NCBI RefSeq assembly: GCF_013177315.1
Contig: NZ_CP053661.1
Coordinates: forward strand, 2,728,001-2,792,000
Direction of reading: 5' to 3'
Origin: Thermoleptolyngbya sichuanensis A183
GTDB taxonomy: Bacteria; Cyanobacteriota; Cyanobacteriia; Elainellales; Elainellaceae
DNA length: 64,000 nucleotides
Below the pieces are notes generated by a model that saw only the letters and a program-made list of their open reading frames with translations, searched no databases and had not been told where the DNA came from. Made by a program: the position numbers and the translations under genes. Numbering within the stretch: the first letter of the stretch is position 1; the number at the start of each line of letters is the position of its first letter. Shown piece after piece: positions 1 through 64,000 of the stretch.

Positions 1-1
1 C

Positions 2-352
2 CCCACGGCGACCGTCACCGTCCGCACGCCCGCCGGGGAGGAACTGACCGATGCTGCCATCGGCACAGGCCCCGTGGATGCTGTTTATAAAGCGATCAAC
101 CGCGTCGTTAGCATCCCTAACCAGCTCATCGAGTTCTCGGTGCAGTCCGTCACCGCAGGCATCGACGCAATGGGCGAAGTGACGATTCGCCTAAAATATG
201 GCGATCGCATCTTCTCAGGCCACGGCGCAAACACCGATATCATCGTCGCCTCTGCCCAGGCCTACCTGAACGCGCTCAACCGCCTGTCTGCCTCCCTGCA
301 AAAAGGCGAAGCGCTGCATCCCCAGCATAGCGATGTGCAGCCTGTGAGCTAG
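2..352 (+). CDS. leuA: 2-isopropylmalate synthase, C-terminal part (5' end outside window)
   Basis: The frame is open from the window edge and encodes about 116 residues. They match the C-terminal regulatory (LeuA dimer) domain of 2-isopropylmalate synthase, which condenses acetyl-CoA with 2-oxoisovalerate in leucine biosynthesis and binds leucine as feedback inhibitor. Recognisable stretches are [11 protein letters not shown] and [20 protein letters not shown], typical of the end of the protein. The catalytic TIM barrel lies upstream of the window. A strong hairpin follows the stop codon. Recognition rests on family memory of this conserved tail. Confidence 0.93.
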
Positions 353-368
353 GCGTGATGGAGTATGA

Positions 369-405
369 TCATAACTAAGGGCGACTGAGTCAACCTTAGT
401 TATGA
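369..405 (+). terminator. Hairpin downstream of leuA
   Basis: A perfect 12-bp stem (TCATAACTAAGG at 369-380 pairing with 394-405) with a 13-base loop begins 17 bases after the leuA stop. There is no clear T run, so this may be an RNA-stabilising hairpin or a weak terminator. Confidence 0.5.
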
Positions 406-950
406 CCCGACAACTGACAGCAAGTTAGGTTCTCCAATCCCTTGCCCAAGATGCAAACTGCCTCTACCCACACAGCAAACCAAAGTTTATTAAGCTACAG
501 AGGCGATCGCCGCCCATGTTTGCCAGACCGACTCCAGCCCTGATCAGCGTAAGGGAGCTTATCCCTATTGACTGTTTCATGAGCCAGGACAGGCAATCCT
601 GGTTGCCTAATACAAGTCCCGAGACCCCAGAAAATTCGTTGTCTTGGAATCGAAGCCCATAGCTCCTGAGTTGGAACCGGAGGGCTTAGTCGAAGGGGCT
701 TTTGGGCCAGCGTCTCCTACAAGAAACCAGGGGTTTTCAGAGATGTATCAGGCAGTCAGCCTGTCCTGTCCCGTCTATTTGCAGCAGATGACGCTGATTT
801 CTAGATTACTTTTGTTACTTAAGCAAGTCAGTGACCGACTGCCAAATTTTCGAGTTTCCTGAAGCTTTGATGTACTAATCATAATCTACTGCCCGTCTAA
901 GATGACGACACGTCAGGCAGAGCATCAACTTGTTTAGACAGGTAATAGGG
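406..950. other. Gene-free stretch upstream of the two-component operon
   Basis: About 545 bases without a convincing gene. A 72-codon frame at 644-862 has no recognisable motif or ribosome binding site and was not accepted. The promoter of the response regulator gene should lie near the 3' end, but no clear -35/-10 pair was identified. Confidence 0.5.
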
Positions 951-1628
951 ATGAAAATTTTGCTATTGGAGGATGATTCCCGAATCACAAAGGCAATCGC
1001 AGAAGCCTTGTGTGCTCATAACTATCTAGTAGAAGTTGCCCATGATGGTGAGCTTGGTTTGACATTTGCCGAGACTGATACGTTCGATTTGATCATTTTA
1101 GACTTAATGTTGCCAAAGTTAGATGGGATTAGCATTTGCAAAAAACTGCGGCAAAACGGAAATAAAACTCCAATCCTGATGCTGACCGCACGTGACACGA
1201 GTGCAGATAAGGTATTGGGGCTAGATATTGGGGCTGACGACTATGTGATTAAACCGTTTGATCTTTCAGAACTGTTGGCAAGAATTCGAGCGCTTTTACG
1301 GCGTGGCAATGTTACATTTTTGCCAGTCTTAGAATGGGAAAACTTGAAATTAAATACGAATGAACACCTAGTAACGTATCGTGATTCTCCCTTGGTTTTA
1401 ACTCCCAAAGAATATGCTTTACTAGAATTATTATTGCGAAATGGAAGTCGCGTTCTCAGTCGTAGCCTGATTTTAGAGCGCGTATGGGCATTCGAGGACA
1501 TGCCTGGAGAAGAAACTGTTAAAGTGCATCTGCGACGCTTGCGTCAGAAGCTTAAAACTGTAGGTGCACCGCCTAATCTAATCGAGACTATTTATGGTTT
1601 GGGATACCGACTCAACCCCAATCTCTAA
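951..1628 (+). CDS. OmpR/PhoB-family response regulator
   Basis: This 225-residue DNA-binding response regulator has an N-terminal receiver domain (about residues 1-115) and a C-terminal winged helix (about 125-222). Visible receiver residues are the acidic pair at D8-D9, the phospho-acceptor D51 in LIILDLMLP, a Thr in MLTARD and Lys in YVIKPF. The winged helix carries the usual LTPKEYALLELLL and VKVHLRRLRQKL segments. ATG at 951 is preferred over an upstream TTG because the family starts with MKILLLEDD. The sensor kinase gene overlaps its end by 35 bases, so the two are an operon. Members of this cyanobacterial group (RppA/NrsR/CopR-like) answer to redox state or metals. The signal here is not known. 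Confidence 0.93.
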   Translation: MKILLLEDDSRITKAIAEALCAHNYLVEVAHDGELGLTFAETDTFDLIILDLMLPKLDGISICKKLRQNGNKTPILMLTARDTSADKVLGLDIGADDYVIKPFDLSELLARIRALLRRGNVTFLPVLEWENLKLNTNEHLVTYRDSPLVLTPKEYALLELLLRNGSRVLSRSLILERVWAFEDMPGEETVKVHLRRLRQKLKTVGAPPNLIETIYGLGYRLNPNL

Positions 1629-2994
1629 TCGTCAATTTCGTAAATTGCGAAATCGACTGCTATTACTTTACTTTCTAATCGTAGTTGCAATTTTAGAAAC
1701 ATTTGCAACGGCCGTTTATCTGCTAGTCACACGCGATCGTAACCAACAGTTAGATGCTCATCTTCGTCAAGTTGCTGCTTCCTCCGCGGGTACACTAGAA
1801 ATCATCCAGCATGAATATGAAGAACTGACATCGGAGGATAAATATGAAGGCTATGTTCCAGTCGGTACTGATGGAATGCCAATCCCAATCACATTGTCTC
1901 AACTGATGGGTAAATATAAGGCAGAGTCTGCTTCGCAGATTTCCGCTAGTCCCCTAGCAGCCTCTAATCAAGGTGTGGAATGGTACAATGCACAGCGGCG
2001 ACTAATAGTGCGTGACGGGGGGCTTTTCTTGCAGACCTTGCTCCCATCAGATATCCCTCGACGCGGAATATTAATGCAGTCGGGTAATGTTCGAAGCTTT
2101 ACTCAGCCTGCTTATGCCATTTCTACTACAACAGATACTCCTTCAATCTTGGGGTATGTTCGTGTTACCGAATCAACTGTTACCCTAGAAGCAGAACTGC
2201 GCCGACTACGGTGGAGCTTGACTGTTGGGGTGTTTGTCGCTTCAGGATTAGCTGCCCTGGGTGGAGTCTGGCTTACACATGAGTCACTAAAGCCGGTTTT
2301 ACAAAGTTTTAATCAATTAAAACAGTTCACCTCAGATGCCTCTCACGAGTTGCGAAACCCACTCTCTGCTATTCGCGCATCGATTGCGGTTATGCAGAGT
2401 CATCCAGAGCGCGTTCATCCTGCTGATACGGAGAAGCTCATTTCCATTGCATCAGCTTCAGCACAAATGAGCCAATTGGTTGATGATCTATTGCTGTTGG
2501 CTCGCATGGATCGGCAGATCCCCGATCAACCTGGATGGCGACGTATTGATCTAGATGAATTGTTAGAAGACCTCGTTGATTTTTATCACGACAAGGCTGA
2601 AAAATCCCAAATTTCCCTGAAATATCAGTTGATTTCTGATGCAAAGGTCAACGGAGATGCCTACCAACTTCACCGGTTATTTACCAATCTCTTAACTAAT
2701 GCTTTACAGTACACCCCATCGGGTGGAACTGTGACGTTGTCATTACAGCGAATTGGGTCTCACGTCTTTGTAACGATTCAGGATACAGGTATTGGGATTG
2801 CTCCTGAGCATCTGCCGTATATTTTTGACCGTTTTTGGCGAGCCGACCAAGCCCGCACTCAGTACGAGTCGGGATCTGGGTTGGGATTGGCGATCGCCAA
2901 AACAATTGCCCAACGCCATCAAGGCAATATCACCGTAAAAAGCAAACTAGGGCAGGGAAGCTCCTTCTGTGTAAAGCTCCCCTTGGCAGGCTAA
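1594..2994 (+). CDS. Membrane sensor histidine kinase
   Basis: This 466-residue protein has a first membrane helix at about residues 20-45, a periplasmic region of about 160 residues, and a second helix at about 209-229. It then has a dimerisation/phospho-acceptor domain with the H-box SDASHELRNPLS (His about 251) and an HATPase_c domain with NLLTNAL (N box, about 366) and DTGIGIAPEHLP (G1). It should phosphorylate the regulator encoded just upstream, with which it overlaps. The periplasmic part shows no obvious metal-binding His or Cys cluster. The next genes encode exported Gly-Glu-rich proteins and an iron-type hydroxylase, so a metal or redox stimulus is an inference from context only. 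Confidence 0.93.
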   Translation: MVWDTDSTPISNRQFRKLRNRLLLLYFLIVVAILETFATAVYLLVTRDRNQQLDAHLRQVAASSAGTLEIIQHEYEELTSEDKYEGYVPVGTDGMPIPITLSQLMGKYKAESASQISASPLAASNQGVEWYNAQRRLIVRDGGLFLQTLLPSDIPRRGILMQSGNVRSFTQPAYAISTTTDTPSILGYVRVTESTVTLEAELRRLRWSLTVGVFVASGLAALGGVWLTHESLKPVLQSFNQLKQFTSDASHELRNPLSAIRASIAVMQSHPERVHPADTEKLISIASASAQMSQLVDDLLLLARMDRQIPDQPGWRRIDLDELLEDLVDFYHDKAEKSQISLKYQLISDAKVNGDAYQLHRLFTNLLTNALQYTPSGGTVTLSLQRIGSHVFVTIQDTGIGIAPEHLPYIFDRFWRADQARTQYESGSGLGLAIAKTIAQRHQGNITVKSKLGQGSSFCVKLPLAG

Positions 2995-3095
2995 GATAGC
3001 CTGCTGTGAAAACCTTAGACCTAGTTCCCGACTTCTTTACTTTTCCGGGCTTTACTAAATTACAGTTCCATCTGTAGTCAACTAAAAGATCATCC

Positions 3096-3797
3096 ATGTC
3101 TAAGGCACTATCTTTGTTTCTCGATCTTGATTCTCAGCATTTATCCTCTCCTTCTCGTCGTAGTCGTTTCTACAGTGAATCTGGTGAGTACGGCGAGTCT
3201 GGTGAACTCGGTGAATCTGGTGAGTACGGCGAGTCTGGTGAACTCGGTGAATCTGGTGAGTACGGCGAGTCTGGTGAACTCGGTGAATCTGGTGAGTACG
3301 GCGAGTCTGGCTATGGCTACAGTTCCAAGACCAAGATCAAAGGGACGCGCGGCGATGACCGCTTAACAGGTAGCAGCAACAACGATAAACTTGATGGAAA
3401 AGACGGCAACGATTATCTCTTGAGTGGTAGAGGGAATGATTATCTCGAAGGTGGTAAAGGCAACGACACACTCATTGGCGGCAACGGCAACGACTCGCTC
3501 GAAGGTGGTCAGGGTGCAGACATCCTCACCGGTGGCGTAGGCAGAGACACGTTTGAGATAAAGTACAAGTCCAATAAACCTGGGTACGGTTTTACCGATA
3601 CCATCACCGATTTCAAGGATGGTGTAGACCGGTTGAAGCTTGACGACGTGAGTTTTGCAAGTATTAAAATCGTCCAGGGGAGCGGCAGCTTTGCCGGGGA
3701 CACGCTGATTCAACTTTCTGGTACAGGCAAGACTTTAGCAGTATTACAAGGGGTCAATGCCTCTCAGATTACAGCGGCAGACTTTGTGATTTCATAG
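3096..3797 (+). CDS. Gly-Glu-Xaa repeat protein with RTX-type calcium-binding repeats
   Basis: The 233-residue protein has three parts. A short N-terminus (1-27) has no classical signal peptide. A run of 14 Gly-Glu-Xaa triplets (about 30-70) has Xaa cycling Tyr, Ser, Leu, Ser. A C-terminal block (about 80-150) of RTX nonapeptides such as GGKGNDTLIGGNGND is followed by the FxxxDTITDFKDGVDRL type ending of secreted hemolysin-type proteins. RTX proteins bind calcium outside the cell and usually leave by type I secretion using a C-terminal signal. The triplets recur in the lipoprotein encoded next (4075-4455), which suggests the two proteins act together. Function is not known. Acidic triplets could bind Fe(III) or calcium. 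Confidence 0.85.
   Translation: MSKALSLFLDLDSQHLSSPSRRSRFYSESGEYGESGELGESGEYGESGELGESGEYGESGELGESGEYGESGYGYSSKTKIKGTRGDDRLTGSSNNDKLDGKDGNDYLLSGRGNDYLEGGKGNDTLIGGNGNDSLEGGQGADILTGGVGRDTFEIKYKSNKPGYGFTDTITDFKDGVDRLKLDDVSFASIKIVQGSGSFAGDTLIQLSGTGKTLAVLQGVNASQITAADFVIS
3180..3310 (+). repeat. 36-bp tandem repeat coding for Gly-Glu-Xaa triplets
   Basis: Three exact copies of a 36-base unit start at 3180, 3216 and 3252, and a partial fourth starts at 3288. Each unit encodes SGEYGESGELGE. The copies look identical at DNA level, so the array was recently expanded or homogenised. Confidence 0.95.
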
Positions 3798-3893
3798 CCC
3801 GACTAGGTGGCTTTTCTGGGTGCCTGTAGTTGATTACTGGGCACTTAGTGATTGATTACTAGATGCCTAGTGATTAGTAAAGTTTAGGCCAAT

Positions 3894-3919
3894 CACGGTA
3901 AGGGGATTAGTCCCCGTGG
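3894..3919 (+). terminator. Hairpin downstream of the RTX-like gene
   Basis: GGGGA-TTAG-TCCCC (3902-3915) is extended by CAC/GTG flanks. There is no T run. The preceding bases (3830-3880) hold several near-copies of TGATTACTAG. No gene was found between 3798 and 4074. Confidence 0.35.
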
Positions 3920-4074
3920 TAAGTAAGGTGCATTCTACCAAACTACGTCAATCGCAGGCCTGGAAAGGTTCATTAGCTCTTGATCAGCACTAAACCCAGT
4001 GTGCTTTTTTCCAGGTTCTTGCTCCTTGCCATCTATTCTTACCTCAACTCTCAATTCTTAATGGAGGAGATGTC

Positions 4075-4455
4075 ATGAACTCTGAAAGTATGACCTCTAA
4101 AGCCGTTGGTCTGTTTCTCAGCGTTGGTCTAGCTGCAACTTTGAGTGCTTGTGGAGGAGCGAATGCTGGCGGTGAAGAAGGCGGAGAAGCATCAGTGTCT
4201 CCAGATCCTTCTTCCAGTGCGCAGGGAGGTGGCGGCGAAGAGTTGAACACGCTGCCAAAACGTCCATCTGTATCTGAAGTTGCTCAGCTTGCGTATACAA
4301 ATTCTCCGGATTCCTACCCTGAGATGCTTCTGGCTTCTAGACGAGGCTACGGTGAGTCCGGCGAGCGGGGTGAATCTGGCGAGCGGGGTGAATCTGGCGA
4401 GCGGGGTGAATCTGGCGAGCGGGGTGAATCTGGCGAGGGCGGATATTGGTGGTGA
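4075..4455 (+). CDS. Lipoprotein with C-terminal Gly-Glu-Xaa repeats
   Basis: This 126-residue protein has a lipoprotein signal: hydrophobic residues 10-23, then the lipobox LSAC with Cys26 as the predicted lipidated residue. A Gly/Glu/Ser-rich linker and a short ordered segment (LPKRPSVSEVAQLAYTNSP) follow. The C-terminus is ten Gly-Glu-Xaa triplets in which Xaa alternates Ser and Arg, ending GYWW. GGAGGA ten bases upstream supports the ATG. The triplet logic is the same as in the upstream RTX-like protein, yet the DNA repeat unit differs (18 instead of 36 bases). A terminator follows. It probably sits on the outer face of a membrane. Function is unknown; metal binding or assembly with the RTX-like partner are possibilities. 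Confidence 0.85.
   Translation: MNSESMTSKAVGLFLSVGLAATLSACGGANAGGEEGGEASVSPDPSSSAQGGGGEELNTLPKRPSVSEVAQLAYTNSPDSYPEMLLASRRGYGESGERGESGERGESGERGESGERGESGEGGYWW
4351..4440 (+). repeat. 18-bp tandem repeat coding for GESGER
   Basis: About five copies of an 18-base unit encode GES-GER triplets. The later copies are identical and the first differs by synonymous changes. It is the second Gly-Glu-Xaa array in 1.3 kb. Confidence 0.95.
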
Positions 4456-4484
4456 GCATAAGTCTGAGAAACTCCAACTAAGTG

Positions 4485-4530
4485 AAGGTTGGTTTCATGT
4501 GTGCTCGATGCACACGGAACCAACCTTTTA
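4485..4530 (+). terminator. Terminator after the lipoprotein gene
   Basis: A long two-part stem: AAGGTTGGTT (4485-4494) pairs with 4518-4527, and an inner GTGTGC/GCACAC closes the loop. TTTTA follows. This is a good intrinsic-terminator shape, separating the repeat-protein genes from the hydroxylase gene. Confidence 0.75.
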
Positions 4531-4577
4531 GACAGCCCTAAGTTAAACATCCTCTAACATATCTGTGCTTGAGTGTC

Positions 4578-5249
4578 ATGATTCTTTGCATTGACAATGT
4601 CCTTACATCTGGAGATCTGAAGCAGATCCAACTTAGTTTGGAAGGTGCAGAGTTTGTAGATGGCAAATTGACTGCTGGAGCCTATGCCAAGACAGTCAAG
4701 GAAAACTGTCAGTTGAAAGGAGATAGTAACGTAGCTAAGGAGATTAGGGCGATTATCAATCTGGCACTCAAGCGCAATTCTCTCTTTCAAGCAGCAGTTC
4801 GTCCCAAGATAATTCGCCCTCCTCTGATCAGTCGCTATGAAGCTGGAATGTTTTATGGATCTCACACTGACAATGCCCTGATGGGGGACGATGTGTTGAC
4901 TCGTTCTGATGTGTCCCTCACGCTATTTCTTAGCAATCCAGATACTTACAGCGGTGGCGAGCTAGTGATTGATACTAGCCTAGGAGAGCAGTTCTTCAAA
5001 CTTGCGGCAGGCTCCATGATTGTTTATCCGTCCACATTTCTGCATCGTGTAGCAGAAGTGACTGAGGGTGTTCGACTCGCAGCAGTGACTTGGGTACAAA
5101 GTGTCGTTCGAGATGCCCATGAGCGCGAAATGCTGTTTGAACTTGATACCGTCCGACGTGCAATTTTTGAACAATACAACAAAACTGTTGAGTTTGATCT
5201 GCTTTGTAAGCTTCATGCTAACCTGCTCCGAAAATGGGCAGACGTTTAG
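4578..5249 (+). CDS. PKHD/PiuC-type Fe(II)- and 2-oxoglutarate-dependent hydroxylase
   Basis: This 223-residue protein matches the PiuC/YbiX family in length and order. The Fe(II) ligands are the HxD pair in GSHTDNALM and the distal His in FLHRVAEV; the 2-oxoglutarate-binding Arg is in EGVRLAAVTW. The N-terminus MILCIDNVLTSGDL is typical, so ATG 4578 is chosen over an upstream TTG. Family members use O2, 2-oxoglutarate and Fe(II) to hydroxylate a substrate that is not well defined. In Pseudomonas and E. coli they sit beside iron-siderophore receptors. Here the neighbours are Gly-Glu-Xaa repeat proteins and a PepSY-type membrane protein, so those proteins are candidate partners. That link is inference. 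Confidence 0.9.
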   Translation: MILCIDNVLTSGDLKQIQLSLEGAEFVDGKLTAGAYAKTVKENCQLKGDSNVAKEIRAIINLALKRNSLFQAAVRPKIIRPPLISRYEAGMFYGSHTDNALMGDDVLTRSDVSLTLFLSNPDTYSGGELVIDTSLGEQFFKLAAGSMIVYPSTFLHRVAEVTEGVRLAAVTWVQSVVRDAHEREMLFELDTVRRAIFEQYNKTVEFDLLCKLHANLLRKWADV

Positions 5250-5306
5250 AACCGGTTACGCCTCAGAAGTACTGACAAATTTTCACGAGTAGGAGATATT
5301 TAGGTT

Positions 5307-5897
5307 ATGAATCTGAGAAATCTGCATCGTCGAACTGCACCAATTCTATTTGTTCCTCTACTGCTAACAGCATTAACTGGGATCGTATATCGAATCGGTA
5401 GAAGCTGGCTTGGTTTGCCTAAGGAATTTGGCAGTTTTATGATGCTGCTGCATGAAGGGCGCTTTTTGGGTAAGCCGCTTGTTCCGATTTATGTGTTGCT
5501 AGTTGGACTGGGTCTGCTAGGGATGCTTGTCAGTGGCATAACCTTATTTAAGCATCGCAAGAAAGCTGCAATTTCCAAACCTTTCAAGCTCAGTGAACGA
5601 AAGTTTCACTATATGATTGCTCCGATTGTGTCCTTGCCTCTTGCTGTGAGTGCTGTTACGGGTGTGTCCTACCGTCTTGGCAAGGTTTGGTTTGGCTTGT
5701 CAGATGAGCAAGCTGCTTTCCTTTTAAGGATTCATCAGGGATCATATCTTGGCTCAACCCTCAGTCCGATTTACGTCCTTTTGGTTGGAGCTAGCTTGAT
5801 TGCAATGCTAGTAACAGGAATCCAGATGTCAGGAATTGTTCACAAACGCCGCTCATACGCTTCAAGAAGCCATCCACAAGCTCCGGAGAATCATTGA
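5307..5897 (+). CDS. Duplicated PepSY-associated membrane protein (PiuB-like)
   Basis: This 196-residue membrane protein is made of two homologous halves (about 1-85 and 100-180). Each half has an N-terminal helix (LHRRTAPILFVPLLLTALTG; FHYMIAPIVSLPLAVSAVTG), a YRxG-x-W-GL loop, a conserved His (LHEGRFLG; IHQGSYLG) and a second helix beginning PIYVLLVG. This is the architecture of PepSY-associated transmembrane proteins, some of which are heme-binding ferric reductases (PiuB, FegB). The conserved histidines could bind heme. It starts 57 bases after the hydroxylase gene on the same strand, recalling the piuB-piuC pairing of other bacteria. No TonB receptor is present in the window. Confidence 0.75.
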   Translation: MNLRNLHRRTAPILFVPLLLTALTGIVYRIGRSWLGLPKEFGSFMMLLHEGRFLGKPLVPIYVLLVGLGLLGMLVSGITLFKHRKKAAISKPFKLSERKFHYMIAPIVSLPLAVSAVTGVSYRLGKVWFGLSDEQAAFLLRIHQGSYLGSTLSPIYVLLVGASLIAMLVTGIQMSGIVHKRRSYASRSHPQAPENH

Positions 5898-6013
5898 AAG
5901 CGTCTGATACAACTAACGGTTAGTTTTCTGTCTAACTTGGGAATACTGTGCTGATTGGGGGTGCTTGCTAAGGGCACTCCCAGCTTTAAATTACAGAAAA
6001 TTTATAGCTTCCC

Positions 6014-7261
6014 ATGAGTACAATTTCTATTCTTGGACAATTAAACCGTAGTTTAGGACTATCTAAATCAGGCATGACCGACTTTTTAGCTGAATTTTTG
6101 GGTAATAGTGGACATTTCTTAATTCTTAAGTCTTTATCGGATATCACATTAGATGGCTGGCAATCTTACTTTAGTAGTCCAGCGGAGTATCTGCTGATTT
6201 TTGCAATGTGTATACAGACAGCCTATTTGTCTCGTGCTAATGCTTCTCGCATATTCGGCAATTTGATTGGAGTTAGCATTTATACATTAGTTGATTTACC
6301 ATATGATGGACTGATCGCTTTTTTCCAAGAACCATCACATACAGTATTTTGGATATTTTCTATCAGCATTAGTCTGCTTGAAGGTATTTATTGTTTCGAT
6401 CCAATAAAAATGGAGCGATGGATTATTCCCTTGAAAAGTATTTTTAGAATGCTAATGCTCCTATCTTTCTACTCAGTTGTTAGACTGAGTGAAAGCCAGA
6501 ACTATTTTAATTTTAATAGATGGTTATTTTTCCAGGAGTTAACAGGAAAAAGATCTCACTTGTTTCTGATGGGTGGAATGCTTGTTGTTGGGCTATTGTT
6601 GGGGATTCGACAGCTACAGGTCACGGTGCAAGAAAGACAACTTAAGCAGACCAATTCTTTGTTGAATAGACTGGCTCGTTGGGGAATGGGAAATTATGCA
6701 GTTAATGCGTTCATAGCAGATCGAAATGGACTCAGTTTCGAAGAACGTGAGCGTGCCATCTTGTTCATGGATATTCGCGGATTCACAAGCTGGTGTGAAC
6801 AAAATCAGCCACAGGTTGTTGCTGAGGCTCTAAATCAGTACTATCAACAAATTGAGCCAGTTGCAGTATCTTTCAATCCCTTGCGGATTAGTTTTACTGC
6901 TGATGAAGTAATGGCGATTTACAGAACACCAGAGCAAGCAGTCAGTGCCGCCTTAGCCATGCAAAATGTGGCTAAAGTAGTGCTTTCACCCTATGGACTT
7001 GGTGCAGGTTGCGCTGTTCATTATGGATCAGTTATTGAGGGCTTGTTTGGTGGAGATGATGTTCGTACTTACACTGTCATTGGTGATGTGGTAAATACTG
7101 CAAAGCGTTTAGAAAGTTCAACGGCAGCAGGAGATATTACAATTTCAGACGCTGTTTATAAGAGATTGCATGGTCAGATAAGTGTCAAAACTCGGTCAGA
7201 TTTAGCGCTGAAGCTAAAGGGGAAGATGCAATCGGTGAAGACTTGGGTACTTTTAGAATAG
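6014..7261 (+). CDS. Membrane class III adenylate/guanylate cyclase
   Basis: The N-terminal half of this 415-residue protein (about 1-205) contains several hydrophobic segments, ending with LFLMGGMLVVGLLLGI. A short linker leads to a cyclase catalytic domain (about 240-405) with AILFMDIRGFTSW (first metal Asp), a second Asp in ISFTADEVMAIY and TYTVIGDVVNTAKRLES (catalytic Asn/Arg region). It should make cAMP or cGMP from the nucleotide triphosphate; the residues that choose ATP or GTP cannot be read safely by eye. The membrane part is not a recognised sensor domain. It lies 116 bases after the PepSY-type gene and is AT-rich like that cluster. Whether it belongs functionally with it is open. 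Confidence 0.85.
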   Translation: MSTISILGQLNRSLGLSKSGMTDFLAEFLGNSGHFLILKSLSDITLDGWQSYFSSPAEYLLIFAMCIQTAYLSRANASRIFGNLIGVSIYTLVDLPYDGLIAFFQEPSHTVFWIFSISISLLEGIYCFDPIKMERWIIPLKSIFRMLMLLSFYSVVRLSESQNYFNFNRWLFFQELTGKRSHLFLMGGMLVVGLLLGIRQLQVTVQERQLKQTNSLLNRLARWGMGNYAVNAFIADRNGLSFEERERAILFMDIRGFTSWCEQNQPQVVAEALNQYYQQIEPVAVSFNPLRISFTADEVMAIYRTPEQAVSAALAMQNVAKVVLSPYGLGAGCAVHYGSVIEGLFGGDDVRTYTVIGDVVNTAKRLESSTAAGDITISDAVYKRLHGQISVKTRSDLALKLKGKMQSVKTWVLLE

Positions 7262-7398
7262 ATGATTTAGTGGATGAGTGGTGGAATCAAGTCGGGAGAT
7301 GAGTGGGCGATCGCCCCTGTCATAAACTGCATAATTTCCAATTGCATTGTAGGTAAGATGAACCAGAAGTGTTGAAAGATAGCTCAACATACAAAAAA

Positions 7399-7428
7399 TG
7401 GGGGCAGAATATTGTATTCTAGCCCCCA
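7399..7428. promoter_or_regulatory. Hairpin inside the IS left end
   Basis: TGGGGGC pairs with a GCCCCCA copy across AGAATA/TATTCT, forming a nearly perfect stem-loop just before the transposase start. Such hairpins in IS elements commonly block transposase expression from outside transcripts. That role is inferred. Confidence 0.5.
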
Positions 7429-7441
7429 ACAAACAAAAACA

Positions 7442-8425
7442 ATGTTTAAGATGCTAGTGTCATTTCCTGCGCTTGTCAAACCGATACTCAAGCAGTTGTG
7501 CCCACATAACTATCCTGTTTTGAACTCTCGCTTATTCTTTGAAATCTGGTTGACCTTCGTTTTAGACCAGAGTTTAACGAGCATGAGGGACTTGTTCTAT
7601 CGTCTCAATAAAGCAGGAATTAAAGTTGATATTTCCACCTTTTCTAAAGCCTGCAAGACTCGACAGGATGAACACTTTTGTCGCATCTACGCTGAGCTCA
7701 TAAGACAGCTAAAGCAAAAAAATCCAGCGACAGCACAGATGCTGTTTCCCATTGATTCAACGGTCATCACATTGACAAGCAAGTTGTTCTGGATGCAAGG
7801 CTATCATCAAGTCAAATTGCTTAATGGAGTCAACTTAACGCAAGGTAATCCCAGTGAATGCCTGATTCATTTTGGTCAAGGACATGACGCAAAATTTGCT
7901 GACAGAGTGACAGGAATGATTCCTGAAGATGCCATCGGCGTCATGGATAGAGGCTTTGCCAGTTGGGATTTCCTTGACCAATTAAGCCAGGATCAGACTC
8001 GCTTTGTTGTCCGCCTTAAGAACACGATGAAGACCGAGTTTGAGCATGAGCGATATCGAGTGGTTTGGTTTTGTGACTTAGAGAGCCAAACGGAGTTTCG
8101 GCTGGCGACCAATGTAGAACTGATGACGAATGAAGAGATTAGTGAAGTCTATCGCCATCGGTGGCAGATAGAAGTGCTGTGGAAGTTTCTAAAGATGCAC
8201 TTGAAGCTAGATAAACTAATCTCTAAGAGTGTCAATGGAGTCACCATTCAAATCTACATGGTGTTGATTGCCTATCTGATTCTGCAATTGATAGAAATTC
8301 CAGAGTTTTATGGTCATCAATTACTAGATAAGTTGCGCTATTTGCAACTTGAATTGAGTCGTCGTTGTTCGATTGTCCATTGGAGCTACGATCTGCTGCC
8401 AGAGACACTCGTAGGAGCTTCGTAG
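7442..8425 (+). CDS. IS4-family DDE transposase, copy 1
   Basis: The transposase is about 327 residues from ATG 7442; a longer TTG start at 7412 is less likely because it falls inside the hairpin. Catalytic region: FPIDSTVITL (first Asp), GVMDRGFASW (second Asp) and the IS4 signature YRHRWQIEVLWKFLK (Y-R-E-K). It appears intact. It differs from the copy at 21836-22819 by few residues, for example DQSLTSMRD instead of DQGLTSMRS. Confidence 0.95.
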   Translation: MFKMLVSFPALVKPILKQLCPHNYPVLNSRLFFEIWLTFVLDQSLTSMRDLFYRLNKAGIKVDISTFSKACKTRQDEHFCRIYAELIRQLKQKNPATAQMLFPIDSTVITLTSKLFWMQGYHQVKLLNGVNLTQGNPSECLIHFGQGHDAKFADRVTGMIPEDAIGVMDRGFASWDFLDQLSQDQTRFVVRLKNTMKTEFEHERYRVVWFCDLESQTEFRLATNVELMTNEEISEVYRHRWQIEVLWKFLKMHLKLDKLISKSVNGVTIQIYMVLIAYLILQLIEIPEFYGHQLLDKLRYLQLELSRRCSIVHWSYDLLPETLVGAS

Positions 8426-8465
8426 GGTTGAATGTAAAGTTTTATGTCTCAATTCAACACTTCTG

Positions 8466-9573
8466 GGCCTAAGCCAACTACGTTTCAGCATTACTTAGTG
8501 CAAACTAAAGCCAGTAAGCCAGATCTGAAGCATTATGGTAGTGCACCGGGCACAGAAACTGTTATCCGGGGGCATAAACTGTACTGGCATAAGAAAGAGC
8601 CAACCATCACGCTCGAAAACCCTGAGGAAGTTTCTGACACGCAGAAAACACAGATTAAGCCAATTAAACCAGGCGTTAGTTTTCAGTTCACGATTCATTT
8701 TGAGAATCTCAGTGATGTTGAACTAGGGGCGCTGCTCTGGGTGCTGGATCTGGCCCAGGATGAGCAATATCGGCTTTCCTTAGGCATGGGCAAGCCGTTG
8801 GGTATGGGAGCCATCAAGATTGCCCATAAGCTTTATCTGAATCAACGCAAACAGCGGTATGAAAAACTTTTTGCGGATGAGCAGTGGTTTACGGGATACT
8901 CTGCTGCGCCGGATTTATCAAAACCCAGAAGTGTTGAATCTTGATGGTAAAACTTTACAAAAAGCACTCTCAAGAGGCGGATTATTGAGAATGGAAGCAA
9001 TAAGTAGGTCATTACAGGCAGAATTATAGATCTTTTGTACTGGATTCAGCTATGAACTTGCCCTGCTAACATTGCGTTCAACACTTCTGATCAAAACCCT
9101 ATATCGATGCATTTGATGCCTATATTCGTCAGGCAATTGGTGCCAAGCAATCTTCACTCAAAGACGTGCGACGCATCAAAATGCTGCTGGCAATGCTGAG
9201 TTGGACTAAGGCTCCACCCTCTGATCAAACTCGCTATCTGGAAATTGAACGGGATGCCAGCCAGCCCCACATTGGCACACCGAAAAAAGGTAAAGTTAAC
9301 GAGTATGCCGATCGCCCAGTTCTACCCACGCCGCTGCAAGTCATTGGCTGGGAGGATTGTGGCAATGAAAATGACAATCCCAACTCAGGAAATTCTGGGG
9401 AGGGCAACTCGCCCAAGCCCAATTCACCCAAATCAGGTAAGGGCGGCTCTCCGGGCGGTGCGGAGCACCATCGCTCCTCATCTAAACCTCAAAAATCCTC
9501 TCCCGCTGGAACTGGGAAAACCAGCATGGCGGCTGCCTTTGAACGGGCAACTCAAAGACCGAAGCGTCCATGA
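8466..9573 (+). pseudogene. CRISPR type III RAMP-family gene, 5'-truncated and split by a MITE
   Basis: From the IS right end the frame reads SGPKPTTFQHYLVQ, IRGHKLYWHK and LGMGKPLGMGAIKI, resembling the TIGR03986-type RAMP proteins of type III CRISPR systems; the G-rich LGMGKPLGMG loop is typical of RAMPs. The frame stops at 8944 only because a 164-bp MITE is inserted at 8926. Removing the MITE and one 9-base target copy joins SKP to YIDAFDAYIRQ in the same frame, which runs to a stop at 9573 through a Pro/Ser/Gly-rich tail. The 5' part has been lost at the IS. No other interference cas genes were found beside it. Confidence 0.75.
8926..9089. mobile_element. 164-bp MITE related to the IS4-family element
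   Basis: The terminal inverted repeat CAGAAGTGTTGAA/TTCAACACTTCTG is the same as that of the IS at 7364-8465. Similarity to the IS right end continues inward through TAAAACTTTACA. It has no coding capacity. It is flanked by the 9-base target duplication ATCAAAACC (8917-8925 and 9090-9098), and the flanking frame rejoins exactly. Confidence 0.9.
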
Positions 9574-9647
9574 TGCTGTACCAGGAACGCTCTGCTCGAA
9601 GGATGCCTATGAGCTTCAATGACTACCAAGCAGACTGAACAACTTCT

Positions 9648-10298
9648 TTAACCATTAATCTGCTCCCTCACCCAGTCCCTCACGGCTCGCCGCAGAGCCA
9701 ATCGCCCCTGTTCACGATGTACCTCGATGAGCTGAGGCAACTCCTGCACTCGCAGAGCCGGAAAAACGGTACTTTGGTCTACCGGGCGATATTCACCCGC
9801 TTGCAGCCGGTAAACCGTGAGTTGACCTTGGTCGTAGCACCAAATTTCTGGCACTCCCAGGCGTTGATAAATGGGGAAACGGTTGAGGGATTTGCTCGTG
9901 AGGTCAATTTCCAGCGCCAGATCGGGCGGAGGGTCTTGATCTAAATCAAAGGTGAGTTTACCCCGCATGCGAGTTTCATTCTGGAAGTAAAAGCAATTAT
10001 CGGGTTCTATCCCAGCTTGCTCTGCCCGTTTTCTCCAGGTTGTGGAGCCATAGCTTTCGTAGTTTTGCTCTAGGATCTCGGCGATATCTTCAATTGCAAT
10101 ACTCAGAGACTGCTTAAAGTATTCATGTTCCGGTAGGGGAGCCATGATTTCTAGCAAGCCATTGTCGTAGGCGATGCGCGTGCTGCGATGGTTTCCCATC
10201 TCCGCCAAAATGGTCTCAAAGTCTGACCAGCTCACATCGTGGAGCAATAGACACTCCCCAGGTGGTACCTCCAATTGGCGCAGTTGCAGCGTGACCAT
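9648..10298 (-). CDS. Uma2-family (DUF820) putative endonuclease
   Basis: This 216-residue protein belongs to the Uma2/DUF820 family, very abundant in cyanobacteria and having a PD-(D/E)XK nuclease-like fold. Visible core: HRSTRIAYDNGLLEIMAP near the N-terminus, PDLALEIDLTSKS (acidic residues of the active site) and YQRLGVPEIWCYD. The physiological role of the family is not settled; some copies are linked to mobile DNA. ATG 10298 is chosen because the longer frame starts at a TTG. It lies convergently to the broken RAMP gene, inside a region of former CRISPR genes. Confidence 0.85.
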   Translation of the reverse strand: MVTLQLRQLEVPPGECLLLHDVSWSDFETILAEMGNHRSTRIAYDNGLLEIMAPLPEHEYFKQSLSIAIEDIAEILEQNYESYGSTTWRKRAEQAGIEPDNCFYFQNETRMRGKLTFDLDQDPPPDLALEIDLTSKSLNRFPIYQRLGVPEIWCYDQGQLTVYRLQAGEYRPVDQSTVFPALRVQELPQLIEVHREQGRLALRRAVRDWVREQING

Positions 10299-10454
10299 TG
10301 GCGTTGACCTCGACAAGTAAACAGTTCTCCCTCAATCATAAGCCGGCATCAGAACCCTACCTTTCTGGTATCACAAGCCAGTTGAGGGAGTGCGGTCTGG
10401 CTTTGGTTCAACTGGGCTATGCTATGACAAGACCTTCCTAACAGAGGAGTCGCC

Positions 10455-11075
10455 ATGTCATTCAGCGAGTTTAAGGGCCTGGGTGAAACCCTCAAAACGT
10501 TTGAGATTGTCTACACCGAAGCCAACTTTCTGGAACCATTGCCCTTCCCGGTTTCAGATTACTTTAGACAAGACTTGCAGTTGATGATGGAAGAAGCGGT
10601 GGTAGATAACTCAGAGTATGCCATTTGCGAGAATTTGGTGTATCCCATCCTCAAGGAAGTCTGGAAGGAGTACCGATCGCACTTTATTCTCTGGAGCCAC
10701 GAGTATCTCAGTTGCGATGCTCAGTTGTCGGGGTTTCCCGAATACGTTTTGGCGCGGCGATCGCCCCTCGGCAAAATTGTGTTCGACAAGCCCTATTTTG
10801 TGCTCGTAGAAGCCAAGCAAGATAACTTTGATGCCGCCTGGGGGCAATGCCTGGCTGAAATGGTGGCGGCTCAACGGCTCAACGACCTGCCAGCGTTAGT
10901 CATATACGGTATTACCTCCAACGGCGATCGCTGGCAATTTGGCAAATTAGAGGGCACCCACTTTACCTTCAACCGTACCTTCTACACTATTCAGGAGCTG
11001 GATACCCTCTTCGGGGTGGTCAACTATGTGTTTCACCAATGCCAGATCCAGTTGAATACTTTAGTCGCTGCCTAG
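10455..11075 (+). CDS. Conserved cyanobacterial protein with PD-(D/E)XK-like core
   Basis: AGAGGAG precedes the ATG of this 206-residue protein. It has the pattern E-(LVYPILKEVW)...DAQLSGFPEYVLARR...YFVLVEAKQDNFDAAWGQCLAEM, where D, E and K of VEAK look like a PD-(D/E)XK nuclease active site, as in the HSDR_N domain of type I restriction subunits. Similar stand-alone proteins are common in cyanobacteria and I know no defined role for them. The exact substrate, or whether it still cuts, cannot be told. Confidence 0.75.
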   Translation: MSFSEFKGLGETLKTFEIVYTEANFLEPLPFPVSDYFRQDLQLMMEEAVVDNSEYAICENLVYPILKEVWKEYRSHFILWSHEYLSCDAQLSGFPEYVLARRSPLGKIVFDKPYFVLVEAKQDNFDAAWGQCLAEMVAAQRLNDLPALVIYGITSNGDRWQFGKLEGTHFTFNRTFYTIQELDTLFGVVNYVFHQCQIQLNTLVAA

Positions 11076-11119
11076 CGCTGCCGCAACCTAATTGCGCAAC
11101 CTAATTGACTGACAAAACT

Positions 11120-11235
11120 CGAAGTACCCTCACCCCAACCCCTCTCCCAGAGCGGGCGAGGGGCTTTTGACCCAGGTTTGGCAGTTCAAGTCCCTTCGCC
11201 CCTTGTGGGAGAAGGGATTTAGGGATGAGGGGAAA
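11120..11235. repeat. Dispersed C-rich palindrome (pair)
   Basis: CTCACCCCAACCCCTCTCCC with a partly matching G-rich arm (AGAAGGGATTTAGGGATGAGG) forms a large imperfect hairpin between two genes. Related copies lie at 50172-50208, 57371-57409, 59246-59282 and 60781-60815. Frames seen across it are not genes. Confidence 0.7.
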
Positions 11236-11373
11236 AGATTTGTCAGGTAACCAGCTACCACAACTTTCAACCAGCAACATGACTTGCACCTGCTGCTAGA
11301 ATACCCCATAGTCTGGTTCTATCCTTGCACCGAAGGCTGTCTCAGATTCCGTTCAGAATTCTCGATTTTTGCC

Positions 11374-12681
11374 ATGTCCACCATCCTACTCATTACCGTT
11401 GGCGGTTCTCCTCAACCGATTATCACCGCGATCCAGTCCCTCAATCCCGATCGCACAATTTTTATCTGTTCCGATGGCTCAAGGGGCAGTGTTTCTCAGG
11501 TGATTGGCGAGGGAACGCCCTGTGAAATTCGGCGGGGGGCAGAGGTGGTGGAACGGTTGCCGAATTTGCCGACCCATTTGGGCCTGGGCGATCGCTTTGA
11601 TCCAGATACCGATCTGGTGCGCCTGGACAATCCTGATGATCTGGCTGAGTGCTACGGACGCATTGCGACCAAAATCAACGACATTAAAACCACTGATCCC
11701 AATGCTCAACTTTTGGCAGACTACACAGGCGGCACCAAAACCATGTCCCTGGCCCTGGGCATGGCAGCGTTGGACTATGGCGTAGCGCCGTACCTAACCA
11801 CCAACGCCACCCGCGAAAATCTGATCCGGGTGGAGCGGGGCGAATCGACCGAGCGGGCACCTACCACCCTGCTGACCGTAGAACGGACGCTCAACCAGGA
11901 TCTACCTCGGTTTTTGCAGGACTACAACTACAGTGGGGCGATCGCCACCCTGCAAACCCTGCTGCAATCCCTGGAACTGCCCCAGGATAAGAGACGCCAG
12001 CTGCGAGAATGGTTGAATATTTGCGGAGGTTTTGATGCCTGGGATCGGTTTGATCACCAGACGGCTTGGGATTTACTTTCCCTGCACATGAATCAGGTGC
12101 AGCCTTACGGACTGGCGCTCAAGCGCGTCCTCAGCAGCCGCCAGGCGATTGACCCTACCTTTCAGCCAACGGAAACGATTCCCGGTCACGGCTATGAACT
12201 GGTGGAAGACCTGCTGCTCAATGCCCAGCGTCGTGCCCACCAGCAGCGCTATGACGATGCCGTTGGTCGGTTGTATCGAGGGCTGGAGTTACTGGCGCAA
12301 ATTCGCCTGCGGCAGACCTACGAGTTGCAAACAGGGGATATTGATCTGGAAAAGTTACCCGTTGAATTGCGGGAGAAGTATAGTGCTGAGCGCAATCCCC
12401 GCAACGGCAAAATTCAGCTTCCGTTGTGGAAAAGCTATCTCCTCCTAAGCGAGTTGCCAGATGATCCGCTGGGGCAACGGTTTCAGGAACACGCCGAATC
12501 CCTAGAAAATGCGCTCCAAGTACGCAATTATTCCTTATTCGCCCACGGCTTTCAACCGATTACCGAAAATGACTATCGCAACACCGGGCAGGTGATCCAA
12601 ACTTTCATTTCAACCGCTTTAGATGCACTCATTCCTGGCAAAAAGCGCCATCCCCTGACCCAGTTTCCGACCAGCTTATGA
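11374..12681 (+). CDS. CARF-HEPN CRISPR ancillary ribonuclease (TIGR02710/Csm6-like)
   Basis: This 435-residue protein starts MSTILLITVGGSPQPII, the first strand and loop of a CARF domain. A second CARF hallmark, LADYTGGTKTMSLALGMAAL, lies near residue 115. The C-terminal part contains RNYSLFAHG, which fits the HEPN ribonuclease motif R-x(4-6)-H. By family knowledge, such proteins are switched on by cyclic oligoadenylate made by the Cas10 of a type III CRISPR system and then cut RNA without specificity. No cas10 or CRISPR array is in the window; the RAMP remnant at 8466-9573 is the only likely relative. ATG 11374 is chosen over an upstream non-ATG start because the CARF domain begins there. 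Confidence 0.85.
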   Translation: MSTILLITVGGSPQPIITAIQSLNPDRTIFICSDGSRGSVSQVIGEGTPCEIRRGAEVVERLPNLPTHLGLGDRFDPDTDLVRLDNPDDLAECYGRIATKINDIKTTDPNAQLLADYTGGTKTMSLALGMAALDYGVAPYLTTNATRENLIRVERGESTERAPTTLLTVERTLNQDLPRFLQDYNYSGAIATLQTLLQSLELPQDKRRQLREWLNICGGFDAWDRFDHQTAWDLLSLHMNQVQPYGLALKRVLSSRQAIDPTFQPTETIPGHGYELVEDLLLNAQRRAHQQRYDDAVGRLYRGLELLAQIRLRQTYELQTGDIDLEKLPVELREKYSAERNPRNGKIQLPLWKSYLLLSELPDDPLGQRFQEHAESLENALQVRNYSLFAHGFQPITENDYRNTGQVIQTFISTALDALIPGKKRHPLTQFPTSL

Positions 12682-12836
12682 ATCAGAGGCCAGACTTGGG
12701 GTTAGCTTTAGCCAGAAGCGGAAGCTCAATTGCTGGGCGAGTCATGCAACCAACTTCTAATCCACAAGATCTTCAAACGGCGGTTGACCTGTTCAGCCAC
12801 CACTCGCAAGCGAGCTAATATCAAATCTCCAAAGAT

Positions 12837-12942
12837 TAAGTAGATAGACCAGATTAAAAAACAGATCCCGAACCCTGCGCCGCCCGCGCAGCGGGCGGCG
12901 CAGGGTCTTTGGGTTTTATGTTTATTAATGCCCACCTACTTA
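12837..12942. mobile_element. MITE with TA-flanked ends, copy 1
   Basis: A 106-bp element from TAAGTAGATAG to CCACCTACTTA has a central GC-rich hairpin (CCCTGCGCCGCCCGC and complement). A close copy lies at 42960-43065 between nif genes. TA at both ends suggests mobilisation by a Tc1/mariner or IS630-type transposase. The rest of the 12682-13024 gap shows no gene. Confidence 0.85.
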
Positions 12943-13024
12943 TAAGCAAAGGAATGCGGGAGAATAGAGCGATCGCCGGCTTGGCGCTTATCTAGCCATC
13001 GCTTTTGGCTTTGCTGGATGAGCA

Positions 13025-15814
13025 TCAAACCCTCACCAAGCGCTGGAGTTGGCGGCTCTCCAGTTCCAACACCTGACGCGCAAAATCTGGGTCTCGCTCC
13101 AACAGTTCATCGAAGGTATCAACAGGCACCGCGAGAATACGAGTCTTATCACTCTCAGCAGTAATCGTGTTTTCTACATCACTGTGGGTCAAGACTTCTA
13201 GCTCATCCAGCATTTGCCCAGGGTGGAACTGCTCGACCCGCACCTGATCAGCAGACTGATAGCGAATAGTGGCATCTCCTTCAATCAACATCAGCAGTTC
13301 CCGGCAGGTATCGCCAGCCTCGGTGATCACGTCTCCGGCAGCATACGTCCTCACTTCAGCGCGATCGCCCAAGGCCATCAACGTATCGGTGTGGATGCCG
13401 TGGAAAAAGTCGCTGTTAAACAGATACACCAGCTTCTCTAAGGACGGGAAAGCCGAGAGAGGTGCGTTGGCGGGGAGGGTTTTCACCTGCTCGGCCGTTT
13501 CTTGCAACAGAGCCGAGGGCGAGGCAAGGGGAAGGGTTTGGGCGATCGCTCGGCCACGGTCAGGGTTGAGTTGGGCAATCAGATACAACGCACTCGCCTG
13601 CACCAGGGGGTTGTAGTGCGGCAGCAAAAATTCTAGGTAGTCTACCGTTTCTTGCAGAGTAGGGGCTGTCTCGCTAGGCGATAAGTCTCCTGCCGTCAAG
13701 ACCTGCACCATCGCTGGGGCCAGCTTGCTCTGCCAGCGCTTTTGAGTGATAGACCGGGCCGCAATGGCAGGCGCCAACTGCTGAAAGGACTGGGCCAAGG
13801 CGATCGCGTCGGGCTGGTCTTGTAGGGTCGTTAGGGTATCTAGCAAGGCATAGGCGATCAGTTCCTGTTTGCGCTGAACCGTCTCTTGCAACACTTGCAG
13901 CACCGCCGGATGCTGTTGCAGGGCGGGGTGGTGCAGGGCGCGATCGCACTCCACCCACTCCCGCAGGCGAGTCAGCAATCCCTCTGCCTTCTGCACGTTG
14001 CTCGCTGCTGGCGACAGGCTACTCTGAATCCAGTCTTCCTCTTGGGGAGTGATGGAGTATTCTCGGCGGAGCGAACGAAGGATGACCGTGTCTTCCTCGG
14101 AGCCAATGCGACGGGTCAACCCCGGCTGCTGCCGTAGTCGCATGAGCCGCTCCAGCGATTTCTGATATCCCGTCAGGCGGATCTGGTTTTCCAGCGTCCG
14201 CTGACGATTGGGGTCTAGTAAGGCAGGGTCTTCAATCCCCAATTCTTCCAAGACATCGCGGTGCTCATCATCGGAGATGTCTAACTCGCGTCGCATCTGC
14301 GCCAACACTTGCAGACTATTGGAGGTATTCACATAGCCCTCCTCCAGCGCCTCACGCACCACCCCCTTATAAGCCTCATGCCGCTTCTCTCGGGTAAAGT
14401 CTGGTAGCACCTTTGCCAGCAGATAGACTTCATTGGCGTTGAGGTCATCGAGCGATCGCCCTTCCACATATTGGGCAATATCCAGGTTTAACTTCTCTAA
14501 CTGCTTGCGGAAACGGTTGGAGAGATTCTCGCGGGAATATAGCTCAGGACTGCGCCGCCAACTCTTAACCAACCACAGCGTACTGAGAAAAACCAATAGA
14601 ATATCGTAAAGTGTTTGAAACCCAGTCGGTGTAAGGAGGATTAACGGACGGGCTGCAAAGATAAAAAAGAAATTAAAAGCAATAAAGGTAACCACCACAA
14701 AAATACGGTGTTGGATCAGGTCATTGCTCCAATGTTTGTGCTGACTGCGGCTGTAAGCCTTGACCCCGCGTTCAGCCGCTCTGCCGAGGAGATAACCTGC
14801 AACGGTGAAGCTGCCCAAAACTAGGGGGACGGCAACTAGCTTGGGGATGGCGATCGCCTGCCCCTGAAGATAAAGCCCCGGACTCCACAGGGCAGCAAGC
14901 TGGTTGGGGTCGCGGTTCCAAACTCCAGAAAAGTAATAGTCCCAGTTGCCTGCATAGAGATAGTAGTAGACAAAATAACCCACCATCAGCCCTAGATAGC
15001 CATAGCGCATCACCGCCTCATCGGGGCGGTGCAAGCCATCCCAGTAAGTCCGCTCAGAGTCAATATCAAAACAAGGACTCTGACAGGCAACACAGGCGCT
15101 CTGTTCGGTTCCTTCTGGGGTAACCGTGCGACACATAGACTGCGTGATGCGACTCTCGCTCAGGTGAGCCTTGCTGCCAAACAGCCCCCTTGGCTCGCTA
15201 AACACCGTCTGCACCGGGGCCATCGGACAAAAAAACTGACACCAGGACTTGCCGCCATAGACGTAACCAATGGCGATCGCAAACACAATCGTGAATACTA
15301 GCCACCCTCCTAAAACAAGCCGGTCGGCGTTAAAAAATAAAATTCGCCCACACAGCCCAATGAATAGATAAGCAAATTGAAAATATAAGTAATTACGACC
15401 CAACCAAGACTCTGACTGCACCTTCGCCAACTCATAGCGAACCTTACCAGTCTTTTCATTCACCCGCTTAAACTGCCGCTGCCAGCCCAAAGCCCGTGGG
15501 ATCTGCGACAGAAAGGACAACGGACAGATGCGCCGCCACAACTCATGCCCAAACACCAGCAGAATAAAGATGCCAGCAGGAACGATTGCCCCCCAGAATA
15601 AGGTGGCACCAATTGAATAAGGCTGCTCTTCCACACACACACCTTGCACGGGCACACACTCCCCCGTCAACGCTAGTGGACTCCAGAGATGGTCAGGAAC
15701 AGTCAACGCTGCGGTCCACGGGTCATAAAACAACGACGCAATCACCAGCAGCCAGCCCACCGTGAGGACCCAGCGAGTCCAGTGCATCTTCCGTTCGGGG
15801 ACGTTCGCAAACAT
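13025..15814 (-). CDS. Membrane polyferredoxin-like protein fused to a cyclic-nucleotide-binding-like domain
   Basis: This protein is about 929 residues long. The N-terminal 430 residues hold about eight membrane helices and NapH/NosR-like cysteine motifs (WCQFFCPMAPVQ; CVACQSPCFD), suggesting one or two 4Fe-4S clusters and a Cys-rich relay for membrane electron transfer. The middle (about 450-780) is soluble and helical, with EKRHEAYKGVVREALEEG and repeat-like segments. The last 130 residues resemble a cyclic-nucleotide-binding domain (YAAGDVITEAGDTCRELLMLIEG), but the phosphate-binding cassette reads LDELEVLTHSDVENTITAE and lacks the usual Arg, so cAMP binding is doubtful. Start choice is open between 15814 and 15787; neither has a strong ribosome site. 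Physiological role is unknown. Confidence 0.8.
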   Translation of the reverse strand: MFANVPERKMHWTRWVLTVGWLLVIASLFYDPWTAALTVPDHLWSPLALTGECVPVQGVCVEEQPYSIGATLFWGAIVPAGIFILLVFGHELWRRICPLSFLSQIPRALGWQRQFKRVNEKTGKVRYELAKVQSESWLGRNYLYFQFAYLFIGLCGRILFFNADRLVLGGWLVFTIVFAIAIGYVYGGKSWCQFFCPMAPVQTVFSEPRGLFGSKAHLSESRITQSMCRTVTPEGTEQSACVACQSPCFDIDSERTYWDGLHRPDEAVMRYGYLGLMVGYFVYYYLYAGNWDYYFSGVWNRDPNQLAALWSPGLYLQGQAIAIPKLVAVPLVLGSFTVAGYLLGRAAERGVKAYSRSQHKHWSNDLIQHRIFVVVTFIAFNFFFIFAARPLILLTPTGFQTLYDILLVFLSTLWLVKSWRRSPELYSRENLSNRFRKQLEKLNLDIAQYVEGRSLDDLNANEVYLLAKVLPDFTREKRHEAYKGVVREALEEGYVNTSNSLQVLAQMRRELDISDDEHRDVLEELGIEDPALLDPNRQRTLENQIRLTGYQKSLERLMRLRQQPGLTRRIGSEEDTVILRSLRREYSITPQEEDWIQSSLSPAASNVQKAEGLLTRLREWVECDRALHHPALQQHPAVLQVLQETVQRKQELIAYALLDTLTTLQDQPDAIALAQSFQQLAPAIAARSITQKRWQSKLAPAMVQVLTAGDLSPSETAPTLQETVDYLEFLLPHYNPLVQASALYLIAQLNPDRGRAIAQTLPLASPSALLQETAEQVKTLPANAPLSAFPSLEKLVYLFNSDFFHGIHTDTLMALGDRAEVRTYAAGDVITEAGDTCRELLMLIEGDATIRYQSADQVRVEQFHPGQMLDELEVLTHSDVENTITAESDKTRILAVPVDTFDELLERDPDFARQVLELESRQLQRLVRV

Positions 15815-16177
15815 AAACCGTGTTGTGGGATGTTCAGTACACAGCGCAATATTACACTGTTGATGTGACACCAATGTTGCAAAAGATTAACTTGTGTCGA
15901 GAACTCTTGACCCTCTGAACGCTCATCAGATCTCTGCCTATGATGCCTGCTACAAGGTTCAGTTTTCGTGAGTGTCTCGATTTTTTTCGCCACCCTCAAG
16001 AGGACACGAACGAGATGGCATTTTGGACAAAGCGTGAGCAGCGCAACTATCGCATCAAGTTCACAATACACACATCCTGTTGTGATTCTGATTCGCTTTG
16101 TGAATGAGCCACTGCCACTACGGCAAATTCGAGCATAATGAATGGGAAAATGAACGGGAAATAGAAAAAAGGACTCA
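15815..16177. other. Divergent intergenic region
   Basis: This 363-base space lies between the minus-strand polyferredoxin gene and the plus-strand CoA-disulfide reductase gene. It must hold both promoters. No operator palindrome or RNA gene could be identified in it. Confidence 0.4.
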
Positions 16178-17827
16178 ATGGCTAAACCACGAATTTTGAT
16201 TGTTGGCGGCGTTGCCGGAGGGGCCTCTTGTGCGGCGCGGGCACGGCGGCTATCAGAAGCCGCAGAGATTATCATCTTCGATCGCGGTCAATTTGTTTCC
16301 TTTGCCAACTGTGGTTTACCTTACTATGTCGGCAGTGTGATTGCTGATGAAAAAAAGCTGTTGGTTGCCAATTCAGACTTATTTAAGCAACGGTTTAACA
16401 TCGAAGTGCGGCTACAGCACGAAGTGACCGCGATTGATCGTGCTGCCCAAACTCTGACGGTCAAAAACCTGCAAACCGGAGAGTTGAAACAAGAACCCTA
16501 TGATGCTCTCGTGTTATCTCCTGGTGCTGCCCCAATCCGTCCGCCCCTGCCAGGAATAGAGCGACCCGGAATTTTTGCGCTGCGAACCATCCCCGATAGC
16601 CGTCGGATTCGAGAATGGATTGACACGCATCAGGTGAAGCGGGCGGTGGTTGTGGGCGGTGGCTTTATTGGGCTGGAAATGGCAGAAAATTTGGTGCATC
16701 GTGGTATCGCTGTCACGCTAATAGAAAAGTTGCCCCAGGTGATGCCCCCCTTTGATCCAGAGATGATGACCCCGGTTCATGTTCACCTCCGAGATCAAGG
16801 CCTACAGCTCTGCTTAAACGATGGCGTTCAAGGCTTTACAGTTGGCTCAGAAGATAACTTGCTGGTTCAAACAGACTCCGGCGAGCAGCATCCTGCCGAC
16901 ATGGTGATTTTGGCAATCGGGGTGCGCCCGGAGAATACGTTAGCCAAAGAGGCAGGGCTGAAACTGGGCGATCGCGGCGGCATCCGGGTCAATGCAGCCA
17001 TGCAAACCAGTGACCCTCATATTTGGGCAGTGGGGGATGCTGTAGAAGTGCAGGATTTTGTCACGCAAGAGTGGACTCTGATTCCCCTGGCTGGGCCTGC
17101 CAATCGTCAAGGACGGATCGCAGCCGAAACCATTTTGGGGCGAGACTCACAATTTCGCGGCGTACAGGGAACCTCGGTTTGCGGCATTTTTGGCATGACG
17201 GTGGCATGTACTGGGGCCAGTGAAAAAACGCTCCGACGGGTAGGCATGGACTACCGCAAGGTTTATCTGCATCCTGGTCATCATGCAGGCTATTTTCCTG
17301 GGGCCCAGCCAATCGACATTAAGCTTTTATATGCTCCAGCCGATGGTCGAATTCTGGGAGCGCAGGCTGTTGGCCGAGAGGGAACCGAGAAGCGAGTTGA
17401 TGTGCTGGCTATGGCGATTCAGGCCGGAATGACTGTGTTCGACTTGGAAGAAGCAGAACTATGTTACGCACCGCAATTTGGAGCGGCCAAAGATCCGGTG
17501 AACATGGCGGGGATGATTGCAGCGAATGCGCTGCGCGGCGATGCACCCATTGTGTACTGGGAAGACCTTGACTTGGCGCAAGTGAATTTGGTGGATGTGC
17601 GTGAGGAGTCTGAGTTTGAACGGGGACATGTTGCTGGGGCAATCAACGTTCCCTTATCGCAACTGCGGCAGCGGATGGGAGATCTGCCGGGCGATCGCCC
17701 GCTTTGGATCTACTGCCAGGTGGGACAGCGCGGCTATTTCGCCACCCGAACCCTGCGGCAATCTGGGTTTGATGCCTATAATCTCACAGGTGGCTTCAAG
17801 ACCTATGAAGCCTCAACAGGAGCTTGA
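16178..17827 (+). CDS. CoA-disulfide reductase fused to rhodanese (CoADR-RHD)
   Basis: This 549-residue protein begins with an FAD-binding Rossmann motif (ILIVGGVAGGASCAARARR). It has the active-site Cys45 in SFANCGLPYYVG, an NAD(P)H-binding GGGFIGLEMAE near 162 and FAD motif WAVGDAVEV near 283. A C-terminal rhodanese domain (about 455-545) carries the catalytic Cys about 513 in YCQVGQRGY. CoADR-RHD enzymes reduce CoA disulfides or CoA persulfide with NAD(P)H and are linked to sulfur and persulfide handling. This fits the sulfide genes 15-20 kb downstream. Its 3' end overlaps the convergent cation exporter gene by 25 bases. Confidence 0.92.
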   Translation: MAKPRILIVGGVAGGASCAARARRLSEAAEIIIFDRGQFVSFANCGLPYYVGSVIADEKKLLVANSDLFKQRFNIEVRLQHEVTAIDRAAQTLTVKNLQTGELKQEPYDALVLSPGAAPIRPPLPGIERPGIFALRTIPDSRRIREWIDTHQVKRAVVVGGGFIGLEMAENLVHRGIAVTLIEKLPQVMPPFDPEMMTPVHVHLRDQGLQLCLNDGVQGFTVGSEDNLLVQTDSGEQHPADMVILAIGVRPENTLAKEAGLKLGDRGGIRVNAAMQTSDPHIWAVGDAVEVQDFVTQEWTLIPLAGPANRQGRIAAETILGRDSQFRGVQGTSVCGIFGMTVACTGASEKTLRRVGMDYRKVYLHPGHHAGYFPGAQPIDIKLLYAPADGRILGAQAVGREGTEKRVDVLAMAIQAGMTVFDLEEAELCYAPQFGAAKDPVNMAGMIAANALRGDAPIVYWEDLDLAQVNLVDVREESEFERGHVAGAINVPLSQLRQRMGDLPGDRPLWIYCQVGQRGYFATRTLRQSGFDAYNLTGGFKTYEASTGA

Positions 17828-18405
17828 TCGCGCAAAATAGCGATGCCGCCCCGCAGGACAATCGCCGCGACGATCAGCCCTATAACCAAATCGGGCAACC
17901 GCGATCCAGTCATGCTGACCAAGAAACCCGCCGCGATTACGCCCAAATTGGCAATCACATCATTCTTGGAGAAGATCCAGCTTGCCCGCATGTGAACTTC
18001 TCCCTGACGATGTTTGGCAATCAGCAGCAGGCAAGCCACGTTTGCAGCCAGAGCCAATAGCCCAATGCCCACCATCCAAGTCGGCTCAGGGTCGCTGCCA
18101 AGGGCAAACCGCCGCACCACGTCTGCTAAAACTAACAGCGCCAATCCTATTTGAAACAGACCGCTTAAGCCAGCGGCTCTTTTTTTGGCTGCGGGCGATC
18201 GCCCCACAGCATACAGGGCAATACTGTAGACTGTTGCATCAGCAAACATATCGAGGGAGTCTGCCACCAAAGCGGTTGAACCTGCCAGCAGCCCCGTCAC
18301 AAGCTCCAGCGCAAACATCAAGGCATTAACCGCCAGCAGCCAGCCCAGCGTCTTGCGCTGCGCCGCATTTGCCGCCTTAACATCACCACATCCGCAATCA
18401 GACAT
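17803..18405 (-). CDS. Cation diffusion facilitator-type transporter
   Basis: This 200-residue membrane protein has the cation efflux fold without the C-terminal cytoplasmic domain. N-terminal MSDCGCGD is a possible metal-binding tip. The first helix has LLAVNALMFALELVTG, followed by ADSLDMFADATVY, where the Asp residues match the zinc-type transport site, and IFSKNDVIANLGVI gives the second site on helix V. It would export Zn(II), Fe(II) or a similar ion from the cytoplasm. Metal choice cannot be read with certainty. The gene converges on the CoADR-RHD gene. Confidence 0.85.
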   Translation of the reverse strand: MSDCGCGDVKAANAAQRKTLGWLLAVNALMFALELVTGLLAGSTALVADSLDMFADATVYSIALYAVGRSPAAKKRAAGLSGLFQIGLALLVLADVVRRFALGSDPEPTWMVGIGLLALAANVACLLLIAKHRQGEVHMRASWIFSKNDVIANLGVIAAGFLVSMTGSRLPDLVIGLIVAAIVLRGGIAILRDQAPVEAS

Positions 18406-18512
18406 CGCGCTCCTGAATGTAAAGTGGTCGGCTCTGAAAACAGGTTACTGAAACCTCAGCAGTGAATCTAGGCAGTATCTTAAACTTTCTAGGCAGTTGA
18501 TTGCCTTGAGTC

Positions 18513-18876
18513 GATCCCCCTAAATCCCCCTTAACAAGGGGGACTTCCGGAGTGGTTCGGCTCGGTTCCCCCTTTTTTGTCGATCCCCCTAAATCCCCCT
18601 TAACAAGGGGGACTTCCGGAGTGGTTCGGCTCGGTTCCCCCTTTTTTTCAATCCCCCTAAATCCCCCTTAACAAGGGGGACTTCCGGAGTGGTTCGGCTC
18701 GGTTCCCCCTTTTTTTCAATCCCCCTAAATCCCCCTTAACAAGGGGGACTTCCGGAGTGGTTCGGCTCGGTTCCCCCTTTTTTGTTGATCCCCCTAAATC
18801 CCCCTTAACAAGGGGGACTTCCGGAGTGGTTCGGCTCGGTTCCCCCCTTAACAAGGGGGGCTAAGGGGGGATCGAA
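18513..18876. repeat. Five-unit tandem repeat of a dispersed cyanobacterial palindrome
   Basis: Units of 68-69 bases begin at 18513, 18582, 18650, 18718 and 18787. Each carries the hairpin CCCCCTTAACAAGGGGG and the segment CTTCCGGAGTGGTTCGGCTC. The array ends with an inverted half unit (CTAAGGGGGGATCG). The units are almost identical, differing mainly at the spacer bases before each GATC. There is no spacer diversity, so this is not a CRISPR array. It fills most of the gene-free space 18406-18914. Confidence 0.95.
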
Positions 18877-18914
18877 GGGTTTTAGAACATGCCCTAGATC
18901 CAAATCCATTGGTG

Positions 18915-19496
18915 TTAGAGCCTTAAGTACGATAAACGGAAAATCCATTCTAGAAGCACCGTTCGACACTGTAGACAGTTAATCACGCTCAGCAATTGAT
19001 GGATGCCCGATGGAGTGATGGAATAGGCGGCTGAGATCAATTCCTTGGCAGGTTCGGTAGCGCTGTGGAGGTGGGCAACAAAGCCGTAGAGTTTTTGGTT
19101 CGAGAAAGAGCTATTGACGGCCCATCCAATGGAGTTTAGGGCGATTAGCCGATCGATCGAAGCGGCATCAATGCCAAGTTCTCGTTGCAGGATGGCGATC
19201 GCCGCCTGTTCTGGGCTGGTTCCCACGGGCACTCGTCCGCCTGGGAGATCTAACGTGACCGACCCAACGCCGGGACGATAGCTGGGAGACGGAAAGAGAA
19301 TTTGTTCGTTCTGAATCGGCAGCACAATAACCGAATCCGCTTTCTCAATTCGCCAATACTCGAGTACGTTTCCACGATGATCTTGAAGATGTTCACCGAT
19401 CACGGTCAGCCAGTGCGAATGCATCTCCAGAAACCGATCCTGCACCGTCCAAGCTTGTTCAACCCAGAATTGTTCCGCGTCAAAGGATGGAGTCAT
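18915..19496 (-). CDS. Nudix-fold protein with a degenerate Nudix box
   Basis: This 193-residue protein has the general Nudix layout (YWRIEKADSVIVLPIQ, then LDLPGGRVPVGTSPEQAAI). In the Nudix box GX5EX7REUXEEXGU, the first Glu is Thr, the RE pair is Ala-Ile, and only one Glu (in LQRELGI) remains. The metal-binding glutamates needed for pyrophosphate hydrolysis are mostly absent, so it may have another activity or act as a binder. Similarity to ADP-ribose pyrophosphatase-type proteins is only general. Confidence 0.7.
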   Translation of the reverse strand: MTPSFDAEQFWVEQAWTVQDRFLEMHSHWLTVIGEHLQDHRGNVLEYWRIEKADSVIVLPIQNEQILFPSPSYRPGVGSVTLDLPGGRVPVGTSPEQAAIAILQRELGIDAASIDRLIALNSIGWAVNSSFSNQKLYGFVAHLHSATEPAKELISAAYSITPSGIHQLLSVINCLQCRTVLLEWIFRLSYLRL

Positions 19497-19620
19497 GATT
19501 GATTTAATGTTTGAGATTGGCGATCGCTCTAAAAATCAATAGCTCCCCCTATCGAATTACCTAACGAGTTATCCAACGAATTACCCAACTACCAGGCAAC
19601 CCCTACTAAACCTTACCGCA

Positions 19621-20458
19621 TCAAACTGCTTCAATCGGTTTCCCAAAGATTCTGTCGGTAAATTTCACATACCAGGCAGCCGCCTGCACTTGAATAATGT
19701 ACGCCATTGAAATGATTAGCGCAATTTCTGAACCCTCCTTGCCAAAAGCCGTCATTGCGATCGCCAAGGCAATCGATAGGTTCCGCATGACAGTTCCATA
19801 AACTAGTGCGATCGCATCATCCCGATTAAAAAACAGCTTGCCCACGATCGTACTCAGCAGAAAGTTTCCACTATACACAATTGCCAACGGCAGGAGCAGG
19901 GACACCAGCATCCAAGGATTTGCCACAATTCCCTTCGCACGCAATGCCATCGCAACAAATACTACCCCCAATACGCCCAAGGTCGAGAAGGCAGGAAACT
20001 TCTGCTTCAGGTTTTTATTGTACTTATTCTGTCCAACAGTTGTTATCAGGATGCGCTGAGTGACAATGCCCAAAACTAAGGGCAAGAACACAATCACCAA
20101 GATTTGTTGGAACACGCTTGCCAAAGGAATCTCCACCACAGTTCCCATCAACCACTGGGCATAAAATGGAGTAATGATCGATCCAGCAATTAAGCCGACA
20201 ACGGTCATTTTGATCGCTGCACTCACATTTCCTTTCGCAAACCCTGTCCAGGAAATCGTCATGCCGCTGGTCGGCAGCAGAGCCGACAAGAGAAGTCCTA
20301 GCGCAATCAGCGGCTGATCATGGAAAAACCATTGTCCTACAAAATAATCAAAAAAAGGAATCACTGCAAAGTTAATCAACTGAGTGACAATTTGCACCCT
20401 ATAGTCACCACCTGAAAAAACCTCCTTCACCTGCAAGTTGATCATCATGGGATAAACC
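19621..20458 (-). pseudogene. Arsenic-resistance/BASS-family transporter, C-terminal part (split by IS)
   Basis: These 275 residues begin MMINLQVKEVFSGGDYR and contain ALLPTSGMTISWTGFAKGN and YGTVMRNLSIALAIAM, typical of the bile acid:sodium symporter/ACR3 superfamily, here probably an arsenite or similar anion exporter. The first 49 residues are coded at 22860-23005 on the far side of a nested IS. Joining FLMVYP to MMINLQ across one copy of the 9-base target duplication restores a 324-residue frame. As it stands the gene is disrupted. The C-terminal part might be expressed from an IS promoter, which cannot be shown. Confidence 0.88.
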
Positions 20459-20507
20459 CAGAAGTGTTGAAAGATAGCTCAACATACAAAAAATAGGGGC
20501 AGAATAT

Positions 20508-21796
20508 CTGCTTGACTGACAAAACAGGTTAAAGCTGGAACGAAAGCCATGCGGGAAGCAGAGCATGATTTAGGCTGAGAAGTAACCACACAAACCAGTC
20601 AAATCAATGTCACCGACTTCCCGTCTTTATGATGCGTTGAATGATTTTCTGCGTCAATGCGACATGCAGTGGCAGGATGCTCGCCATCTGCAAACACTGT
20701 GCTGGATGATCATTGGCATGATTGGAAGCCAAAACGTTCATCTCAATGGATTTGGGGTGTATGTGAGGAGTCGCGCTCAAATGGCTCAATCCCACCAACG
20801 CCGGTTTCGCCGCTGGTTGTCGAATCGGCGGATCAATGTCGCGTCCGCTCATCATGCGCTGATTGGGCAGGCTCTGTCCAACTGGCAGACCCAACGACTC
20901 TACTTAAGCCTCGATACAACGGTCGTATGGAATTGTTTCTGCATCGTCTGGGTCGCAGTGGTGTACCGAGGAAGAACGGTTCCGGTCGCTTGGAAAGTGG
21001 TGGCGCAATCAAGCAGCACCGTCAGGTTGTGGACGATTCAACGGGTACTGCGGCAAGCGCAACGGCTGATGCCCGAGGGTGTCGCGATTGTCCTTTTGGC
21101 AGACCGAGGGTTTGCCGATGGCAAGTTGATGAAATACCTCCGGGAGAATCTGGGTTGGCATTTCCGCATCCGCATCAAACGCTCCTTCCAATTTCAGCAC
21201 CAAGGGCAGTGGCGCCAGGTATCGTCGGTTCAATTGCAACCAGGACAAGCTTACTTTACGCCTGCAGTGTCGGTGGGTAGAACAAAGCCCTACGACAATG
21301 TTTACCTTGCCTTTGCCCACGACAAACTCAGCAGCGAGAATTGGACAATTGTGAGTGATGAGCCGACGAACTTGCAGACGTTTGCCCAATATCGACTGAG
21401 ATTTCAGGTGGAGGAGTCGTTTTTGGATTTGAAGTCCAACGGGTTTAATCTCGAAGCCTCCAGACTCAGAGACAAGGTTGCCCTTTCCCAGTTGTGTGGG
21501 GTAATCGCCTTGACGATGCTGTTCTTAGTTCTCCAAGGGGTGCAAGTGGTCGCATCCGGCAAGCGTCGCCAAGTCGATGCTCACTGGAAGCGCGGCATGA
21601 GTTATCTCAAGCTGGGCTGGAATTGGATTCGGCTGGCTATCACTCACCAGTGGAAGATTCACGTTTATCAGTTCCTCTCCTGTTCACCTGACCCTCAACC
21701 TGCCATCGCATCAAGGCGACAACACGATGACTCCCTAAAGCGTGAATTCACTGTCCTCAGCCGTATTCCAGCTTCTTAGTTTTGTCAGTCAAGCAG
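20508..21796 (+). mobile_element. Second IS4-family-type element nested in IS copy 2
   Basis: The terminal repeats are CTGCTTGACTGACAAAA (20508-20524) and its complement (21780-21796). The 10-base target duplication GGCAGAATAT is seen at 20498-20507 and 21797-21806. It encodes a single 390-residue transposase. It is younger than the IS that contains it. Confidence 0.93.
20607..21779 (+). CDS. DDE transposase of the nested IS
   Basis: The protein has 390 residues. Likely catalytic residues are Asp in LYLSLDTTVVWN, Asp in IVLLADRGFADG and Glu in YRLRFQVEESFLDLKS, which also matches the IS4 Y-R-E-K signature. It is unrelated in detail to the transposase of the surrounding IS. The frame is intact. 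Confidence 0.92.
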   Translation: MSPTSRLYDALNDFLRQCDMQWQDARHLQTLCWMIIGMIGSQNVHLNGFGVYVRSRAQMAQSHQRRFRRWLSNRRINVASAHHALIGQALSNWQTQRLYLSLDTTVVWNCFCIVWVAVVYRGRTVPVAWKVVAQSSSTVRLWTIQRVLRQAQRLMPEGVAIVLLADRGFADGKLMKYLRENLGWHFRIRIKRSFQFQHQGQWRQVSSVQLQPGQAYFTPAVSVGRTKPYDNVYLAFAHDKLSSENWTIVSDEPTNLQTFAQYRLRFQVEESFLDLKSNGFNLEASRLRDKVALSQLCGVIALTMLFLVLQGVQVVASGKRRQVDAHWKRGMSYLKLGWNWIRLAITHQWKIHVYQFLSCSPDPQPAIASRRQHDDSLKREFTVLSRIPAS

Positions 21797-21835
21797 GGCA
21801 GAATATTGTATTCTAGCCCCCAGCAAACAAAAACA

Positions 21836-22819
21836 ATGTTTAAGATGCTAGTGTCATTTCCTGCGCTTGTCAAACCGATACTCAAGCAGTTGTGCCCACA
21901 TAACTATCCTGTTTTGAACTCTCGCTTATTCTTTGAAATCTGGTTGACCTTCGTTTTAGACCAGGGTTTAACGAGCATGAGAAGCCTGTTTTATCGTCTC
22001 AACAAAGCAGGAATCAAGGTTGATATTTCCACCTTTTCTAAAGCCTGCAAGACTCGACAGGATGAACACTTTTGTCGCATCTACGCTGAGCTCATAAGAC
22101 AGCTAAAACAAAAAAATCCAGCGACAGCACAGATGCTGTTTTCCATTGATTCAACGGTCATCACATTGACAAGCAAGTTGTTCTGGATGCAAGGCTATCA
22201 TCAAGTCAAATTGCTTAATGGAGTCAACTTAACGCAAGGTAATCCCAGTGAATGCCTGATTCATTTTGGTCAAGGACATGACGCAAAATTTGCTGACAGA
22301 GTGACAGGAATGATTCCTGAAGATGCCATCGGCGTCATGGATAGAGGCTTTGCCAGTTGGGATTTCCTTGACCAATTAAGCCAGGATCAGACTCGCTTTG
22401 TTGTCCGCCTTAAGAACACGATGAAGACCGAGTTTGAGCATGAGCGATATCGAGTGGTTTGGTTTTGTGACTTAGAGAGCCAAACGGAGTTTCGGCTGGC
22501 GACCAATGTAGAACTGATGACGAATGAAGAGATTAGTGAAGTCTATCGCCATCGGTGGCAGATAGAAGTGCTGTGGAAGTTTCTAAAGATGCACTTGAAG
22601 CTAGATAAACTAATCTCTAAGAGTGTCAATGGAGTCACCATTCAAATCTACATGGTGTTGATTGCCTATCTGATTCTGCAATTGATAGAAATTCCAGAGT
22701 TTTATGGTCATCAATTACTAGATAAGTTGCGCTATTTGCAACTTGAATTGAGTCGTCGTTGTTCGATTGTCCATTGGAGCTACGATCTGCTGCCAGAGAC
22801 ACTCGTAGGAGCTTCGTAG
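21836..22819 (+). CDS. IS4-family DDE transposase, copy 2
   Basis: This 327-residue protein is nearly identical to the one at 7442-8425. Signature YRHRWQIEVLWKFLK is present and the frame is intact. The nested IS has replaced the sequence upstream of its start hairpin, so its native promoter may be lost. Confidence 0.95.
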   Translation: MFKMLVSFPALVKPILKQLCPHNYPVLNSRLFFEIWLTFVLDQGLTSMRSLFYRLNKAGIKVDISTFSKACKTRQDEHFCRIYAELIRQLKQKNPATAQMLFSIDSTVITLTSKLFWMQGYHQVKLLNGVNLTQGNPSECLIHFGQGHDAKFADRVTGMIPEDAIGVMDRGFASWDFLDQLSQDQTRFVVRLKNTMKTEFEHERYRVVWFCDLESQTEFRLATNVELMTNEEISEVYRHRWQIEVLWKFLKMHLKLDKLISKSVNGVTIQIYMVLIAYLILQLIEIPEFYGHQLLDKLRYLQLELSRRCSIVHWSYDLLPETLVGAS

Positions 22820-22859
22820 GGTTGAATGTAAAGTTTTATGTCTCAATTCAACACTTCTG

Positions 22860-23005
22860 GGATAAACCATGAGGAAGGTTAGAGGAATAATGGCTGCTTT
22901 TAGGAAACGAGGGTCAACAATCACGCCAAAGAGAATGCCTGCGATCATTGCAGAGGGAATTGACCAAACAAGCTGCTGCTGAATGAGAGAAAGAAGTTTC
23001 CACAT
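22860..23005 (-). pseudogene. Arsenic-resistance/BASS-family transporter, N-terminal part
   Basis: The start codon is at 23005. The frame encodes about 49 residues (QLVWSIPSAMIAGILFG is the first membrane helix) up to FLMVYP, and then runs into the IS end. The remainder of the gene is at 19621-20458. A gene for a 61-residue membrane protein lies directly upstream on the same strand. Confidence 0.88.
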
Positions 23006-23099
23006 GAGCGTTTGTTGATGATTCGATATTGATGATTTGCTCGTTGAATCAAGCGTGAATTAAGTCACGGGTTTGAGTTGTGCTTTGTGGACGTTGAGT

Positions 23100-23285
23100 C
23101 TACTGCTGCGGGTCGCTGGGCGTGCAGAGAAGCCATTCGTTTGGCGCGAATGCCATCATCAGAGGCATCAAATAGCCCAGCAAGGGGTAGAACAAGCCCC
23201 CAATTACAATTAACGGGAAAAATCCCAACATAATCCATTGAGAACGCTTGCCTTTGGATTTTTTAGCTTTGGCTTGTATCGTCAT
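23100..23285 (-). CDS. Small membrane protein of the arsenic-type operon
   Basis: This 61-residue protein has a basic N-terminus (MTIQAKAKKSKGKR), one or two hydrophobic helices (IMLGFFPLIVIGGLFYPLLGYLM) and a short tail with a single Cys (LLCTPSDPQQ). I do not recognise the family. It lies 94 bases before the disrupted transporter gene on the same strand and behind a palindromic operator, so it was probably co-transcribed with it. Confidence 0.6.
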   Translation of the reverse strand: MTIQAKAKKSKGKRSQWIMLGFFPLIVIGGLFYPLLGYLMPLMMAFAPNEWLLCTPSDPQQ

Positions 23286-23318
23286 TGAAGTGCCTTCCGT
23301 CTCAACTCAACTAACTAT

Positions 23319-23334
23319 ATAACTAAATAGTTAT
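23319..23334 (-). promoter_or_regulatory. Palindromic operator upstream of the arsenic-type operon
   Basis: ATAACTAAATAGTTAT is a 7-2-7 palindrome located 34 bases before the start codon of the small membrane protein gene. Size and place fit an ArsR/SmtB-family site. No arsR gene lies beside it now; it may have been lost in the IS rearrangement. Confidence 0.55.
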
Positions 23335-23370
23335 CAAAAAGACAATAGGCAATTGTACTTGTACACTGAA

Positions 23371-24887
23371 CTTTAGTTTGGACTAACTGGCATCACAATA
23401 ATGCTCAACAGGATGCCATAAAGAATCTGCTCAACCGTTCATAACAGTTGAACTTAAGGAATTGGATACAATCCTGCTCGCAGTTAAGCTGCTGTTGCAA
23501 CCGGACTGTTCAGGGATTGTTCGGATGTCTTGCGTTTCGAGGCTCGTTTTTTGACCATCGGATAGCAGGGACGAGGAGTTGGCTTGTGCCCCTTGCCTCG
23601 TCCTGGCGATTTACCACGAGGTTTAGGCGCAGGAGCAGGGGTGCCAATCGCTGCCAAAATGCCTGCAAACGCTTGTGCGACCCGACCCGGAGTCAACGTT
23701 TCTTGCGGTGCCTGCCAGGGCAAGGGGTGGTCAGTACAGTCCTTTCGCGCTAACCACAACTGCCAACTGAGCAACGGCATCAGGCTGCTCCACTGTTCGG
23801 TTGCCGATACAGAACTGAACTGGGGATGTGTCCAATATAGCCTCTGCTTGGCAAAGCGATACCAGTGTTCAATGGCAAAGCGACGGAGGTAGTGCAACCA
23901 CAGGGTTTCTAACGGAGGCATCTGCTCACCCAGCCAAACTAACCACAAAGGAGCCAAGCGTCGCGTGCTGCTCTGTGTCTCCAGCACCTCCACGCGCAAC
24001 ACTTCCATTGCCCGTTTGGGGGATTTGCGGAAATGGTATGCACTCCAACGACTGACCCGCACTCGTCCCCAGTTGGGATCATCGACTTCAACGGTTTCGA
24101 CCGGGACACTCCAAGTGTCAGGGTCATTGAGTTTCATCTTATGTCCATGCTTGGCAGGTGCGCCTCGCCCTCGATACGCTGGGGGCGCGCCATAGACACA
24201 TCGATTGGATGTAACCCGCAGCAGCAAGTCTGCCTCAATCCCTGCCGTTTGGTTGACAAAACTGGCATTGCCGTACCCTCGGTCGTAGATCGCCAACGGA
24301 CGCACCGCTAACTGCCGAGTCACTTGTTTGAGTTGGAATGCCGCTTTACTGGCGGGTGTTTCAAAGCTGGTGATGCGCTCATGCCGCAATGGTAATGCCC
24401 AACTGCCCCTGTCTTCAGCAATCCAGGCTAAGGTACTGTAGTTTTGTCCGGCTATCGGGGCATGTCCTGTTCTGCCTGATAAGGTGCGGTCTTTCAAACG
24501 CCTGGCAGCAGGACGGTTCCACCGACTCGCATCACCTGCCAACAACGGTTGCTGCTGAGTCGGTATCTGCTGCACCAACAGCTTCAGCACCTTTGATCGG
24601 GGTAGGCGGCTATCGCGCAACGCTTCATAGGTGCTCGACCACTGGCGACGAAAGACAGGACTCTGCGATAGCCTCACAAACGACACGATGCACGCACTCA
24701 CTAACACGGCATCCATCAGATCAAACAGGGCATCTCTGGCGTTTCCCAAGCTGGCATACAACGTTTGGCGAAATTGCTGAAGTTCGTTGAAAATCATGGG
24801 GTCAATGTTGGTTGTACTTCATTGACCTTACGGCAGTCGGTGCTTCTCATTGACTGCCTTCCTCTTCACCATTAGTCCAAACTAAAG
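23371..24887 (-). mobile_element. 1517-bp insertion sequence, copy A (inverted)
   Basis: The ends are CTTTAGTTTGGACTAA (23371-23386) and its complement (24872-24887). It encodes one transposase on the minus strand. An apparently identical copy of equal length lies in opposite orientation at 25337-26853. It truncates the methyltransferase gene to its right. Confidence 0.93.
23484..24797 (-). CDS. DDE transposase (IS701-like), copy A
   Basis: The protein has 437 residues. Likely catalytic residues are Asp in LLAGDASRWNRP, Asp in LAIYDRGYGNASF and Glu in RRFAIEHWYRFAKQRL. The tail is rich in Lys, Arg and Pro. The family is close to IS701/IS4-like DDE transposases, but I cannot place it exactly. 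It is identical in sequence to the protein at 25427-26740. Confidence 0.9.
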   Translation of the reverse strand: MIFNELQQFRQTLYASLGNARDALFDLMDAVLVSACIVSFVRLSQSPVFRRQWSSTYEALRDSRLPRSKVLKLLVQQIPTQQQPLLAGDASRWNRPAARRLKDRTLSGRTGHAPIAGQNYSTLAWIAEDRGSWALPLRHERITSFETPASKAAFQLKQVTRQLAVRPLAIYDRGYGNASFVNQTAGIEADLLLRVTSNRCVYGAPPAYRGRGAPAKHGHKMKLNDPDTWSVPVETVEVDDPNWGRVRVSRWSAYHFRKSPKRAMEVLRVEVLETQSSTRRLAPLWLVWLGEQMPPLETLWLHYLRRFAIEHWYRFAKQRLYWTHPQFSSVSATEQWSSLMPLLSWQLWLARKDCTDHPLPWQAPQETLTPGRVAQAFAGILAAIGTPAPAPKPRGKSPGRGKGHKPTPRPCYPMVKKRASKRKTSEQSLNSPVATAA

Positions 24888-25303
24888 TGAGGCGTGTAGG
24901 CTTCCAAAACAAAGGCTCCACCCGTCACCAATCCTGCGACAGCAGCGCGGTGCAACGGAACCCGCACTTCGGGCGGTAGATGGGCAAAGATAGAGACAAT
25001 CCCTTGCCATTGGTTGGGATGAATCGTGTACTCTTTCAAATCAGCACAACAGATTTCGAGGCTAACCCCCCGCTCATCCGCTAATCGACGCGCCTTCTGC
25101 AAGCCAACGCTGGAAAAGTCAACCGCCGTGACCGAGTAGCCCTTCTCTGCCAGGAAGACTGCGTTTCGCCCTTCCCCTTCCGCCAAGCACAGAACCCATC
25201 CCAATGGAATGCGATCGACAACGCTGCTCAAAAAATCGTTGGCAGTTGTGCCATAGACATAATCCTCTACCTCGTAGCGCTTATCCCAGGGGTTCATGAT
25301 CAA
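24888..25303 (-). pseudogene. SAM-dependent methyltransferase, 3' end lost at IS
   Basis: The frame starts at 25303 with MIMNPWDKRYEVEDYVYGT and has the SAM-binding LCLAEGEGRNAVFLAEKGY and VTAVDFSSVGLQKARRLA motifs of a class I methyltransferase (tellurite/thiopurine-resistance-like group). It runs into the IS end after LEAYTPHF, losing about the last third. A promoter-like TTGACC lies just upstream next to the other IS copy. Confidence 0.8.
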
Positions 25304-25336
25304 CTGAGTCTTAACTAAATTAGGTCAACGCTTTCA

Positions 25337-26853
25337 CTTTAGTTTGGACTAATGGTGAAGAGGAAGGCAGTCAATGAGAAGCACCGACTGCCGTAAGGTC
25401 AATGAAGTACAACCAACATTGACCCCATGATTTTCAACGAACTTCAGCAATTTCGCCAAACGTTGTATGCCAGCTTGGGAAACGCCAGAGATGCCCTGTT
25501 TGATCTGATGGATGCCGTGTTAGTGAGTGCGTGCATCGTGTCGTTTGTGAGGCTATCGCAGAGTCCTGTCTTTCGTCGCCAGTGGTCGAGCACCTATGAA
25601 GCGTTGCGCGATAGCCGCCTACCCCGATCAAAGGTGCTGAAGCTGTTGGTGCAGCAGATACCGACTCAGCAGCAACCGTTGTTGGCAGGTGATGCGAGTC
25701 GGTGGAACCGTCCTGCTGCCAGGCGTTTGAAAGACCGCACCTTATCAGGCAGAACAGGACATGCCCCGATAGCCGGACAAAACTACAGTACCTTAGCCTG
25801 GATTGCTGAAGACAGGGGCAGTTGGGCATTACCATTGCGGCATGAGCGCATCACCAGCTTTGAAACACCCGCCAGTAAAGCGGCATTCCAACTCAAACAA
25901 GTGACTCGGCAGTTAGCGGTGCGTCCGTTGGCGATCTACGACCGAGGGTACGGCAATGCCAGTTTTGTCAACCAAACGGCAGGGATTGAGGCAGACTTGC
26001 TGCTGCGGGTTACATCCAATCGATGTGTCTATGGCGCGCCCCCAGCGTATCGAGGGCGAGGCGCACCTGCCAAGCATGGACATAAGATGAAACTCAATGA
26101 CCCTGACACTTGGAGTGTCCCGGTCGAAACCGTTGAAGTCGATGATCCCAACTGGGGACGAGTGCGGGTCAGTCGTTGGAGTGCATACCATTTCCGCAAA
26201 TCCCCCAAACGGGCAATGGAAGTGTTGCGCGTGGAGGTGCTGGAGACACAGAGCAGCACGCGACGCTTGGCTCCTTTGTGGTTAGTTTGGCTGGGTGAGC
26301 AGATGCCTCCGTTAGAAACCCTGTGGTTGCACTACCTCCGTCGCTTTGCCATTGAACACTGGTATCGCTTTGCCAAGCAGAGGCTATATTGGACACATCC
26401 CCAGTTCAGTTCTGTATCGGCAACCGAACAGTGGAGCAGCCTGATGCCGTTGCTCAGTTGGCAGTTGTGGTTAGCGCGAAAGGACTGTACTGACCACCCC
26501 TTGCCCTGGCAGGCACCGCAAGAAACGTTGACTCCGGGTCGGGTCGCACAAGCGTTTGCAGGCATTTTGGCAGCGATTGGCACCCCTGCTCCTGCGCCTA
26601 AACCTCGTGGTAAATCGCCAGGACGAGGCAAGGGGCACAAGCCAACTCCTCGTCCCTGCTATCCGATGGTCAAAAAACGAGCCTCGAAACGCAAGACATC
26701 CGAACAATCCCTGAACAGTCCGGTTGCAACAGCAGCTTAACTGCGAGCAGGATTGTATCCAATTCCTTAAGTTCAACTGTTATGAACGGTTGAGCAGATT
26801 CTTTATGGCATCCTGTTGAGCATTATTGTGATGCCAGTTAGTCCAAACTAAAG
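25337..26853 (+). mobile_element. 1517-bp insertion sequence, copy B
   Basis: CTTTAGTTTGGACTAA (25337-25352) and its complement (26838-26853) bound this copy, which is inverted relative to copy A. It removes the 5' end of the gene to its right. No direct target duplication flanks it. Confidence 0.93.
25427..26740 (+). CDS. DDE transposase (IS701-like), copy B
   Basis: The 437-residue sequence is the same as that of copy A on the opposite strand, and the frame is intact. Identical copies imply very recent transposition or gene conversion. Confidence 0.9.
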   Translation: MIFNELQQFRQTLYASLGNARDALFDLMDAVLVSACIVSFVRLSQSPVFRRQWSSTYEALRDSRLPRSKVLKLLVQQIPTQQQPLLAGDASRWNRPAARRLKDRTLSGRTGHAPIAGQNYSTLAWIAEDRGSWALPLRHERITSFETPASKAAFQLKQVTRQLAVRPLAIYDRGYGNASFVNQTAGIEADLLLRVTSNRCVYGAPPAYRGRGAPAKHGHKMKLNDPDTWSVPVETVEVDDPNWGRVRVSRWSAYHFRKSPKRAMEVLRVEVLETQSSTRRLAPLWLVWLGEQMPPLETLWLHYLRRFAIEHWYRFAKQRLYWTHPQFSSVSATEQWSSLMPLLSWQLWLARKDCTDHPLPWQAPQETLTPGRVAQAFAGILAAIGTPAPAPKPRGKSPGRGKGHKPTPRPCYPMVKKRASKRKTSEQSLNSPVATAA

Positions 26854-27193
26854 CTTTAAGCGAGTAAAACCGGACGGTACAGCGGGGATTTATTTACGTC
26901 TTGTTGCTTTTCCTGGCGTTTCAGAGGTGGATCACACTCGCCCGCTCAAATTAATCAACTCGCTAGGAAAAACTTGGACAGCCCATGATGCATCGCAACA
27001 AATCTTCACAGATGCTACTCATCCAGAACCGAACGTGGCCCAGTATGACTTGCAGCCAATCTTGATACAATTAGACCCTGCGGTGCCATTCCGATTGGAA
27101 GTTCCCAAACCTGATCAAGCTAGTACGACACTGAATATTCCACCGGCGCTAATTGAAGAGTGGCGATCGCTACTTGAGTATGAAAACCTGTGA
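26854..27193 (+). pseudogene. DUF3122-like protein, 5' end lost at IS
   Basis: The frame is open from the IS end with FKRVKPDGTAGIYLRLVAF and continues through RPLKLINSLGKTW and FTDATHPEPNVAQYDLQP to a stop at 27193. About 112 residues remain and the expected signal-peptide end is missing. The pattern recalls the cyanobacterial DUF3122 family, but that match is from memory. A GTG at 26927 could in principle start a shorter product. Confidence 0.6.
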
Positions 27194-27214
27194 AAAAGTA
27201 ATGAAACTTGAACA

Positions 27215-28033
27215 ATGTTGCACAATCAACGTTTCTTTAACTCTATCTATGGCCCCGTAAAGTCCTGGCGATTTGGGCAGTCTTTGGGAATTGATCCAAT
27301 CGGCGCAGTTTCAACCTGTTCCTTCAACTGCGTGTACTGTCAGCTTGGCGAAATTGAATATCAGACCACAACTCGACAAGTTTTCATTTCAACTGAACAA
27401 ATCCAACAAGATCTACAACCTTTTGCGCCCTGGGATGTGGATCTTGTCACCGTCAGTGGCAGCGGCGAACCTACGCTAGCTCAAAATTTGGCGGATATTC
27501 TGACGGCTGCCAAAGCAATCACCAAGAAGCCCCTGGCTGTTTTAACCAATGGTAGTTTACTTACCGATCCAGATGTTCGAGCAGATCTGATGATTGCCGA
27601 TCGCGTTTCGGTCAAACTAGACGCGATCGCCCCCAGCTTCTCCCAACGCATTAACCGCCCCCTCGATGGCTTAGACCTCGGACGACTTTGGGCAGGGCTG
27701 TGGCAGTTTCGGCAACAATATTCAGGCATCCTATCGATCCAAACCATGCTGCTCTCGACGTGGAGCGATCAACAACAAGCTGACTACATCACGCTGATGC
27801 AAAGACTGCTGCCCGATGAAATTCAGATCAACACGCCTACCCGTCCGAAGCCAACTCGTCACGAACTGGATGCACGGGGCAACCATACTTCAGGATCTCG
27901 ACCTTACCCTGTACGTTCCCTCAGACCTGTGAGCGTAGAGCAATTGCAAATTTTTTGCGATCACATTCAATCTGCGACAGGGATTCCCACTCGCTATCCT
28001 CAGCACCAACTCATCCCTTCCACGCAAGCATAA
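27215..28033 (+). CDS. Radical SAM protein (COG0731-like)
   Basis: The radical SAM cluster motif CSFNCVYC lies near residue 30 of this 272-residue protein and the SAM-binding TVSGSGEPTLA near 88, followed by AVLTNGSLL. The layout matches small radical SAM proteins of unknown substrate related to the wyosine-type group. It lies 12 bases before another radical SAM gene, so the two are probably one operon. Substrate not known. Confidence 0.85.
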   Translation: MLHNQRFFNSIYGPVKSWRFGQSLGIDPIGAVSTCSFNCVYCQLGEIEYQTTTRQVFISTEQIQQDLQPFAPWDVDLVTVSGSGEPTLAQNLADILTAAKAITKKPLAVLTNGSLLTDPDVRADLMIADRVSVKLDAIAPSFSQRINRPLDGLDLGRLWAGLWQFRQQYSGILSIQTMLLSTWSDQQQADYITLMQRLLPDEIQINTPTRPKPTRHELDARGNHTSGSRPYPVRSLRPVSVEQLQIFCDHIQSATGIPTRYPQHQLIPSTQA

Positions 28034-28045
28034 AGAGTAGCAACA

Positions 28046-28672
28046 ATGCTAAATTCTCAGGAAAGAGCCGCGCTAAAACGAATGGAAATTCCACCGGGTC
28101 ACCTCAACATCATGGGCTATGTAGATGAATCAGAAGTGAACGGCCCTGGTTGCCGTGCGGTGATTTGGGTACAGGGCTGTTTGCGGGAATGTCCAGGATG
28201 CTTCAATCCAGCATCCTGGTCGTTTGAACAAAATCAAATTGTGAGTGTTGATGACTTGCTGTCCAAAATTTTGGCGAATCCACGCAACGAAGGAGTGACC
28301 TTTTCAGGTGGAGAACCATTCTGGCAAGCACCCGCTTTGGCACAACTGGCCCATCAAGCCAAAGCGCAGGGGCTGAATGTCATGTCATTTACCGGATTCA
28401 CCCTAGAGGAACTGCAAAGAGCTGATGCCCCAACCGGCGCACAGGCATTGCTAGATGAATTAGATATTTTAGTGGATGGCCCCTACGTTGAATCGCTGGC
28501 AGTGCATACGCCAGATTCCCTGGTGTCTTCGCGCAATCAGCGAGTGCATGTGTTCAATCCTGCCTTTCGCGATCGCCTCAACTGGGCTAGTGATCAAATG
28601 GAAATTCACATTCTCAAAGATGGCAGCCGATTGATCACAGGCTACCGGGGTCAGATGAATCTGACGGAGTAA
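28046..28672 (+). CDS. Radical SAM activating-enzyme-like protein (NrdG family)
   Basis: This 208-residue protein has the cluster motif CLRECPGC near residue 49, a Gly-Glu SAM motif in GVTFSGGEPFWQ and a compact single domain like NrdG, the activase of anaerobic ribonucleotide reductase. The spacing CxxxCxxC is complete. No nrdD gene is in the window, so the partner cannot be named. It follows the other radical SAM gene on the same strand. Confidence 0.8.
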   Translation: MLNSQERAALKRMEIPPGHLNIMGYVDESEVNGPGCRAVIWVQGCLRECPGCFNPASWSFEQNQIVSVDDLLSKILANPRNEGVTFSGGEPFWQAPALAQLAHQAKAQGLNVMSFTGFTLEELQRADAPTGAQALLDELDILVDGPYVESLAVHTPDSLVSSRNQRVHVFNPAFRDRLNWASDQMEIHILKDGSRLITGYRGQMNLTE

Positions 28673-28697
28673 GAAATTGGTTAATTGAACAAGGTGA

Positions 28698-29693
28698 TTA
28701 ATTTAGCAAAAGCAAGTTGAATAAATAGCCAACACTGATAATTCCCAAAGTCATCAAGCTAATAAAGACAGTTAGAAGCTGAGGGCGAAGCACCCTTTTC
28801 AGAATCACAATCTCCGGAAATGAAAGCGCAGTGACCGCCATCGTAAAGGCTAAAACCGTACCTAACGGCATCCCCTTGTTGACCAACGCTTCAGTAATGG
28901 GCATCACGCCCGCAATGTTGGCATAAAGTGGTACGCCCAAGACCACAGCTACCGGAACAGCAAGAGGATTATCAGCACCAGCTAGCTGCGTCACCAGCGT
29001 CGTCGGCATATAGCCATGAATGCCTGCCCCGATCGCAATCCCTATCACTACATACAGCCAAACCGACTGAAAAATTTGACTTGACTGAAACCACCCTTGC
29101 TGCAAGCGTTGTTTCCAAGTAAGGCGAGGGGATTGAAACGATTGAGCCAGTTCCTGGCTTTGGTGCGATCGTTGCAGTTCCCAAACAAACGGTTCAACCC
29201 AGTGTTCTAGTTTGAGCCGTCCGATCGCATAACCCGCAATAATCGCTAGCCCAACGCCAAAACCAATATAGAGCAGAGTTACCCTCAGTCCAAACAATCC
29301 CCACAGCAGAACGATTGCAACCTCATTCACCATCGGTGCTGAAATGAGATAAGAAAAAGTAACTCCCAATGGAATTCCGGCTTCCAAAAAGCCAATGAAT
29401 AAAGGGACTGCGGAACAGGAGCAAAATGGAGTAATAATTCCCACCATTGCTGCCAAAATATTCCCGCTCAGAGTCCGCTTACCAGACAACCAATACCGCA
29501 CCTTTTCCGGTTGCAAAAAACTCTGAAATGTACCGACCAGAAAACTGATAGTGATCAGTAAAGTCAATACTTTCGGCACATCGTACAGAAAAAAATGGAG
29601 GCTAGCCCCCAGATGAGAGTCTACAGATAGCCCCAACAGGTGGGTGACAATTTGAGTTGCCAACCAATCGAATGGATAAAACGGATCAAGCAT
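28698..29693 (-). CDS. ArsP/YraQ-type permease (DUF318)
   Basis: This 331-residue protein has two sets of about four membrane helices. The hallmark TPFCSCSAVPLFIGFLEAG lies near residue 90 and a matching region (VLGVPLYANIAGVMPI) lies in the second half. Members export trivalent organoarsenicals (ArsP) or have unknown substrates. GGAGG precedes the start codon. The upstream gene codes for a small thioredoxin, the usual partner, and a MerR-type promoter controls both. Confidence 0.88.
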   Translation of the reverse strand: MLDPFYPFDWLATQIVTHLLGLSVDSHLGASLHFFLYDVPKVLTLLITISFLVGTFQSFLQPEKVRYWLSGKRTLSGNILAAMVGIITPFCSCSAVPLFIGFLEAGIPLGVTFSYLISAPMVNEVAIVLLWGLFGLRVTLLYIGFGVGLAIIAGYAIGRLKLEHWVEPFVWELQRSHQSQELAQSFQSPRLTWKQRLQQGWFQSSQIFQSVWLYVVIGIAIGAGIHGYMPTTLVTQLAGADNPLAVPVAVVLGVPLYANIAGVMPITEALVNKGMPLGTVLAFTMAVTALSFPEIVILKRVLRPQLLTVFISLMTLGIISVGYLFNLLLLN

Positions 29694-29710
29694 GGCTCAT
29701 CCTCCAGGAA

Positions 29711-29953
29711 TTAAGCCTTGAGGAGATGCTGAATTTCAGTCGGTGTCAAAACCTTACCTTTGCTGACCACCTGAGAGTTAATCGCCAGAGCAGGCGTAGA
29801 CATCACACCACGCTTGGCGATTTCGATGGGATCAGTGATGTGCAACACCTCAGCCTCTAGAGCAAGGGCAGCGATCGCTTCTCTCGCGTTGGCTTCTAGC
29901 TGCTGACACTTTTTACAACCGGTTCCCAAAACTTCAATCTTCATCGTTTCCAT
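29711..29953 (-). CDS. Small thioredoxin-fold redox protein (MTH895/TM0996 type)
   Basis: The 80-residue thioredoxin-like protein has the active-site GTGCKKCQQL near residue 12 and the cis-Pro segment MSTPALAINS. Proteins of this family are commonly encoded next to DUF318 permeases and may reduce the permease cysteines or bind metal. ATG at 29953 or 29944 are both possible. It is the first gene of the operon reading into the permease. Confidence 0.88.
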   Translation of the reverse strand: METMKIEVLGTGCKKCQQLEANAREAIAALALEAEVLHITDPIEIAKRGVMSTPALAINSQVVSKGKVLTPTEIQHLLKA

Positions 29954-29997
29954 GATTCTGTCTTCATTTGCCTCTACAATCTGTGACTAGCGTAGAG

Positions 29998-30015
29998 CTT
30001 ATACATAGGTATAAG
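29998..30015 (-). promoter_or_regulatory. MerR-type operator and promoter of the thioredoxin-permease operon
   Basis: CTTATACATAGGTATAAG is a perfect 7-4-7 palindrome. Read on the minus strand it lies between a -35 TTGACC and a -10 TACGCT about 20 bases apart, the elongated spacer typical of promoters activated by MerR proteins. A merR gene is adjacent at 30049-30498. Confidence 0.75.
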
Positions 30016-30048
30016 GTCAAGAAGCATCAGTCAGAATTTAGATCGAGG

Positions 30049-30498
30049 TTAGCCTGGAGACCTTTCCAGCACCACACACTGATGAGTTGGATCAGCATGA
30101 TCAAGATTGGTGTGGCACTGCTCTAATAAAGGAATTAACTCATCATGTAGGGTTTGGAGCTTGTGAATGGTTTCTTGAATCGATTGAACTTTCCGGCTCA
30201 GCCGCTCGTAGACAGCCTGACAAGTCAGCGATCGCCCATCCTTGAGTGCCAAGATGTCCTTAATTTCGTCCAAAGTTAGGCCTAACGATTTTGCATGGGT
30301 AATAAAAGCAAGCCGTTCTATATCTTCCTGGCGATACAGCCGATAGCCTGCCTGAGTTCGTGGGACAGGGGGAATTAGCCCAATCCGCTCATAAAAGTAT
30401 AGCGTTTGGGGGTTGAGTCCTAAGTGACGCGAAACTTCGCCAACCTGAAACAGGGTCATAACTCTAGTCCACTCGAATTGCGTCAGTTCTGAGTTCAT
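30049..30498 (-). CDS. MerR-family metal-responsive regulator
   Basis: This 149-residue protein has an N-terminal winged helix (LFQVGEVSRHLGLNPQTLYFYERIGLIPP), a YRLYRQEDIERLAFI wing and a long dimerisation helix. The C-terminal region has Cys in LTCQAVYE, LEQCHTN and HQCVVL, arranged as in ZntR/CadR-type sensors of soft metals. GAGG seven bases before ATG 30498 decides the start. Its own operator seems to be the palindrome at 29998-30015, in front of the operon it would activate. The inducer is likely a thiophilic metal or metalloid (inference). Confidence 0.88.
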   Translation of the reverse strand: MNSELTQFEWTRVMTLFQVGEVSRHLGLNPQTLYFYERIGLIPPVPRTQAGYRLYRQEDIERLAFITHAKSLGLTLDEIKDILALKDGRSLTCQAVYERLSRKVQSIQETIHKLQTLHDELIPLLEQCHTNLDHADPTHQCVVLERSPG

Positions 30499-30530
30499 GC
30501 TATACCTCATCTCTTTAGTCCAAAACTAAA

Positions 30531-30629
30531 GGGCACCTCGATTAATTGCCTTATTGAGAATTTTAGGAGCCTGAAAATCTCGTTTTCTCGTAGCCATTCT
30601 CAAGAGAATCTGAATTTTTCGAGGTGCCC
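30531..30629. mobile_element. 99-bp MITE with GGGCACCTCGA ends
   Basis: GGGCACCTCGA (30531-30541) is matched by its exact complement (30619-30629) with an AT-rich centre containing an inner hairpin (GAGAATTTTAGG region). Just left of it, at 30513-30530, lies CTTTAGTCCAAAACTAAA, close to the tip of the 1517-bp IS. No coding capacity. Confidence 0.65.
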
Positions 30630-30662
30630 TTAAGCTTTAAGGCAAATTTTTCGTTTTCCAAT

Positions 30663-30682
30663 ACATAGCCATATGGTGATAT
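30663..30682 (+). promoter_or_regulatory. Probable weak BigR/SqrR-type operator
   Basis: ACATAGCCATATGGTGATAT resembles the sites at 37313, 37399 and 39563 (TATTACC, four bases, GGTAGTA). It lies 100 bases upstream of a persulfide dioxygenase gene. The left half is weaker. Confidence 0.4.
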
Positions 30683-30781
30683 AATTATAAAAAGCAAGAT
30701 TGTTGTGAAGTAAGTAACCTTTCAGGTTGTCTTGCAAAATTCTGTAACCCTTAACCCCTCTACAAAAGGAGATCCCTAATA

Positions 30782-31483
30782 ATGCTATTTCGCCAACTTT
30801 TTGATGAAGCCACCTGGACTTATACCTACCTGATTGCTGACCCAGACACGAAGGAAGCCATCCTGGTCGATCCCGTGGCCGAACAAGTGGAGCGCGATCT
30901 GCGTATCTTGAAAGAATTGGGACTGACTCTGCGCTACTGTTTGGAAACTCACATCCATGCTGACCATGTTACGGGTACGGGCAAGCTGCGGGATGCTACA
31001 GGATGTTTGGGGATCGTTCCTGCAAATGCCCAAGCGACTTGTGCCGATCGCTTTATCCAGGATGGCGAAGTGCTGCAAATGGGTTCAATTCAGATTGAGG
31101 CGATCGCCACTCTGGGCCACACCGACAGCCACATGGCGTATCTGGTCAACGGGACGCATCTGTTGACGGGTGACTCCCTGTTCATTCGCGGCTGCGGACG
31201 TACCGACTTTCAAAGCGGCAATGCCGGGGCCATGTACGATGCCATCACCCAACGCCTGTTTACCTTGCCGGATGAAACGCTGGTATATCCAGGACATGAC
31301 TATAAGGGCGAAACGGTCTCTACGATCGGCGAAGAGAAGCAGTGGAATCCTCGCTTTGTGGGGCAAACGCGGGAAAGCTTTGTTGACCTGATGGCAAACC
31401 TCAACCTGCCCAATCCCAAGAAGATTATGGAAGCGGTGCCCGCTAATCAGGAATGCGGCAAAGTGGCGATCGCGGCTCGATAG
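30782..31483 (+). CDS. ETHE1-like persulfide dioxygenase (metallo-beta-lactamase fold), paralog 1
   Basis: This 233-residue metallo-beta-lactamase fold protein has ETHIHADHVTG (metal-binding HxHxDH), a His in LGHTDSHMAY, the bridging Asp in LLTGDSLF and a His in YPGHDYKG. With GRTDFQSG these match persulfide dioxygenases, mononuclear iron enzymes that oxidise glutathione persulfide to sulfite. AAAGGAG lies upstream of the ATG. A paralog lies at 36448-37146 within the same island. A terminator follows. Substrate assignment is from family and context. Confidence 0.88.
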   Translation: MLFRQLFDEATWTYTYLIADPDTKEAILVDPVAEQVERDLRILKELGLTLRYCLETHIHADHVTGTGKLRDATGCLGIVPANAQATCADRFIQDGEVLQMGSIQIEAIATLGHTDSHMAYLVNGTHLLTGDSLFIRGCGRTDFQSGNAGAMYDAITQRLFTLPDETLVYPGHDYKGETVSTIGEEKQWNPRFVGQTRESFVDLMANLNLPNPKKIMEAVPANQECGKVAIAAR

Positions 31484-31509
31484 AGACGGCTACTTCATCA
31501 GTGAGTGTA

Positions 31510-31550
31510 CTGGGAACCTGTACGCCCCATAGGTTCCCAGCACGTTTTTA
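31510..31550 (+). terminator. Intrinsic terminator after persulfide dioxygenase 1
   Basis: CTGGGAACCT (31510-31519) pairs perfectly with 31531-31540, and a TTTTT run follows at 31545. Confidence 0.85.
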
Positions 31551-31588
31551 CCCAAGTCCTTATCCAAAGCTTTAATCCAAAGCTTTCA

Positions 31589-31676
31589 GAACTTACGCAC
31601 TTGCGATACGCTCTTTAGGTTTTGGACAGTTTCTCACGGGCTGCGCCCGTGAGAAACTGTCCAACTGCGTAAGTCC
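31589..31676. mobile_element. MITE with ACTTACGCA ends, copy 1
   Basis: The element runs from AACTTACGCACTTGCGAT to CAACTGCGTAAGTCC, with a central perfect hairpin TTTCTCACGGGC/GCCCGTGAGAAA. The element at 61870-61956 is the same type in reverse orientation. Confidence 0.8.
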
Positions 31677-31717
31677 TAGCTTTATCCAAATCGGATTCAG
31701 CGATGCCGAAATAGGGA

Positions 31718-32731
31718 TTACTCTGTGTAGTGGACTCCAGAAACCTTACCTCGGAACACGATGTAGTTGTAGATGTTGTAGAACAGCATGATTGGAATCA
31801 GAAAGCCAATAAAGATAATCATGAAAACAAGTGCGCTGGGAGCCGCTGCTGCTTGATAGATAGTGATATCAGGCGGAATGATGTAGGGAAACACAACCAA
31901 TCCCAATCCTACAAAAGTAAGCAAAAAGAGTAAGATCGTCCAAATTAGCGGAGTCACTTCAGCTTTCCGATTCAAGCTCCTCAGCAATAGCCCAACTAGC
32001 ACGATCCCCAATGCAGGAATCAGCGCAAAGATATATACTTCTGGCTGATGAAACAGCTTGGCTCTGGCGTTTTCATAGACCACAGGCGTGACGATCGTAA
32101 TCAAGACTGCACCAATTAAGGTAGTGATGGCTGCTAGCTTTGCAGTGCGGTAGTGCGTGTTTTGAAGTTCTCCGTCGGTTTTGAGGATTAGGTACGTCGA
32201 GCCAATCAAAACATATCCTTGAATGAGTGTGAGAGCGACCAAGAGCGATCGCCAATCGAGCCAGTCCCAAATGCTTCCAACAAAGTGGCCAGCTTCATCG
32301 ACCGCAATTCCCTCCAAAACACTACCTAAAGCAAAACCCTGAAACAGGGCTGCCGTAAAGCTCCCCACACCAAACGCTAGATTCCAAAACACCTTGTTGG
32401 TGGAATGTTCTCGAAATTCAAAAGCAACGGCTCGAAAAATCAAACCAAAAATCATCCCAAAAATTGGAATATAGAGTGCATTTAAGATCGTGCCGTAGGC
32501 AAGGGGAAACGCTCCAAATAAGGCTCCGCCCATCAGTACCAACCAAGTTTCATTCGCATCCCAAACATTTCCCAAGCTGGTCATGAGAATGCTGCGTCGT
32601 TCTTCATCAGAACTCGTCAGCGACAAAATACCCACACCTAAATCAAAGCCATCTAGCATGACATAAAGGAACAGGAACAGAGCCAAGATGACAAACCAGA
32701 CCTGTGTTAGAAAGTGTTCTAAATTTTCCAT
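31718..32731 (-). CDS. cydB: Cytochrome bd ubiquinol oxidase subunit II
   Basis: This 337-residue integral membrane protein has about eight to nine helices. The N-terminal FLYVMLDGFDLGVGIL and NVWDANETWLVLMGG are hallmark segments of CydB, which packs against CydA. It starts about 60 bases after cydA, so the two form an operon. With CydA it reduces O2 to water using quinol. The enzyme type is relatively insensitive to sulfide and cyanide, which fits the sulfide-oxidation genes around it. Confidence 0.96.
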   Translation of the reverse strand: MENLEHFLTQVWFVILALFLFLYVMLDGFDLGVGILSLTSSDEERRSILMTSLGNVWDANETWLVLMGGALFGAFPLAYGTILNALYIPIFGMIFGLIFRAVAFEFREHSTNKVFWNLAFGVGSFTAALFQGFALGSVLEGIAVDEAGHFVGSIWDWLDWRSLLVALTLIQGYVLIGSTYLILKTDGELQNTHYRTAKLAAITTLIGAVLITIVTPVVYENARAKLFHQPEVYIFALIPALGIVLVGLLLRSLNRKAEVTPLIWTILLFLLTFVGLGLVVFPYIIPPDITIYQAAAAPSALVFMIIFIGFLIPIMLFYNIYNYIVFRGKVSGVHYTE

Positions 32732-32789
32732 ACTCTTATCAAATGAGTGAGGTCTACCCTTGCCAAATACTTACTCAATAGGCTCATCC

Positions 32790-34232
32790 TTACTGCTGGG
32801 CTTCAATAGGGCGTTGGTCAGGAATAAATTTAGCGGGTTCTGTCTCTACCGCAGGTTGATTCTCGATTCCCGGCACAGGCAATTCTAGGTTGGGGCCCTG
32901 ACGAATAATGCGACTGCCAAAAAATAGCGCACAGATAAACAGGGTCGTATACACGGCTGCAAAAACTAGCAGGGATGTCAACACCTCGCTCGCAGGCAAG
33001 TTGGAAACCCCCTCCGCTGTGCGAATTTGCCCGTACACCACCCAGGGCTGTCGTCCTACACAGCGCACAATCCATCCCGATTCTACGGCAATGTAGCCCA
33101 AGGGAGCCGCCAGTAGCCAGGTTCGCAATAGCCACTTTTGGTGGGCGATCGCCTCTGGTGCAAACTTGCCCCGCAGCCATTGAATCACACTCACCCCCAT
33201 CAAGCCCGCCAAGAAAAAGCCAATCCCGCTCATGATGCGGAACGAGTAATAAACCAAGCCCACCATTTCGGGTCGGTCGTCTGGCTGCCATTCTTTAAGG
33301 CCCAAAACAGGTTCAGAGAGGTTTTTCTTAAACTCCAAAATGTAGCCCAGTCCATTAGGAATAGAAATCTCCCAGTCGTTTCGCTCCAGCTTGTTGTTGG
33401 GCAACGCCACCAAGCTCCAATCCGCAGGTTGTCCCGCTGGGCTGGTTTCCCACTTGGCTTCCATTGCGGCTAGCTTAGTTGGCTGGTAGTGCGCTACCTG
33501 CTCGGCACTGAGGTGCCCAATGTAAATCTGCAAGGGAGTGACGGCGATCGCCACTGCCACTGCAATTTTGAGCGATCGGGCAAAGAACTCAGGATGGCGG
33601 TGGTTGAGAATATACCAGGCACTAATTCCGCCAATGACAAACAGCGACGTTTCCAAGGTTGCGAAGAACATATGGGAAACGCTGATGAACATGAAGGGAT
33701 TCAAAATCGCCTGAAAGTAGTCATCTACAATGAACTTTCCGTTGACAAGCTCTCCACCTGCGGGTGTTTGCAGCCAAGAATTTGCCACCAAAATCCAAAA
33801 TGTGGAAAGGTTCGCACCAAAAGCAACCATAATGGTGGAGAAATAATGAATGACTGGATGCACTCGCCCCCAGCCAAAGAGCATAATCCCCAGAAATCCA
33901 GCTTCGAGCATGAAGGCCATTGCGCCTTCAAACCCCAGAATGCTGCCAAAAAAATCGCCCACTGCTTCTGAAAAAGGGGCCCAGTTCGTGCCGAACTGAA
34001 ACTCCATGGGCAAGCCAGAGGCAACACCAATGCCAAAGTTTAGAACATATAGTTTCGACCAGAAACGGGCGTGGCGGTAGTAATCTGGATTTTTCGTCCT
34101 CAGCCACAATCCTTCAACCACAACAAGGTAGATTGCCATACCTGTTGTAAGAACGGGCCAGAGCATGTGAAAGATAGCCGTCAAAGCAAACTGCATTCGC
34201 GACAGTGCGACAGTATCAGCCCAGATAGCCAT
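32790..34232 (-). CDS. cydA: Cytochrome bd ubiquinol oxidase subunit I
   Basis: The protein has 480 residues. Visible heme and quinol regions include the N-terminal His in LTAIFHMLWPVLTTG (heme d/b595), Glu in EGAMAFMLEAGFLG, VSHMFFATLETS with the heme b558 His, and GRQPWVVYG with the nearby region around the Met ligand. The Q-loop is short, as in CioA-type enzymes. It is followed by cydB. The high-affinity bd oxidase would consume O2, useful both for nitrogenase protection and for quinol produced by SQR in the same island. Confidence 0.96.
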   Translation of the reverse strand: MAIWADTVALSRMQFALTAIFHMLWPVLTTGMAIYLVVVEGLWLRTKNPDYYRHARFWSKLYVLNFGIGVASGLPMEFQFGTNWAPFSEAVGDFFGSILGFEGAMAFMLEAGFLGIMLFGWGRVHPVIHYFSTIMVAFGANLSTFWILVANSWLQTPAGGELVNGKFIVDDYFQAILNPFMFISVSHMFFATLETSLFVIGGISAWYILNHRHPEFFARSLKIAVAVAIAVTPLQIYIGHLSAEQVAHYQPTKLAAMEAKWETSPAGQPADWSLVALPNNKLERNDWEISIPNGLGYILEFKKNLSEPVLGLKEWQPDDRPEMVGLVYYSFRIMSGIGFFLAGLMGVSVIQWLRGKFAPEAIAHQKWLLRTWLLAAPLGYIAVESGWIVRCVGRQPWVVYGQIRTAEGVSNLPASEVLTSLLVFAAVYTTLFICALFFGSRIIRQGPNLELPVPGIENQPAVETEPAKFIPDQRPIEAQQ

Positions 34233-34302
34233 AGTTGCCTCATTGACAAGAGTTTGGACAAGAGTTTAGAACGGATCGGAACGAACAGGCAAGGGACAAT
34301 TC

Positions 34303-35082
34303 TCATCGCTTGATGAGAACAAAAACGGCGACCGCTAACACGAAGTAACCGAACCCTTTTTCAAGCTGCTTGGCACTGACGAATTGATTTAAGTAAGATC
34401 CTAGAAGAATCCCAGCGCTAGAGGCGATTGTAAAAGACAAAAGCAAGGTCCAATCAATCGGAACATGACCAAAGTATCCGGCAAACCCAGTAACGGATTT
34501 TAGCGCCAGGATAATTAGGGACGTTCCCACAGCTTCTTTCATGGGGGTTTTTCCTAGCAGCACCAAGGCCGGAATCACCAGAAACCCACCCCCAATACCG
34601 ATGAAGCCTGTGAGGGTGCCAACGGCAAGACCTTCCAGAGCAATTGCCAACCATTTAGGAATAACTGTGTGGCGATCAGAATGCCCGGCCTTATCGAGCG
34701 GGTTTTCTGATTTGCTGGCTCCTTTGCGAATCATGGTAATTGAGGCGATCAGCATCATGACTCCAAAGGTCACAAGCTGAATTGTAGGGGTGATAAATGG
34801 CAACGAGGCTAACCTCGCTCCCAGATAAGCCCCTAGCATGGAAGCAGGCGCAAACAGCGCGATAATTTTAGGATTGACATTGCCTTGTCGCCAGTGAGGA
34901 ATCGCACCAATCAAGCTTGCAACTCCCACAATGACCAAAGTCATGGCAAAGGCAGATTTTGCAGGGACGGACATGACATAGATCAGCACAGGAGCCGCCA
35001 AGATCGACCCACCCCCACCAATCAACCCCAGGCTAATGCCAATACAAATTGCCAGCAAATGCCCAATGACAGTAATTAACAT
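34303..35082 (-). CDS. TauE/SafE-family anion exporter
   Basis: This 259-residue protein has about eight helices and two pseudo-repeats, each starting with a Gly-rich helix (GLIGGGGSILAAPVLIY; GFIGIGGGFLVIPALVLLG). These are characteristic of the TauE/SafE family. Members export sulfite, sulfoacetate or related anions. Beside persulfide dioxygenase, rhodanese and SQR genes it would plausibly export the sulfite made by the dioxygenase. The direct substrate is inferred. Confidence 0.9.
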   Translation of the reverse strand: MLITVIGHLLAICIGISLGLIGGGGSILAAPVLIYVMSVPAKSAFAMTLVIVGVASLIGAIPHWRQGNVNPKIIALFAPASMLGAYLGARLASLPFITPTIQLVTFGVMMLIASITMIRKGASKSENPLDKAGHSDRHTVIPKWLAIALEGLAVGTLTGFIGIGGGFLVIPALVLLGKTPMKEAVGTSLIILALKSVTGFAGYFGHVPIDWTLLLSFTIASSAGILLGSYLNQFVSAKQLEKGFGYFVLAVAVFVLIKR

Positions 35083-35122
35083 TGATGTATCGTCCTAGAG
35101 ATGTATGGTTCTAGAGATGTAT

Positions 35123-35205
35123 GGCTGACTGCCTGACACATCTCCTAAAATCCTTGAAACTACGTTACGTACTTCCCCCATTTGAGGCACTTGTGTCAGG
35201 CAGCC
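35123..35205. mobile_element. Possible mini-element flanked by AGATGTATG repeats
   Basis: GGCTGACTGCCTGACAC (35123-35139) is complemented by GTGTCAGGCAGCC (35193-35205). The sequence AGATGTATGG occurs on both sides and once more just upstream. It may be a short MITE with a target duplication, or only a chance hairpin. The gap 35083-35333 holds no gene. Confidence 0.45.
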
Positions 35206-35333
35206 AAGATGTATGGTTCTAGATTTGTTTGCTAAGCCATGCAAAACTGGGCGATCGCCCAGCCTTAGAAGACTCGTTGCAATCACCACTCCAAAAAATT
35301 AGGACGCTCGATGAGCGCCCTAAAACCTCAAAC

Positions 35334-35918
35334 TCAAACGCGCTGGTTGTAAGGCAGTTTAGCCAGCAGCATTCCTAATGCACAGGTATTCGTAATCCCA
35401 GCAAACACCAGACCAGCACCCACAAAACCGCTAAGGAACAAAAACCAGGGAGAGACAAACGCACCCAGTAAAGTGCCAGTTACGACCAGCGAACCTGCGA
35501 CAATCTGTACCTGGCGCATCAGGCTAATGGGGGCACGTTTGTTTACCTCAGTTGGAAACCCGGCCTGCACCCAAGCCGATAATCCACCTTCCAAATGGGT
35601 CACTTCATCGATTCCTGCTGCGAATAATTTCTGTGCCGCCTGAGCCGATCGATTACCTGTTCGGCAATACAGCACCACAGTTTTGTTGCCATCCTTGTTG
35701 CCATCAAACGGAATGCGATTCGGATCGAATTTGGACAACGGCACTAGGATTGAGCCAGGGATTTTTTCGCCCGCATGTTCAGAGGGTTCGCGAACATCAA
35801 CTAGCGTGACGGCTTGTTGGCTCAATAAGGTACTCAGGGAGGATGGATCAACGGTTTTTAGGCGATCGCGCTGAGTTTGGCTGGAATAGTTGAAACCGAT
35901 CTCATTCATGCTCGTCAT
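35334..35918 (-). CDS. Rhodanese with C-terminal DUF2892 membrane anchor (YgaP-like)
   Basis: The rhodanese domain of this 194-residue protein (about 20-125) has VDVREPSEHAGEKIPGS and catalytic Cys in VLYCRTGNRSAQA. The C-terminal 60 residues (QVQIVAGSLVVTGTLLGAF; FLFLSGFVGAGLVFAGI) form the DUF2892 two-helix anchor with CALG at the end, as in YgaP. It moves sulfane sulfur at the membrane. GGAG before ATG 35918 supports the start. It overlaps the upstream DUF442 gene by 17 bases, so it is in that operon. Confidence 0.92.
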   Translation of the reverse strand: MTSMNEIGFNYSSQTQRDRLKTVDPSSLSTLLSQQAVTLVDVREPSEHAGEKIPGSILVPLSKFDPNRIPFDGNKDGNKTVVLYCRTGNRSAQAAQKLFAAGIDEVTHLEGGLSAWVQAGFPTEVNKRAPISLMRQVQIVAGSLVVTGTLLGAFVSPWFLFLSGFVGAGLVFAGITNTCALGMLLAKLPYNQRV

Positions 35919-36390
35919 TAGACGCTCCTAACTGCTCAAAATTTTGAGTGATGTAGTCTACAAAAAATCGCTTGACACCAGGGCGACTGTTAAAGTCCAA
36001 GCCCATCGCCGTTGTTCGGTGCAGAAATTCTTCGACGGTCATGCCCCGCTCAACGCCAGACCGCAGCAGCGCAATCCCAGCCGAGCGCAGCCCCAGTGAG
36101 CAGTGCATCAAAACTGGCTTTGGGAGCTGATCAACGTGTTCACACACCTGAGCAATAACCTCACCGCTCAGACTAGAGGGATTTACAGGAACATGGGCGT
36201 ACTGCATTCCCAACGATTCCACAATCTGCGGCTCATCGGGCAGGAATCCCTTCTCCTTTGGCATCCTCAGATTGATCACTGATTTGAAGCCCTGGTGAGA
36301 TGCCTGCTGCAACTGCTCTGGGCTAAGCTCTCCGGCCACAGAAACGTCTGCGTCTATCCGGTGGATGCCAACTAGCTGCATTTCGTTCAT
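35902..36390 (-). CDS. DUF442/TIGR01244-type phosphatase-like protein
   Basis: This 162-residue protein has a dual-specificity phosphatase-like fold with LMHCSLGLRSAGIALL as the Cys-x4-Arg signature of the DUF442 family. These domains are often fused or adjacent to persulfide dioxygenase (Blh proteins), where they likely act on sulfur species and not on phosphate. It sits between a persulfide dioxygenase gene and a rhodanese gene, in the order expected for a bigR/blh-like operon. The true reaction is not established. Confidence 0.85.
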   Translation of the reverse strand: MNEMQLVGIHRIDADVSVAGELSPEQLQQASHQGFKSVINLRMPKEKGFLPDEPQIVESLGMQYAHVPVNPSSLSGEVIAQVCEHVDQLPKPVLMHCSLGLRSAGIALLRSGVERGMTVEEFLHRTTAMGLDFNSRPGVKRFFVDYITQNFEQLGASNDEHE

Positions 36391-36447
36391 TTCTGCATTC
36401 CCATTTCTGTGTTTGAGCTGTCCTCCTGCCCTGCCAAACTGAGTCTT

Positions 36448-37146
36448 CTAGCTGGTTACCAGCACATTGCCACACTGTTCATTTGCGGGAACAGCTTCCA
36501 TGATTTTCTTTGGATCAGGCAGATTCAGCCCGTTCATAAACTCTATGAACTGATCGCGGGTTCGCCCTGTAAAGCGCGGGTTCCATTGTTCTTCTTCAGC
36601 AATCGTGGAGACGCTGTGGCCGCGATAGTCGTGAGCCGGGTACACAAGCGTACCATCCGGCAGCGTAAACAGGTTCTCTGTTACGGAGTCATACAGTGTC
36701 CCTGCATCGCCGCTTTGGAAATCAGTCCGTCCGCAGCCCCGAATAAACAATGCATCGCCCGTTAGCACTCGGTCGCCATTCACCAGATACGCCATGTGGC
36801 TATCGGTGTGTCCTGGAGTGGCGATCGCCCGAATTTCAACTTCTCCGACCTTCAAGACTTCCCCATGCCGGATGTGGCGGTTGGCACAAGCAACCTGCGC
36901 CTTTTCCGGCACAATCGTTTCACAGCCCGTTAGCTCCCGAAGTTTGCCAGCCCCCGTGATGTGGTCAGCATGGACGTGGGTTTCTAGGCAGTATTTCAAG
37001 ATCAATCCCAATTCATTAATCAGCTTGTAATCGCGCTCGACCTGTTCAATCACGGAGTCCACCAAAACGGCTTCCTTGGTCTTGGGGTCAGCAATCAAAT
37101 AGGTGTAAGTCCAGGTGTCTTGATCAAAAAGTTGTCGAAATAGCAT
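36448..37146 (-). CDS. ETHE1-like persulfide dioxygenase, paralog 2
   Basis: The protein has 232 residues and clear similarity throughout to that encoded at 30782-31483. Motifs are ETHVHADHITG, PGHTDSHMAY, TGDALFIRGCGRTDF and YPAHDYRG. It heads the minus-strand operon with the DUF442 and rhodanese genes. An operator-like palindrome lies at 37313-37332, upstream of it. The two paralogs start the same way (MLFRQLFD), so they come from a duplication. Confidence 0.9.
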   Translation of the reverse strand: MLFRQLFDQDTWTYTYLIADPKTKEAVLVDSVIEQVERDYKLINELGLILKYCLETHVHADHITGAGKLRELTGCETIVPEKAQVACANRHIRHGEVLKVGEVEIRAIATPGHTDSHMAYLVNGDRVLTGDALFIRGCGRTDFQSGDAGTLYDSVTENLFTLPDGTLVYPAHDYRGHSVSTIAEEEQWNPRFTGRTRDQFIEFMNGLNLPDPKKIMEAVPANEQCGNVLVTS

Positions 37147-37190
37147 CGTTCGTTACCTCGTGAGACGGTGTTGTGCAGAAGGGTTGTGTT

Positions 37191-37265
37191 CTAGAGGTCG
37201 CCTGCAACAAACAGAATGGCGACAACAACCAGGATTGAAAAAAACGTGAGATAGCCAGCAACCAT
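37191..37265 (-). CDS. Putative 24-residue single-helix membrane peptide
   Basis: A frame of 24 codons reads MVAGYLTFFSILVVVAILF and ends VAGDL. It is almost entirely one hydrophobic helix and lies 44 bases ahead of the persulfide dioxygenase gene, after its operator. The ribosome site is weak (GGGGCG), and such a short frame may be chance. Position and composition make it worth recording. Confidence 0.4.
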   Translation of the reverse strand: MVAGYLTFFSILVVVAILFVAGDL

Positions 37266-37312
37266 GACTGCGATCGCCCCGTAGCGTTAACTTAGGGATT
37301 CCTGCTTCAATT

Positions 37313-37332
37313 TAATTACCATATAGTAATAT
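37313..37332 (-). promoter_or_regulatory. BigR/SqrR-type operator for the dioxygenase-rhodanese operon
   Basis: TAATTACCATATAGTAATAT is a palindrome of the same pattern as the sites at 37399 and 39563, about 167 bases before the 36448-37146 start codon and about 48 before the micro-ORF. It is the minus-strand-side member of a pair of sites in the divergent gap. Confidence 0.55.
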
Positions 37333-37398
37333 AGTTTAAGATTTAATTTTCGTCAAGCCGCCGAAATGGATTTAAGATTTTCTTTAGAAGAGACAACT

Positions 37399-37418
37399 AT
37401 ATTACCAACTGGTAGTAT
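37399..37418 (+). promoter_or_regulatory. BigR/SqrR-type operator for sqr
   Basis: ATATTACCAACTGGTAGTAT is an inverted repeat (TATTACC, four bases, GGTAGTA) located about 70 bases before the sqr start. A nearly identical site lies in front of the ArsR-type regulator at 39563-39582. Confidence 0.7.
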
Positions 37419-37488
37419 GGTACACATAGTAAATATCTTACGTCATCAACTCATTTTCTACACCCTTCGTTACATTTGAGGAACTACC

Positions 37489-38817
37489 GTGTCACCGACT
37501 GCACAGCAAACCCAATCAACCCACCCTGCTGAACAGCTTCATCAAAATCTCTCGACCGCCGAGGCGATCGCCCCGCCCGTGAAGCACCACCAAATTGTGA
37601 TTGTGGGAGGAGGAGCAGCCGGAATCACGGTTGCGGCCCAACTGCTGAAGCGAAACCGCGCTCTGGATATTGCCATCATTGAACCGTCCGACAAACATTA
37701 CTACCAACCTGGCTGGACGCTGGTGGGCGGCGGCGTGGCTCCGATTGAGAAATTCATTCGAGATGAAAAAGATGTCATTCCCAAGGGGGCAAGCTGGATT
37801 CAAGCGCGAGTCGCAAAACTAGACCCCGATCGCAACACGGTCATCACCGAAGCCGGCCAAGCCATTGAGTATGAGTACTTGGTACTATGCCCTGGCATTC
37901 AAATTGACTGGCATTTGATTAAAGGCTTAAAAGAAGCGCTGGGTCGAGGCGGAGTCACCAGTAACTACTCCAAAGATTACGCCCCCTACACCTGGGAAAC
38001 CATCCAAAACTTCAAAGGCGGGAACGCCCTCTTTACCTATCCCGCCACGCCGATCAAGTGTGGCGGTGCGCCTCAGAAAGTGATGTATATGGCCGATGAC
38101 ACCTTCAAGCGCAAGAGCGGTGTCGGAGTGAACACCACAGTGATGTTCTGCACCGCTGGGGCCTCTATGTTTGCTGTACCAGAATATGCAGCCGCTCTGG
38201 ATAAAGTGGTGGCGCGGCGCGGCATTGTTACCAAGTTCAAGCACAACCTTAAGGAAATCAAGGCAGACACACAAGAAGCAATTTTTGATGTCACCACCGA
38301 TAACGGCACTGAGGAAGTCAGCATTCACTACGACATGATTCATGTGGCTCCCCCCATGAGTGCCCCCGATTTTATCAAGCAAAGCCCGTTGGCTGGGGCC
38401 GGTGGCTGGGTGGATGTTGATCAGGCAACGCTACAACACACTCGCTATGCCAACGTGTTTTCACTCGGCGATGCGTCTTCTTTGCCGACCTCTAAGACAG
38501 CCGCCGCAGCCCGAAAAGAAGCGCCAATCGTGGTTCAGAACTTGCTGTCTTTGATTCAGTCGCAGCCGATAACCGCAGAATATGACGGCTATACCTGCTG
38601 TCCCCTCATCACAGGCTACAACTCAACCATCATGGCAGAGTTTGCCTATGGTGGAAAGTTGGCTCCCTCGTTTCCGCTTGATCCGACCCAAGAACGCTAC
38701 TCAATGTATTTGGCAAAGGCCCATGTGTTGCCCTGGTTGTACTGGAATCGCATGCTAAAGGGTGAAGGATTTGAAGCGGATATTTTCAAGCCCATCAACC
38801 GACTGCTCCGGCGCTAA
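37489..38817 (+). CDS. sqr: Sulfide:quinone oxidoreductase
   Basis: This 442-residue flavoprotein has FAD-binding IVIVGGGAAGITVAAQLLKR after a 33-residue N-terminal extension, HYYQPGWTLVGGG and Cys in TPIKCGGAPQK. A late FAD region (VFSLGDASSLPTSKTAAA) and the YTCCPLITGYN segment are those of SQR, closest in pattern to type II (SQRDL-like) enzymes. It oxidises sulfide to polysulfide or persulfide and reduces quinone at the membrane. GAGGA six bases before a GTG at 37489 gives the start. The operator at 37399 suggests sulfide- or persulfide-responsive control. Confidence 0.93.
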   Translation: MSPTAQQTQSTHPAEQLHQNLSTAEAIAPPVKHHQIVIVGGGAAGITVAAQLLKRNRALDIAIIEPSDKHYYQPGWTLVGGGVAPIEKFIRDEKDVIPKGASWIQARVAKLDPDRNTVITEAGQAIEYEYLVLCPGIQIDWHLIKGLKEALGRGGVTSNYSKDYAPYTWETIQNFKGGNALFTYPATPIKCGGAPQKVMYMADDTFKRKSGVGVNTTVMFCTAGASMFAVPEYAAALDKVVARRGIVTKFKHNLKEIKADTQEAIFDVTTDNGTEEVSIHYDMIHVAPPMSAPDFIKQSPLAGAGGWVDVDQATLQHTRYANVFSLGDASSLPTSKTAAAARKEAPIVVQNLLSLIQSQPITAEYDGYTCCPLITGYNSTIMAEFAYGGKLAPSFPLDPTQERYSMYLAKAHVLPWLYWNRMLKGEGFEADIFKPINRLLRR

Positions 38818-39073
38818 ACGAGATTGCGAAGCTAAACGAGATTGCGGAGGGGATGGGCAGCGACCATCCCCTCAAGGATCGGGCAGTTCCCTGTGTTTTA
38901 AGGTTGGCGATCGCGTCTACTACACTGGTTCAGATGCCAAGCTTCTGTGCGATTACGGAAACCAAGTGCTGGAAATCATCGCCCTAGATGCAAAAACGAG
39001 GCGAGTTGTCTGTCAAACGACTCGTCTCGAGCAAGTTGTCGGAATTGCATTTGATGATCTCAGCAAACGCTAG
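38762..39073 (+). CDS. Small SH3-like hypothetical protein, start uncertain
   Basis: The 3' part encodes CFKVGDRVYYTGSDAK, LLCDYGNQVLEI and VVCQTTRLEQVVGIAFDDL, which reads like a small SH3/KOW-type beta-barrel found in cyanobacteria. The open frame can be drawn from a GTG inside sqr, but its first 40 codons cross a terminator-like hairpin (38847-38873) and a short duplication (AAACGAGATTGCG twice). The true product therefore probably starts later from a non-ATG codon, or the gene is damaged. Function unknown. Confidence 0.4.
   Translation: MKDLKRIFSSPSTDCSGAKRDCEAKRDCGGDGQRPSPQGSGSSLCFKVGDRVYYTGSDAKLLCDYGNQVLEIIALDAKTRRVVCQTTRLEQVVGIAFDDLSKR
38847..38873 (+). terminator. Hairpin downstream of sqr
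   Basis: GAGGGGATGG (38847-38856) pairs perfectly with 38864-38873 across a 7-base loop, 30 bases after the sqr stop. No T run follows. Confidence 0.55.
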
Positions 39074-39528
39074 CGGCTCTGCCTTAGCTGTGATAATTGC
39101 TGAAGTTGTTGACTCTGCTGTTCAACTTGCATCGTCAGTGCATCACAAACCAAATCGCACAGTTCAAACAGAAATGGATTGGCAATGCGATAGTAAACAC
39201 AGACTCCACGCTGCTCGCGGGCAACCACCCCAGCTTGAGTCAGCATTTTCAGATGCTTAGACACATTCGCCTGTCCCAAGCCTGTTTCTTCGATAATCTC
39301 TGTTACATTCTTAGCGCCTGTTTTCAGAGAACATACGATCTGAAGGCGACTCACTTCTGATAAAACTTTGAAGAAGTCTGCCATCAGGCTTAATGCTTGG
39401 GGAGTGAGTTTAGAAATACCGCACTCATTGACTAGGTTTGCATGGGCTAGGCTCCCATCTACTTGTTCTGGCGCTCTTTCTTGAACCGCAACAGGCTTTC
39501 TGGATGATTTTGTAGGCATGGGAGGCAT
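39070..39528 (-). CDS. ArsR-family BigR/SqrR-like persulfide-responsive repressor
   Basis: This protein of about 152 residues has a winged-helix core, LMADFFKVLSEVSRLQIVCSL, then ETGLGQANVSKHLKMLTQAGVV (recognition helix) and VCVYYRIANPFLFELCDLVCDAL. Cys in QIVCSL and Cys in FELCDLVC are placed like the two sensing cysteines of SqrR/BigR, which form a polysulfide bridge and release DNA. It is divergent from the YeeE/YedE genes with a palindromic site between them. Starts at 39528 or 39519 are both possible; longer frames run into the operator. Confidence 0.88.
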   Translation of the reverse strand: MPPMPTKSSRKPVAVQERAPEQVDGSLAHANLVNECGISKLTPQALSLMADFFKVLSEVSRLQIVCSLKTGAKNVTEIIEETGLGQANVSKHLKMLTQAGVVAREQRGVCVYYRIANPFLFELCDLVCDALTMQVEQQSQQLQQLSQLRQSR

Positions 39529-39562
39529 TCCGCAACTTGCGATAGATCCATTTCTTATTACT

Positions 39563-39582
39563 ATATTACCACACGGTAGTAG
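39563..39582. promoter_or_regulatory. BigR/SqrR-type operator between the regulator and YeeE/YedE genes
   Basis: ATATTACCACACGGTAGTAG repeats the pattern of the site before sqr, with TATTACC and GGTAGTA half-sites four bases apart. It lies 35 bases upstream of the regulator start and 30 upstream of the channel gene start, so it could control both. Confidence 0.7.
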
Positions 39583-39611
39583 AACCTGCATAATTAACGG
39601 AGAGCGCACAG

Positions 39612-40028
39612 ATGGCACTGTTGGACAGACTATCGGCATTATTGGGCGGCGGGCTGATTGGTCTTAGCGCGACGGTTTTGTTGTTGCTGAGTGGTCGCAT
39701 TGCGGGCATTAGCGGCATGGTGAATGGGGCAATTACCTTTCGCAAAGCAGAAGCTTGGCGATGGAGTTTTATTTCTGGGTTGTTGTTGGGCGCTGCGCTG
39801 TATGAGTATGGCTTTGCAGTGCAGCCTACACCTCGTTCTACGTTTGCACCGATCGCCATGCTTGTGGGGGGACTGTTGGTTGGCTGGGGAACCCGCATGG
39901 GAAACGGCTGCACGAGCGGTCATGGGGTCTGTGGGCTGGGACGCTTATCGGGGCGATCGCTGGTGGCCGTCCTCACGTTTTTAATCACTGGAATGCTTAC
40001 AGTGTTTGTGATTAGACATGGTTTGTGA
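39612..40028 (+). CDS. YeeE/YedE-type sulfur channel, first half (PmpA-like)
   Basis: This 138-residue membrane protein has four helices. NGCTSGHGVCGLGRLSGRS carries the conserved Cys pair of the YeeE/YedE (DUF395) family, channels that take up thiosulfate or sulfane sulfur compounds by relay through cysteines. GGAGAG precedes the ATG. The second half is encoded separately 60 bases downstream, so the transporter is of the split, two-gene type. It was likely controlled by the ArsR-type regulator next door. Confidence 0.9.
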   Translation: MALLDRLSALLGGGLIGLSATVLLLLSGRIAGISGMVNGAITFRKAEAWRWSFISGLLLGAALYEYGFAVQPTPRSTFAPIAMLVGGLLVGWGTRMGNGCTSGHGVCGLGRLSGRSLVAVLTFLITGMLTVFVIRHGL

Positions 40029-40087
40029 TTAGACATGGTTTGTCTTCAGGACTGTGATCGCAAAATCCAACAAATCAATCTAGATTT

Positions 40088-40531
40088 ATGAAAAACCATC
40101 TAGCAGCACTCATTTCGGGCATTCTGTTCGGCTTTGGGTTAGGACTATCGCAAATGATCGATCGCGATCGCGTTCTCGGATTTCTCGATGTAGCAGGTGC
40201 ATGGGACCCAACGTTGCTGTTCGTTTTGGGAGGGGCAGTTGGCGTTACGCTGATTGCGTTCCGTTTTGTACTCAAGCGATCGCGTCCCTTATTTGCCGAT
40301 AAATTTTATCTTCCTACTAAACGAGAGCTTGATTTGCCGCTGGTTGTGGGTGCGGCAATTTTTGGCATCGGCTGGGGGATTTCGGGCTACTGCCCAGGGC
40401 CAGCGATTGCAGCACTGGTTTTAGGAATTTGGAATCCGGTTTTGTTCTTGATTGGCATGATTGTGGGTTCTCTTGCTCAAAAATGGACAGTAGCTCAAAG
40501 TCAAACTGGCCAGAAGACCGAGTTGAGATGA
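40088..40531 (+). CDS. YeeE/YedE-type sulfur channel, second half (PmpB-like)
   Basis: This 147-residue protein has four helices. GLGLSQMIDRDRVLGFLDVAG and GISGYCPGPAIAALVLG are the signature segments of the C-terminal half of YeeE/YedE. Its single Cys in GYCPGPA corresponds to one of the relay cysteines. It must pair with the first-half protein to form one channel. It is the last gene of the sulfide island on this side. Confidence 0.9.
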   Translation: MKNHLAALISGILFGFGLGLSQMIDRDRVLGFLDVAGAWDPTLLFVLGGAVGVTLIAFRFVLKRSRPLFADKFYLPTKRELDLPLVVGAAIFGIGWGISGYCPGPAIAALVLGIWNPVLFLIGMIVGSLAQKWTVAQSQTGQKTELR

Positions 40532-41014
40532 AAGGTCTGAAACCTAGTGGTTGGAAAAACAAACGAGTTAGCTGCAATTCGAGATTCTGACCAGAAGCAG
40601 CAATGCTCACAAGGGCGATCGCTCTGAGGAAACTTTTCAGCGCCCCATCCAAGCGTTATTGCTTGGATGGGGGTAAAATCTGCGTCTTTGTACAGCAACT
40701 TAATCGAGTTCAGCGAGAAACACGCCCAAAGCTTGTTGCCCACAATTGCCTCTCATTTTTCTCAGCACATGCTGGGCATAGAGTCAGACATTTTAATTGC
40801 CAATGATTTCTATTGATAAAGTTGGTAAAACTTCACACCTTGGTTTAGTTCAATACATTTTCCAGCTTCATCTAGTTACAAACTCTACAATTTGAGCATT
40901 TGCCAAATAGCACGGCCATAAGGATTTTCAGCTACTTCAAAATTCAGGCTCAAGGATATCTGCTATATGTAGTAAAGTTTTGTTGTTCAGTTATAAGCAC
41001 TAACCCAGACAGTT
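40532..41014. other. Gene-free space between the sulfide island and the nif region
   Basis: These 483 bases show no credible gene. A perfect 12-bp hairpin (CCCCATCCAAGC at 40643-40654 with 40661-40672) may end transcription from the channel genes. The AT-rich 40800-41000 part probably holds the promoter of mop, but no elements were assigned. Confidence 0.5.
40643..40672 (+). terminator. Perfect hairpin after the YeeE/YedE genes
   Basis: A 12-bp uninterrupted stem with a six-base loop (GTTATT). There is no T run, so rho-independent termination is only possible. Confidence 0.5.
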
Positions 41015-41224
41015 ATGAAGATCAGCGCTCGGAATGCAATGAAAGGCACTGTAAAATCAGTGGTTTCTGGCATGGTGACAGCAGAAGTTGTCATTGAGGT
41101 AGCTCCAGGGCTGGAGGTGTCCGCTGTCATCACTAAGTCATCGGCTGAGAACCTGGGGCTGAAGGTGGGCGATGAAGCCTACGCCGTGGTCAAAGCTTCC
41201 GACGTGATGGTGGCTGTGGATTAG
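41015..41224 (+). CDS. mop: Molbindin (Mop) molybdate-binding protein
   Basis: The 69-residue single TOBE/Mop domain starts MKISARNAMKGTVKSVVSG and ends VGDEAYAVVKASDVMVAVD, the standard molbindin sequence pattern. Molbindins form hexamers that store molybdate in the cytoplasm. Location at the edge of the nif cluster fits supply of Mo for FeMo-cofactor. It converges on the methyltransferase gene with one base between stops. Confidence 0.95.
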   Translation: MKISARNAMKGTVKSVVSGMVTAEVVIEVAPGLEVSAVITKSSAENLGLKVGDEAYAVVKASDVMVAVD

Positions 41225-41225
41225 G

Positions 41226-41828
41226 CTACTGCTTTTGGGCCACGATGTGGAAGATGTGCCAGTGCTTGTCTTCCCCCAGGGCAGTTTTGCCAGGGTGATT
41301 TTCTTCCTCTAGCCATTCGACAGTGAAAGGTTCTAGCAGTTGATTGATCTCGATGCGACTGTGGTGGGTGAGGTCAGCATAGGCCGCCCAGGAATCCTGG
41401 TCGCCAAAGAGTTGTCCGCAGAAGCGCCCCCCGGGAGATAGAGCCACCACAATTTCCTCCCACAGGTAGGCAAAGTGCTGGGGCAGGCAGAAGGGCAGGC
41501 AAAAGCTGGCGTTGATCAGGCTCACCGCTGGGGGAAGGGTGAGGTTCTCGAAGCGCTGGACACGGGTCTCTAGGTAGGTGCGATCGCAGTCATCCCGCTG
41601 CCGCAGGCGGGCGATCGCCTCTGGATCACCATCGATAGCCAGCACTCGCCAGCCCCGGCGCAGCAGTTCCACGGTGTCGCGCCCGTTGCCGCAGCCCAAG
41701 TCCACCGCAAACCGAGGCAGGGGGTTGGGGTCTCGGGCAATGGAATCCAGCGCTCGGGTCAGGGTCGTCCGGGGAGGCCGCCCTTCCACTGCTTGATAGT
41801 ATTGCTGCCAGCGGGTTTCAAAGTTCAT
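41226..41828 (-). CDS. Class I SAM-dependent methyltransferase in the nif cluster
   Basis: This 200-residue protein has SAM-binding FAVDLGCGNGRDTVELLRRG and VLAIDGDPEAIARL, and a C-terminal GKTALGEDKHWHIFHIVA. Similar methyltransferases occur in other cyanobacterial genomes; the substrate is unknown. GGAGG five bases before ATG 41828 decides the start over a longer frame. It is the last gene of the minus-strand nif arm, following the NifO-like gene. Confidence 0.85.
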   Translation of the reverse strand: MNFETRWQQYYQAVEGRPPRTTLTRALDSIARDPNPLPRFAVDLGCGNGRDTVELLRRGWRVLAIDGDPEAIARLRQRDDCDRTYLETRVQRFENLTLPPAVSLINASFCLPFCLPQHFAYLWEEIVVALSPGGRFCGQLFGDQDSWAAYADLTHHSRIEINQLLEPFTVEWLEEENHPGKTALGEDKHWHIFHIVAQKQ

Positions 41829-41902
41829 TGCTGCCTCCGCGGCTGAGGACAGATCGCCCATCGGCCAACGCTTTAAAAAGTCACACATGGGGGTTGGGCT
41901 GG

Positions 41903-42316
41903 CTAGCCCCTCCGAAGTGCAAGGATTCGAGGACAGGTTTCGAGATCGGGGGTCGGGGTGGCAACGGTAAGGCCGATCCAGCGATCGATCGCCTCGGAGT
42001 CGAAGCCAGCGCGGCGATCGCCCTCCACCTCCAGCAGCGGGCGGCGGATCATCAATGGGTTCAGCACCATCAGTTCTAGGGCAGTGTCAGCATCAAGTTG
42101 GGCAGGCACGACCACCCCAGCGGCGATGGCCGGAGCGCTAGCGTTGAACCACTGGGGCACAGGCAGCCCAGCAAAGAAGGGGCGCAGGCGATCGCAAGTC
42201 CACGGCTCGGTCAGCAGGTTGCGGGCGATCACCCGATGCCCTGCGGCTTCCAACAAACGCTTTTGGCGGGCGTTGTTGAAGCAGCCGGGTTTTTCGTAGA
42301 AGATGACTGTGGCCAT
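41903..42316 (-). CDS. Nitrogenase-associated ArsC/Spx-fold protein (NifO-like)
   Basis: This 137-residue protein has an ArsC-like thioredoxin fold: VIFYEKPGCFNNARQKRLLEAAGH, with a single Cys in place of the CxxC pair, and MVLNPLMIRRPLLEVEG near residue 88. It matches the family of nitrogenase-associated ArsC-like proteins (TIGR01616), which includes NifO. In diazotrophs NifO affects Mo partition between nitrogenase and nitrate reductase. It sits between flavodoxin and a methyltransferase in the nif arm. Confidence 0.88.
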   Translation of the reverse strand: MATVIFYEKPGCFNNARQKRLLEAAGHRVIARNLLTEPWTCDRLRPFFAGLPVPQWFNASAPAIAAGVVVPAQLDADTALELMVLNPLMIRRPLLEVEGDRRAGFDSEAIDRWIGLTVATPTPDLETCPRILALRRG

Positions 42317-42378
42317 GGGGAACCTCTTGGATCGGTGGGGCTGGGTCGAGGCTTGCGGATGGGCTGAGAGAGATGGGG

Positions 42379-42909
42379 TTAGCGGGCGATCGCCGGAAAG
42401 TCTGCCTTCAAAATCTCCAGCCAGTTGGCAATGCGCTGGTCAGTTTTCTCGCTTTCATTTACCTCATCCAGGGGCAGGCCCACAAACTTGCCGTCGCGGA
42501 TAGCAGTGGACTTTTCAAAGGTGTAGTCTTCCGCAGAAACCGCCCCGACGATAGTGGCTCCCAGTGCCTTGAACTGGTCGTATAGAATGCCCAAAGCCCC
42601 AACAAAATGCTTGCTGTGACCTTCACAATCGCCGGGGCCAAACAGGGCAATGGTCTTCCCCGAAAAGTCGGGCTTGTCCATCTCCATGTCGAATATAGGT
42701 TCGCGCCAGTCGTTCTGCAATTCGCCCGCCCCCCAAGTGGAGCAGCCGAGGATCAGGTAGTCATACTGGAGCAGGTCATCTACGCTATCGTAGTCGGTCT
42801 CCATGCTGTAAAGGTCGCAGTGGTCTTCACCGATCGCATCTCGAATTTTTTCAGCAATTTCTTCGGTAACGCCAGAAGTGCTGCCGTAGAAAAGTCCAAT
42901 GTCTGCCAC
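42379..42909 (-). CDS. Flavodoxin (NifF-type electron donor)
   Basis: This 176-residue long-chain flavodoxin has FMN phosphate-binding loop LFYGSTSGVTEEIAEKI, the isoalloxazine loops GCSTWGAGELQNDW and LFGPGDCEGHSKHF, and the long-chain insertion. In a nif operon it should give electrons to the nitrogenase Fe protein, as NifF does; it may also replace ferredoxin under iron limitation like IsiB. A 106-bp MITE separates it from feoA upstream. Confidence 0.93.
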   Translation of the reverse strand: MADIGLFYGSTSGVTEEIAEKIRDAIGEDHCDLYSMETDYDSVDDLLQYDYLILGCSTWGAGELQNDWREPIFDMEMDKPDFSGKTIALFGPGDCEGHSKHFVGALGILYDQFKALGATIVGAVSAEDYTFEKSTAIRDGKFVGLPLDEVNESEKTDQRIANWLEILKADFPAIAR

Positions 42910-42959
42910 GGGTTTACTCCTTGAAAACAGGTAGAAGGTAAAGAGAATAGGTTGGGTAC

Positions 42960-43065
42960 TAAGTAGATAGACCAGATTAAAAAACAGATCCTGAACCCTG
43001 CGCCGCCCGCTGCGCGAGCGGCGCAGGGTCTCTGGGTTTTATATTTATTAATGTCCACCTACTTA
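42960..43065. mobile_element. MITE with TA-flanked ends, copy 2
   Basis: About 94% similar to the element at 12837-12942, with the same ends and the same central GC hairpin (with compensating changes in the stem). It is inserted between feoA and the flavodoxin gene, so its strong hairpin may uncouple them. A frame of 92 codons across it is not a gene. Confidence 0.88.
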
Positions 43066-43082
43066 TCTGCTTTGTAGAGCCA

Positions 43083-43379
43083 CTATCTTTCTAAATTTTG
43101 GCGGCTGTTTCTTTCCTCCAAATCAGATTGGGGGCCTACTAGTCGCACGTAGATCGCGCTCACCAGCAAAGGCGGTAAGGTAAGATGTCCGTCTTCGGTG
43201 CGAATCATGAAGTTGGGGTGTCGCTGGGTAACGGCAATGGTTTTTCCCTGAGTTAAACCAAGAGATTGCAGGTGAGAAAGAATTTGGGAATCGGTCTCGG
43301 TAAAGCGAGCAATCGTGCCGCGATCGCCCACATTGAGAACCTGTAATGCTGCTCCTGCAACTGTAAATCGATTAAACAT
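43083..43379 (-). CDS. FeoA-domain protein of the nif cluster
   Basis: This 98-residue protein has an SH3-like FeoA domain: LNVGDRGTIARFTETDSQILSHLQSLGL and GKTIAVTQRHPN, with LTLPPLLVSAIYVRL at the end. Such stand-alone FeoA-like proteins are regular members of cyanobacterial nif clusters and are thought to help iron handling. GGAG seven bases before ATG 43379 gives the start. No feoB is present. Confidence 0.88.
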   Translation of the reverse strand: MFNRFTVAGAALQVLNVGDRGTIARFTETDSQILSHLQSLGLTQGKTIAVTQRHPNFMIRTEDGHLTLPPLLVSAIYVRLVGPQSDLEERNSRQNLER

Positions 43380-43448
43380 GACGCAACTCCAGCGAAAGGA
43401 TTGGGTCAACCATAGGCTGCATCCATATAGCAATGCCCCCCTCAATCG

Positions 43449-43751
43449 TCAAATTAAATACGCCTCCATATGGGTCTTAATCGTGCAGTCTGATCGCGGA
43501 TACGATGAGCAAAGTACGATGAAGCCCTTGGCAATCTGCTCGTCGTCTAGAAAAGACTGCTCCTCCTGATTAACCTCGCCTTCGACCAATTTGCCAACGC
43601 AGCTAGAGCAAGCGCCCGACCGACAGGAGAAGGGTAGGTCAATGTCGTTCTCTTCTGCCGCGTCAATGATGTAAGTGTTCTCATCCACCGGAATGGTGAC
43701 ATCAATATTGCGCTTCTTGTTGATTAGACGAACTTGATATGTTTTCGTCAT
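43449..43751 (-). CDS. fdxH: [2Fe-2S] ferredoxin of the FdxH (nitrogenase) type
   Basis: This 100-residue plant-type ferredoxin has cluster ligands in [12 protein letters not shown] and a fourth Cys in [12 protein letters not shown]. The Lys/Arg residues near the N-terminus ([16 protein letters not shown]) are typical of FdxH, the donor to nitrogenase reductase. AAAGGAG before ATG 43751 supports the start. It lies between hesB and feoA, the order also seen in other cyanobacterial nif clusters. Confidence 0.92.
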
Positions 43752-43860
43752 GGTAGGACTCCTTTGAGGGGCAGTTTGTGGATGTTGAATTTTGAGTGCT
43801 GAGTCAAATTCCTGCATTCAAGCCTAAAAACGCAGCCCAAAAACTCAATGCTCAAAACCT

Positions 43861-44229
43861 TTAACTACAGGGCACTCCAGTAGGGCTGCAATCGCCCGCC
43901 GCCTGGAACGATTTGCCGCAGCCGCAGGTGGCAGTGGCGTTGGGATTGGTGAACTTAAACCCACTCTCTAGCAGGCTATCGATGTAGTCCACCACAATGC
44001 CGTCCAGCAGGGGCCAGCTAGTGGGGTCCACAAAAACCTTCAAACTGCCCGATTCCACAACCCGATCGTCGGGCTTGGGAGCGTTGGCAATTTTAATATC
44101 GTACTCATAACCATTGCAACCGCCGTCTTTCACCGCCAAACGAACGCCGCGTTCGGGAGTGTAGTCCGGCGTACCGCGTAGGAAGGTACGCAAGCGCAGT
44201 TCGGCGAGTTCGGTAATCGTGATAGTCAT
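43861..44229 (-). CDS. hesB: HesB/IscA-family iron-sulfur carrier
   Basis: This 122-residue A-type carrier starts MTITITELAELRLRTFLRG. It has the three conserved cysteines, one in VKDGGCNGYEYD and two in ATCGCGKSF. It ends in a Cys-containing tail (GDCSPTGVPCS). HesB delivers Fe or Fe-S clusters during nitrogenase assembly. The longer upstream frame is not used because the family begins at this ATG. Confidence 0.93.
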   Translation of the reverse strand: MTITITELAELRLRTFLRGTPDYTPERGVRLAVKDGGCNGYEYDIKIANAPKPDDRVVESGSLKVFVDPTSWPLLDGIVVDYIDSLLESGFKFTNPNATATCGCGKSFQAAGDCSPTGVPCS

Positions 44230-44369
44230 AGCAAATGGATAGGTAAGAATTAGATGGGTAAGGGGGTGGATGAATTTTGGATTGGCGATTCTAGATTTTG
44301 GCAGTGCTGTGTGTGAAATAGGCATTGCCCACCGCTACCTCAGGGTGGACCGCGAGAAAAGGTCATGGG

Positions 44370-45170
44370 CTAACTCCTCGCCATTACTACGGGAATAGTG
44401 CGATCGCCCTTTGCCTTCACCCCACCGCACACCGGACAATCCGGGTCGTGGTAGGCACGGCGTTTGGCAAACTCTGCCCGCGCCAGATCCATAGTGAGGA
44501 GCTGACCCAGCAGCGGCTCGCCCAGGCCAGCGACAAGTTTGATCGCCTCCAGGGCCGCGAGGCAAGCCAGAGTGCCCGACACCGCCCCCAGCACCCCAAA
44601 GCCCCAGCAATCCCACTCTGGCTTTTCGGGAAACAAGCACGACAGGCAGGGGGTTTTCCCCGGAATCACAGTGAGCAAGTAGCCCTCCATTGCGTTCATC
44701 GCCGCTTCCACCATTGGCTTGCCCCAGCGCACACAGGCGGCGTTGAGCAAATCGCGCTCTTTGAAGTCAAACGCACAGTCTAGGGCGATGTCTGCCCGCT
44801 GCACCAGACCATCGATGTTTTCAGCAGTAACATACTCGCACACCGCTTCAATCTCAATATCCGGGTTAAAGGCGGCCAAGGCCTGCTGGGCCTTGAACAC
44901 CCTGGGCTTACCCACCCAGTCATCGGTCATTAGCACCTGACGATTCAAGTCATCCCGCTGGAGATTCCCCCCCCGCACCAAAATCAACCGCCCCACCCCC
45001 GCCGCCGCCAGATACAGCGCTGCTGTGCCGCCCAGCCCGCCCACCCCAGTCACTAGGGCGGTAGCGGATTTCAGTCGTTCCTGAGACTCCTGGCCAAAGC
45101 CAGGGAGCTGCATTTGACGGCGGTAGCGCTCGCGCTCGGTAGGTGAGAGTATTGCGTGGGGTGTTGGCAT
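44370..45170 (-). CDS. hesA: HesA, ThiF/MoeB-family adenylyltransferase
   Basis: This 266-residue E1-like protein has the ATP-binding VTGVGGLGGTAALYLAAAGVGR, DLNRQVLMTDDWVGKPRV, zinc-type CxxC pairs (CLSCLFPE and CPVCGG) and DIALDCAFDF. HesA occurs next to hesB in nif clusters and is thought to act in molybdenum or sulfur transfer. ATG 45170 is preferred to a longer GTG frame. The 5' leader is built of short ATTTTGG-type repeats. Confidence 0.92.
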   Translation of the reverse strand: MPTPHAILSPTERERYRRQMQLPGFGQESQERLKSATALVTGVGGLGGTAALYLAAAGVGRLILVRGGNLQRDDLNRQVLMTDDWVGKPRVFKAQQALAAFNPDIEIEAVCEYVTAENIDGLVQRADIALDCAFDFKERDLLNAACVRWGKPMVEAAMNAMEGYLLTVIPGKTPCLSCLFPEKPEWDCWGFGVLGAVSGTLACLAALEAIKLVAGLGEPLLGQLLTMDLARAEFAKRRAYHDPDCPVCGGVKAKGDRTIPVVMARS

Positions 45171-45266
45171 AGCAGGGAGTTGGGAAGATAGGGATGGAAA
45201 ATTTTGAGCTTGCAGCTTGAAGCTTTGACTGAAATTCACAGTTCAAACCTGCAAATTCAAAATGTC

Positions 45267-45584
45267 TTATTCGACTTCAATTTCAGAGAGAAGGACGACA
45301 TTTTTGGGTTTGTTGTTGAAAACTTTGAACAGTTTTTGCTGAAGAGGCGACGAGGTTTGGAATAGGCTGTAAGCCTCCTGCAACAGTTCTCGGTACTGGT
45401 TAAAGGTGGCATCATTTGCCATATCTGGATTTTCGACTCCCTTCTCTTGCATCAGTCGGGAAAATTTTTGCAAGATGTGTAGGCGGTTGACGTTGAGAAA
45501 CTGTGGGTCGTAGGGCAGTCCAAAAAACGCAAAGTAGTCCTCAGCCTGGGTAATTTCATTAAAGGTCGTTACTTTAGAACTCAT
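45267..45584 (-). CDS. nifW: Nitrogenase-stabilizing/protective protein NifW
   Basis: This 105-residue protein has FNEITQAEDYFAFFGLPYD and LHILQKFSRLMQEKG, the NifW pattern. NifW binds the MoFe protein and helps its maturation and oxygen protection. The start ATG overlaps the stop of the upstream gene in an ATGA (four-base) overlap, and GGAG lies eight bases ahead. The N-terminal part of the longer frame is inside the upstream gene. Confidence 0.93.
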   Translation of the reverse strand: MSSKVTTFNEITQAEDYFAFFGLPYDPQFLNVNRLHILQKFSRLMQEKGVENPDMANDATFNQYRELLQEAYSLFQTSSPLQQKLFKVFNNKPKNVVLLSEIEVE

Positions 45585-45799
45585 TGGGCTTGCTCCAGGG
45601 TGTGCAGTTGTTGTTTCAAGTCGCGCAGTTGACAATAGACCTCGTAGGTGCGGGCTGCCGCATCGGGCAAAAGATCTAAATTGGCGGGCAGACCTTCAGC
45701 AATATCGTGCAGATCCATCTTGAGTTGCCCAGCTTTGCTATTGAGCTTTTTGATTTGGGCCTTGAGAGCGTCAATGGTAGAAGAGTCAGTGGTTAGCAT
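45581..45799 (-). CDS. CCE_0567-family (DUF683) nif-associated protein
   Basis: This 72-residue helical hairpin protein (IDALKAQIKKLNSKAGQLKMDLHDIAE, then LPANLDLLPDAAARTYEVY) belongs to a small family found only beside nitrogenase genes. The known cyanobacterial member CCE_0567 forms an antiparallel helical dimer that can bind metal. It is translationally coupled to nifW. Confidence 0.88.
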   Translation of the reverse strand: MLTTDSSTIDALKAQIKKLNSKAGQLKMDLHDIAEGLPANLDLLPDAAARTYEVYCQLRDLKQQLHTLEQAQ

Positions 45800-45897
45800 T
45801 GGAGATTTTCGATTGGGAATTTCGGATTAGACAAGAGATTAGGCAAAAATTGAGAGTTAGAGATTGGGGATTTGGATGATTTTTAGAATCAGAGATT

Positions 45898-46164
45898 TTA
45901 CGAATTAGCCACGCATCCCTCCCGGCTCCGCCAGCATCTTTCCAGCCAGTCCACCCGTTCCTGGCGAGAGCAGGAAAACTGAAACAGGGCACTGCGAACT
46001 AGCAATAGCGCAAGGGCGTGGTTGACCTCTACTCGAAGAGTGCCATCTGCCGGGCAAGCGCAGGGGATATTCAAATCTCGCAGGCGGTAGTAGATTGACC
46101 AGCGATCGCATCGGTTCACTGAAATCATGTGTCCCCAACCGGAGACAGAAGAAGACGAGTTCAT
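45898..46164 (-). CDS. Conserved nif-cluster protein of unknown function (orf88)
   Basis: This 88-residue protein has several cysteines ([44 protein letters not shown]). The start codon overlaps the stop of nifP in an ATGA overlap, so it is translated with it. Similar small proteins follow nifP in related clusters, as far as I recall, but I know no function. The CxC and spaced Cys could hold a metal. Confidence 0.75.
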
Positions 46165-46886
46165 GGCACTAGCTCCACGGGGATAGAGGCAGACTGTCTA
46201 AGTTGGCTCACCTGGGTTTCCAAGGTTTCGATGCGATCGAGTAGGGCGCGGATCGTCCTCGCTTCAGCATCGGGCAGTTGGGCATGATCCAGGGGAGCGG
46301 TGGCAGTGTTGCAGCGGCAAACGTTGCGGCTGGGCACACCAACCGCAGTGCAGTGGGCAGGCACCGATTGCAGCACCACTGCCCCGGCCCCAATGCGGGC
46401 GTAGTCGCCAAGGGTAATGTTGCCAAGCACCTTGGCCCCGGAACCAATCACCACATGACTGCCCACAGTGGGGTGGCGCTTGCCAGTCTCTTTGCCAGTT
46501 CCCCCCAAGGTGACTCCCTGGTAAATCAGGCAGTAATCGCCCACGATCGCCGTCTCACCAATCACCACACCCATGCCGTGGTCGATAAAGACACCCCGGC
46601 CAATCTGGGCACCGGGATGAATGTCGATGCCCGTGAAAAAGCGGCTGAGGTGGGCGATAAACCGGGGCAGAAAGGGGATGCCGCGATCGCACAGTTCGTG
46701 GGCTAGGCGGTGGGCCACCAAGGCGTGCAAACCGGGATAGCAGCACAGCACCTCCAGCCAGTGACTCGCCGCCGGATCGCGTTCAAAGATGATGGCAAAG
46801 TCTTCCCGTAGAGCAGCCAGAATGGGCAGCCGCTTGGGGATATCGACCGAAGGCTGGGTAAAACCGCGAGGAAAGGAGAGAAACAT
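46161..46886 (-). CDS. nifP: Serine O-acetyltransferase (NifP/CysE)
   Basis: The N-terminal helical part of this 241-residue protein has [27 protein letters not shown] and the left-handed beta-helix has [18 protein letters not shown] and [19 protein letters not shown], with hexapeptide repeats to about residue 195. It acetylates serine for cysteine synthesis. In nif clusters this copy raises cysteine supply for the NifS-dependent Fe-S clusters. It is the first gene of the minus-strand arm, divergent from nifB. Confidence 0.93.
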
Positions 46887-48203
46887 AGCTCCAGTGGAGG
46901 CGTTTTGTTTCTCTGCTTATAGCAATGACTTCTAAGACTGCCAGTTGAGGGCTAACTCATCCAGATGACTAAACCAATTACAACTGCACTCAGTCCCAAA
47001 TCCCTTATCGATCCAGGGGGAAAAGTTTTTGATGGCTAAGGGGACGGGTATTTCTCATCGTAGGAAGGCGCATTTTTACCCCTGGGTTCAAGCATTATGT
47101 ACTCACTGAAAAGTCTTACTCATCAAAGACTTTAGCTGATTTGGTCAGTGGGCAAGATTCTGTCTATTATGCACTCAGGGTTAGGGGCTTCCAAAGCTAC
47201 AATTGACCCTTGACACAAAAAACTGTAGCAGATTTATCAGAAGCTTCTCTCTTTAATTCAGAAATCCTTAACATCTGTTGCCCTTGAAGAAAGTAAGCCA
47301 ACTAATGAACCGTCTGACAAACCATCTGAATATCTGAAGTCTGCTCCTATCTCCCTAAACCCCTGAGAGACGCAGAGAACTGAAATTTCAAAGTCACTCT
47401 CCAAGAAAGTCACTCTCTAAGGGAAATTTGGGCTTGAGGTTACCCAGTTATCCAAGTCAGCAAACCCATCGCGCTCTGGGCATCCAAAACATTTCTTGAC
47501 TCACTAAAAGTAACGTTGATGACCATTACGCTCGGCAGACAGCCAAGATCGATACAGTTTAATATTTGGCACTTGAAAACAACGCTTCATTCTGTAGTAA
47601 ATAATGCCAAAATGTGAGCTTTGAGTACTCAGAAACCTCAGCTAGTTAAAGCATTAGACCAATGCTAAATCCTTTCTCCAATGGGCACTTCATCTGAGTA
47701 CAGAAATACAGCATTCGGCTGTTGAAATACCAGCATGGCTCCAGGGAAATACTAGCCCCCCACCCTGCCAAAAAAGATCAGGGCTTCTGTAATCCGGGTG
47801 TCTGGCAGTTAAGTACACCGCTAATCATTCAATCAACTCTACCGGGACAAGCAACCAAAGTAGCAAAATTCCCGTTGCTATAACTCTTTCAACGCCGAAC
47901 ACCCCAGCGTTACTCGATACCTGAAAGGGGACTCAGCAGATGGCAACGTCAACCTCAGCTTGGTTAAAGCTAATAACTTTGACACGCTGCCCTGTCAGTA
48001 CCTAAACAGCAATCGAACGGCCCACCGATTTCCTCGCGATACCACCCACGCAGGGGAATCGCCCTTATCAGCACGTTGCTGGCTGATAGGTTTTGCTCCC
48101 TGTAGGGCATCCACCAGCCAGCGACGGAAATTCTCCAGCCCTTGTCTGGCTGCGCCGCCATGAGTTCCAACCCCGCCCTATCCACCCCTACCTCCCCAAA
48201 CCC
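46887..48203. other. Long divergent nifP-nifB control region
   Basis: About 1.3 kb with no convincing gene; 46890-48000 is clearly more AT-rich than the nif genes. It must contain promoters for both arms. A possible sigma-70-like pair TTGACA (47980) with TAAACA about 18 bases on lies 200 bases before nifB. A 16-bp direct repeat lies at 47390-47421. In other non-heterocystous diazotrophs the CnfR activator acts in this same gap. No motif could be assigned here by eye. Confidence 0.6.
47390..47421. repeat. Direct repeat in the nifP-nifB gap
   Basis: The 16-base unit AAAGTCACTCTCCAAG is followed directly by AAAGTCACTCTCTAAG. Tandem half-sites of this size in an activator-controlled gap may be a binding site; this is inference. 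Confidence 0.5.
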
Positions 48204-49694
48204 ATGACGCCACCGCCATCCTCTGCCATGACCTCCGCGCCCACCGCGACGCCCGATCTGGACATTACCCTGACCAAGACTAAAACCGTGATCAAGCCAG
48301 CGGGTGGCGGCTGTAGTACGACCGCCTCTGGCTGCACCACCAAAACCGACACTGCCCTTAGCGAGAGCTTGCAGGCCCGCATTGAAAAGCACCCCTGCTA
48401 CAGCGAAGAGGCCCACCACCACTACGCCCGGATGCACGTCGCGGTGGCCCCTGCCTGCAACATCCAGTGCAACTACTGCAACCGCAAGTACGACTGCGCC
48501 AACGAGAGCCGCCCCGGTGTGGTCAGCGAACTGCTTACCCCCGAAGAGGCCGCCCACAAGGTCTTAGTGGTGGCGGGCAAAATTCCCCAGATGACGGTGC
48601 TGGGCATCGCTGGCCCCGGCGACCCCCTGGCCAACCCCGAAAAAACCTTCCGCACCTTTGAGCTGATCGCCGAGCAGGCCCCCGATATCAAACTCTGCCT
48701 CTCCACCAATGGCTTGATGCTGCCGGATTATGTGGATCGCATCAAAGCGCTAAATGTCGATCACGTCACTATCACTATTAATATGGTGGACCCCAGCGTG
48801 GGCGAGAAGATTTATCCCTGGGTTCACTACCGCCGCAAGCGCTATCGGGGCCTTGAGGGGGTACGCATCCTCCACGAGCGGCAGATGGAGGGATTGCAGG
48901 CTTTGAAAGAGGCTGACATTCTCTGCAAGGTCAATTCCGTCCTCATCCCTGGCATCAACGACACGCACATGCCCGAGGTGAATGCTGCCATTCGGGAGCG
49001 GGGCGCATTTTTGCACAACATCATGCCGCTGATTTCGGCCCCGGAACACGGCACCTACTTTGGACTGAATGGGCAGCGCGGCCCTAGCCCCAAGGAACTG
49101 AAGCAGGTGCAGGATAACTGCGCTGGCAACCTGAAGCTGATGCGACACTGTCGCCAGTGCCGGGCCGATGCCGTGGGTCTGCTGGGCGAAGACCGCAGCC
49201 AGGAGTTTACCAAGCAGAAGTTTATGGCTATGCCCGTGGACTACAGCCTGGAAACCCGCCAGGCCGTGCATCTTAGCATTGAGCAGGCCAAGGCCGCCGT
49301 GGCCGCCAAGAAGCAGTCCGCCGCCCGCGTTCCCGGTGAGCGTTCGGAGGATTCGCCCAAGGTTCTCGTTGCCGTGGCCACCAAGGGCGGCGGCATCGTG
49401 AACCAGCACTTTGGCCACGCCAAGGAATTCATGATCTACGAAGTGGATGCTGCCGAGGCTCGGTTCATCAGCCATCGCAAGGTGGCCGACTACTGCCAGG
49501 GCGGCTATGGCGAAGAGGCGATGCTGACCGGCATCATCGACACCATTGCCGACTGTAAAGCGGTGCTGGCGGCCAAGATTGGCCCCTGCCCCAGCAAGCG
49601 GTTGCAGGAAGCGGGCCTGGTGGTGGTCGAAGACTACGACGTGATCGAGACTGTGGCCCGCAGGTTCTACGACGAGCATGTGTTGAAACGATAG
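48204..49694 (+). CDS. nifB: NifB, FeMo-cofactor core synthase
   Basis: This 496-residue radical SAM protein has the cluster motif [14 protein letters not shown] near residue 88, SAM-binding [15 protein letters not shown] and further cysteines ([13 protein letters not shown]) that hold the accessory clusters. The C-terminal NifX-like domain starts [20 protein letters not shown]. It builds NifB-co, the precursor of FeMo-co. ATG 48204 is chosen; another ATG lies at 48228, and a longer non-ATG frame lacks support. The leader is pyrimidine-rich without a Shine-Dalgarno. Confidence 0.96.
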
Positions 49695-49793
49695 GTCGAT
49701 TTTGGATTTTGGATTTCGGATTGAAAAATCCCCTCCAGAGTTCAAAATCTCCAGTCCAAAATCCCCACAAATCCACTCCCCTTGGAGGCTCCC

Positions 49794-50171
49794 ATGCCCT
49801 ACACCATCACTCAAAGCTGTATCGGTTGTCGGCGCTGCCTCTCTGCCTGCCCCACTGGGGCGATTCAGACCGATGGCAGCACAAAATTCTGGATTGCGAG
49901 CGATCGCTGCAACCAGTGTCAGGGAACCTACGGGGTGGCCCAGTGCTGGGCTATCTGCCCTACCAACGAGGGCTGTGTGCCGCTGACCAGTGGCGTGGCG
50001 GCGGTGCCATTGTCCTCAGCGTCAGAGCGATCGCCCGACTACTGGGAGGCCTGGTTTGCCACCTACACCCGCATGGTGGCCAGGCTCCGGGGGGTGCAGG
50101 AGTCGAGCTATTGGCACCACTGGTTTGATACCTATTCGCAGGCTTTGAAGCGATTGCAAACGGCCCATTGA
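49794..50171 (+). CDS. fdxN: Ferredoxin FdxN (4Fe-4S type) of the nif operon
   Basis: The N-terminal 60 residues of this 125-residue protein hold two cluster motifs: CIGCRRCLSACP, and an expanded second one starting CNQCQGTYGVAQCWAICP. A 60-residue C-terminal extension (YWEAWFATYTRMVARLRG) is typical of cyanobacterial FdxN. It supports NifB-dependent cofactor assembly. GGAGG right before ATG 49794 decides the start. Confidence 0.9.
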   Translation: MPYTITQSCIGCRRCLSACPTGAIQTDGSTKFWIASDRCNQCQGTYGVAQCWAICPTNEGCVPLTSGVAAVPLSSASERSPDYWEAWFATYTRMVARLRGVQESSYWHHWFDTYSQALKRLQTAH

Positions 50172-50208
50172 CCCTTACCCCCAGCCCCTCTCCCTGAGAG
50201 AGAGGGGA
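50172..50208. repeat. Dispersed C-rich palindrome between fdxN and nifS
   Basis: CCCAGCCCCTCTCCCTGAG and GAGAGAGGGG form the short version of the palindrome also seen at 11120, 57371, 59246 and 60781. Between it and nifS lie AATCCCAAATTCCC heptamer-type repeats. Confidence 0.8.
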
Positions 50209-50264
50209 ACCGGAAGAACAATCTCCCCAATCCCAAATTCCCAATCCCAAATTCCCTAACTGCT

Positions 50265-51458
50265 ATGGTCACTTATCTCGACAACAACGCCACCACCCGC
50301 ACCGACCCCGACGTTTTGGCGGCGATGCTGCCCTACCTGAGTGAGCTATACGGCAACCCGTCGTCGATGCACAGTTTTGGCGGCCAGGTAGGAGCGGCAA
50401 TTGAAACTGCCCGGGAGCAGGTAGCGAGCCTGCTGGGGGCCGAGCCGACGGAGATTATCTTCAATAGCTGCGGCAGTGAGGGCAACAACACCGCCATCCA
50501 CGCTGCCCTGGCGGCCCAGCCGGAGAAGCGCCACATTATCACCACAGCAGTCGAGCACCCGGCGATTTTGGCGGTGTGCAAGCACTTGGAGAAGCGGGGC
50601 TACCAGGTGACCTACCTGTCGGTGAATAGTCGGGGCGAGCTGGATCTGATGGAATTGGAGGCGGCGATGACTGGTGGTACAGCCCTAGTCACTACGATGT
50701 ATGCCAACAACGAAACCGGGGTGATCTTCCCGGTAGAGCAGATTGGGGCGATCGCCCAGTCCTACGGGGCCACCTACCACGTCGATGCCGTCCAGGCCGT
50801 CGGCAAGGTGCCGATTAACCTGGCCACCAGCCCCATCGACCTGCTCACCCTCTCCGGCCACAAGCTCCACGCCCCCAAGGGCATCGGCGCATTGTATGTC
50901 CGTAAAGGCTTCCGCTTCCGTCCCTTCTTGCTAGGAGGCCACCAGGAGCGGGGCCGCCGGGCGGGCACCCACAATGTGCCAGGCATCGTAGGCCTGGGCA
51001 AAGCAGCGGAACTGGCCCAGATCCACCTGGCTCATGTCCAGCGCGAAGCCGAACTGCGAGACATGCTGGAACACGGCATTTTGACCACCATCCCCGATAC
51101 CGTGGTCAACGGCGGCGGTGCCCCCCGCCTGCCCAACACCACCAACATTGGCTTCAAGTACATCGAAGGGGAAGCCATCCTGTTCATGCTTAACCGCGAG
51201 GGTATCTGTGCTTCCTCCGGCTCTGCCTGCACCTCCGGCAGCCTCGACCCTTCCCATGTGCTGACGGCTATGGGGCTGCCCTATACCATCCTCCACGGCT
51301 CGATCCGCTTCAGCCTTTCCCGCTACACCACCGAAGCCGAAATCCGCCAGGTACTCACTGTCATGCCCGAAATTGTGGAACGCCTGCGGGCCCTATCGCC
51401 CTTCAACAACGATCAAGTGGAGTGGCTGCAAGAGCGAGATTTAGCCGTTGCAACCTAA
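50265..51458 (+). CDS. nifS: Cysteine desulfurase NifS
   Basis: This 397-residue PLP enzyme starts MVTYLDNNATTRTDPDVL. It has the PLP lysine in SGHKLHAPKGIGALY, a preceding VDAVQAVGK and the active-site Cys in SSGSACTSGSLDPSH. It takes sulfur from cysteine for Fe-S clusters built on NifU. It is at full family length, between fdxN and nifU as usual. Confidence 0.96.
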   Translation: MVTYLDNNATTRTDPDVLAAMLPYLSELYGNPSSMHSFGGQVGAAIETAREQVASLLGAEPTEIIFNSCGSEGNNTAIHAALAAQPEKRHIITTAVEHPAILAVCKHLEKRGYQVTYLSVNSRGELDLMELEAAMTGGTALVTTMYANNETGVIFPVEQIGAIAQSYGATYHVDAVQAVGKVPINLATSPIDLLTLSGHKLHAPKGIGALYVRKGFRFRPFLLGGHQERGRRAGTHNVPGIVGLGKAAELAQIHLAHVQREAELRDMLEHGILTTIPDTVVNGGGAPRLPNTTNIGFKYIEGEAILFMLNREGICASSGSACTSGSLDPSHVLTAMGLPYTILHGSIRFSLSRYTTEAEIRQVLTVMPEIVERLRALSPFNNDQVEWLQERDLAVAT

Positions 51459-51636
51459 GGCAATTTTGGGTTTTAGATTTTGGATTTTGGATTGCTTGCT
51501 TCATCCAAAATCGCCAATCCAAAATTCTCGCCAACCCCCCGCCCTCTGGGCACCTCTTCCAGAAGGGGACTGCCTCACCACAATCCCAAAATCGCCAATC
51601 CCAAATCCAAAATTCTTTCATTCCCCCGAAACTGCC
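51459..51636. repeat. Heptamer-type short repeats between nifS and nifU
   Basis: Runs of ATTTTGG and their complement CCAAAAT occur on either side of a C-rich centre, able to pair into a large hairpin. Equivalent blocks lie at 49695-49790, 52555-52600 and 60640-60858. Confidence 0.75.
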
Positions 51637-52542
51637 ATGTGGGACTACTCCGAAAAGGTACTCGAACTCTTCTACAACCCCATCAACCAGGGCACCATCG
51701 ATGACCCACAGGAACCCGATGTGGCGGTGGTCTACGGTGAAGTGGGCAGCATTGCCTGTGGGGATGCCCTCAGGCTGCACCTGAAGATTCAGCAATCCAC
51801 CGACAGCATTTTGGATGCACGGTTCCAGACCTTTGGCTGCACGAGTGCGATCGCCTCTTCCTCTGCCCTGACCGAAATCATCAAGGGCAAAACCCTAGAC
51901 GAGGCATTGCACATCACCAACCAGGACATTGCCGACTTCCTCGGCGGCCTGCCAGAAGCGAAAATGCACTGCTCGGTGATGGGCCAAGAGGCCCTAGAGG
52001 CAGCGATCTACAAGTATCGCGGCATCGAAGTGGAGCACCACGAGGACGACGACGGCACCCTGGTCTGCACCTGCTACGGCATCAGCGAGAAGAAGATCCG
52101 CCGGGCGATCGCCGAAAACAGACTAACCACCGTAGAGCAAGTCACCAACTACGTCAAAGCCGGGGGCGGCTGCGGCTCCTGCCTAGCAGACATTGAGGAC
52201 ATTCTGCTGGACATTCAACACTCGGCAGAATCCGTAAAAGTCGCCCCCACCCTCACCCCGGAAAAGGAGCAAAGCACCCAAGCCTTACCTTACCCCTCCA
52301 CCCCCCTCACCAACCTGCAAAAAATTACCCTGATCCAGCAGGTGATCGACACCGAGGTGAGGCCCCTGCTGCTGGCCGACGGCGGCGATGTCAGTCTGCA
52401 CGATGTCGAGGGCGATCGCGTCCTAGTTAAGCTCCAAGGGGCGTGCGGCTCCTGCCCCAGCAGCACGCAAACCCTAAAGTACGCAATCGAGGCCAAGTTA
52501 AAGGATTTAGTCTTACCCTCCCTCATCGTCGAAGCAATCTAA
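51637..52542 (+). CDS. nifU: Fe-S scaffold protein NifU
   Basis: This 301-residue three-domain protein has an IscU-like domain with Cys in FGCTSAIASSSALTE and MHCSVMGQEAL. The central [2Fe-2S] domain has CTCYGISEKKIRRAI and GGGCGSCLADIEDIL. The C-terminal Nfu domain has LQGACGSCPSSTQTL. It builds clusters for NifH and NifDK. ATG 51637 is chosen, since the longer frame is made of repeat sequence and overlaps nifS. Confidence 0.96.
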   Translation: MWDYSEKVLELFYNPINQGTIDDPQEPDVAVVYGEVGSIACGDALRLHLKIQQSTDSILDARFQTFGCTSAIASSSALTEIIKGKTLDEALHITNQDIADFLGGLPEAKMHCSVMGQEALEAAIYKYRGIEVEHHEDDDGTLVCTCYGISEKKIRRAIAENRLTTVEQVTNYVKAGGGCGSCLADIEDILLDIQHSAESVKVAPTLTPEKEQSTQALPYPSTPLTNLQKITLIQQVIDTEVRPLLLADGGDVSLHDVEGDRVLVKLQGACGSCPSSTQTLKYAIEAKLKDLVLPSLIVEAI

Positions 52543-52678
52543 ATTTCGACACTCCATAAGTTTTCCCAAAATCCAAAATCACCAACTCCAAATCCCCTTA
52601 CCCCTCCTCTCACCCATGCACCCCTCTATCCCCCGCGCCGGGCGCGACCCGCCGGCCCTCCTCCAGGCCCTTGCCTGA

Positions 52679-53617
<939 letters not shown>

Positions 53618-53630
53618 GTTTCTGGGAGCA

Positions 53631-53692
53631 GATCCCAGGGTTCTGAGCCAGGCGCTAGGTCAAACAATTCCCCCCGACAGAATCCTGGGATC
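53631..53692 (+). terminator. Long hairpin directly after nifH
   Basis: GATCCCAGGGTTCTG (53631-53645) pairs with CAGAATCCTGGGATC (53678-53692), with one G-T pair, then TTTT. It can act as a partial terminator or a 3' stabiliser that raises nifH over nifDK, a common arrangement. Confidence 0.75.
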
Positions 53693-53710
53693 TTTTCCCA
53701 AAGCTATACA

Positions 53711-53728
53711 GGCGCATCGCCGTGCGCC
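53711..53728. repeat. REP-like hairpin between nifH and nifD
   Basis: GGCGCA-TCGCCG-TGCGCC is the degenerate form of the GGGCGCACAGCA-type hairpin seen again after nifD and nifK. Confidence 0.65.
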
Positions 53729-53785
53729 CCAACCCCCAACTCAAACCCATCCACCCATCCCGTCCACCCTACCCAAGAGGGCACC

Positions 53786-55240
53786 ATGACTACTGTAGAA
53801 GATAGAAAAGCACTCATCGACGAGGTGCTAGAAGCCTACCCCGACAAAGCCAAAAAGCTTCGGGCCAAGCACATCAGCGTCCAAGAGGCCGAAAAGACCG
53901 ACTGTGGCGTAAAGTCCAACAAAAAGTCCGTCCCCGGTGTAATGACGACTCGTGGCTGCGCCTATGCAGGAGCCAAAGGAGTGGTCTGGGGCCCGGTCAA
54001 AGACATGATCCACCTTAGCCACGGGCCAGTGGGCTGCGGCTATTACTCCTGGTCAGGCCGCCGCAACTACTACATTGGCACCACCGGAGTCGATAGCTTC
54101 GGCACTATGCAGTTCACCTCCGACTTTCAGGAGCGCGATATTGTCTTTGGCGGCGACAAAAAGCTCGACAAACTGATCGACGAACTGGAGATCCTGTTTC
54201 CCCTCAGCCAGGGCACCACCATTGAATCGGAATGCCCGGTAGGCCTGATCGGCGACGACATTGAGGCCGTGGCCCGCAAGAAGGCGAAGGAATACGGCAA
54301 GCCCGTGGTGCCCGTGCGCTGCGAAGGCTTCCGGGGCGTGTCCCAATCCCTGGGCCACCACATCGCCAACGACACCGTGCGCGACTGGGTGCTGCCCAAG
54401 GCCGACGAGTACCGCAAGTTACCTGAGGGCTACGAACCTGGCCCCTACGATGTCAACATCATCGGCGACTACAACATCGGCGGCGATGCCTGGCCCAGCC
54501 GCCTGCTGCTGGAGGCGATTGGTTTGCGGGTGATCTGTCAGTTTTCGGGGGACGGCACCTTTAACGAAGTGGTGATGACACCCCTAGCCAAGCTCAACTT
54601 AATCCACTGCTATCGGTCGATGAACTACATCTGCCGGTTCATGGAAGAGAAGTACGGCATTGGCTGGCTGGAGTACAACTTCTTTGGCCCCACCCAGATT
54701 GCCAAATCCCTACGGAAGATTGCCGCCCAGTTTGACGAAACCATTCAGGAAAAGGCGGAGCAGGTGATCGCCAAGTACCAACCGCGTATGGATGCGATTG
54801 TGGCCAAGTATCGCCCCCGCCTCGAAGGCAAGAAAGTGATGCTCATGGTCGGCGGCCTGCGCCCCCGCCACGTGGTGCCCGCCTTCACTGACCTAGGCAT
54901 GGAGGTGATTGGCACTGGCTATGAGTTTGGTCACGGCGACGACTATAAGCGCACCACCGAATACATCGACGAAGGCACAGTAATTTACGACGATGTCAGC
55001 GGCTACGAGTTCGAGGAACTTGCCAAGAACCTCAAGCCTGACCTAATTGCCTCTGGCATCAAAGAGAAGTACGTCTTCCAGAAGATGGCCCTGCCCTTCC
55101 GCCAGATGCACTCCTGGGATTACTCCGGCCCCTACCACGGCTACGACGGTTTCGAGGTCTTTGCCCGCGATATGGATATGGCCATCAACAACCCCACCTG
55201 GAGTTTGATCAGCCCACCCTGGCAGATTTCCCAGAACTAG
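53786..55240 (+). CDS. nifD: Nitrogenase MoFe protein alpha chain NifD
   Basis: This 484-residue protein has P-cluster ligands in [25 protein letters not shown] and an [12 protein letters not shown] segment. FeMo-co ligands are Cys in [13 protein letters not shown] and His in [16 protein letters not shown]; the substrate-site His is in [13 protein letters not shown]. It is at full length. The start has a pyrimidine-rich leader (CCATCCACCCATCCCGTCC) with no clear ribosome site. There is no excision element inside. Confidence 0.98.
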
Positions 55241-55260
55241 GCAAACTTTGAGCCTTGTAC

Positions 55261-55280
55261 GGGCGCACAGCAGTGCGCCC
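55261..55280. repeat. REP-like hairpin between nifD and nifK
   Basis: GGGCGCAC-AGCA-GTGCGCCC is a perfect 8-bp stem. Such elements are common between cyanobacterial genes. Confidence 0.8.
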
Positions 55281-55347
55281 CCATGGGTACTTCGCCCCAA
55301 TGCCTCTCATCGCCCACGCCCGCATCCACCCATCCCCCCTTAAAGCC

Positions 55348-56925
55348 ATGACTGACAATCTTGACAACACTATCCCCACACCCTCCTGTGGGGGCGACGA
55401 CCCAGGTCAGATTAAAGACCACTTTGACCTGTTCCACACCGATACCTACCAGAACTTGTTTGAGTACAAGCGCCAGTTTGAGGGTGCCCACAGTCCTGAA
55501 AAGGTTGCAGAAATTGCCGAATGGACAAAAAGCTGGGACTACCGGGAAAAGAACTTTGCCCGAGAAGCCCTGACCGTCAACCCCGCCAAAGCCTGCCAAC
55601 CGCTGGGAGCGCTGTTTGTGGCCGCCGGGTTTGAAGATACCCTCCCCTACAGCCACGGGTCCCAGGGCTGTGTGGCCTACTTCCGCACCCACCTGACCCG
55701 CAACTATAAGGAGCCTTTCCAGGCGGTGTCATCGTCGATGACCGAGGATGCGGCGGTATTTGGCGGACTGAACAACCTGAAGCAGGGGTTGGAAAACGCC
55801 CACGCCCTTTATAAGCCTAAGATGATCGCCCTCTGCACCACCTGCATGGCAGAGGTGATTGGAGATGACCTGGGTGCGTTCATTACCACTGCGAAGAACG
55901 AAGGCCACATTCCTGAGGAATTGCCGGTGCCCTACGCCCACACGCCGAGCTTTGTAGGGTCGCACATCACTGGCTACGACAACATGCTGAAGGGCATTCT
56001 CAAGACCCTGACTAAGGATGAAAAGGCCGAGACCACCAACGGCAAGTTCAACTTCAACCTGGGCTTTGACCCCTACATCGGCAACATCCGCGAACTGAAG
56101 CGGATTCTGGGTCTGTTTGGCATTGACTACACCATCTTGTCGGACAACTCCGATGCTTTTGACTCCCCCAACACGGGCGAGTTCAAGATGTACAACGGCC
56201 TTACCACCCTGGCGGATACCGCCGACAGCATCAACGCCGAAGGGACGGTGTTCTTCCAGAAATACACTACGCCCAAGACCCAGGAATACATTGCCAACGA
56301 GTGGGGCCAAAAGACCTACAACTTCCGGCCCTTCGGCATCAAGGGCACCGACGAGTTCTTGATGGCGCTGTCGGCGATTACTGGCAAGCCGATTCCGCTG
56401 GAACTCCAGCAGGAGCGGGGCCGGGCGGTGGATGCCCTGACCGACTCCCAGGCCTGGATTCATGGCAAGAAGATTGCCCTCTACGGCGACCCCGATCATG
56501 TGCTGGGGCTGGTTCAGTTCTTGCTGGAGATGGGGGCAGAGCCGACTCACATTGTGGTGACTAACAGCAACGACGAGTTTGAGGCCGAAGCCCGCGAGCT
56601 GCTAACCAACAGCCCCTACGGCCAGGGTGCGACGGTGTGGGGCGGCAAGGATCTGTGGCACCTGCGATCGCTCCTCTTCACCGAGCCTGTGGACCTGCTG
56701 ATCGGCAACAGCTACGGCAAGTACCTGTGGCGCGACACCGGTACCCCCCTGGTGCGGATTGGCTACCCGATTTTCGATCGCCACCACATGCACCGCTACG
56801 CCACTCTGGGCTACCAGGGCGCAATCAACCAGTTCAACTGGATTGTGAACACCATTCTGGATGAGCTGGATCGCCAGACCATCGTGCCCGCCAAGACAGA
56901 CATCTCCTTTGATTTGATCCGTTAG
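55348..56925 (+). CDS. nifK: Nitrogenase MoFe protein beta chain NifK
   Basis: This 525-residue protein has P-cluster ligands in NPAKACQPLGALF, YSHGSQGCVAYFR and ALCTTCMAEVIGDD, and Ser in SSSMTEDAAVFGG. It is at full length with the N-terminal extension that wraps NifD. ATG 55348 is chosen; the longer frame covers the hairpin. The leader is again C-rich (CGCATCCACCCATCCCCC). Confidence 0.98.
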   Translation: MTDNLDNTIPTPSCGGDDPGQIKDHFDLFHTDTYQNLFEYKRQFEGAHSPEKVAEIAEWTKSWDYREKNFAREALTVNPAKACQPLGALFVAAGFEDTLPYSHGSQGCVAYFRTHLTRNYKEPFQAVSSSMTEDAAVFGGLNNLKQGLENAHALYKPKMIALCTTCMAEVIGDDLGAFITTAKNEGHIPEELPVPYAHTPSFVGSHITGYDNMLKGILKTLTKDEKAETTNGKFNFNLGFDPYIGNIRELKRILGLFGIDYTILSDNSDAFDSPNTGEFKMYNGLTTLADTADSINAEGTVFFQKYTTPKTQEYIANEWGQKTYNFRPFGIKGTDEFLMALSAITGKPIPLELQQERGRAVDALTDSQAWIHGKKIALYGDPDHVLGLVQFLLEMGAEPTHIVVTNSNDEFEAEARELLTNSPYGQGATVWGGKDLWHLRSLLFTEPVDLLIGNSYGKYLWRDTGTPLVRIGYPIFDRHHMHRYATLGYQGAINQFNWIVNTILDELDRQTIVPAKTDISFDLIR

Positions 56926-56934
56926 TTCCTCGAT

Positions 56935-56959
56935 GGGGGTGAACGGCGGTTCGCCCCTA
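56935..56959. repeat. REP-like hairpin after nifK
   Basis: GGGGGTGAACGGCGGTTCGC followed by CCCTA forms an imperfect stem of the GGGCGAACNGCNGTTCGCCC family. Confidence 0.7.
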
Positions 56960-56985
56960 CCATCCCACCCCACCCACTCACTCCC

Positions 56986-57282
56986 ATGCGTCTCCCTGAA
57001 ACTATCGAAATCGACGATCCGCCGACCTTTGACATGGGCGATCGCGTCCGCATCCTGAAGCTGATCCGCAATGACGGAACCTTCCCCGGCAAAGAGGTAG
57101 GGGCACCCCTGGCCCAAAAGGGCGACATCGGCTACGTCGTGGGCATCGGCACCTACCTGCAACGGGCCTACATCTACTCGGTGCATTTTCTGGAGAGCAA
57201 CTATGTAGTTGGCTGCCTGGGCCGCGAACTCGAACTCACCGAAGACCGCCCCCCACTGATTCCTCAGGACGACGACACCTAG
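56986..57282 (+). CDS. nifZ: NifZ
   Basis: The SH3-like NifZ domain of this 98-residue protein has FDMGDRVRILKLIRNDGTFPG and KGDIGYVVGIGTYLQ. NifZ helps form the second P-cluster of NifDK. The 3' end of the gene has been partly duplicated downstream (57327-57361). The leader is C-rich without a ribosome site. Confidence 0.93.
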   Translation: MRLPETIEIDDPPTFDMGDRVRILKLIRNDGTFPGKEVGAPLAQKGDIGYVVGIGTYLQRAYIYSVHFLESNYVVGCLGRELELTEDRPPLIPQDDDT

Positions 57283-57361
57283 TAACTTCCAGTATTCCGC
57301 CGAGTTAGGAGACTGGTTGTGATCGACCCACTGATTCCTCAGGACGACGACACCTAGTAAC
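57252..57361. repeat. 75-base-spaced duplication of the nifZ 3' end
   Basis: Exactly the same 35 bases (CCCACTGATTCCTCAGGACG and on, including the stop and TAAC) occur at 57252-57286 and 57327-57361. Confidence 0.95.
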
Positions 57362-57370
57362 CCCTTGGCC

Positions 57371-57409
57371 CTCACCCCCAAACCCCTCTCCCTAGGGGAG
57401 AGGGATGCC
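57371..57409. repeat. Dispersed C-rich palindrome after nifZ
   Basis: CTCACCCCCAAACCCCTCTC with the arm GGGGAGAGGGATGCC. It is the same family as the repeat found inside nifEN. Confidence 0.8.
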
Positions 57410-57452
57410 AGAACCGAAACCCGCACATCGCCCTTACCCACCGAGCACAGCC

Positions 57453-57758
57453 ATGGCTACCCTCACCCGTCACCCCTCTACCCCTCTCCCCCTCCACCCG
57501 TCCACCCCCCTTGCCCCCCTGCGCCACTGGATTGATGGGGTGGAAATTACTAATCTTCACGTCGCCCATCGGATCTGCCGCCTAATTCCCTGTTGCTGCC
57601 CCTTCGAGCGCGATTTGACAGTGCTGGGCCACACCATTCACATTCCAGCCCTGTGCAAACTCAACCCGGTGTACGACGAGCTGGTAGCGCTGCGCCTGAG
57701 GGCGCTGACTTATCTTGCCGACACCTGCGGCGAAGACGTGACTCGGTATTTGTGTTGA
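57453..57758 (+). CDS. Mo-dependent nitrogenase C-terminal domain protein
   Basis: The N-terminal 20 residues of this 101-residue protein come from low-complexity sequence (HPSTPLPLHPSTPLAP). The rest, VAHRICRLIPCCCPFERDLTV, IPALCKLNPVYDELVALRLRAL and YLADTCGEDVTRYLC, matches the Mo-nitro_C family (PF06967) seen in cyanobacterial nif clusters. It has eight or so Cys, including a CCC run. Role unknown. The usual order next to nifE is kept. Confidence 0.88.
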   Translation: MATLTRHPSTPLPLHPSTPLAPLRHWIDGVEITNLHVAHRICRLIPCCCPFERDLTVLGHTIHIPALCKLNPVYDELVALRLRALTYLADTCGEDVTRYLC

Positions 57759-57879
57759 GCCGCAAGGTTCTTGACGATGCATTGCTTCGCGTTGGCAAAA
57801 CCTCGCCTCAGCACTATGCCCTGACGGTTCCCTTCATTCATCCACCCCTTCACCCACCAACCCTTATCCCCTCCCTGCC

Positions 57880-60639
57880 ATGCCTTCCACCAAAGCCACC
57901 ATGACAGAACTCCTGACCCAGCCGGGTTGCGAGCACAACCACAAGAAAAACGGCAAGGGCCACAACAAGGTGTGTCAGCAGCAGGCCAAGCCTGGGTCCG
58001 CCCAGGGGGGCTGTGCCTTTGATGGGGCCAGCATTGCCCTGGTGCCGATTACCGACGTGGCCCACTTGGTGCATGGGCCGATCGCCTGTGCGGGCAACTC
58101 CTGGGGCGGGCGGGGCAGCCTGTCTTCCGGGGGCACGCTGTACAAAATGGGCTTTACCACCGACCTGAGCGAGAACGACATTATTTTCGGTGGCGAGAAG
58201 AAGCTCTACAAGGCTATTCAGGATGTGCAGGAGCGCTACAGCCCCGCTGCCGTGTTTATCTATTCCACCTGTGTGACGGCGCTGATTGGCGACGACCTGG
58301 AGGCGGTGTGTAAGACAGCCTCAGAAAAGCTGGGCCTGCCGGTGGTGCCGGTGCAGTCCCCCGGCTTTGTGGGCAGCAAGAACCTGGGCAACCGCCTGGC
58401 CGGGGAGGCTCTGCTGGAGCACGTGATTGGCACGGCGGAACCGGAATTCACCACCCCCTACGACATCAACCTGATCGGCGAGTACAACATCGCCGGGGAA
58501 CTATGGGGTGTGCTGCCCCTGTTCGAGAAGGTGGGGATTCGGGTGCTCTCCAAGATCACGGGCGATGCCCGCTACCGGGAGGTGGCCTACGCCCACCGGG
58601 CCAAGCTGAACGTGATGATTTGCTCCAAGGCGCTGATCAACCTGGCCCACAAGATGCAGGAGCGATACGGCATTCCCTATATAGAAGAGTCGTTCTACGG
58701 CGTGGCGGATATGAACCACTGCCTGCGGGCGATCGCCGCCAAACTGGGCGACGAGGCCATGCAGGCTCGGGTCGAAGCCGTGATCGCTGAAGAATCCGAG
58801 AAGCTGAACCAGCAGCTCGCCCCCTACCGAGAAAGACTGCTGGGCAAGCGCGTGGTCCTCTACACCGGCGGTGTCAAGTCCTGGTCGATCATCTCGGCGG
58901 CCCAAGATCTAGGCATCACAGTCGTCGCCACCAGCAGCAAAAAGAGCACCGAGGAGGACAAAGCCCGGATCAAAACCCTGCTGGGCCAGGACGGCATCAT
59001 GCTGGAGAAGGGCGGGGCTGCCGAACTGCTGAAGGTGATCGAGCAAACCAACGCCGATATGCTGATCGCCGGAGGCCGCAACCAGTACACCGCCCTCAAG
59101 GCCCGCATTCCCTTTCTGCACATCAACCAGGAGCGCCACAACCCCTACTCCGGCTATGGCGGCCTGCTGGAGATGGCCAAGGAACTAGACGAGAGCTTGC
59201 ATAGCCCGGTGTGGGCGGAGGTGCGGCGGGAAGCGCCGTGGGCAAACCCTCACCCCCAACCCCTCTCCCCAAGGGAGAGGGGGGACGAAAGTGGAGAGAG
59301 GGCTGCTACCAAGATCATCGCTCGCCGCAAGGCCGTGGCCGTGAACCCGCTGAAGCAGAGCCAGCCCCTAGGGGCTGCCCTGGCGTTCCTGGGCATTCAG
59401 GGGGCGATGCCGCTGTTCCACGGCTCCCAAGGCTGTACCGCCTTTGCCAAGGTGCTGCTGGTCAACCACTTCCAGGAGGCGATTCCCTTGGCGACCACGG
59501 CGATGAGCGAGGTGAGCACCGTGCTGGGGGGCGACGACAACGTCCACGGCGGCTTGCTGACAGTGATTAAAAACTCCCAGCCGGAGCTCGTGGGGCTGTT
59601 TACCACCGGCCTGACGGAAACCCGGGGCGACGACATGCAGGGCATTCTGCGGGACTTCCACCAGGCGAATCCGGAGGTGACGGTGCCGATCGTATTTGCC
59701 TCTACCCCCGACTACAAGGGCAGCCTGGAGGACGGCTTTGCCCGGGCGGTGGAGAGCCTGGTGCAGACCGTCCCTGAATCAGGAGAGATTAACCCTAAAC
59801 AGGTCACCCTGCTGGCCAGTGCTGCCTTTGGACCCGGCGATGTGGCGGAGTTGAAGGAGATGGTGGAAGCGTTTGGCCTGAGGGCGATCGCAGTCCCCGA
59901 TCTCTCCACCTCCCTGGACGGACACCTGGACGATGCCGACCACTACACCACCCCCACGGGCGGCACCACCGTGGCAGACCTCCAAACCGTGGGCCGTTCC
60001 GCCCTCACCCTGGCCCTAGGCGGCAGCATGGCCGGGGCGGCGAAGATTTTGACGGATCGCTTCGGCACCCCCGCCCAGACCTTCACCCGGCTCACTGGTC
60101 TGAGGGCGGTAGACGACTTCCTCCACGCCCTGACTCAGCTCAGCGGCCAGCCCGTGCCCGCCAAGTATCAGCGCCAGCGCCGCCAGGTGCAGGATGCCAT
60201 GCTAGATACTCACTTCTTCTTTGGCCGCAAACAGGTGGCGATCGCCCTCGAACCCGACCTGCTGCACAACATCGCCTGGTGGCTACACAGCACCGGAGCC
60301 GAAATCCAGGCCGCTGTGGCCCCAGCCCCATCCCCGCTGCTGAAGGATCTACCCATCGAGCAGGTCACCATCGGCGACTTTGAAGATCTGGAGGATCTGG
60401 GGGCCGCCGCCGACCTCTGGATCACCAACTCCAAGGCCCGCCCCATTGCCCGCCGCCTCGGCATTCCCCTCTACCTGCACGGCTTCCCCATGCTAGAGCA
60501 CCTGGGCAACGGCCACCGCTGCACCGTCGGCTATCGCGGCACATTAGACCTGCTGTTTGCGATCGGCAACATTTTGCTCGAAGCCGACGAAGAGCGGACC
60601 CACAGGCTGGTACATCGATGGCGGGAAGGAGGGAAATGA
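57880..60639 (+). CDS. nifEN: NifE-NifN fusion, FeMo-cofactor assembly scaffold
   Basis: This is a single 919-residue frame. NifE (about 1-452) has GGCAFDGASIALVP, LVHGPIACAGNSWG, FIYSTCVTALIGDD and the cofactor Cys in LNVMICSKALINLAH. NifN (about 480-919) has VNPLKQSQPLGAALAFLG and HGSQGCTAFAKV. The bridge at about 453-480 contains NPHPQPLSPRERG, which is the translation of a dispersed palindromic repeat at 59246-59282. The scaffold receives NifB-co and matures it with Mo and homocitrate. In most diazotrophs nifE and nifN are separate genes; fusions are known in a few. The fused chain would form a heterotetramer from two polypeptides. An ATG at 57901 is an alternative start. Confidence 0.95.
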   Translation: MPSTKATMTELLTQPGCEHNHKKNGKGHNKVCQQQAKPGSAQGGCAFDGASIALVPITDVAHLVHGPIACAGNSWGGRGSLSSGGTLYKMGFTTDLSENDIIFGGEKKLYKAIQDVQERYSPAAVFIYSTCVTALIGDDLEAVCKTASEKLGLPVVPVQSPGFVGSKNLGNRLAGEALLEHVIGTAEPEFTTPYDINLIGEYNIAGELWGVLPLFEKVGIRVLSKITGDARYREVAYAHRAKLNVMICSKALINLAHKMQERYGIPYIEESFYGVADMNHCLRAIAAKLGDEAMQARVEAVIAEESEKLNQQLAPYRERLLGKRVVLYTGGVKSWSIISAAQDLGITVVATSSKKSTEEDKARIKTLLGQDGIMLEKGGAAELLKVIEQTNADMLIAGGRNQYTALKARIPFLHINQERHNPYSGYGGLLEMAKELDESLHSPVWAEVRREAPWANPHPQPLSPRERGDESGERAATKIIARRKAVAVNPLKQSQPLGAALAFLGIQGAMPLFHGSQGCTAFAKVLLVNHFQEAIPLATTAMSEVSTVLGGDDNVHGGLLTVIKNSQPELVGLFTTGLTETRGDDMQGILRDFHQANPEVTVPIVFASTPDYKGSLEDGFARAVESLVQTVPESGEINPKQVTLLASAAFGPGDVAELKEMVEAFGLRAIAVPDLSTSLDGHLDDADHYTTPTGGTTVADLQTVGRSALTLALGGSMAGAAKILTDRFGTPAQTFTRLTGLRAVDDFLHALTQLSGQPVPAKYQRQRRQVQDAMLDTHFFFGRKQVAIALEPDLLHNIAWWLHSTGAEIQAAVAPAPSPLLKDLPIEQVTIGDFEDLEDLGAAADLWITNSKARPIARRLGIPLYLHGFPMLEHLGNGHRCTVGYRGTLDLLFAIGNILLEADEERTHRLVHRWREGGK
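59246..59282 (+). repeat. Dispersed palindrome translated inside nifEN
   Basis: ACCCTCACCCCCAACCCCTC pairs with the GGGAGAGGGG arm. It is in frame and has no stop, coding residues about 456-468 exactly where nifE should end and nifN begin. The same repeat lies outside genes at 50172, 57371 and 60781. Confidence 0.93.
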
Positions 60640-60858
60640 AGGGATTTTGGAGTTTGGAGTTTGGATTTGCGATTGAGTCAACAGCCTTTCCAAAATCCAA
60701 AATCCCAATCCAAAATTTCTCGCTAACCCACCCCTAGCCCATCCGAGGAGGGAAATCGGAGACGGAAAATTTCCGCAGACCCTCACCCCTAGCCCCTCGC
60801 CCTTTGGGAGAGGGAAGCCAATCCAAAATCCAAAATCCAAAATCAAAGGAGCTTCACT
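60640..60858. repeat. Heptamer repeats and palindrome between nifEN and nifX
   Basis: Blocks of GGATTTTGG-type and CCAAAATCC-type heptamers flank a copy of the C-rich palindrome (60781-60815). A ribosome site AAAGGAG for nifX closes the region. Confidence 0.75.
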
Positions 60859-61284
60859 ATGAAAGTAGCCTTCGCCACCCAAGACAACATCCACATCAAC
60901 GCCCACTTTGGCTGGGCCAGCAAAATCGATGTCTACGACCTCACCCCAGACGGCTTCACCTTTCTGGAAACCCTCACCTTTGGCGGCACGCTGAAGGAGG
61001 ACGGCAACGAGGACAAGCTAGAGCCTAAGCTCAAGGCGTTGGAGGGCTGCACCATCGTCTACGTGGCCGACATTGGCGGCAGTGCGGCGGCGCGGCTAAT
61101 CAATCGCCGCATTACCCCGATGAAGTCCGACTCTGAGAACGACAAAATCACAGCAATTTTGGCCCAGCTTATGCAAACCCTCCAGGGCAGCCCACCGCCC
61201 TGGCTACGCAAGGTGCTGCGCCAGGAACAAGCCACCCACTTTGAAAACGCCTACACCGAAACCGAAGAGGAAATCCTGCTATGA
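60859..61284 (+). CDS. nifX: NifX
   Basis: The protein has 141 residues. MKVAFATQDNIHINAHFGWA and TIVYVADIGGSAAARLINR are typical of the NifX/NafY fold, with the His of HFGWA near the cofactor-binding site. It carries FeMo-co precursors between NifB and NifEN. A good ribosome site (AAAGGAG) precedes it. Its stop overlaps the next start by four bases. Confidence 0.95.
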   Translation: MKVAFATQDNIHINAHFGWASKIDVYDLTPDGFTFLETLTFGGTLKEDGNEDKLEPKLKALEGCTIVYVADIGGSAAARLINRRITPMKSDSENDKITAILAQLMQTLQGSPPPWLRKVLRQEQATHFENAYTETEEEILL

Positions 61285-61757
61285 CCACCGCTGAAACCCC
61301 CACCCTGCCCCCCAGTTTGACCGTGGCCGATGCGCCCTTTTTGCAGGCGATCGCCCAGCAAATTCGCGCCAACGATGCCTACGGCACCTATCGCCATTGG
61401 ACCGACGAACTTCTGCTCAAGCCCTACATTCTCACCAAAGCCCAAAAGCGCGAAATCTCCGTGGAGGGCGAAGTAGACCCCCTCACCCAGGGCCGCATTC
61501 TGGCATTTTTCCGAGCCGTCGCCTACCGCATTGAGCAAGAAACCGGCCTGCTCTCCCAGGTGGTCATCGACCTCAGCCACGAGGGCTTTGGCTGGGCGCT
61601 GGTGTTTTCCGGTCGCCTGCTGTTGGTCTCCAAAACCCTGCGCGATGCCCAGCGGTTTGGCTTTGCCTCCTTGGAAAAACTCAACGAGGAAGGCGAACGG
61701 CTGGTGCAGAAAGGTCTGGAACTGGCCACCCGGTTTCCAGAAGTCAGCCAGTGGTAA
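61281..61757 (+). CDS. NifX-associated protein (DUF269)
   Basis: This 158-residue DUF269 protein has FLQAIAQQIRANDAYGTYRHW and ISVEGEVDPLTQGRILAFFRA, always encoded after nifX in diazotrophs. It is translationally coupled to nifX by an ATGA overlap. It likely assists cofactor handling, and the molecular role is not known. Confidence 0.93.
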   Translation: MTTAETPTLPPSLTVADAPFLQAIAQQIRANDAYGTYRHWTDELLLKPYILTKAQKREISVEGEVDPLTQGRILAFFRAVAYRIEQETGLLSQVVIDLSHEGFGWALVFSGRLLLVSKTLRDAQRFGFASLEKLNEEGERLVQKGLELATRFPEVSQW

Positions 61758-61869
61758 GGAAGCTTTGGATTGGGGTTAGTGTTCTGTGGGTGTCCTGATG
61801 TATTCACCATCCTCAGAATGACCGAAAAATGACCGCTCAAGAGTGGCCAGGCTGTGAGGATTTCAGATA

Positions 61870-61956
61870 GGACTTACGCAGTTGGACGATTTCTCGCGGG
61901 CTACGTCCACGAGAAATCGTCCGAAATCCAGAGAAATTATCGCAAGTGCGAAAGTC
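61870..61956. mobile_element. MITE with ACTTACGCA ends, copy 2
   Basis: GGACTTACGCAGTTGGACG to ATCGCAAGTGCGAAAGTC, with the inner hairpin GATTTCTCGCGGGC/ACGAGAAATC. It is the same element as at 31589-31676, in reverse orientation. It accounts for the gap between DUF269 and the dps-like gene, where no gene was found. Confidence 0.82.
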
Positions 61957-62071
61957 TTTTCAGAGATGGCTGGATCATAGATGGCGAAAAACTTAAGGAC
62001 ACTAACAATCCCAACCCAATATCTCCTATGCGCTCTCTTTCCTGATGCTCCCTCATATCCCAGGACTCTCC

Positions 62072-62614
62072 ATGACCACCGAAACTCTTGTTCGCGCCTT
62101 TGGCCAAGTTGGCCCAAACCCTGTCGGCTTTGATCTCGATATCACGACTGCTATCTGTGAAGGGCTGAACCTTGCCTATGCCAGCTTCCAGGCTCTTTAC
62201 CTGCAATACCAAAAGCATCACTTCGTAGTAGAAGGGGCAGAGTTCTACTCCATCCACGAGTTCTTTCAGGAGAGCTACAACGCGACTCAGAGCCATGCCC
62301 ACGACCTAGCAGAGCGGCTCAACGGTCTGGGCGGCATTCCGGCGGGCAACTTCGCCACCCTCTCAGACCTCTGCTGCTTTGCCCCCGAACCGGATGGAGC
62401 CTACACCTGCCGCGCCATGCTCGAACACGACCTTGCAGCCGAACAGACCATTATCGACCTGCTGCGCCGCCTCTCTGTCCAGGCTGAAAGTTTGGGCGAT
62501 CGCGCTACCCGCTATCTCTACGACGAAATCCTGCTCAAAACCGAAGACCGCGCCTTTCATATCAACCACTTCCTCGCCCACGACAGTTTGACCCCGGCAT
62601 TTATGACGGCGTGA
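62072..62614 (+). CDS. Dps-like ferritin in the nif cluster
   Basis: This 180-residue four-helix protein has [20 protein letters not shown] and [20 protein letters not shown], the Dps ferroxidase-type helices with conserved His, Glu and Asp. Dps proteins oxidise and store iron using H2O2 or O2 and shield DNA. Its place between the NifX-associated gene and nifV suggests iron storage or oxygen protection for nitrogenase. ATG 62072 is preferred to 62045. Confidence 0.85.
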
Positions 62615-62685
62615 TAGAGCGGTCTTATGTCTCTAATTCCCCACTCCCGACCTCCCCCATTCCCTTACCAACCCGCCCCCCCACC

Positions 62686-63807
62686 ATGATCTACATCAAC
62701 GACACCACCCTCCGCGACGGCGAACAGGCCGCAGGCGTTGCCTTTGGCATAGAAGAGAAAGTTGCGATCGCCAAATTCCTTGATGCGATTGGAGTCCACG
62801 AGCTAGAGGTGGGCATTCCTGCTATGGGACGGGACGAGGCCCGGGCGATCCGGGCGATCGCCGACCTCGGCCTCAACGCCCACCTGCTGGGCTGGAACCG
62901 CGCCGTGCTGTCCGACATTCAGGCATCAATCCACTGCGGTCTGAAGCGGATTCATATCTCAATCCCAGTCTCAGAGATTCAGATTCAGGTAAAGTTTCAG
63001 GGTCGCTGGCGGGCCATGCTGGAGCAGTTGCGCGATGCTCTTGCCTTTGCCCGCGACCACGGGCTGACGGTGAGCGTCGGCGGCGAAGACAGTTCCCGCG
63101 CCGACGAGAGCTTTCTAATCGACGCTGCCCAGTATGCTCAGGAGTGGGGCGCATTTCGATTCCGATTCTGCGACACCGTCGGCATCCTTGACCCATTCAC
63201 CACCCACGAACGGGTAAAAGCCCTGGTGGAAGCCCTAGACATTCCGGTAGAAATGCACACCCACAACGACCTGGGTCTGGCCACCGCCAACGCCCTGGCG
63301 GGGGTACGGGCTGGCGCGACCTCTGTGAACACTACCGTCAACGGGCTAGGGGAACGGGCCGGAAACGCTGCCCTCGAAGAGGTGGTGATGGCCCTGAAAC
63401 ACCTCTATAATCTTAAAACTGGCATCCAAACCCAATCCTTCCTGGAACTCTCCCGCTTTGTGGCCAAAACCGTCCACTGCGACGTTCCCCCTTGGAAGGC
63501 CATTGTCGGCGACAATACCTTTGCCCACGAGTCCGGCATCCACGCCCACGGCGTGCTGCAAAACTCCCGCACCTACGAACCCTTCGACCCCCGCGAAGTC
63601 GGCCGCCAGCGGCGGTTAGTCGTGGGTAAGCACTCTGGCCGCCGCCTAATCGAGCAGGTTCTCGCCACCCAAGGTATTCACCTCGACGGCGATCGCACTC
63701 AGTCCATCTTGAATGACGTTCGAGATCGCGCCGTCTCCCTAAAACGGAGCCTCACTGTCGATGAACTGCTCAGCATCGCCGCAGACCGAGCGTGCATGAT
63801 GGCATGA
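62686..63807 (+). CDS. nifV: Homocitrate synthase NifV
   Basis: This 373-residue DRE-TIM metallolyase starts MIYINDTTLRDGEQAAGVAF. It has the metal site HTHNDLGLATANALAG, SVGGEDSSRAD and GNAALEEVVMAL, and the glycine-rich catalytic domain end HESGIHAHGVLQN. It makes homocitrate, the organic ligand of FeMo-co, from acetyl-CoA and 2-oxoglutarate. ATG 62686 is chosen since the longer frame is a C-rich leader. Confidence 0.95.
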   Translation: MIYINDTTLRDGEQAAGVAFGIEEKVAIAKFLDAIGVHELEVGIPAMGRDEARAIRAIADLGLNAHLLGWNRAVLSDIQASIHCGLKRIHISIPVSEIQIQVKFQGRWRAMLEQLRDALAFARDHGLTVSVGGEDSSRADESFLIDAAQYAQEWGAFRFRFCDTVGILDPFTTHERVKALVEALDIPVEMHTHNDLGLATANALAGVRAGATSVNTTVNGLGERAGNAALEEVVMALKHLYNLKTGIQTQSFLELSRFVAKTVHCDVPPWKAIVGDNTFAHESGIHAHGVLQNSRTYEPFDPREVGRQRRLVVGKHSGRRLIEQVLATQGIHLDGDRTQSILNDVRDRAVSLKRSLTVDELLSIAADRACMMA

Positions 63808-63879
63808 CAAGGGAGCTTGGATATCTTACTTCATCTCATCTTACCCGCTCTTTATCCACTCCTATCTTCCTACCCACTC

Positions 63880-64000
63880 ATGAAAGTCATGCTCCGCACC
63901 AACGCCGCAGGCAAGCTCCTGGTCTACGTAGCCAAAAAAGACCTTGAGGAAGAAGTAATCTCCCAAACCCAGCAAGAGGATACTCAAATCTTTACCCTTT
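63880..64000 (+). CDS. nifT: NifT/FixU, cut by the window end
   Basis: MKVMLRTNAAGKLLVYVAKK and DLEEEVISQTQ match the start of the small NifT protein (about 65-75 residues). The last third lies past the window end. NifT is conserved in nif clusters but dispensable in the species tested. It is 72 bases downstream of nifV. Confidence 0.9.
   Translation, partial: MKVMLRTNAAGKLLVYVAKKDLEEEVISQTQQEDTQIFTL

Follow-up and report, generated by a model that had tools for sequence, protein, structure and literature searches.

An ArsR/SmtB-family regulator of 152 residues, designated P0001, probably represses a sulfide regulon in the cyanobacterium Thermoleptolyngbya sichuanensis A183, acting through a shared 20-base palindrome with the consensus ATAYTACY-N4-RGTARTAT and being released from it by persulfide or polysulfide. 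The regulon itself is well supported: the sites are strong, conserved across cyanobacteria, placed before sulfur genes and found together with the regulator, and a match lies in the region bound by the regulator SuoR. P0001 very probably acts like the sulfide sensors SqrR and BigR in controlling sulfide-burning and sulfur-exporting genes, but it belongs to a branch separate from SqrR and BigR, which differs from them in its DNA site and in where its sensing cysteines lie.

Within the window, the whole 64,000-nucleotide stretch of DNA that was analysed, the sulfide gene cluster spans 30.7-40.5 kb; the cyanobacterial chromosome on which it lies is 5.5 Mb long. The genes of the cluster, in window coordinates, are as follows.

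30782-31483, plus strand: pdo1, a second ETHE1-type persulfide dioxygenase (PF00753; 70% identical to pdo2)
31718-32731, minus strand: cydB-like subunit (sequence reading and gene order only), without its own site
32790-34232, minus strand: cydA-like bd-type quinol oxidase subunit (sequence reading and gene order only), without its own site
34303-35082, minus strand: TauE/SafE sulfite exporter (PF01925, 170.6 bits), without its own site
35334-35918, minus strand: rhodanese with YgaP-like transmembrane domain, 3' of pdo2 (PF00581, PF11127)
35902-36390, minus strand: DUF442/BLH-phosphatase-like sulfurtransferase, 3' of pdo2 (PF04273, 40.8 bits; TIGR01244, 57 bits, under the cut-off)
36448-37146, minus strand: pdo2, persulfide dioxygenase of the ETHE1 family (phmmer to ETHE1 structure 4chl, E=3e-67, and to related MBL-fold structures)
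37489-38817, plus strand: sqr, sulfide:quinone oxidoreductase (phmmer to mitochondrial SQR structures, E=1e-127)
39070-39528, minus strand: ArsR/SmtB-family regulator P0001, 152 aa (PF01022, NF033788, fold model)
39612-40028, plus strand: YeeE/TsuA-like transporter half, PmpA-like (PF04143; weak match to the TsuA model)
40088-40531, plus strand: DUF6691 transporter half, PmpB-like (PF20398, 139.8 bits)

The sqr gene is present in a single copy in the host genome, and its product is closest to the mitochondrial type of SQR. The TauE/SafE gene possibly belongs to the pdo2 transcription unit, and the cydAB-like genes are possibly read through from pdo2. The convergent ends of pdo1 and cydB are separated by a probable terminator, an inverted repeat whose 20-bp arms match perfectly around a loop of 3 nt (31622-31664). 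An imperfect inverted repeat of 26 bp (arms 30522-30547 and 30613-30638) was observed between a MerR-family gene and the pdo1 operator, and was not apparent 5' of the other pdo1 orthologs aligned. Elsewhere in the window, two apparently identical 437-aa transposase-like ORFs lie in opposite orientation (23484-24797 and 25427-26740) with a SAM-methyltransferase-like ORF (24872-25303) between them.

Four copies of the palindrome had been proposed in an earlier note, which placed all of them in promoter regions of sulfur genes. When the window sequence was re-read, all four were located at those places, and their positions relative to the genes agreed with that description.

30663-30682: predicted operator O4 (weak), ACATAGCCATATGGTGATAT, 100-119 bp 5' of pdo1; 11.8 bits, fifth in the 64 kb
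37313-37332: predicted operator O1, TAATTACCATATAGTAATAT, in the pdo2/sqr intergenic region; 22.5 bits, third in the 64 kb
37328-37356, minus strand: predicted sigma-70-like pdo2 promoter, TTGACG-17-TATATT (promoter scan; consensus match only, mean 0.8 in shuffles)
37399-37418: predicted operator O2, ATATTACCAACTGGTAGTAT, centred 80 bp 5' of the sqr start codon; 25.0 bits, first in the 64 kb
39563-39582: predicted operator O3, ATATTACCACACGGTAGTAG, in the intergenic region that separates the regulator gene from the divergently transcribed yeeE-like gene; 23.3 bits, second in the 64 kb

O1 overlaps the -10 element of the pdo2 promoter predicted by the scan, an arrangement that fits repression by occlusion, and the placement of O3 suggests that the regulator gene is autoregulated. 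A further site-like palindrome, ATATAACTAAATAGTTATCA, was observed at 23317-23336; it scored 13.5 bits, a level at which 0.06 sites are expected per 64 kb, and lies about 30 bp 5' of a 61-aa ORF (23100-23285, minus strand). This ORF is followed by an apparent BASS-type transporter, which is interrupted by two transposase genes (20607-22819).

Sites were scored with a weight matrix trained solely on sites 5' of regulator genes in other genomes. No site of at least 22 bits occurred in 110 Mb of simulated order-2 Markov DNA, and 0.14-0.19 sites per 64 kb are expected in such DNA at about the score of the weak copy. A pattern search that tolerated as many as 3 mismatches covered the 5.5 Mb host genome; sites as weak as that at 30663 are beyond its reach. 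All of the 32 places found were scored, and those above 17 bits were the three window copies only. A host site at 835088 (16.5 bits), flanked by a lipA-like gene and a response regulator gene, was set aside as chance level (0.55 expected at 16.5 bits or more), and the remaining host-genome places, at 14 bits or less, were likewise at chance level. The weaker copy that had been reported before the gene of dioxygenase 1 is present as O4. It is independently supported by stronger sites at the matching position before the pdo1 orthologs (proteins 94-99% identical) of three genomes, G022, G154 and G005, which scored 20.7, 17.2 and 13.8 bits, respectively; the DNA around these sites has otherwise diverged, so that the sites stand out as a footprint.

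Conservation was assessed at 80 loci from relatives, where a site was defined as a match of at least 14 bits no more than 350 bp upstream of a gene. Sites were found upstream of the regulator gene in 53 of 79 cases, of sqr in 13 of 18, of pdo in 16 of 22 and of yeeE in 2 of 5, whereas 1.1% of random windows carried a site in the same test. The rhodanese, cydA, cydB and DUF442 genes had no upstream site in these loci at the same threshold and distance, as is to be expected if they lie inside an operon. The 26 of 79 regulator genes that lack such a site count against the regulon model. In most relatives the regulator-gene site lies at about -40 to -60. A site 80-81 bp upstream of sqr also occurs in L008, L009, L010, L112, L123, L129 and L168, and the two-site pdo2-sqr promoter is kept in seven relatives with a site spacing of 84-86 bp.

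The proposal had been held open to refutation by a motif equally frequent at unrelated sites. Instead, 80 of the 105 sites in the relatives' loci precede listed sulfur or regulator genes, and in a pattern search that was not seeded by regulon genes, 22 of 30 loci adjoin sulfur-regulon genes. The latter count was tallied by eye from the table and includes the regulator itself in addition to pdo, sqr, a second sqr-like gene, rhodanese, tauE, yeeE, DUF302, DUF2892/YgaP-TM and petC. Among 195 cyanobacterial genomes, with sites counted at up to 1 mismatch, the site occurred in 66 of the 107 genomes that have the regulator and in 13 of the 88 that do not (Fisher p=1.5e-11), compared with 30/107 and 14/88 for a reversed-pattern control (p=0.06). 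Because these genomes share ancestry, the p-values overstate independence, but the contrast within the host's own family agrees in direction, with the site in 11 of 12 genomes with the regulator and 1 of 10 without it. The 41 of 107 regulator-bearing genomes with no site at this mismatch level count on the other side. What sequence comparison supports in the proposal is that the sites exist beside these genes, are conserved and occur together with the regulator.

The closest characterised counterpart of P0001 is SuoR of Synechocystis sp. PCC 6803 (pSYSM, WP_011153572.1), which is likewise a cyanobacterial ArsR-family protein encoded next to sqr. SuoR binds the suoSR/suoCT intergenic region and represses both gene pairs, as related in PMC4307280 with reference to Nagy 2014. 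In 30 kb of pSYSM, the sole strong match to the palindrome, ATACAACTATGTAGTTATAT (20.9 bits, L172:16400), lies between suoS and suoC, and the next match scored 6.3. This match inside the SuoR-bound region is the best support for the palindrome as an ArsR operator. Both regulators have the palindrome in a divergent promoter region, their recognition helices are nearly identical, with SQANVSKHL in SuoR and GQANVSKHL in P0001, and the SuoR regulon includes a DUF302 protein, as do the relatives' loci L020, L036 and L196. In contrast, SuoR is 35% identical to P0001 and lacks C66 and C128. SuoR, a possible ortholog of P0001, forms a long neighbouring branch outside the P0001 clade, in a tree with long branches where its grouping near that clade is weak. 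The SQR on the SuoR side has been called type I (PMC4307280), whereas the window SQR is mitochondrial-like; SuoR is also tied to arsenite metabolism, and its regulon as described has no pdo.

P0001 scored over the ArsR cut-offs (46.8 bits for PF01022, cut-off 22; 80.6 bits for NF033788, cut-off 55), and its AlphaFold model (pLDDT 79.6) is a winged helix with the ArsR helices and wing. Foldseek matched the model to Rv0081, SmtB, SqrR (6o8k, E=2.8e-6) and BigR, a comparison that does not separate ArsR subtypes. The closest relatives of the regulator come from Leptolyngbyaceae and similar groups. On the BigR family model NF040642, P0001 reached 40.0 bits against a cut-off of 155 and was no better than other host ArsR paralogs (38-51 bits), although two BigR-like plasmid proteins themselves score only 101 and 112 on this model. 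The search for BigR relatives used as bait a hand-composed BigR-like consensus of 81 residues. BigR (Xylella/Agrobacterium) resembles P0001 in its ArsR fold and in the alignment of its first sensing cysteine, and a BigR-like plasmid locus (L181) has the same gene content, with an MBL-fold enzyme, YeeE and DUF6691 by the regulator. However, the BigR recognition helix reads GQPTLSQQL, and its second cysteine stands where P0001 has T132. SqrR (Rhodobacter capsulatus), SoxR and sHdrR (Hyphomicrobium) and YgaV (E. coli) are also ArsR-fold repressors of sulfide genes; the SqrR/YgaV operator, ATTC-N8-GAAT (PMC9774250), differs from the palindrome assigned here to P0001, and SqrR also has another recognition helix. 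The original description of a BigR/SqrR-like regulon therefore holds for the sulfide regulon, on comparative evidence, and for its function, but not for the family, given the NF040642 score, the helix, the operator and the second cysteine.

Among the 80 P0001 orthologs, C66 and C124 are each present in all 80 and C128 in 77, while C110 and C36 are not conserved. C66, in helix 2, aligns without gaps with the first sensing cysteine of SqrR (C41) and BigR (C42). The place of the second sensing cysteine (SqrR C107) is taken by T132 in P0001 and by a cysteine in none of the 80 orthologs. C124 and C128, both in helix 5, lie 8 and 4 residues before T132, or two and one helical turns earlier, so that the distance from the first cysteine is 58 or 62 residues, compared with 66-67 residues between the sensing cysteines of SoxR and YgaV (50/116, PMC10451225; 31/98, PMC9774250). 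The cysteines of the regulator had been said to occupy the expected sensing places; this is correct for C66 and incorrect for the C-terminal cysteine. Because C124 and C128 are displaced from the SqrR/BigR position, the bridging established for those sensors may not apply to P0001.

In the proposed mechanism, a P0001 dimer would, without sulfide, sit on the palindrome and thereby shut off, at their promoters, sqr, pdo2 and pdo1 together with the YeeE/DUF6691 transporter genes and the gene of P0001 itself. The pdo2 unit would carry the sulfurtransferase, the rhodanese and perhaps tauE-cydAB downstream. On entry of sulfide, SQR and thiol chemistry would raise persulfide and polysulfide levels, which would modify C66 and C124/C128, most likely bridging them. 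The modified P0001 would then leave the DNA, and the detoxification genes would be expressed. That P0001 is the protein that binds, that it represses and does not activate, and that persulfide is what it senses are the elements of this scheme that we infer.

The same cysteines would also be compatible with a different ligand. P0001 could be a soft-metal or arsenite sensor in which C66, C124 and C128 make up a three-thiol site, and the sulfur genes would then respond because arsenite and sulfide stress are linked, as for SuoR. Three near-invariant cysteines could form an As(III) site, P0001 does belong to the ArsR/SmtB family, and the SuoR regulon has an arsenite transporter (PMC4307280). We consider this reading improbable, since no ars gene was seen beside sites in the relatives' loci examined, the site-linked genes nearly all handle persulfide, sulfite or sulfide, and C128 is missing in 3 orthologs.

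Operator-like sites in relatives were also observed before genes of other functions. They precede petC (Rieske) variants at L146, L162, L163, L205, L233-L235 and L261, and several of these sites are divergent from a second sqr-like gene. A site of at least 14 bits was present in 7 of 30 petC-like loci, and in three of them it scored 25.2 bits and stood at -54. In Planktothrix (L047, L048, L064, L071 and L072), operator-like sites at ~7290-7490 lie in the divergent promoter region of the low-oxygen pigment genes acsF and heme oxygenase, a few kb from the regulator gene. Peroxiredoxin (L155) and DUF302 genes are also preceded by a site in relatives. Among 30 psbA loci, L139 only had a site (L139:1501-1520, 19.5 bits), 33 bp 5' of a psbA whose D1 has L186 and Q130, and a general link to psbA was dropped on the basis of this count. 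At L140, the distance of the site to pdo is 40 bp, compared with 200 bp to psbA, and the site was thus assigned to pdo. Grim and Dick 2016 (PMC5061849) noted that 27 sqr genes lie close to arsR-like genes, and speculated that sqr and variants of psbA are controlled jointly; no operator sequence was found in that paper.

The sites before acsF, heme oxygenase, petC variants and one psbA, and the possible co-transcription of cydAB with pdo2 in the window, would suit a general redox or low-oxygen sensor of the RexT kind that works by a plain disulfide and controls the sulfide genes within a wider response to anoxia. RexT of Nostoc PCC 7120 is, like P0001 as proposed here, a cyanobacterial ArsR thiol sensor. 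However, the RexT cysteines C40/C41 on helix 3 and its operator ATTCG-N15-CGAAT (PMC8960804) both lack a counterpart in P0001, whose sequence contains no vicinal CC pair of the C40/C41 type, and sqr and pdo form the conserved core of the targets. This explanation too is improbable, and a joint regulon for sulfide and low-oxygen remodelling is possible but not established.

The sites might instead be bound by an ArsR paralog that shares the recognition helix of P0001. The host paralog L002 (G000:C1:3869092) carries the helix SQANVSKHL and a CxxxC in helix 5, and could on that account bind the same site. It lacks C66, however, none of the host sites is at L002, and no sulfur genes were seen in the surrounding 3.3 kb. 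As the site stands in the promoters of the P0001 gene and its orthologs and its presence tracks those orthologs, binding by such a paralog is highly unlikely. That the palindromes are chance repeats, of the AT-rich kind that intergenic DNA commonly holds, is contradicted by their scores against simulated DNA, their conservation, the association tests and the pdo1 footprint, and has next to no probability.

The preferred reading thus remains P0001 as the persulfide-responsive repressor of the sulfide regulon. A broader extension of it, in which P0001 represents a cyanobacteria-wide sulfide switch with a third type of sensor (C66-C124/C128), and some lineages couple sulfide oxidation to an exchange of photosynthetic parts, namely an alternative Rieske protein (petC), the low-oxygen acsF and heme oxygenase and, in one genome, a D1 protein (psbA), is advanced tentatively and may well prove too wide. 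A defined operator and regulator family would make the control of sulfide use in cyanobacteria directly testable, and they allow targets to be predicted in many species whose genomes are sequenced. P0001 is a candidate sulfide-sensor part. If the proposal is true, the gene set run by BigR-type regulators would in cyanobacteria be run by a different ArsR branch, through another site and with displaced sensing cysteines.
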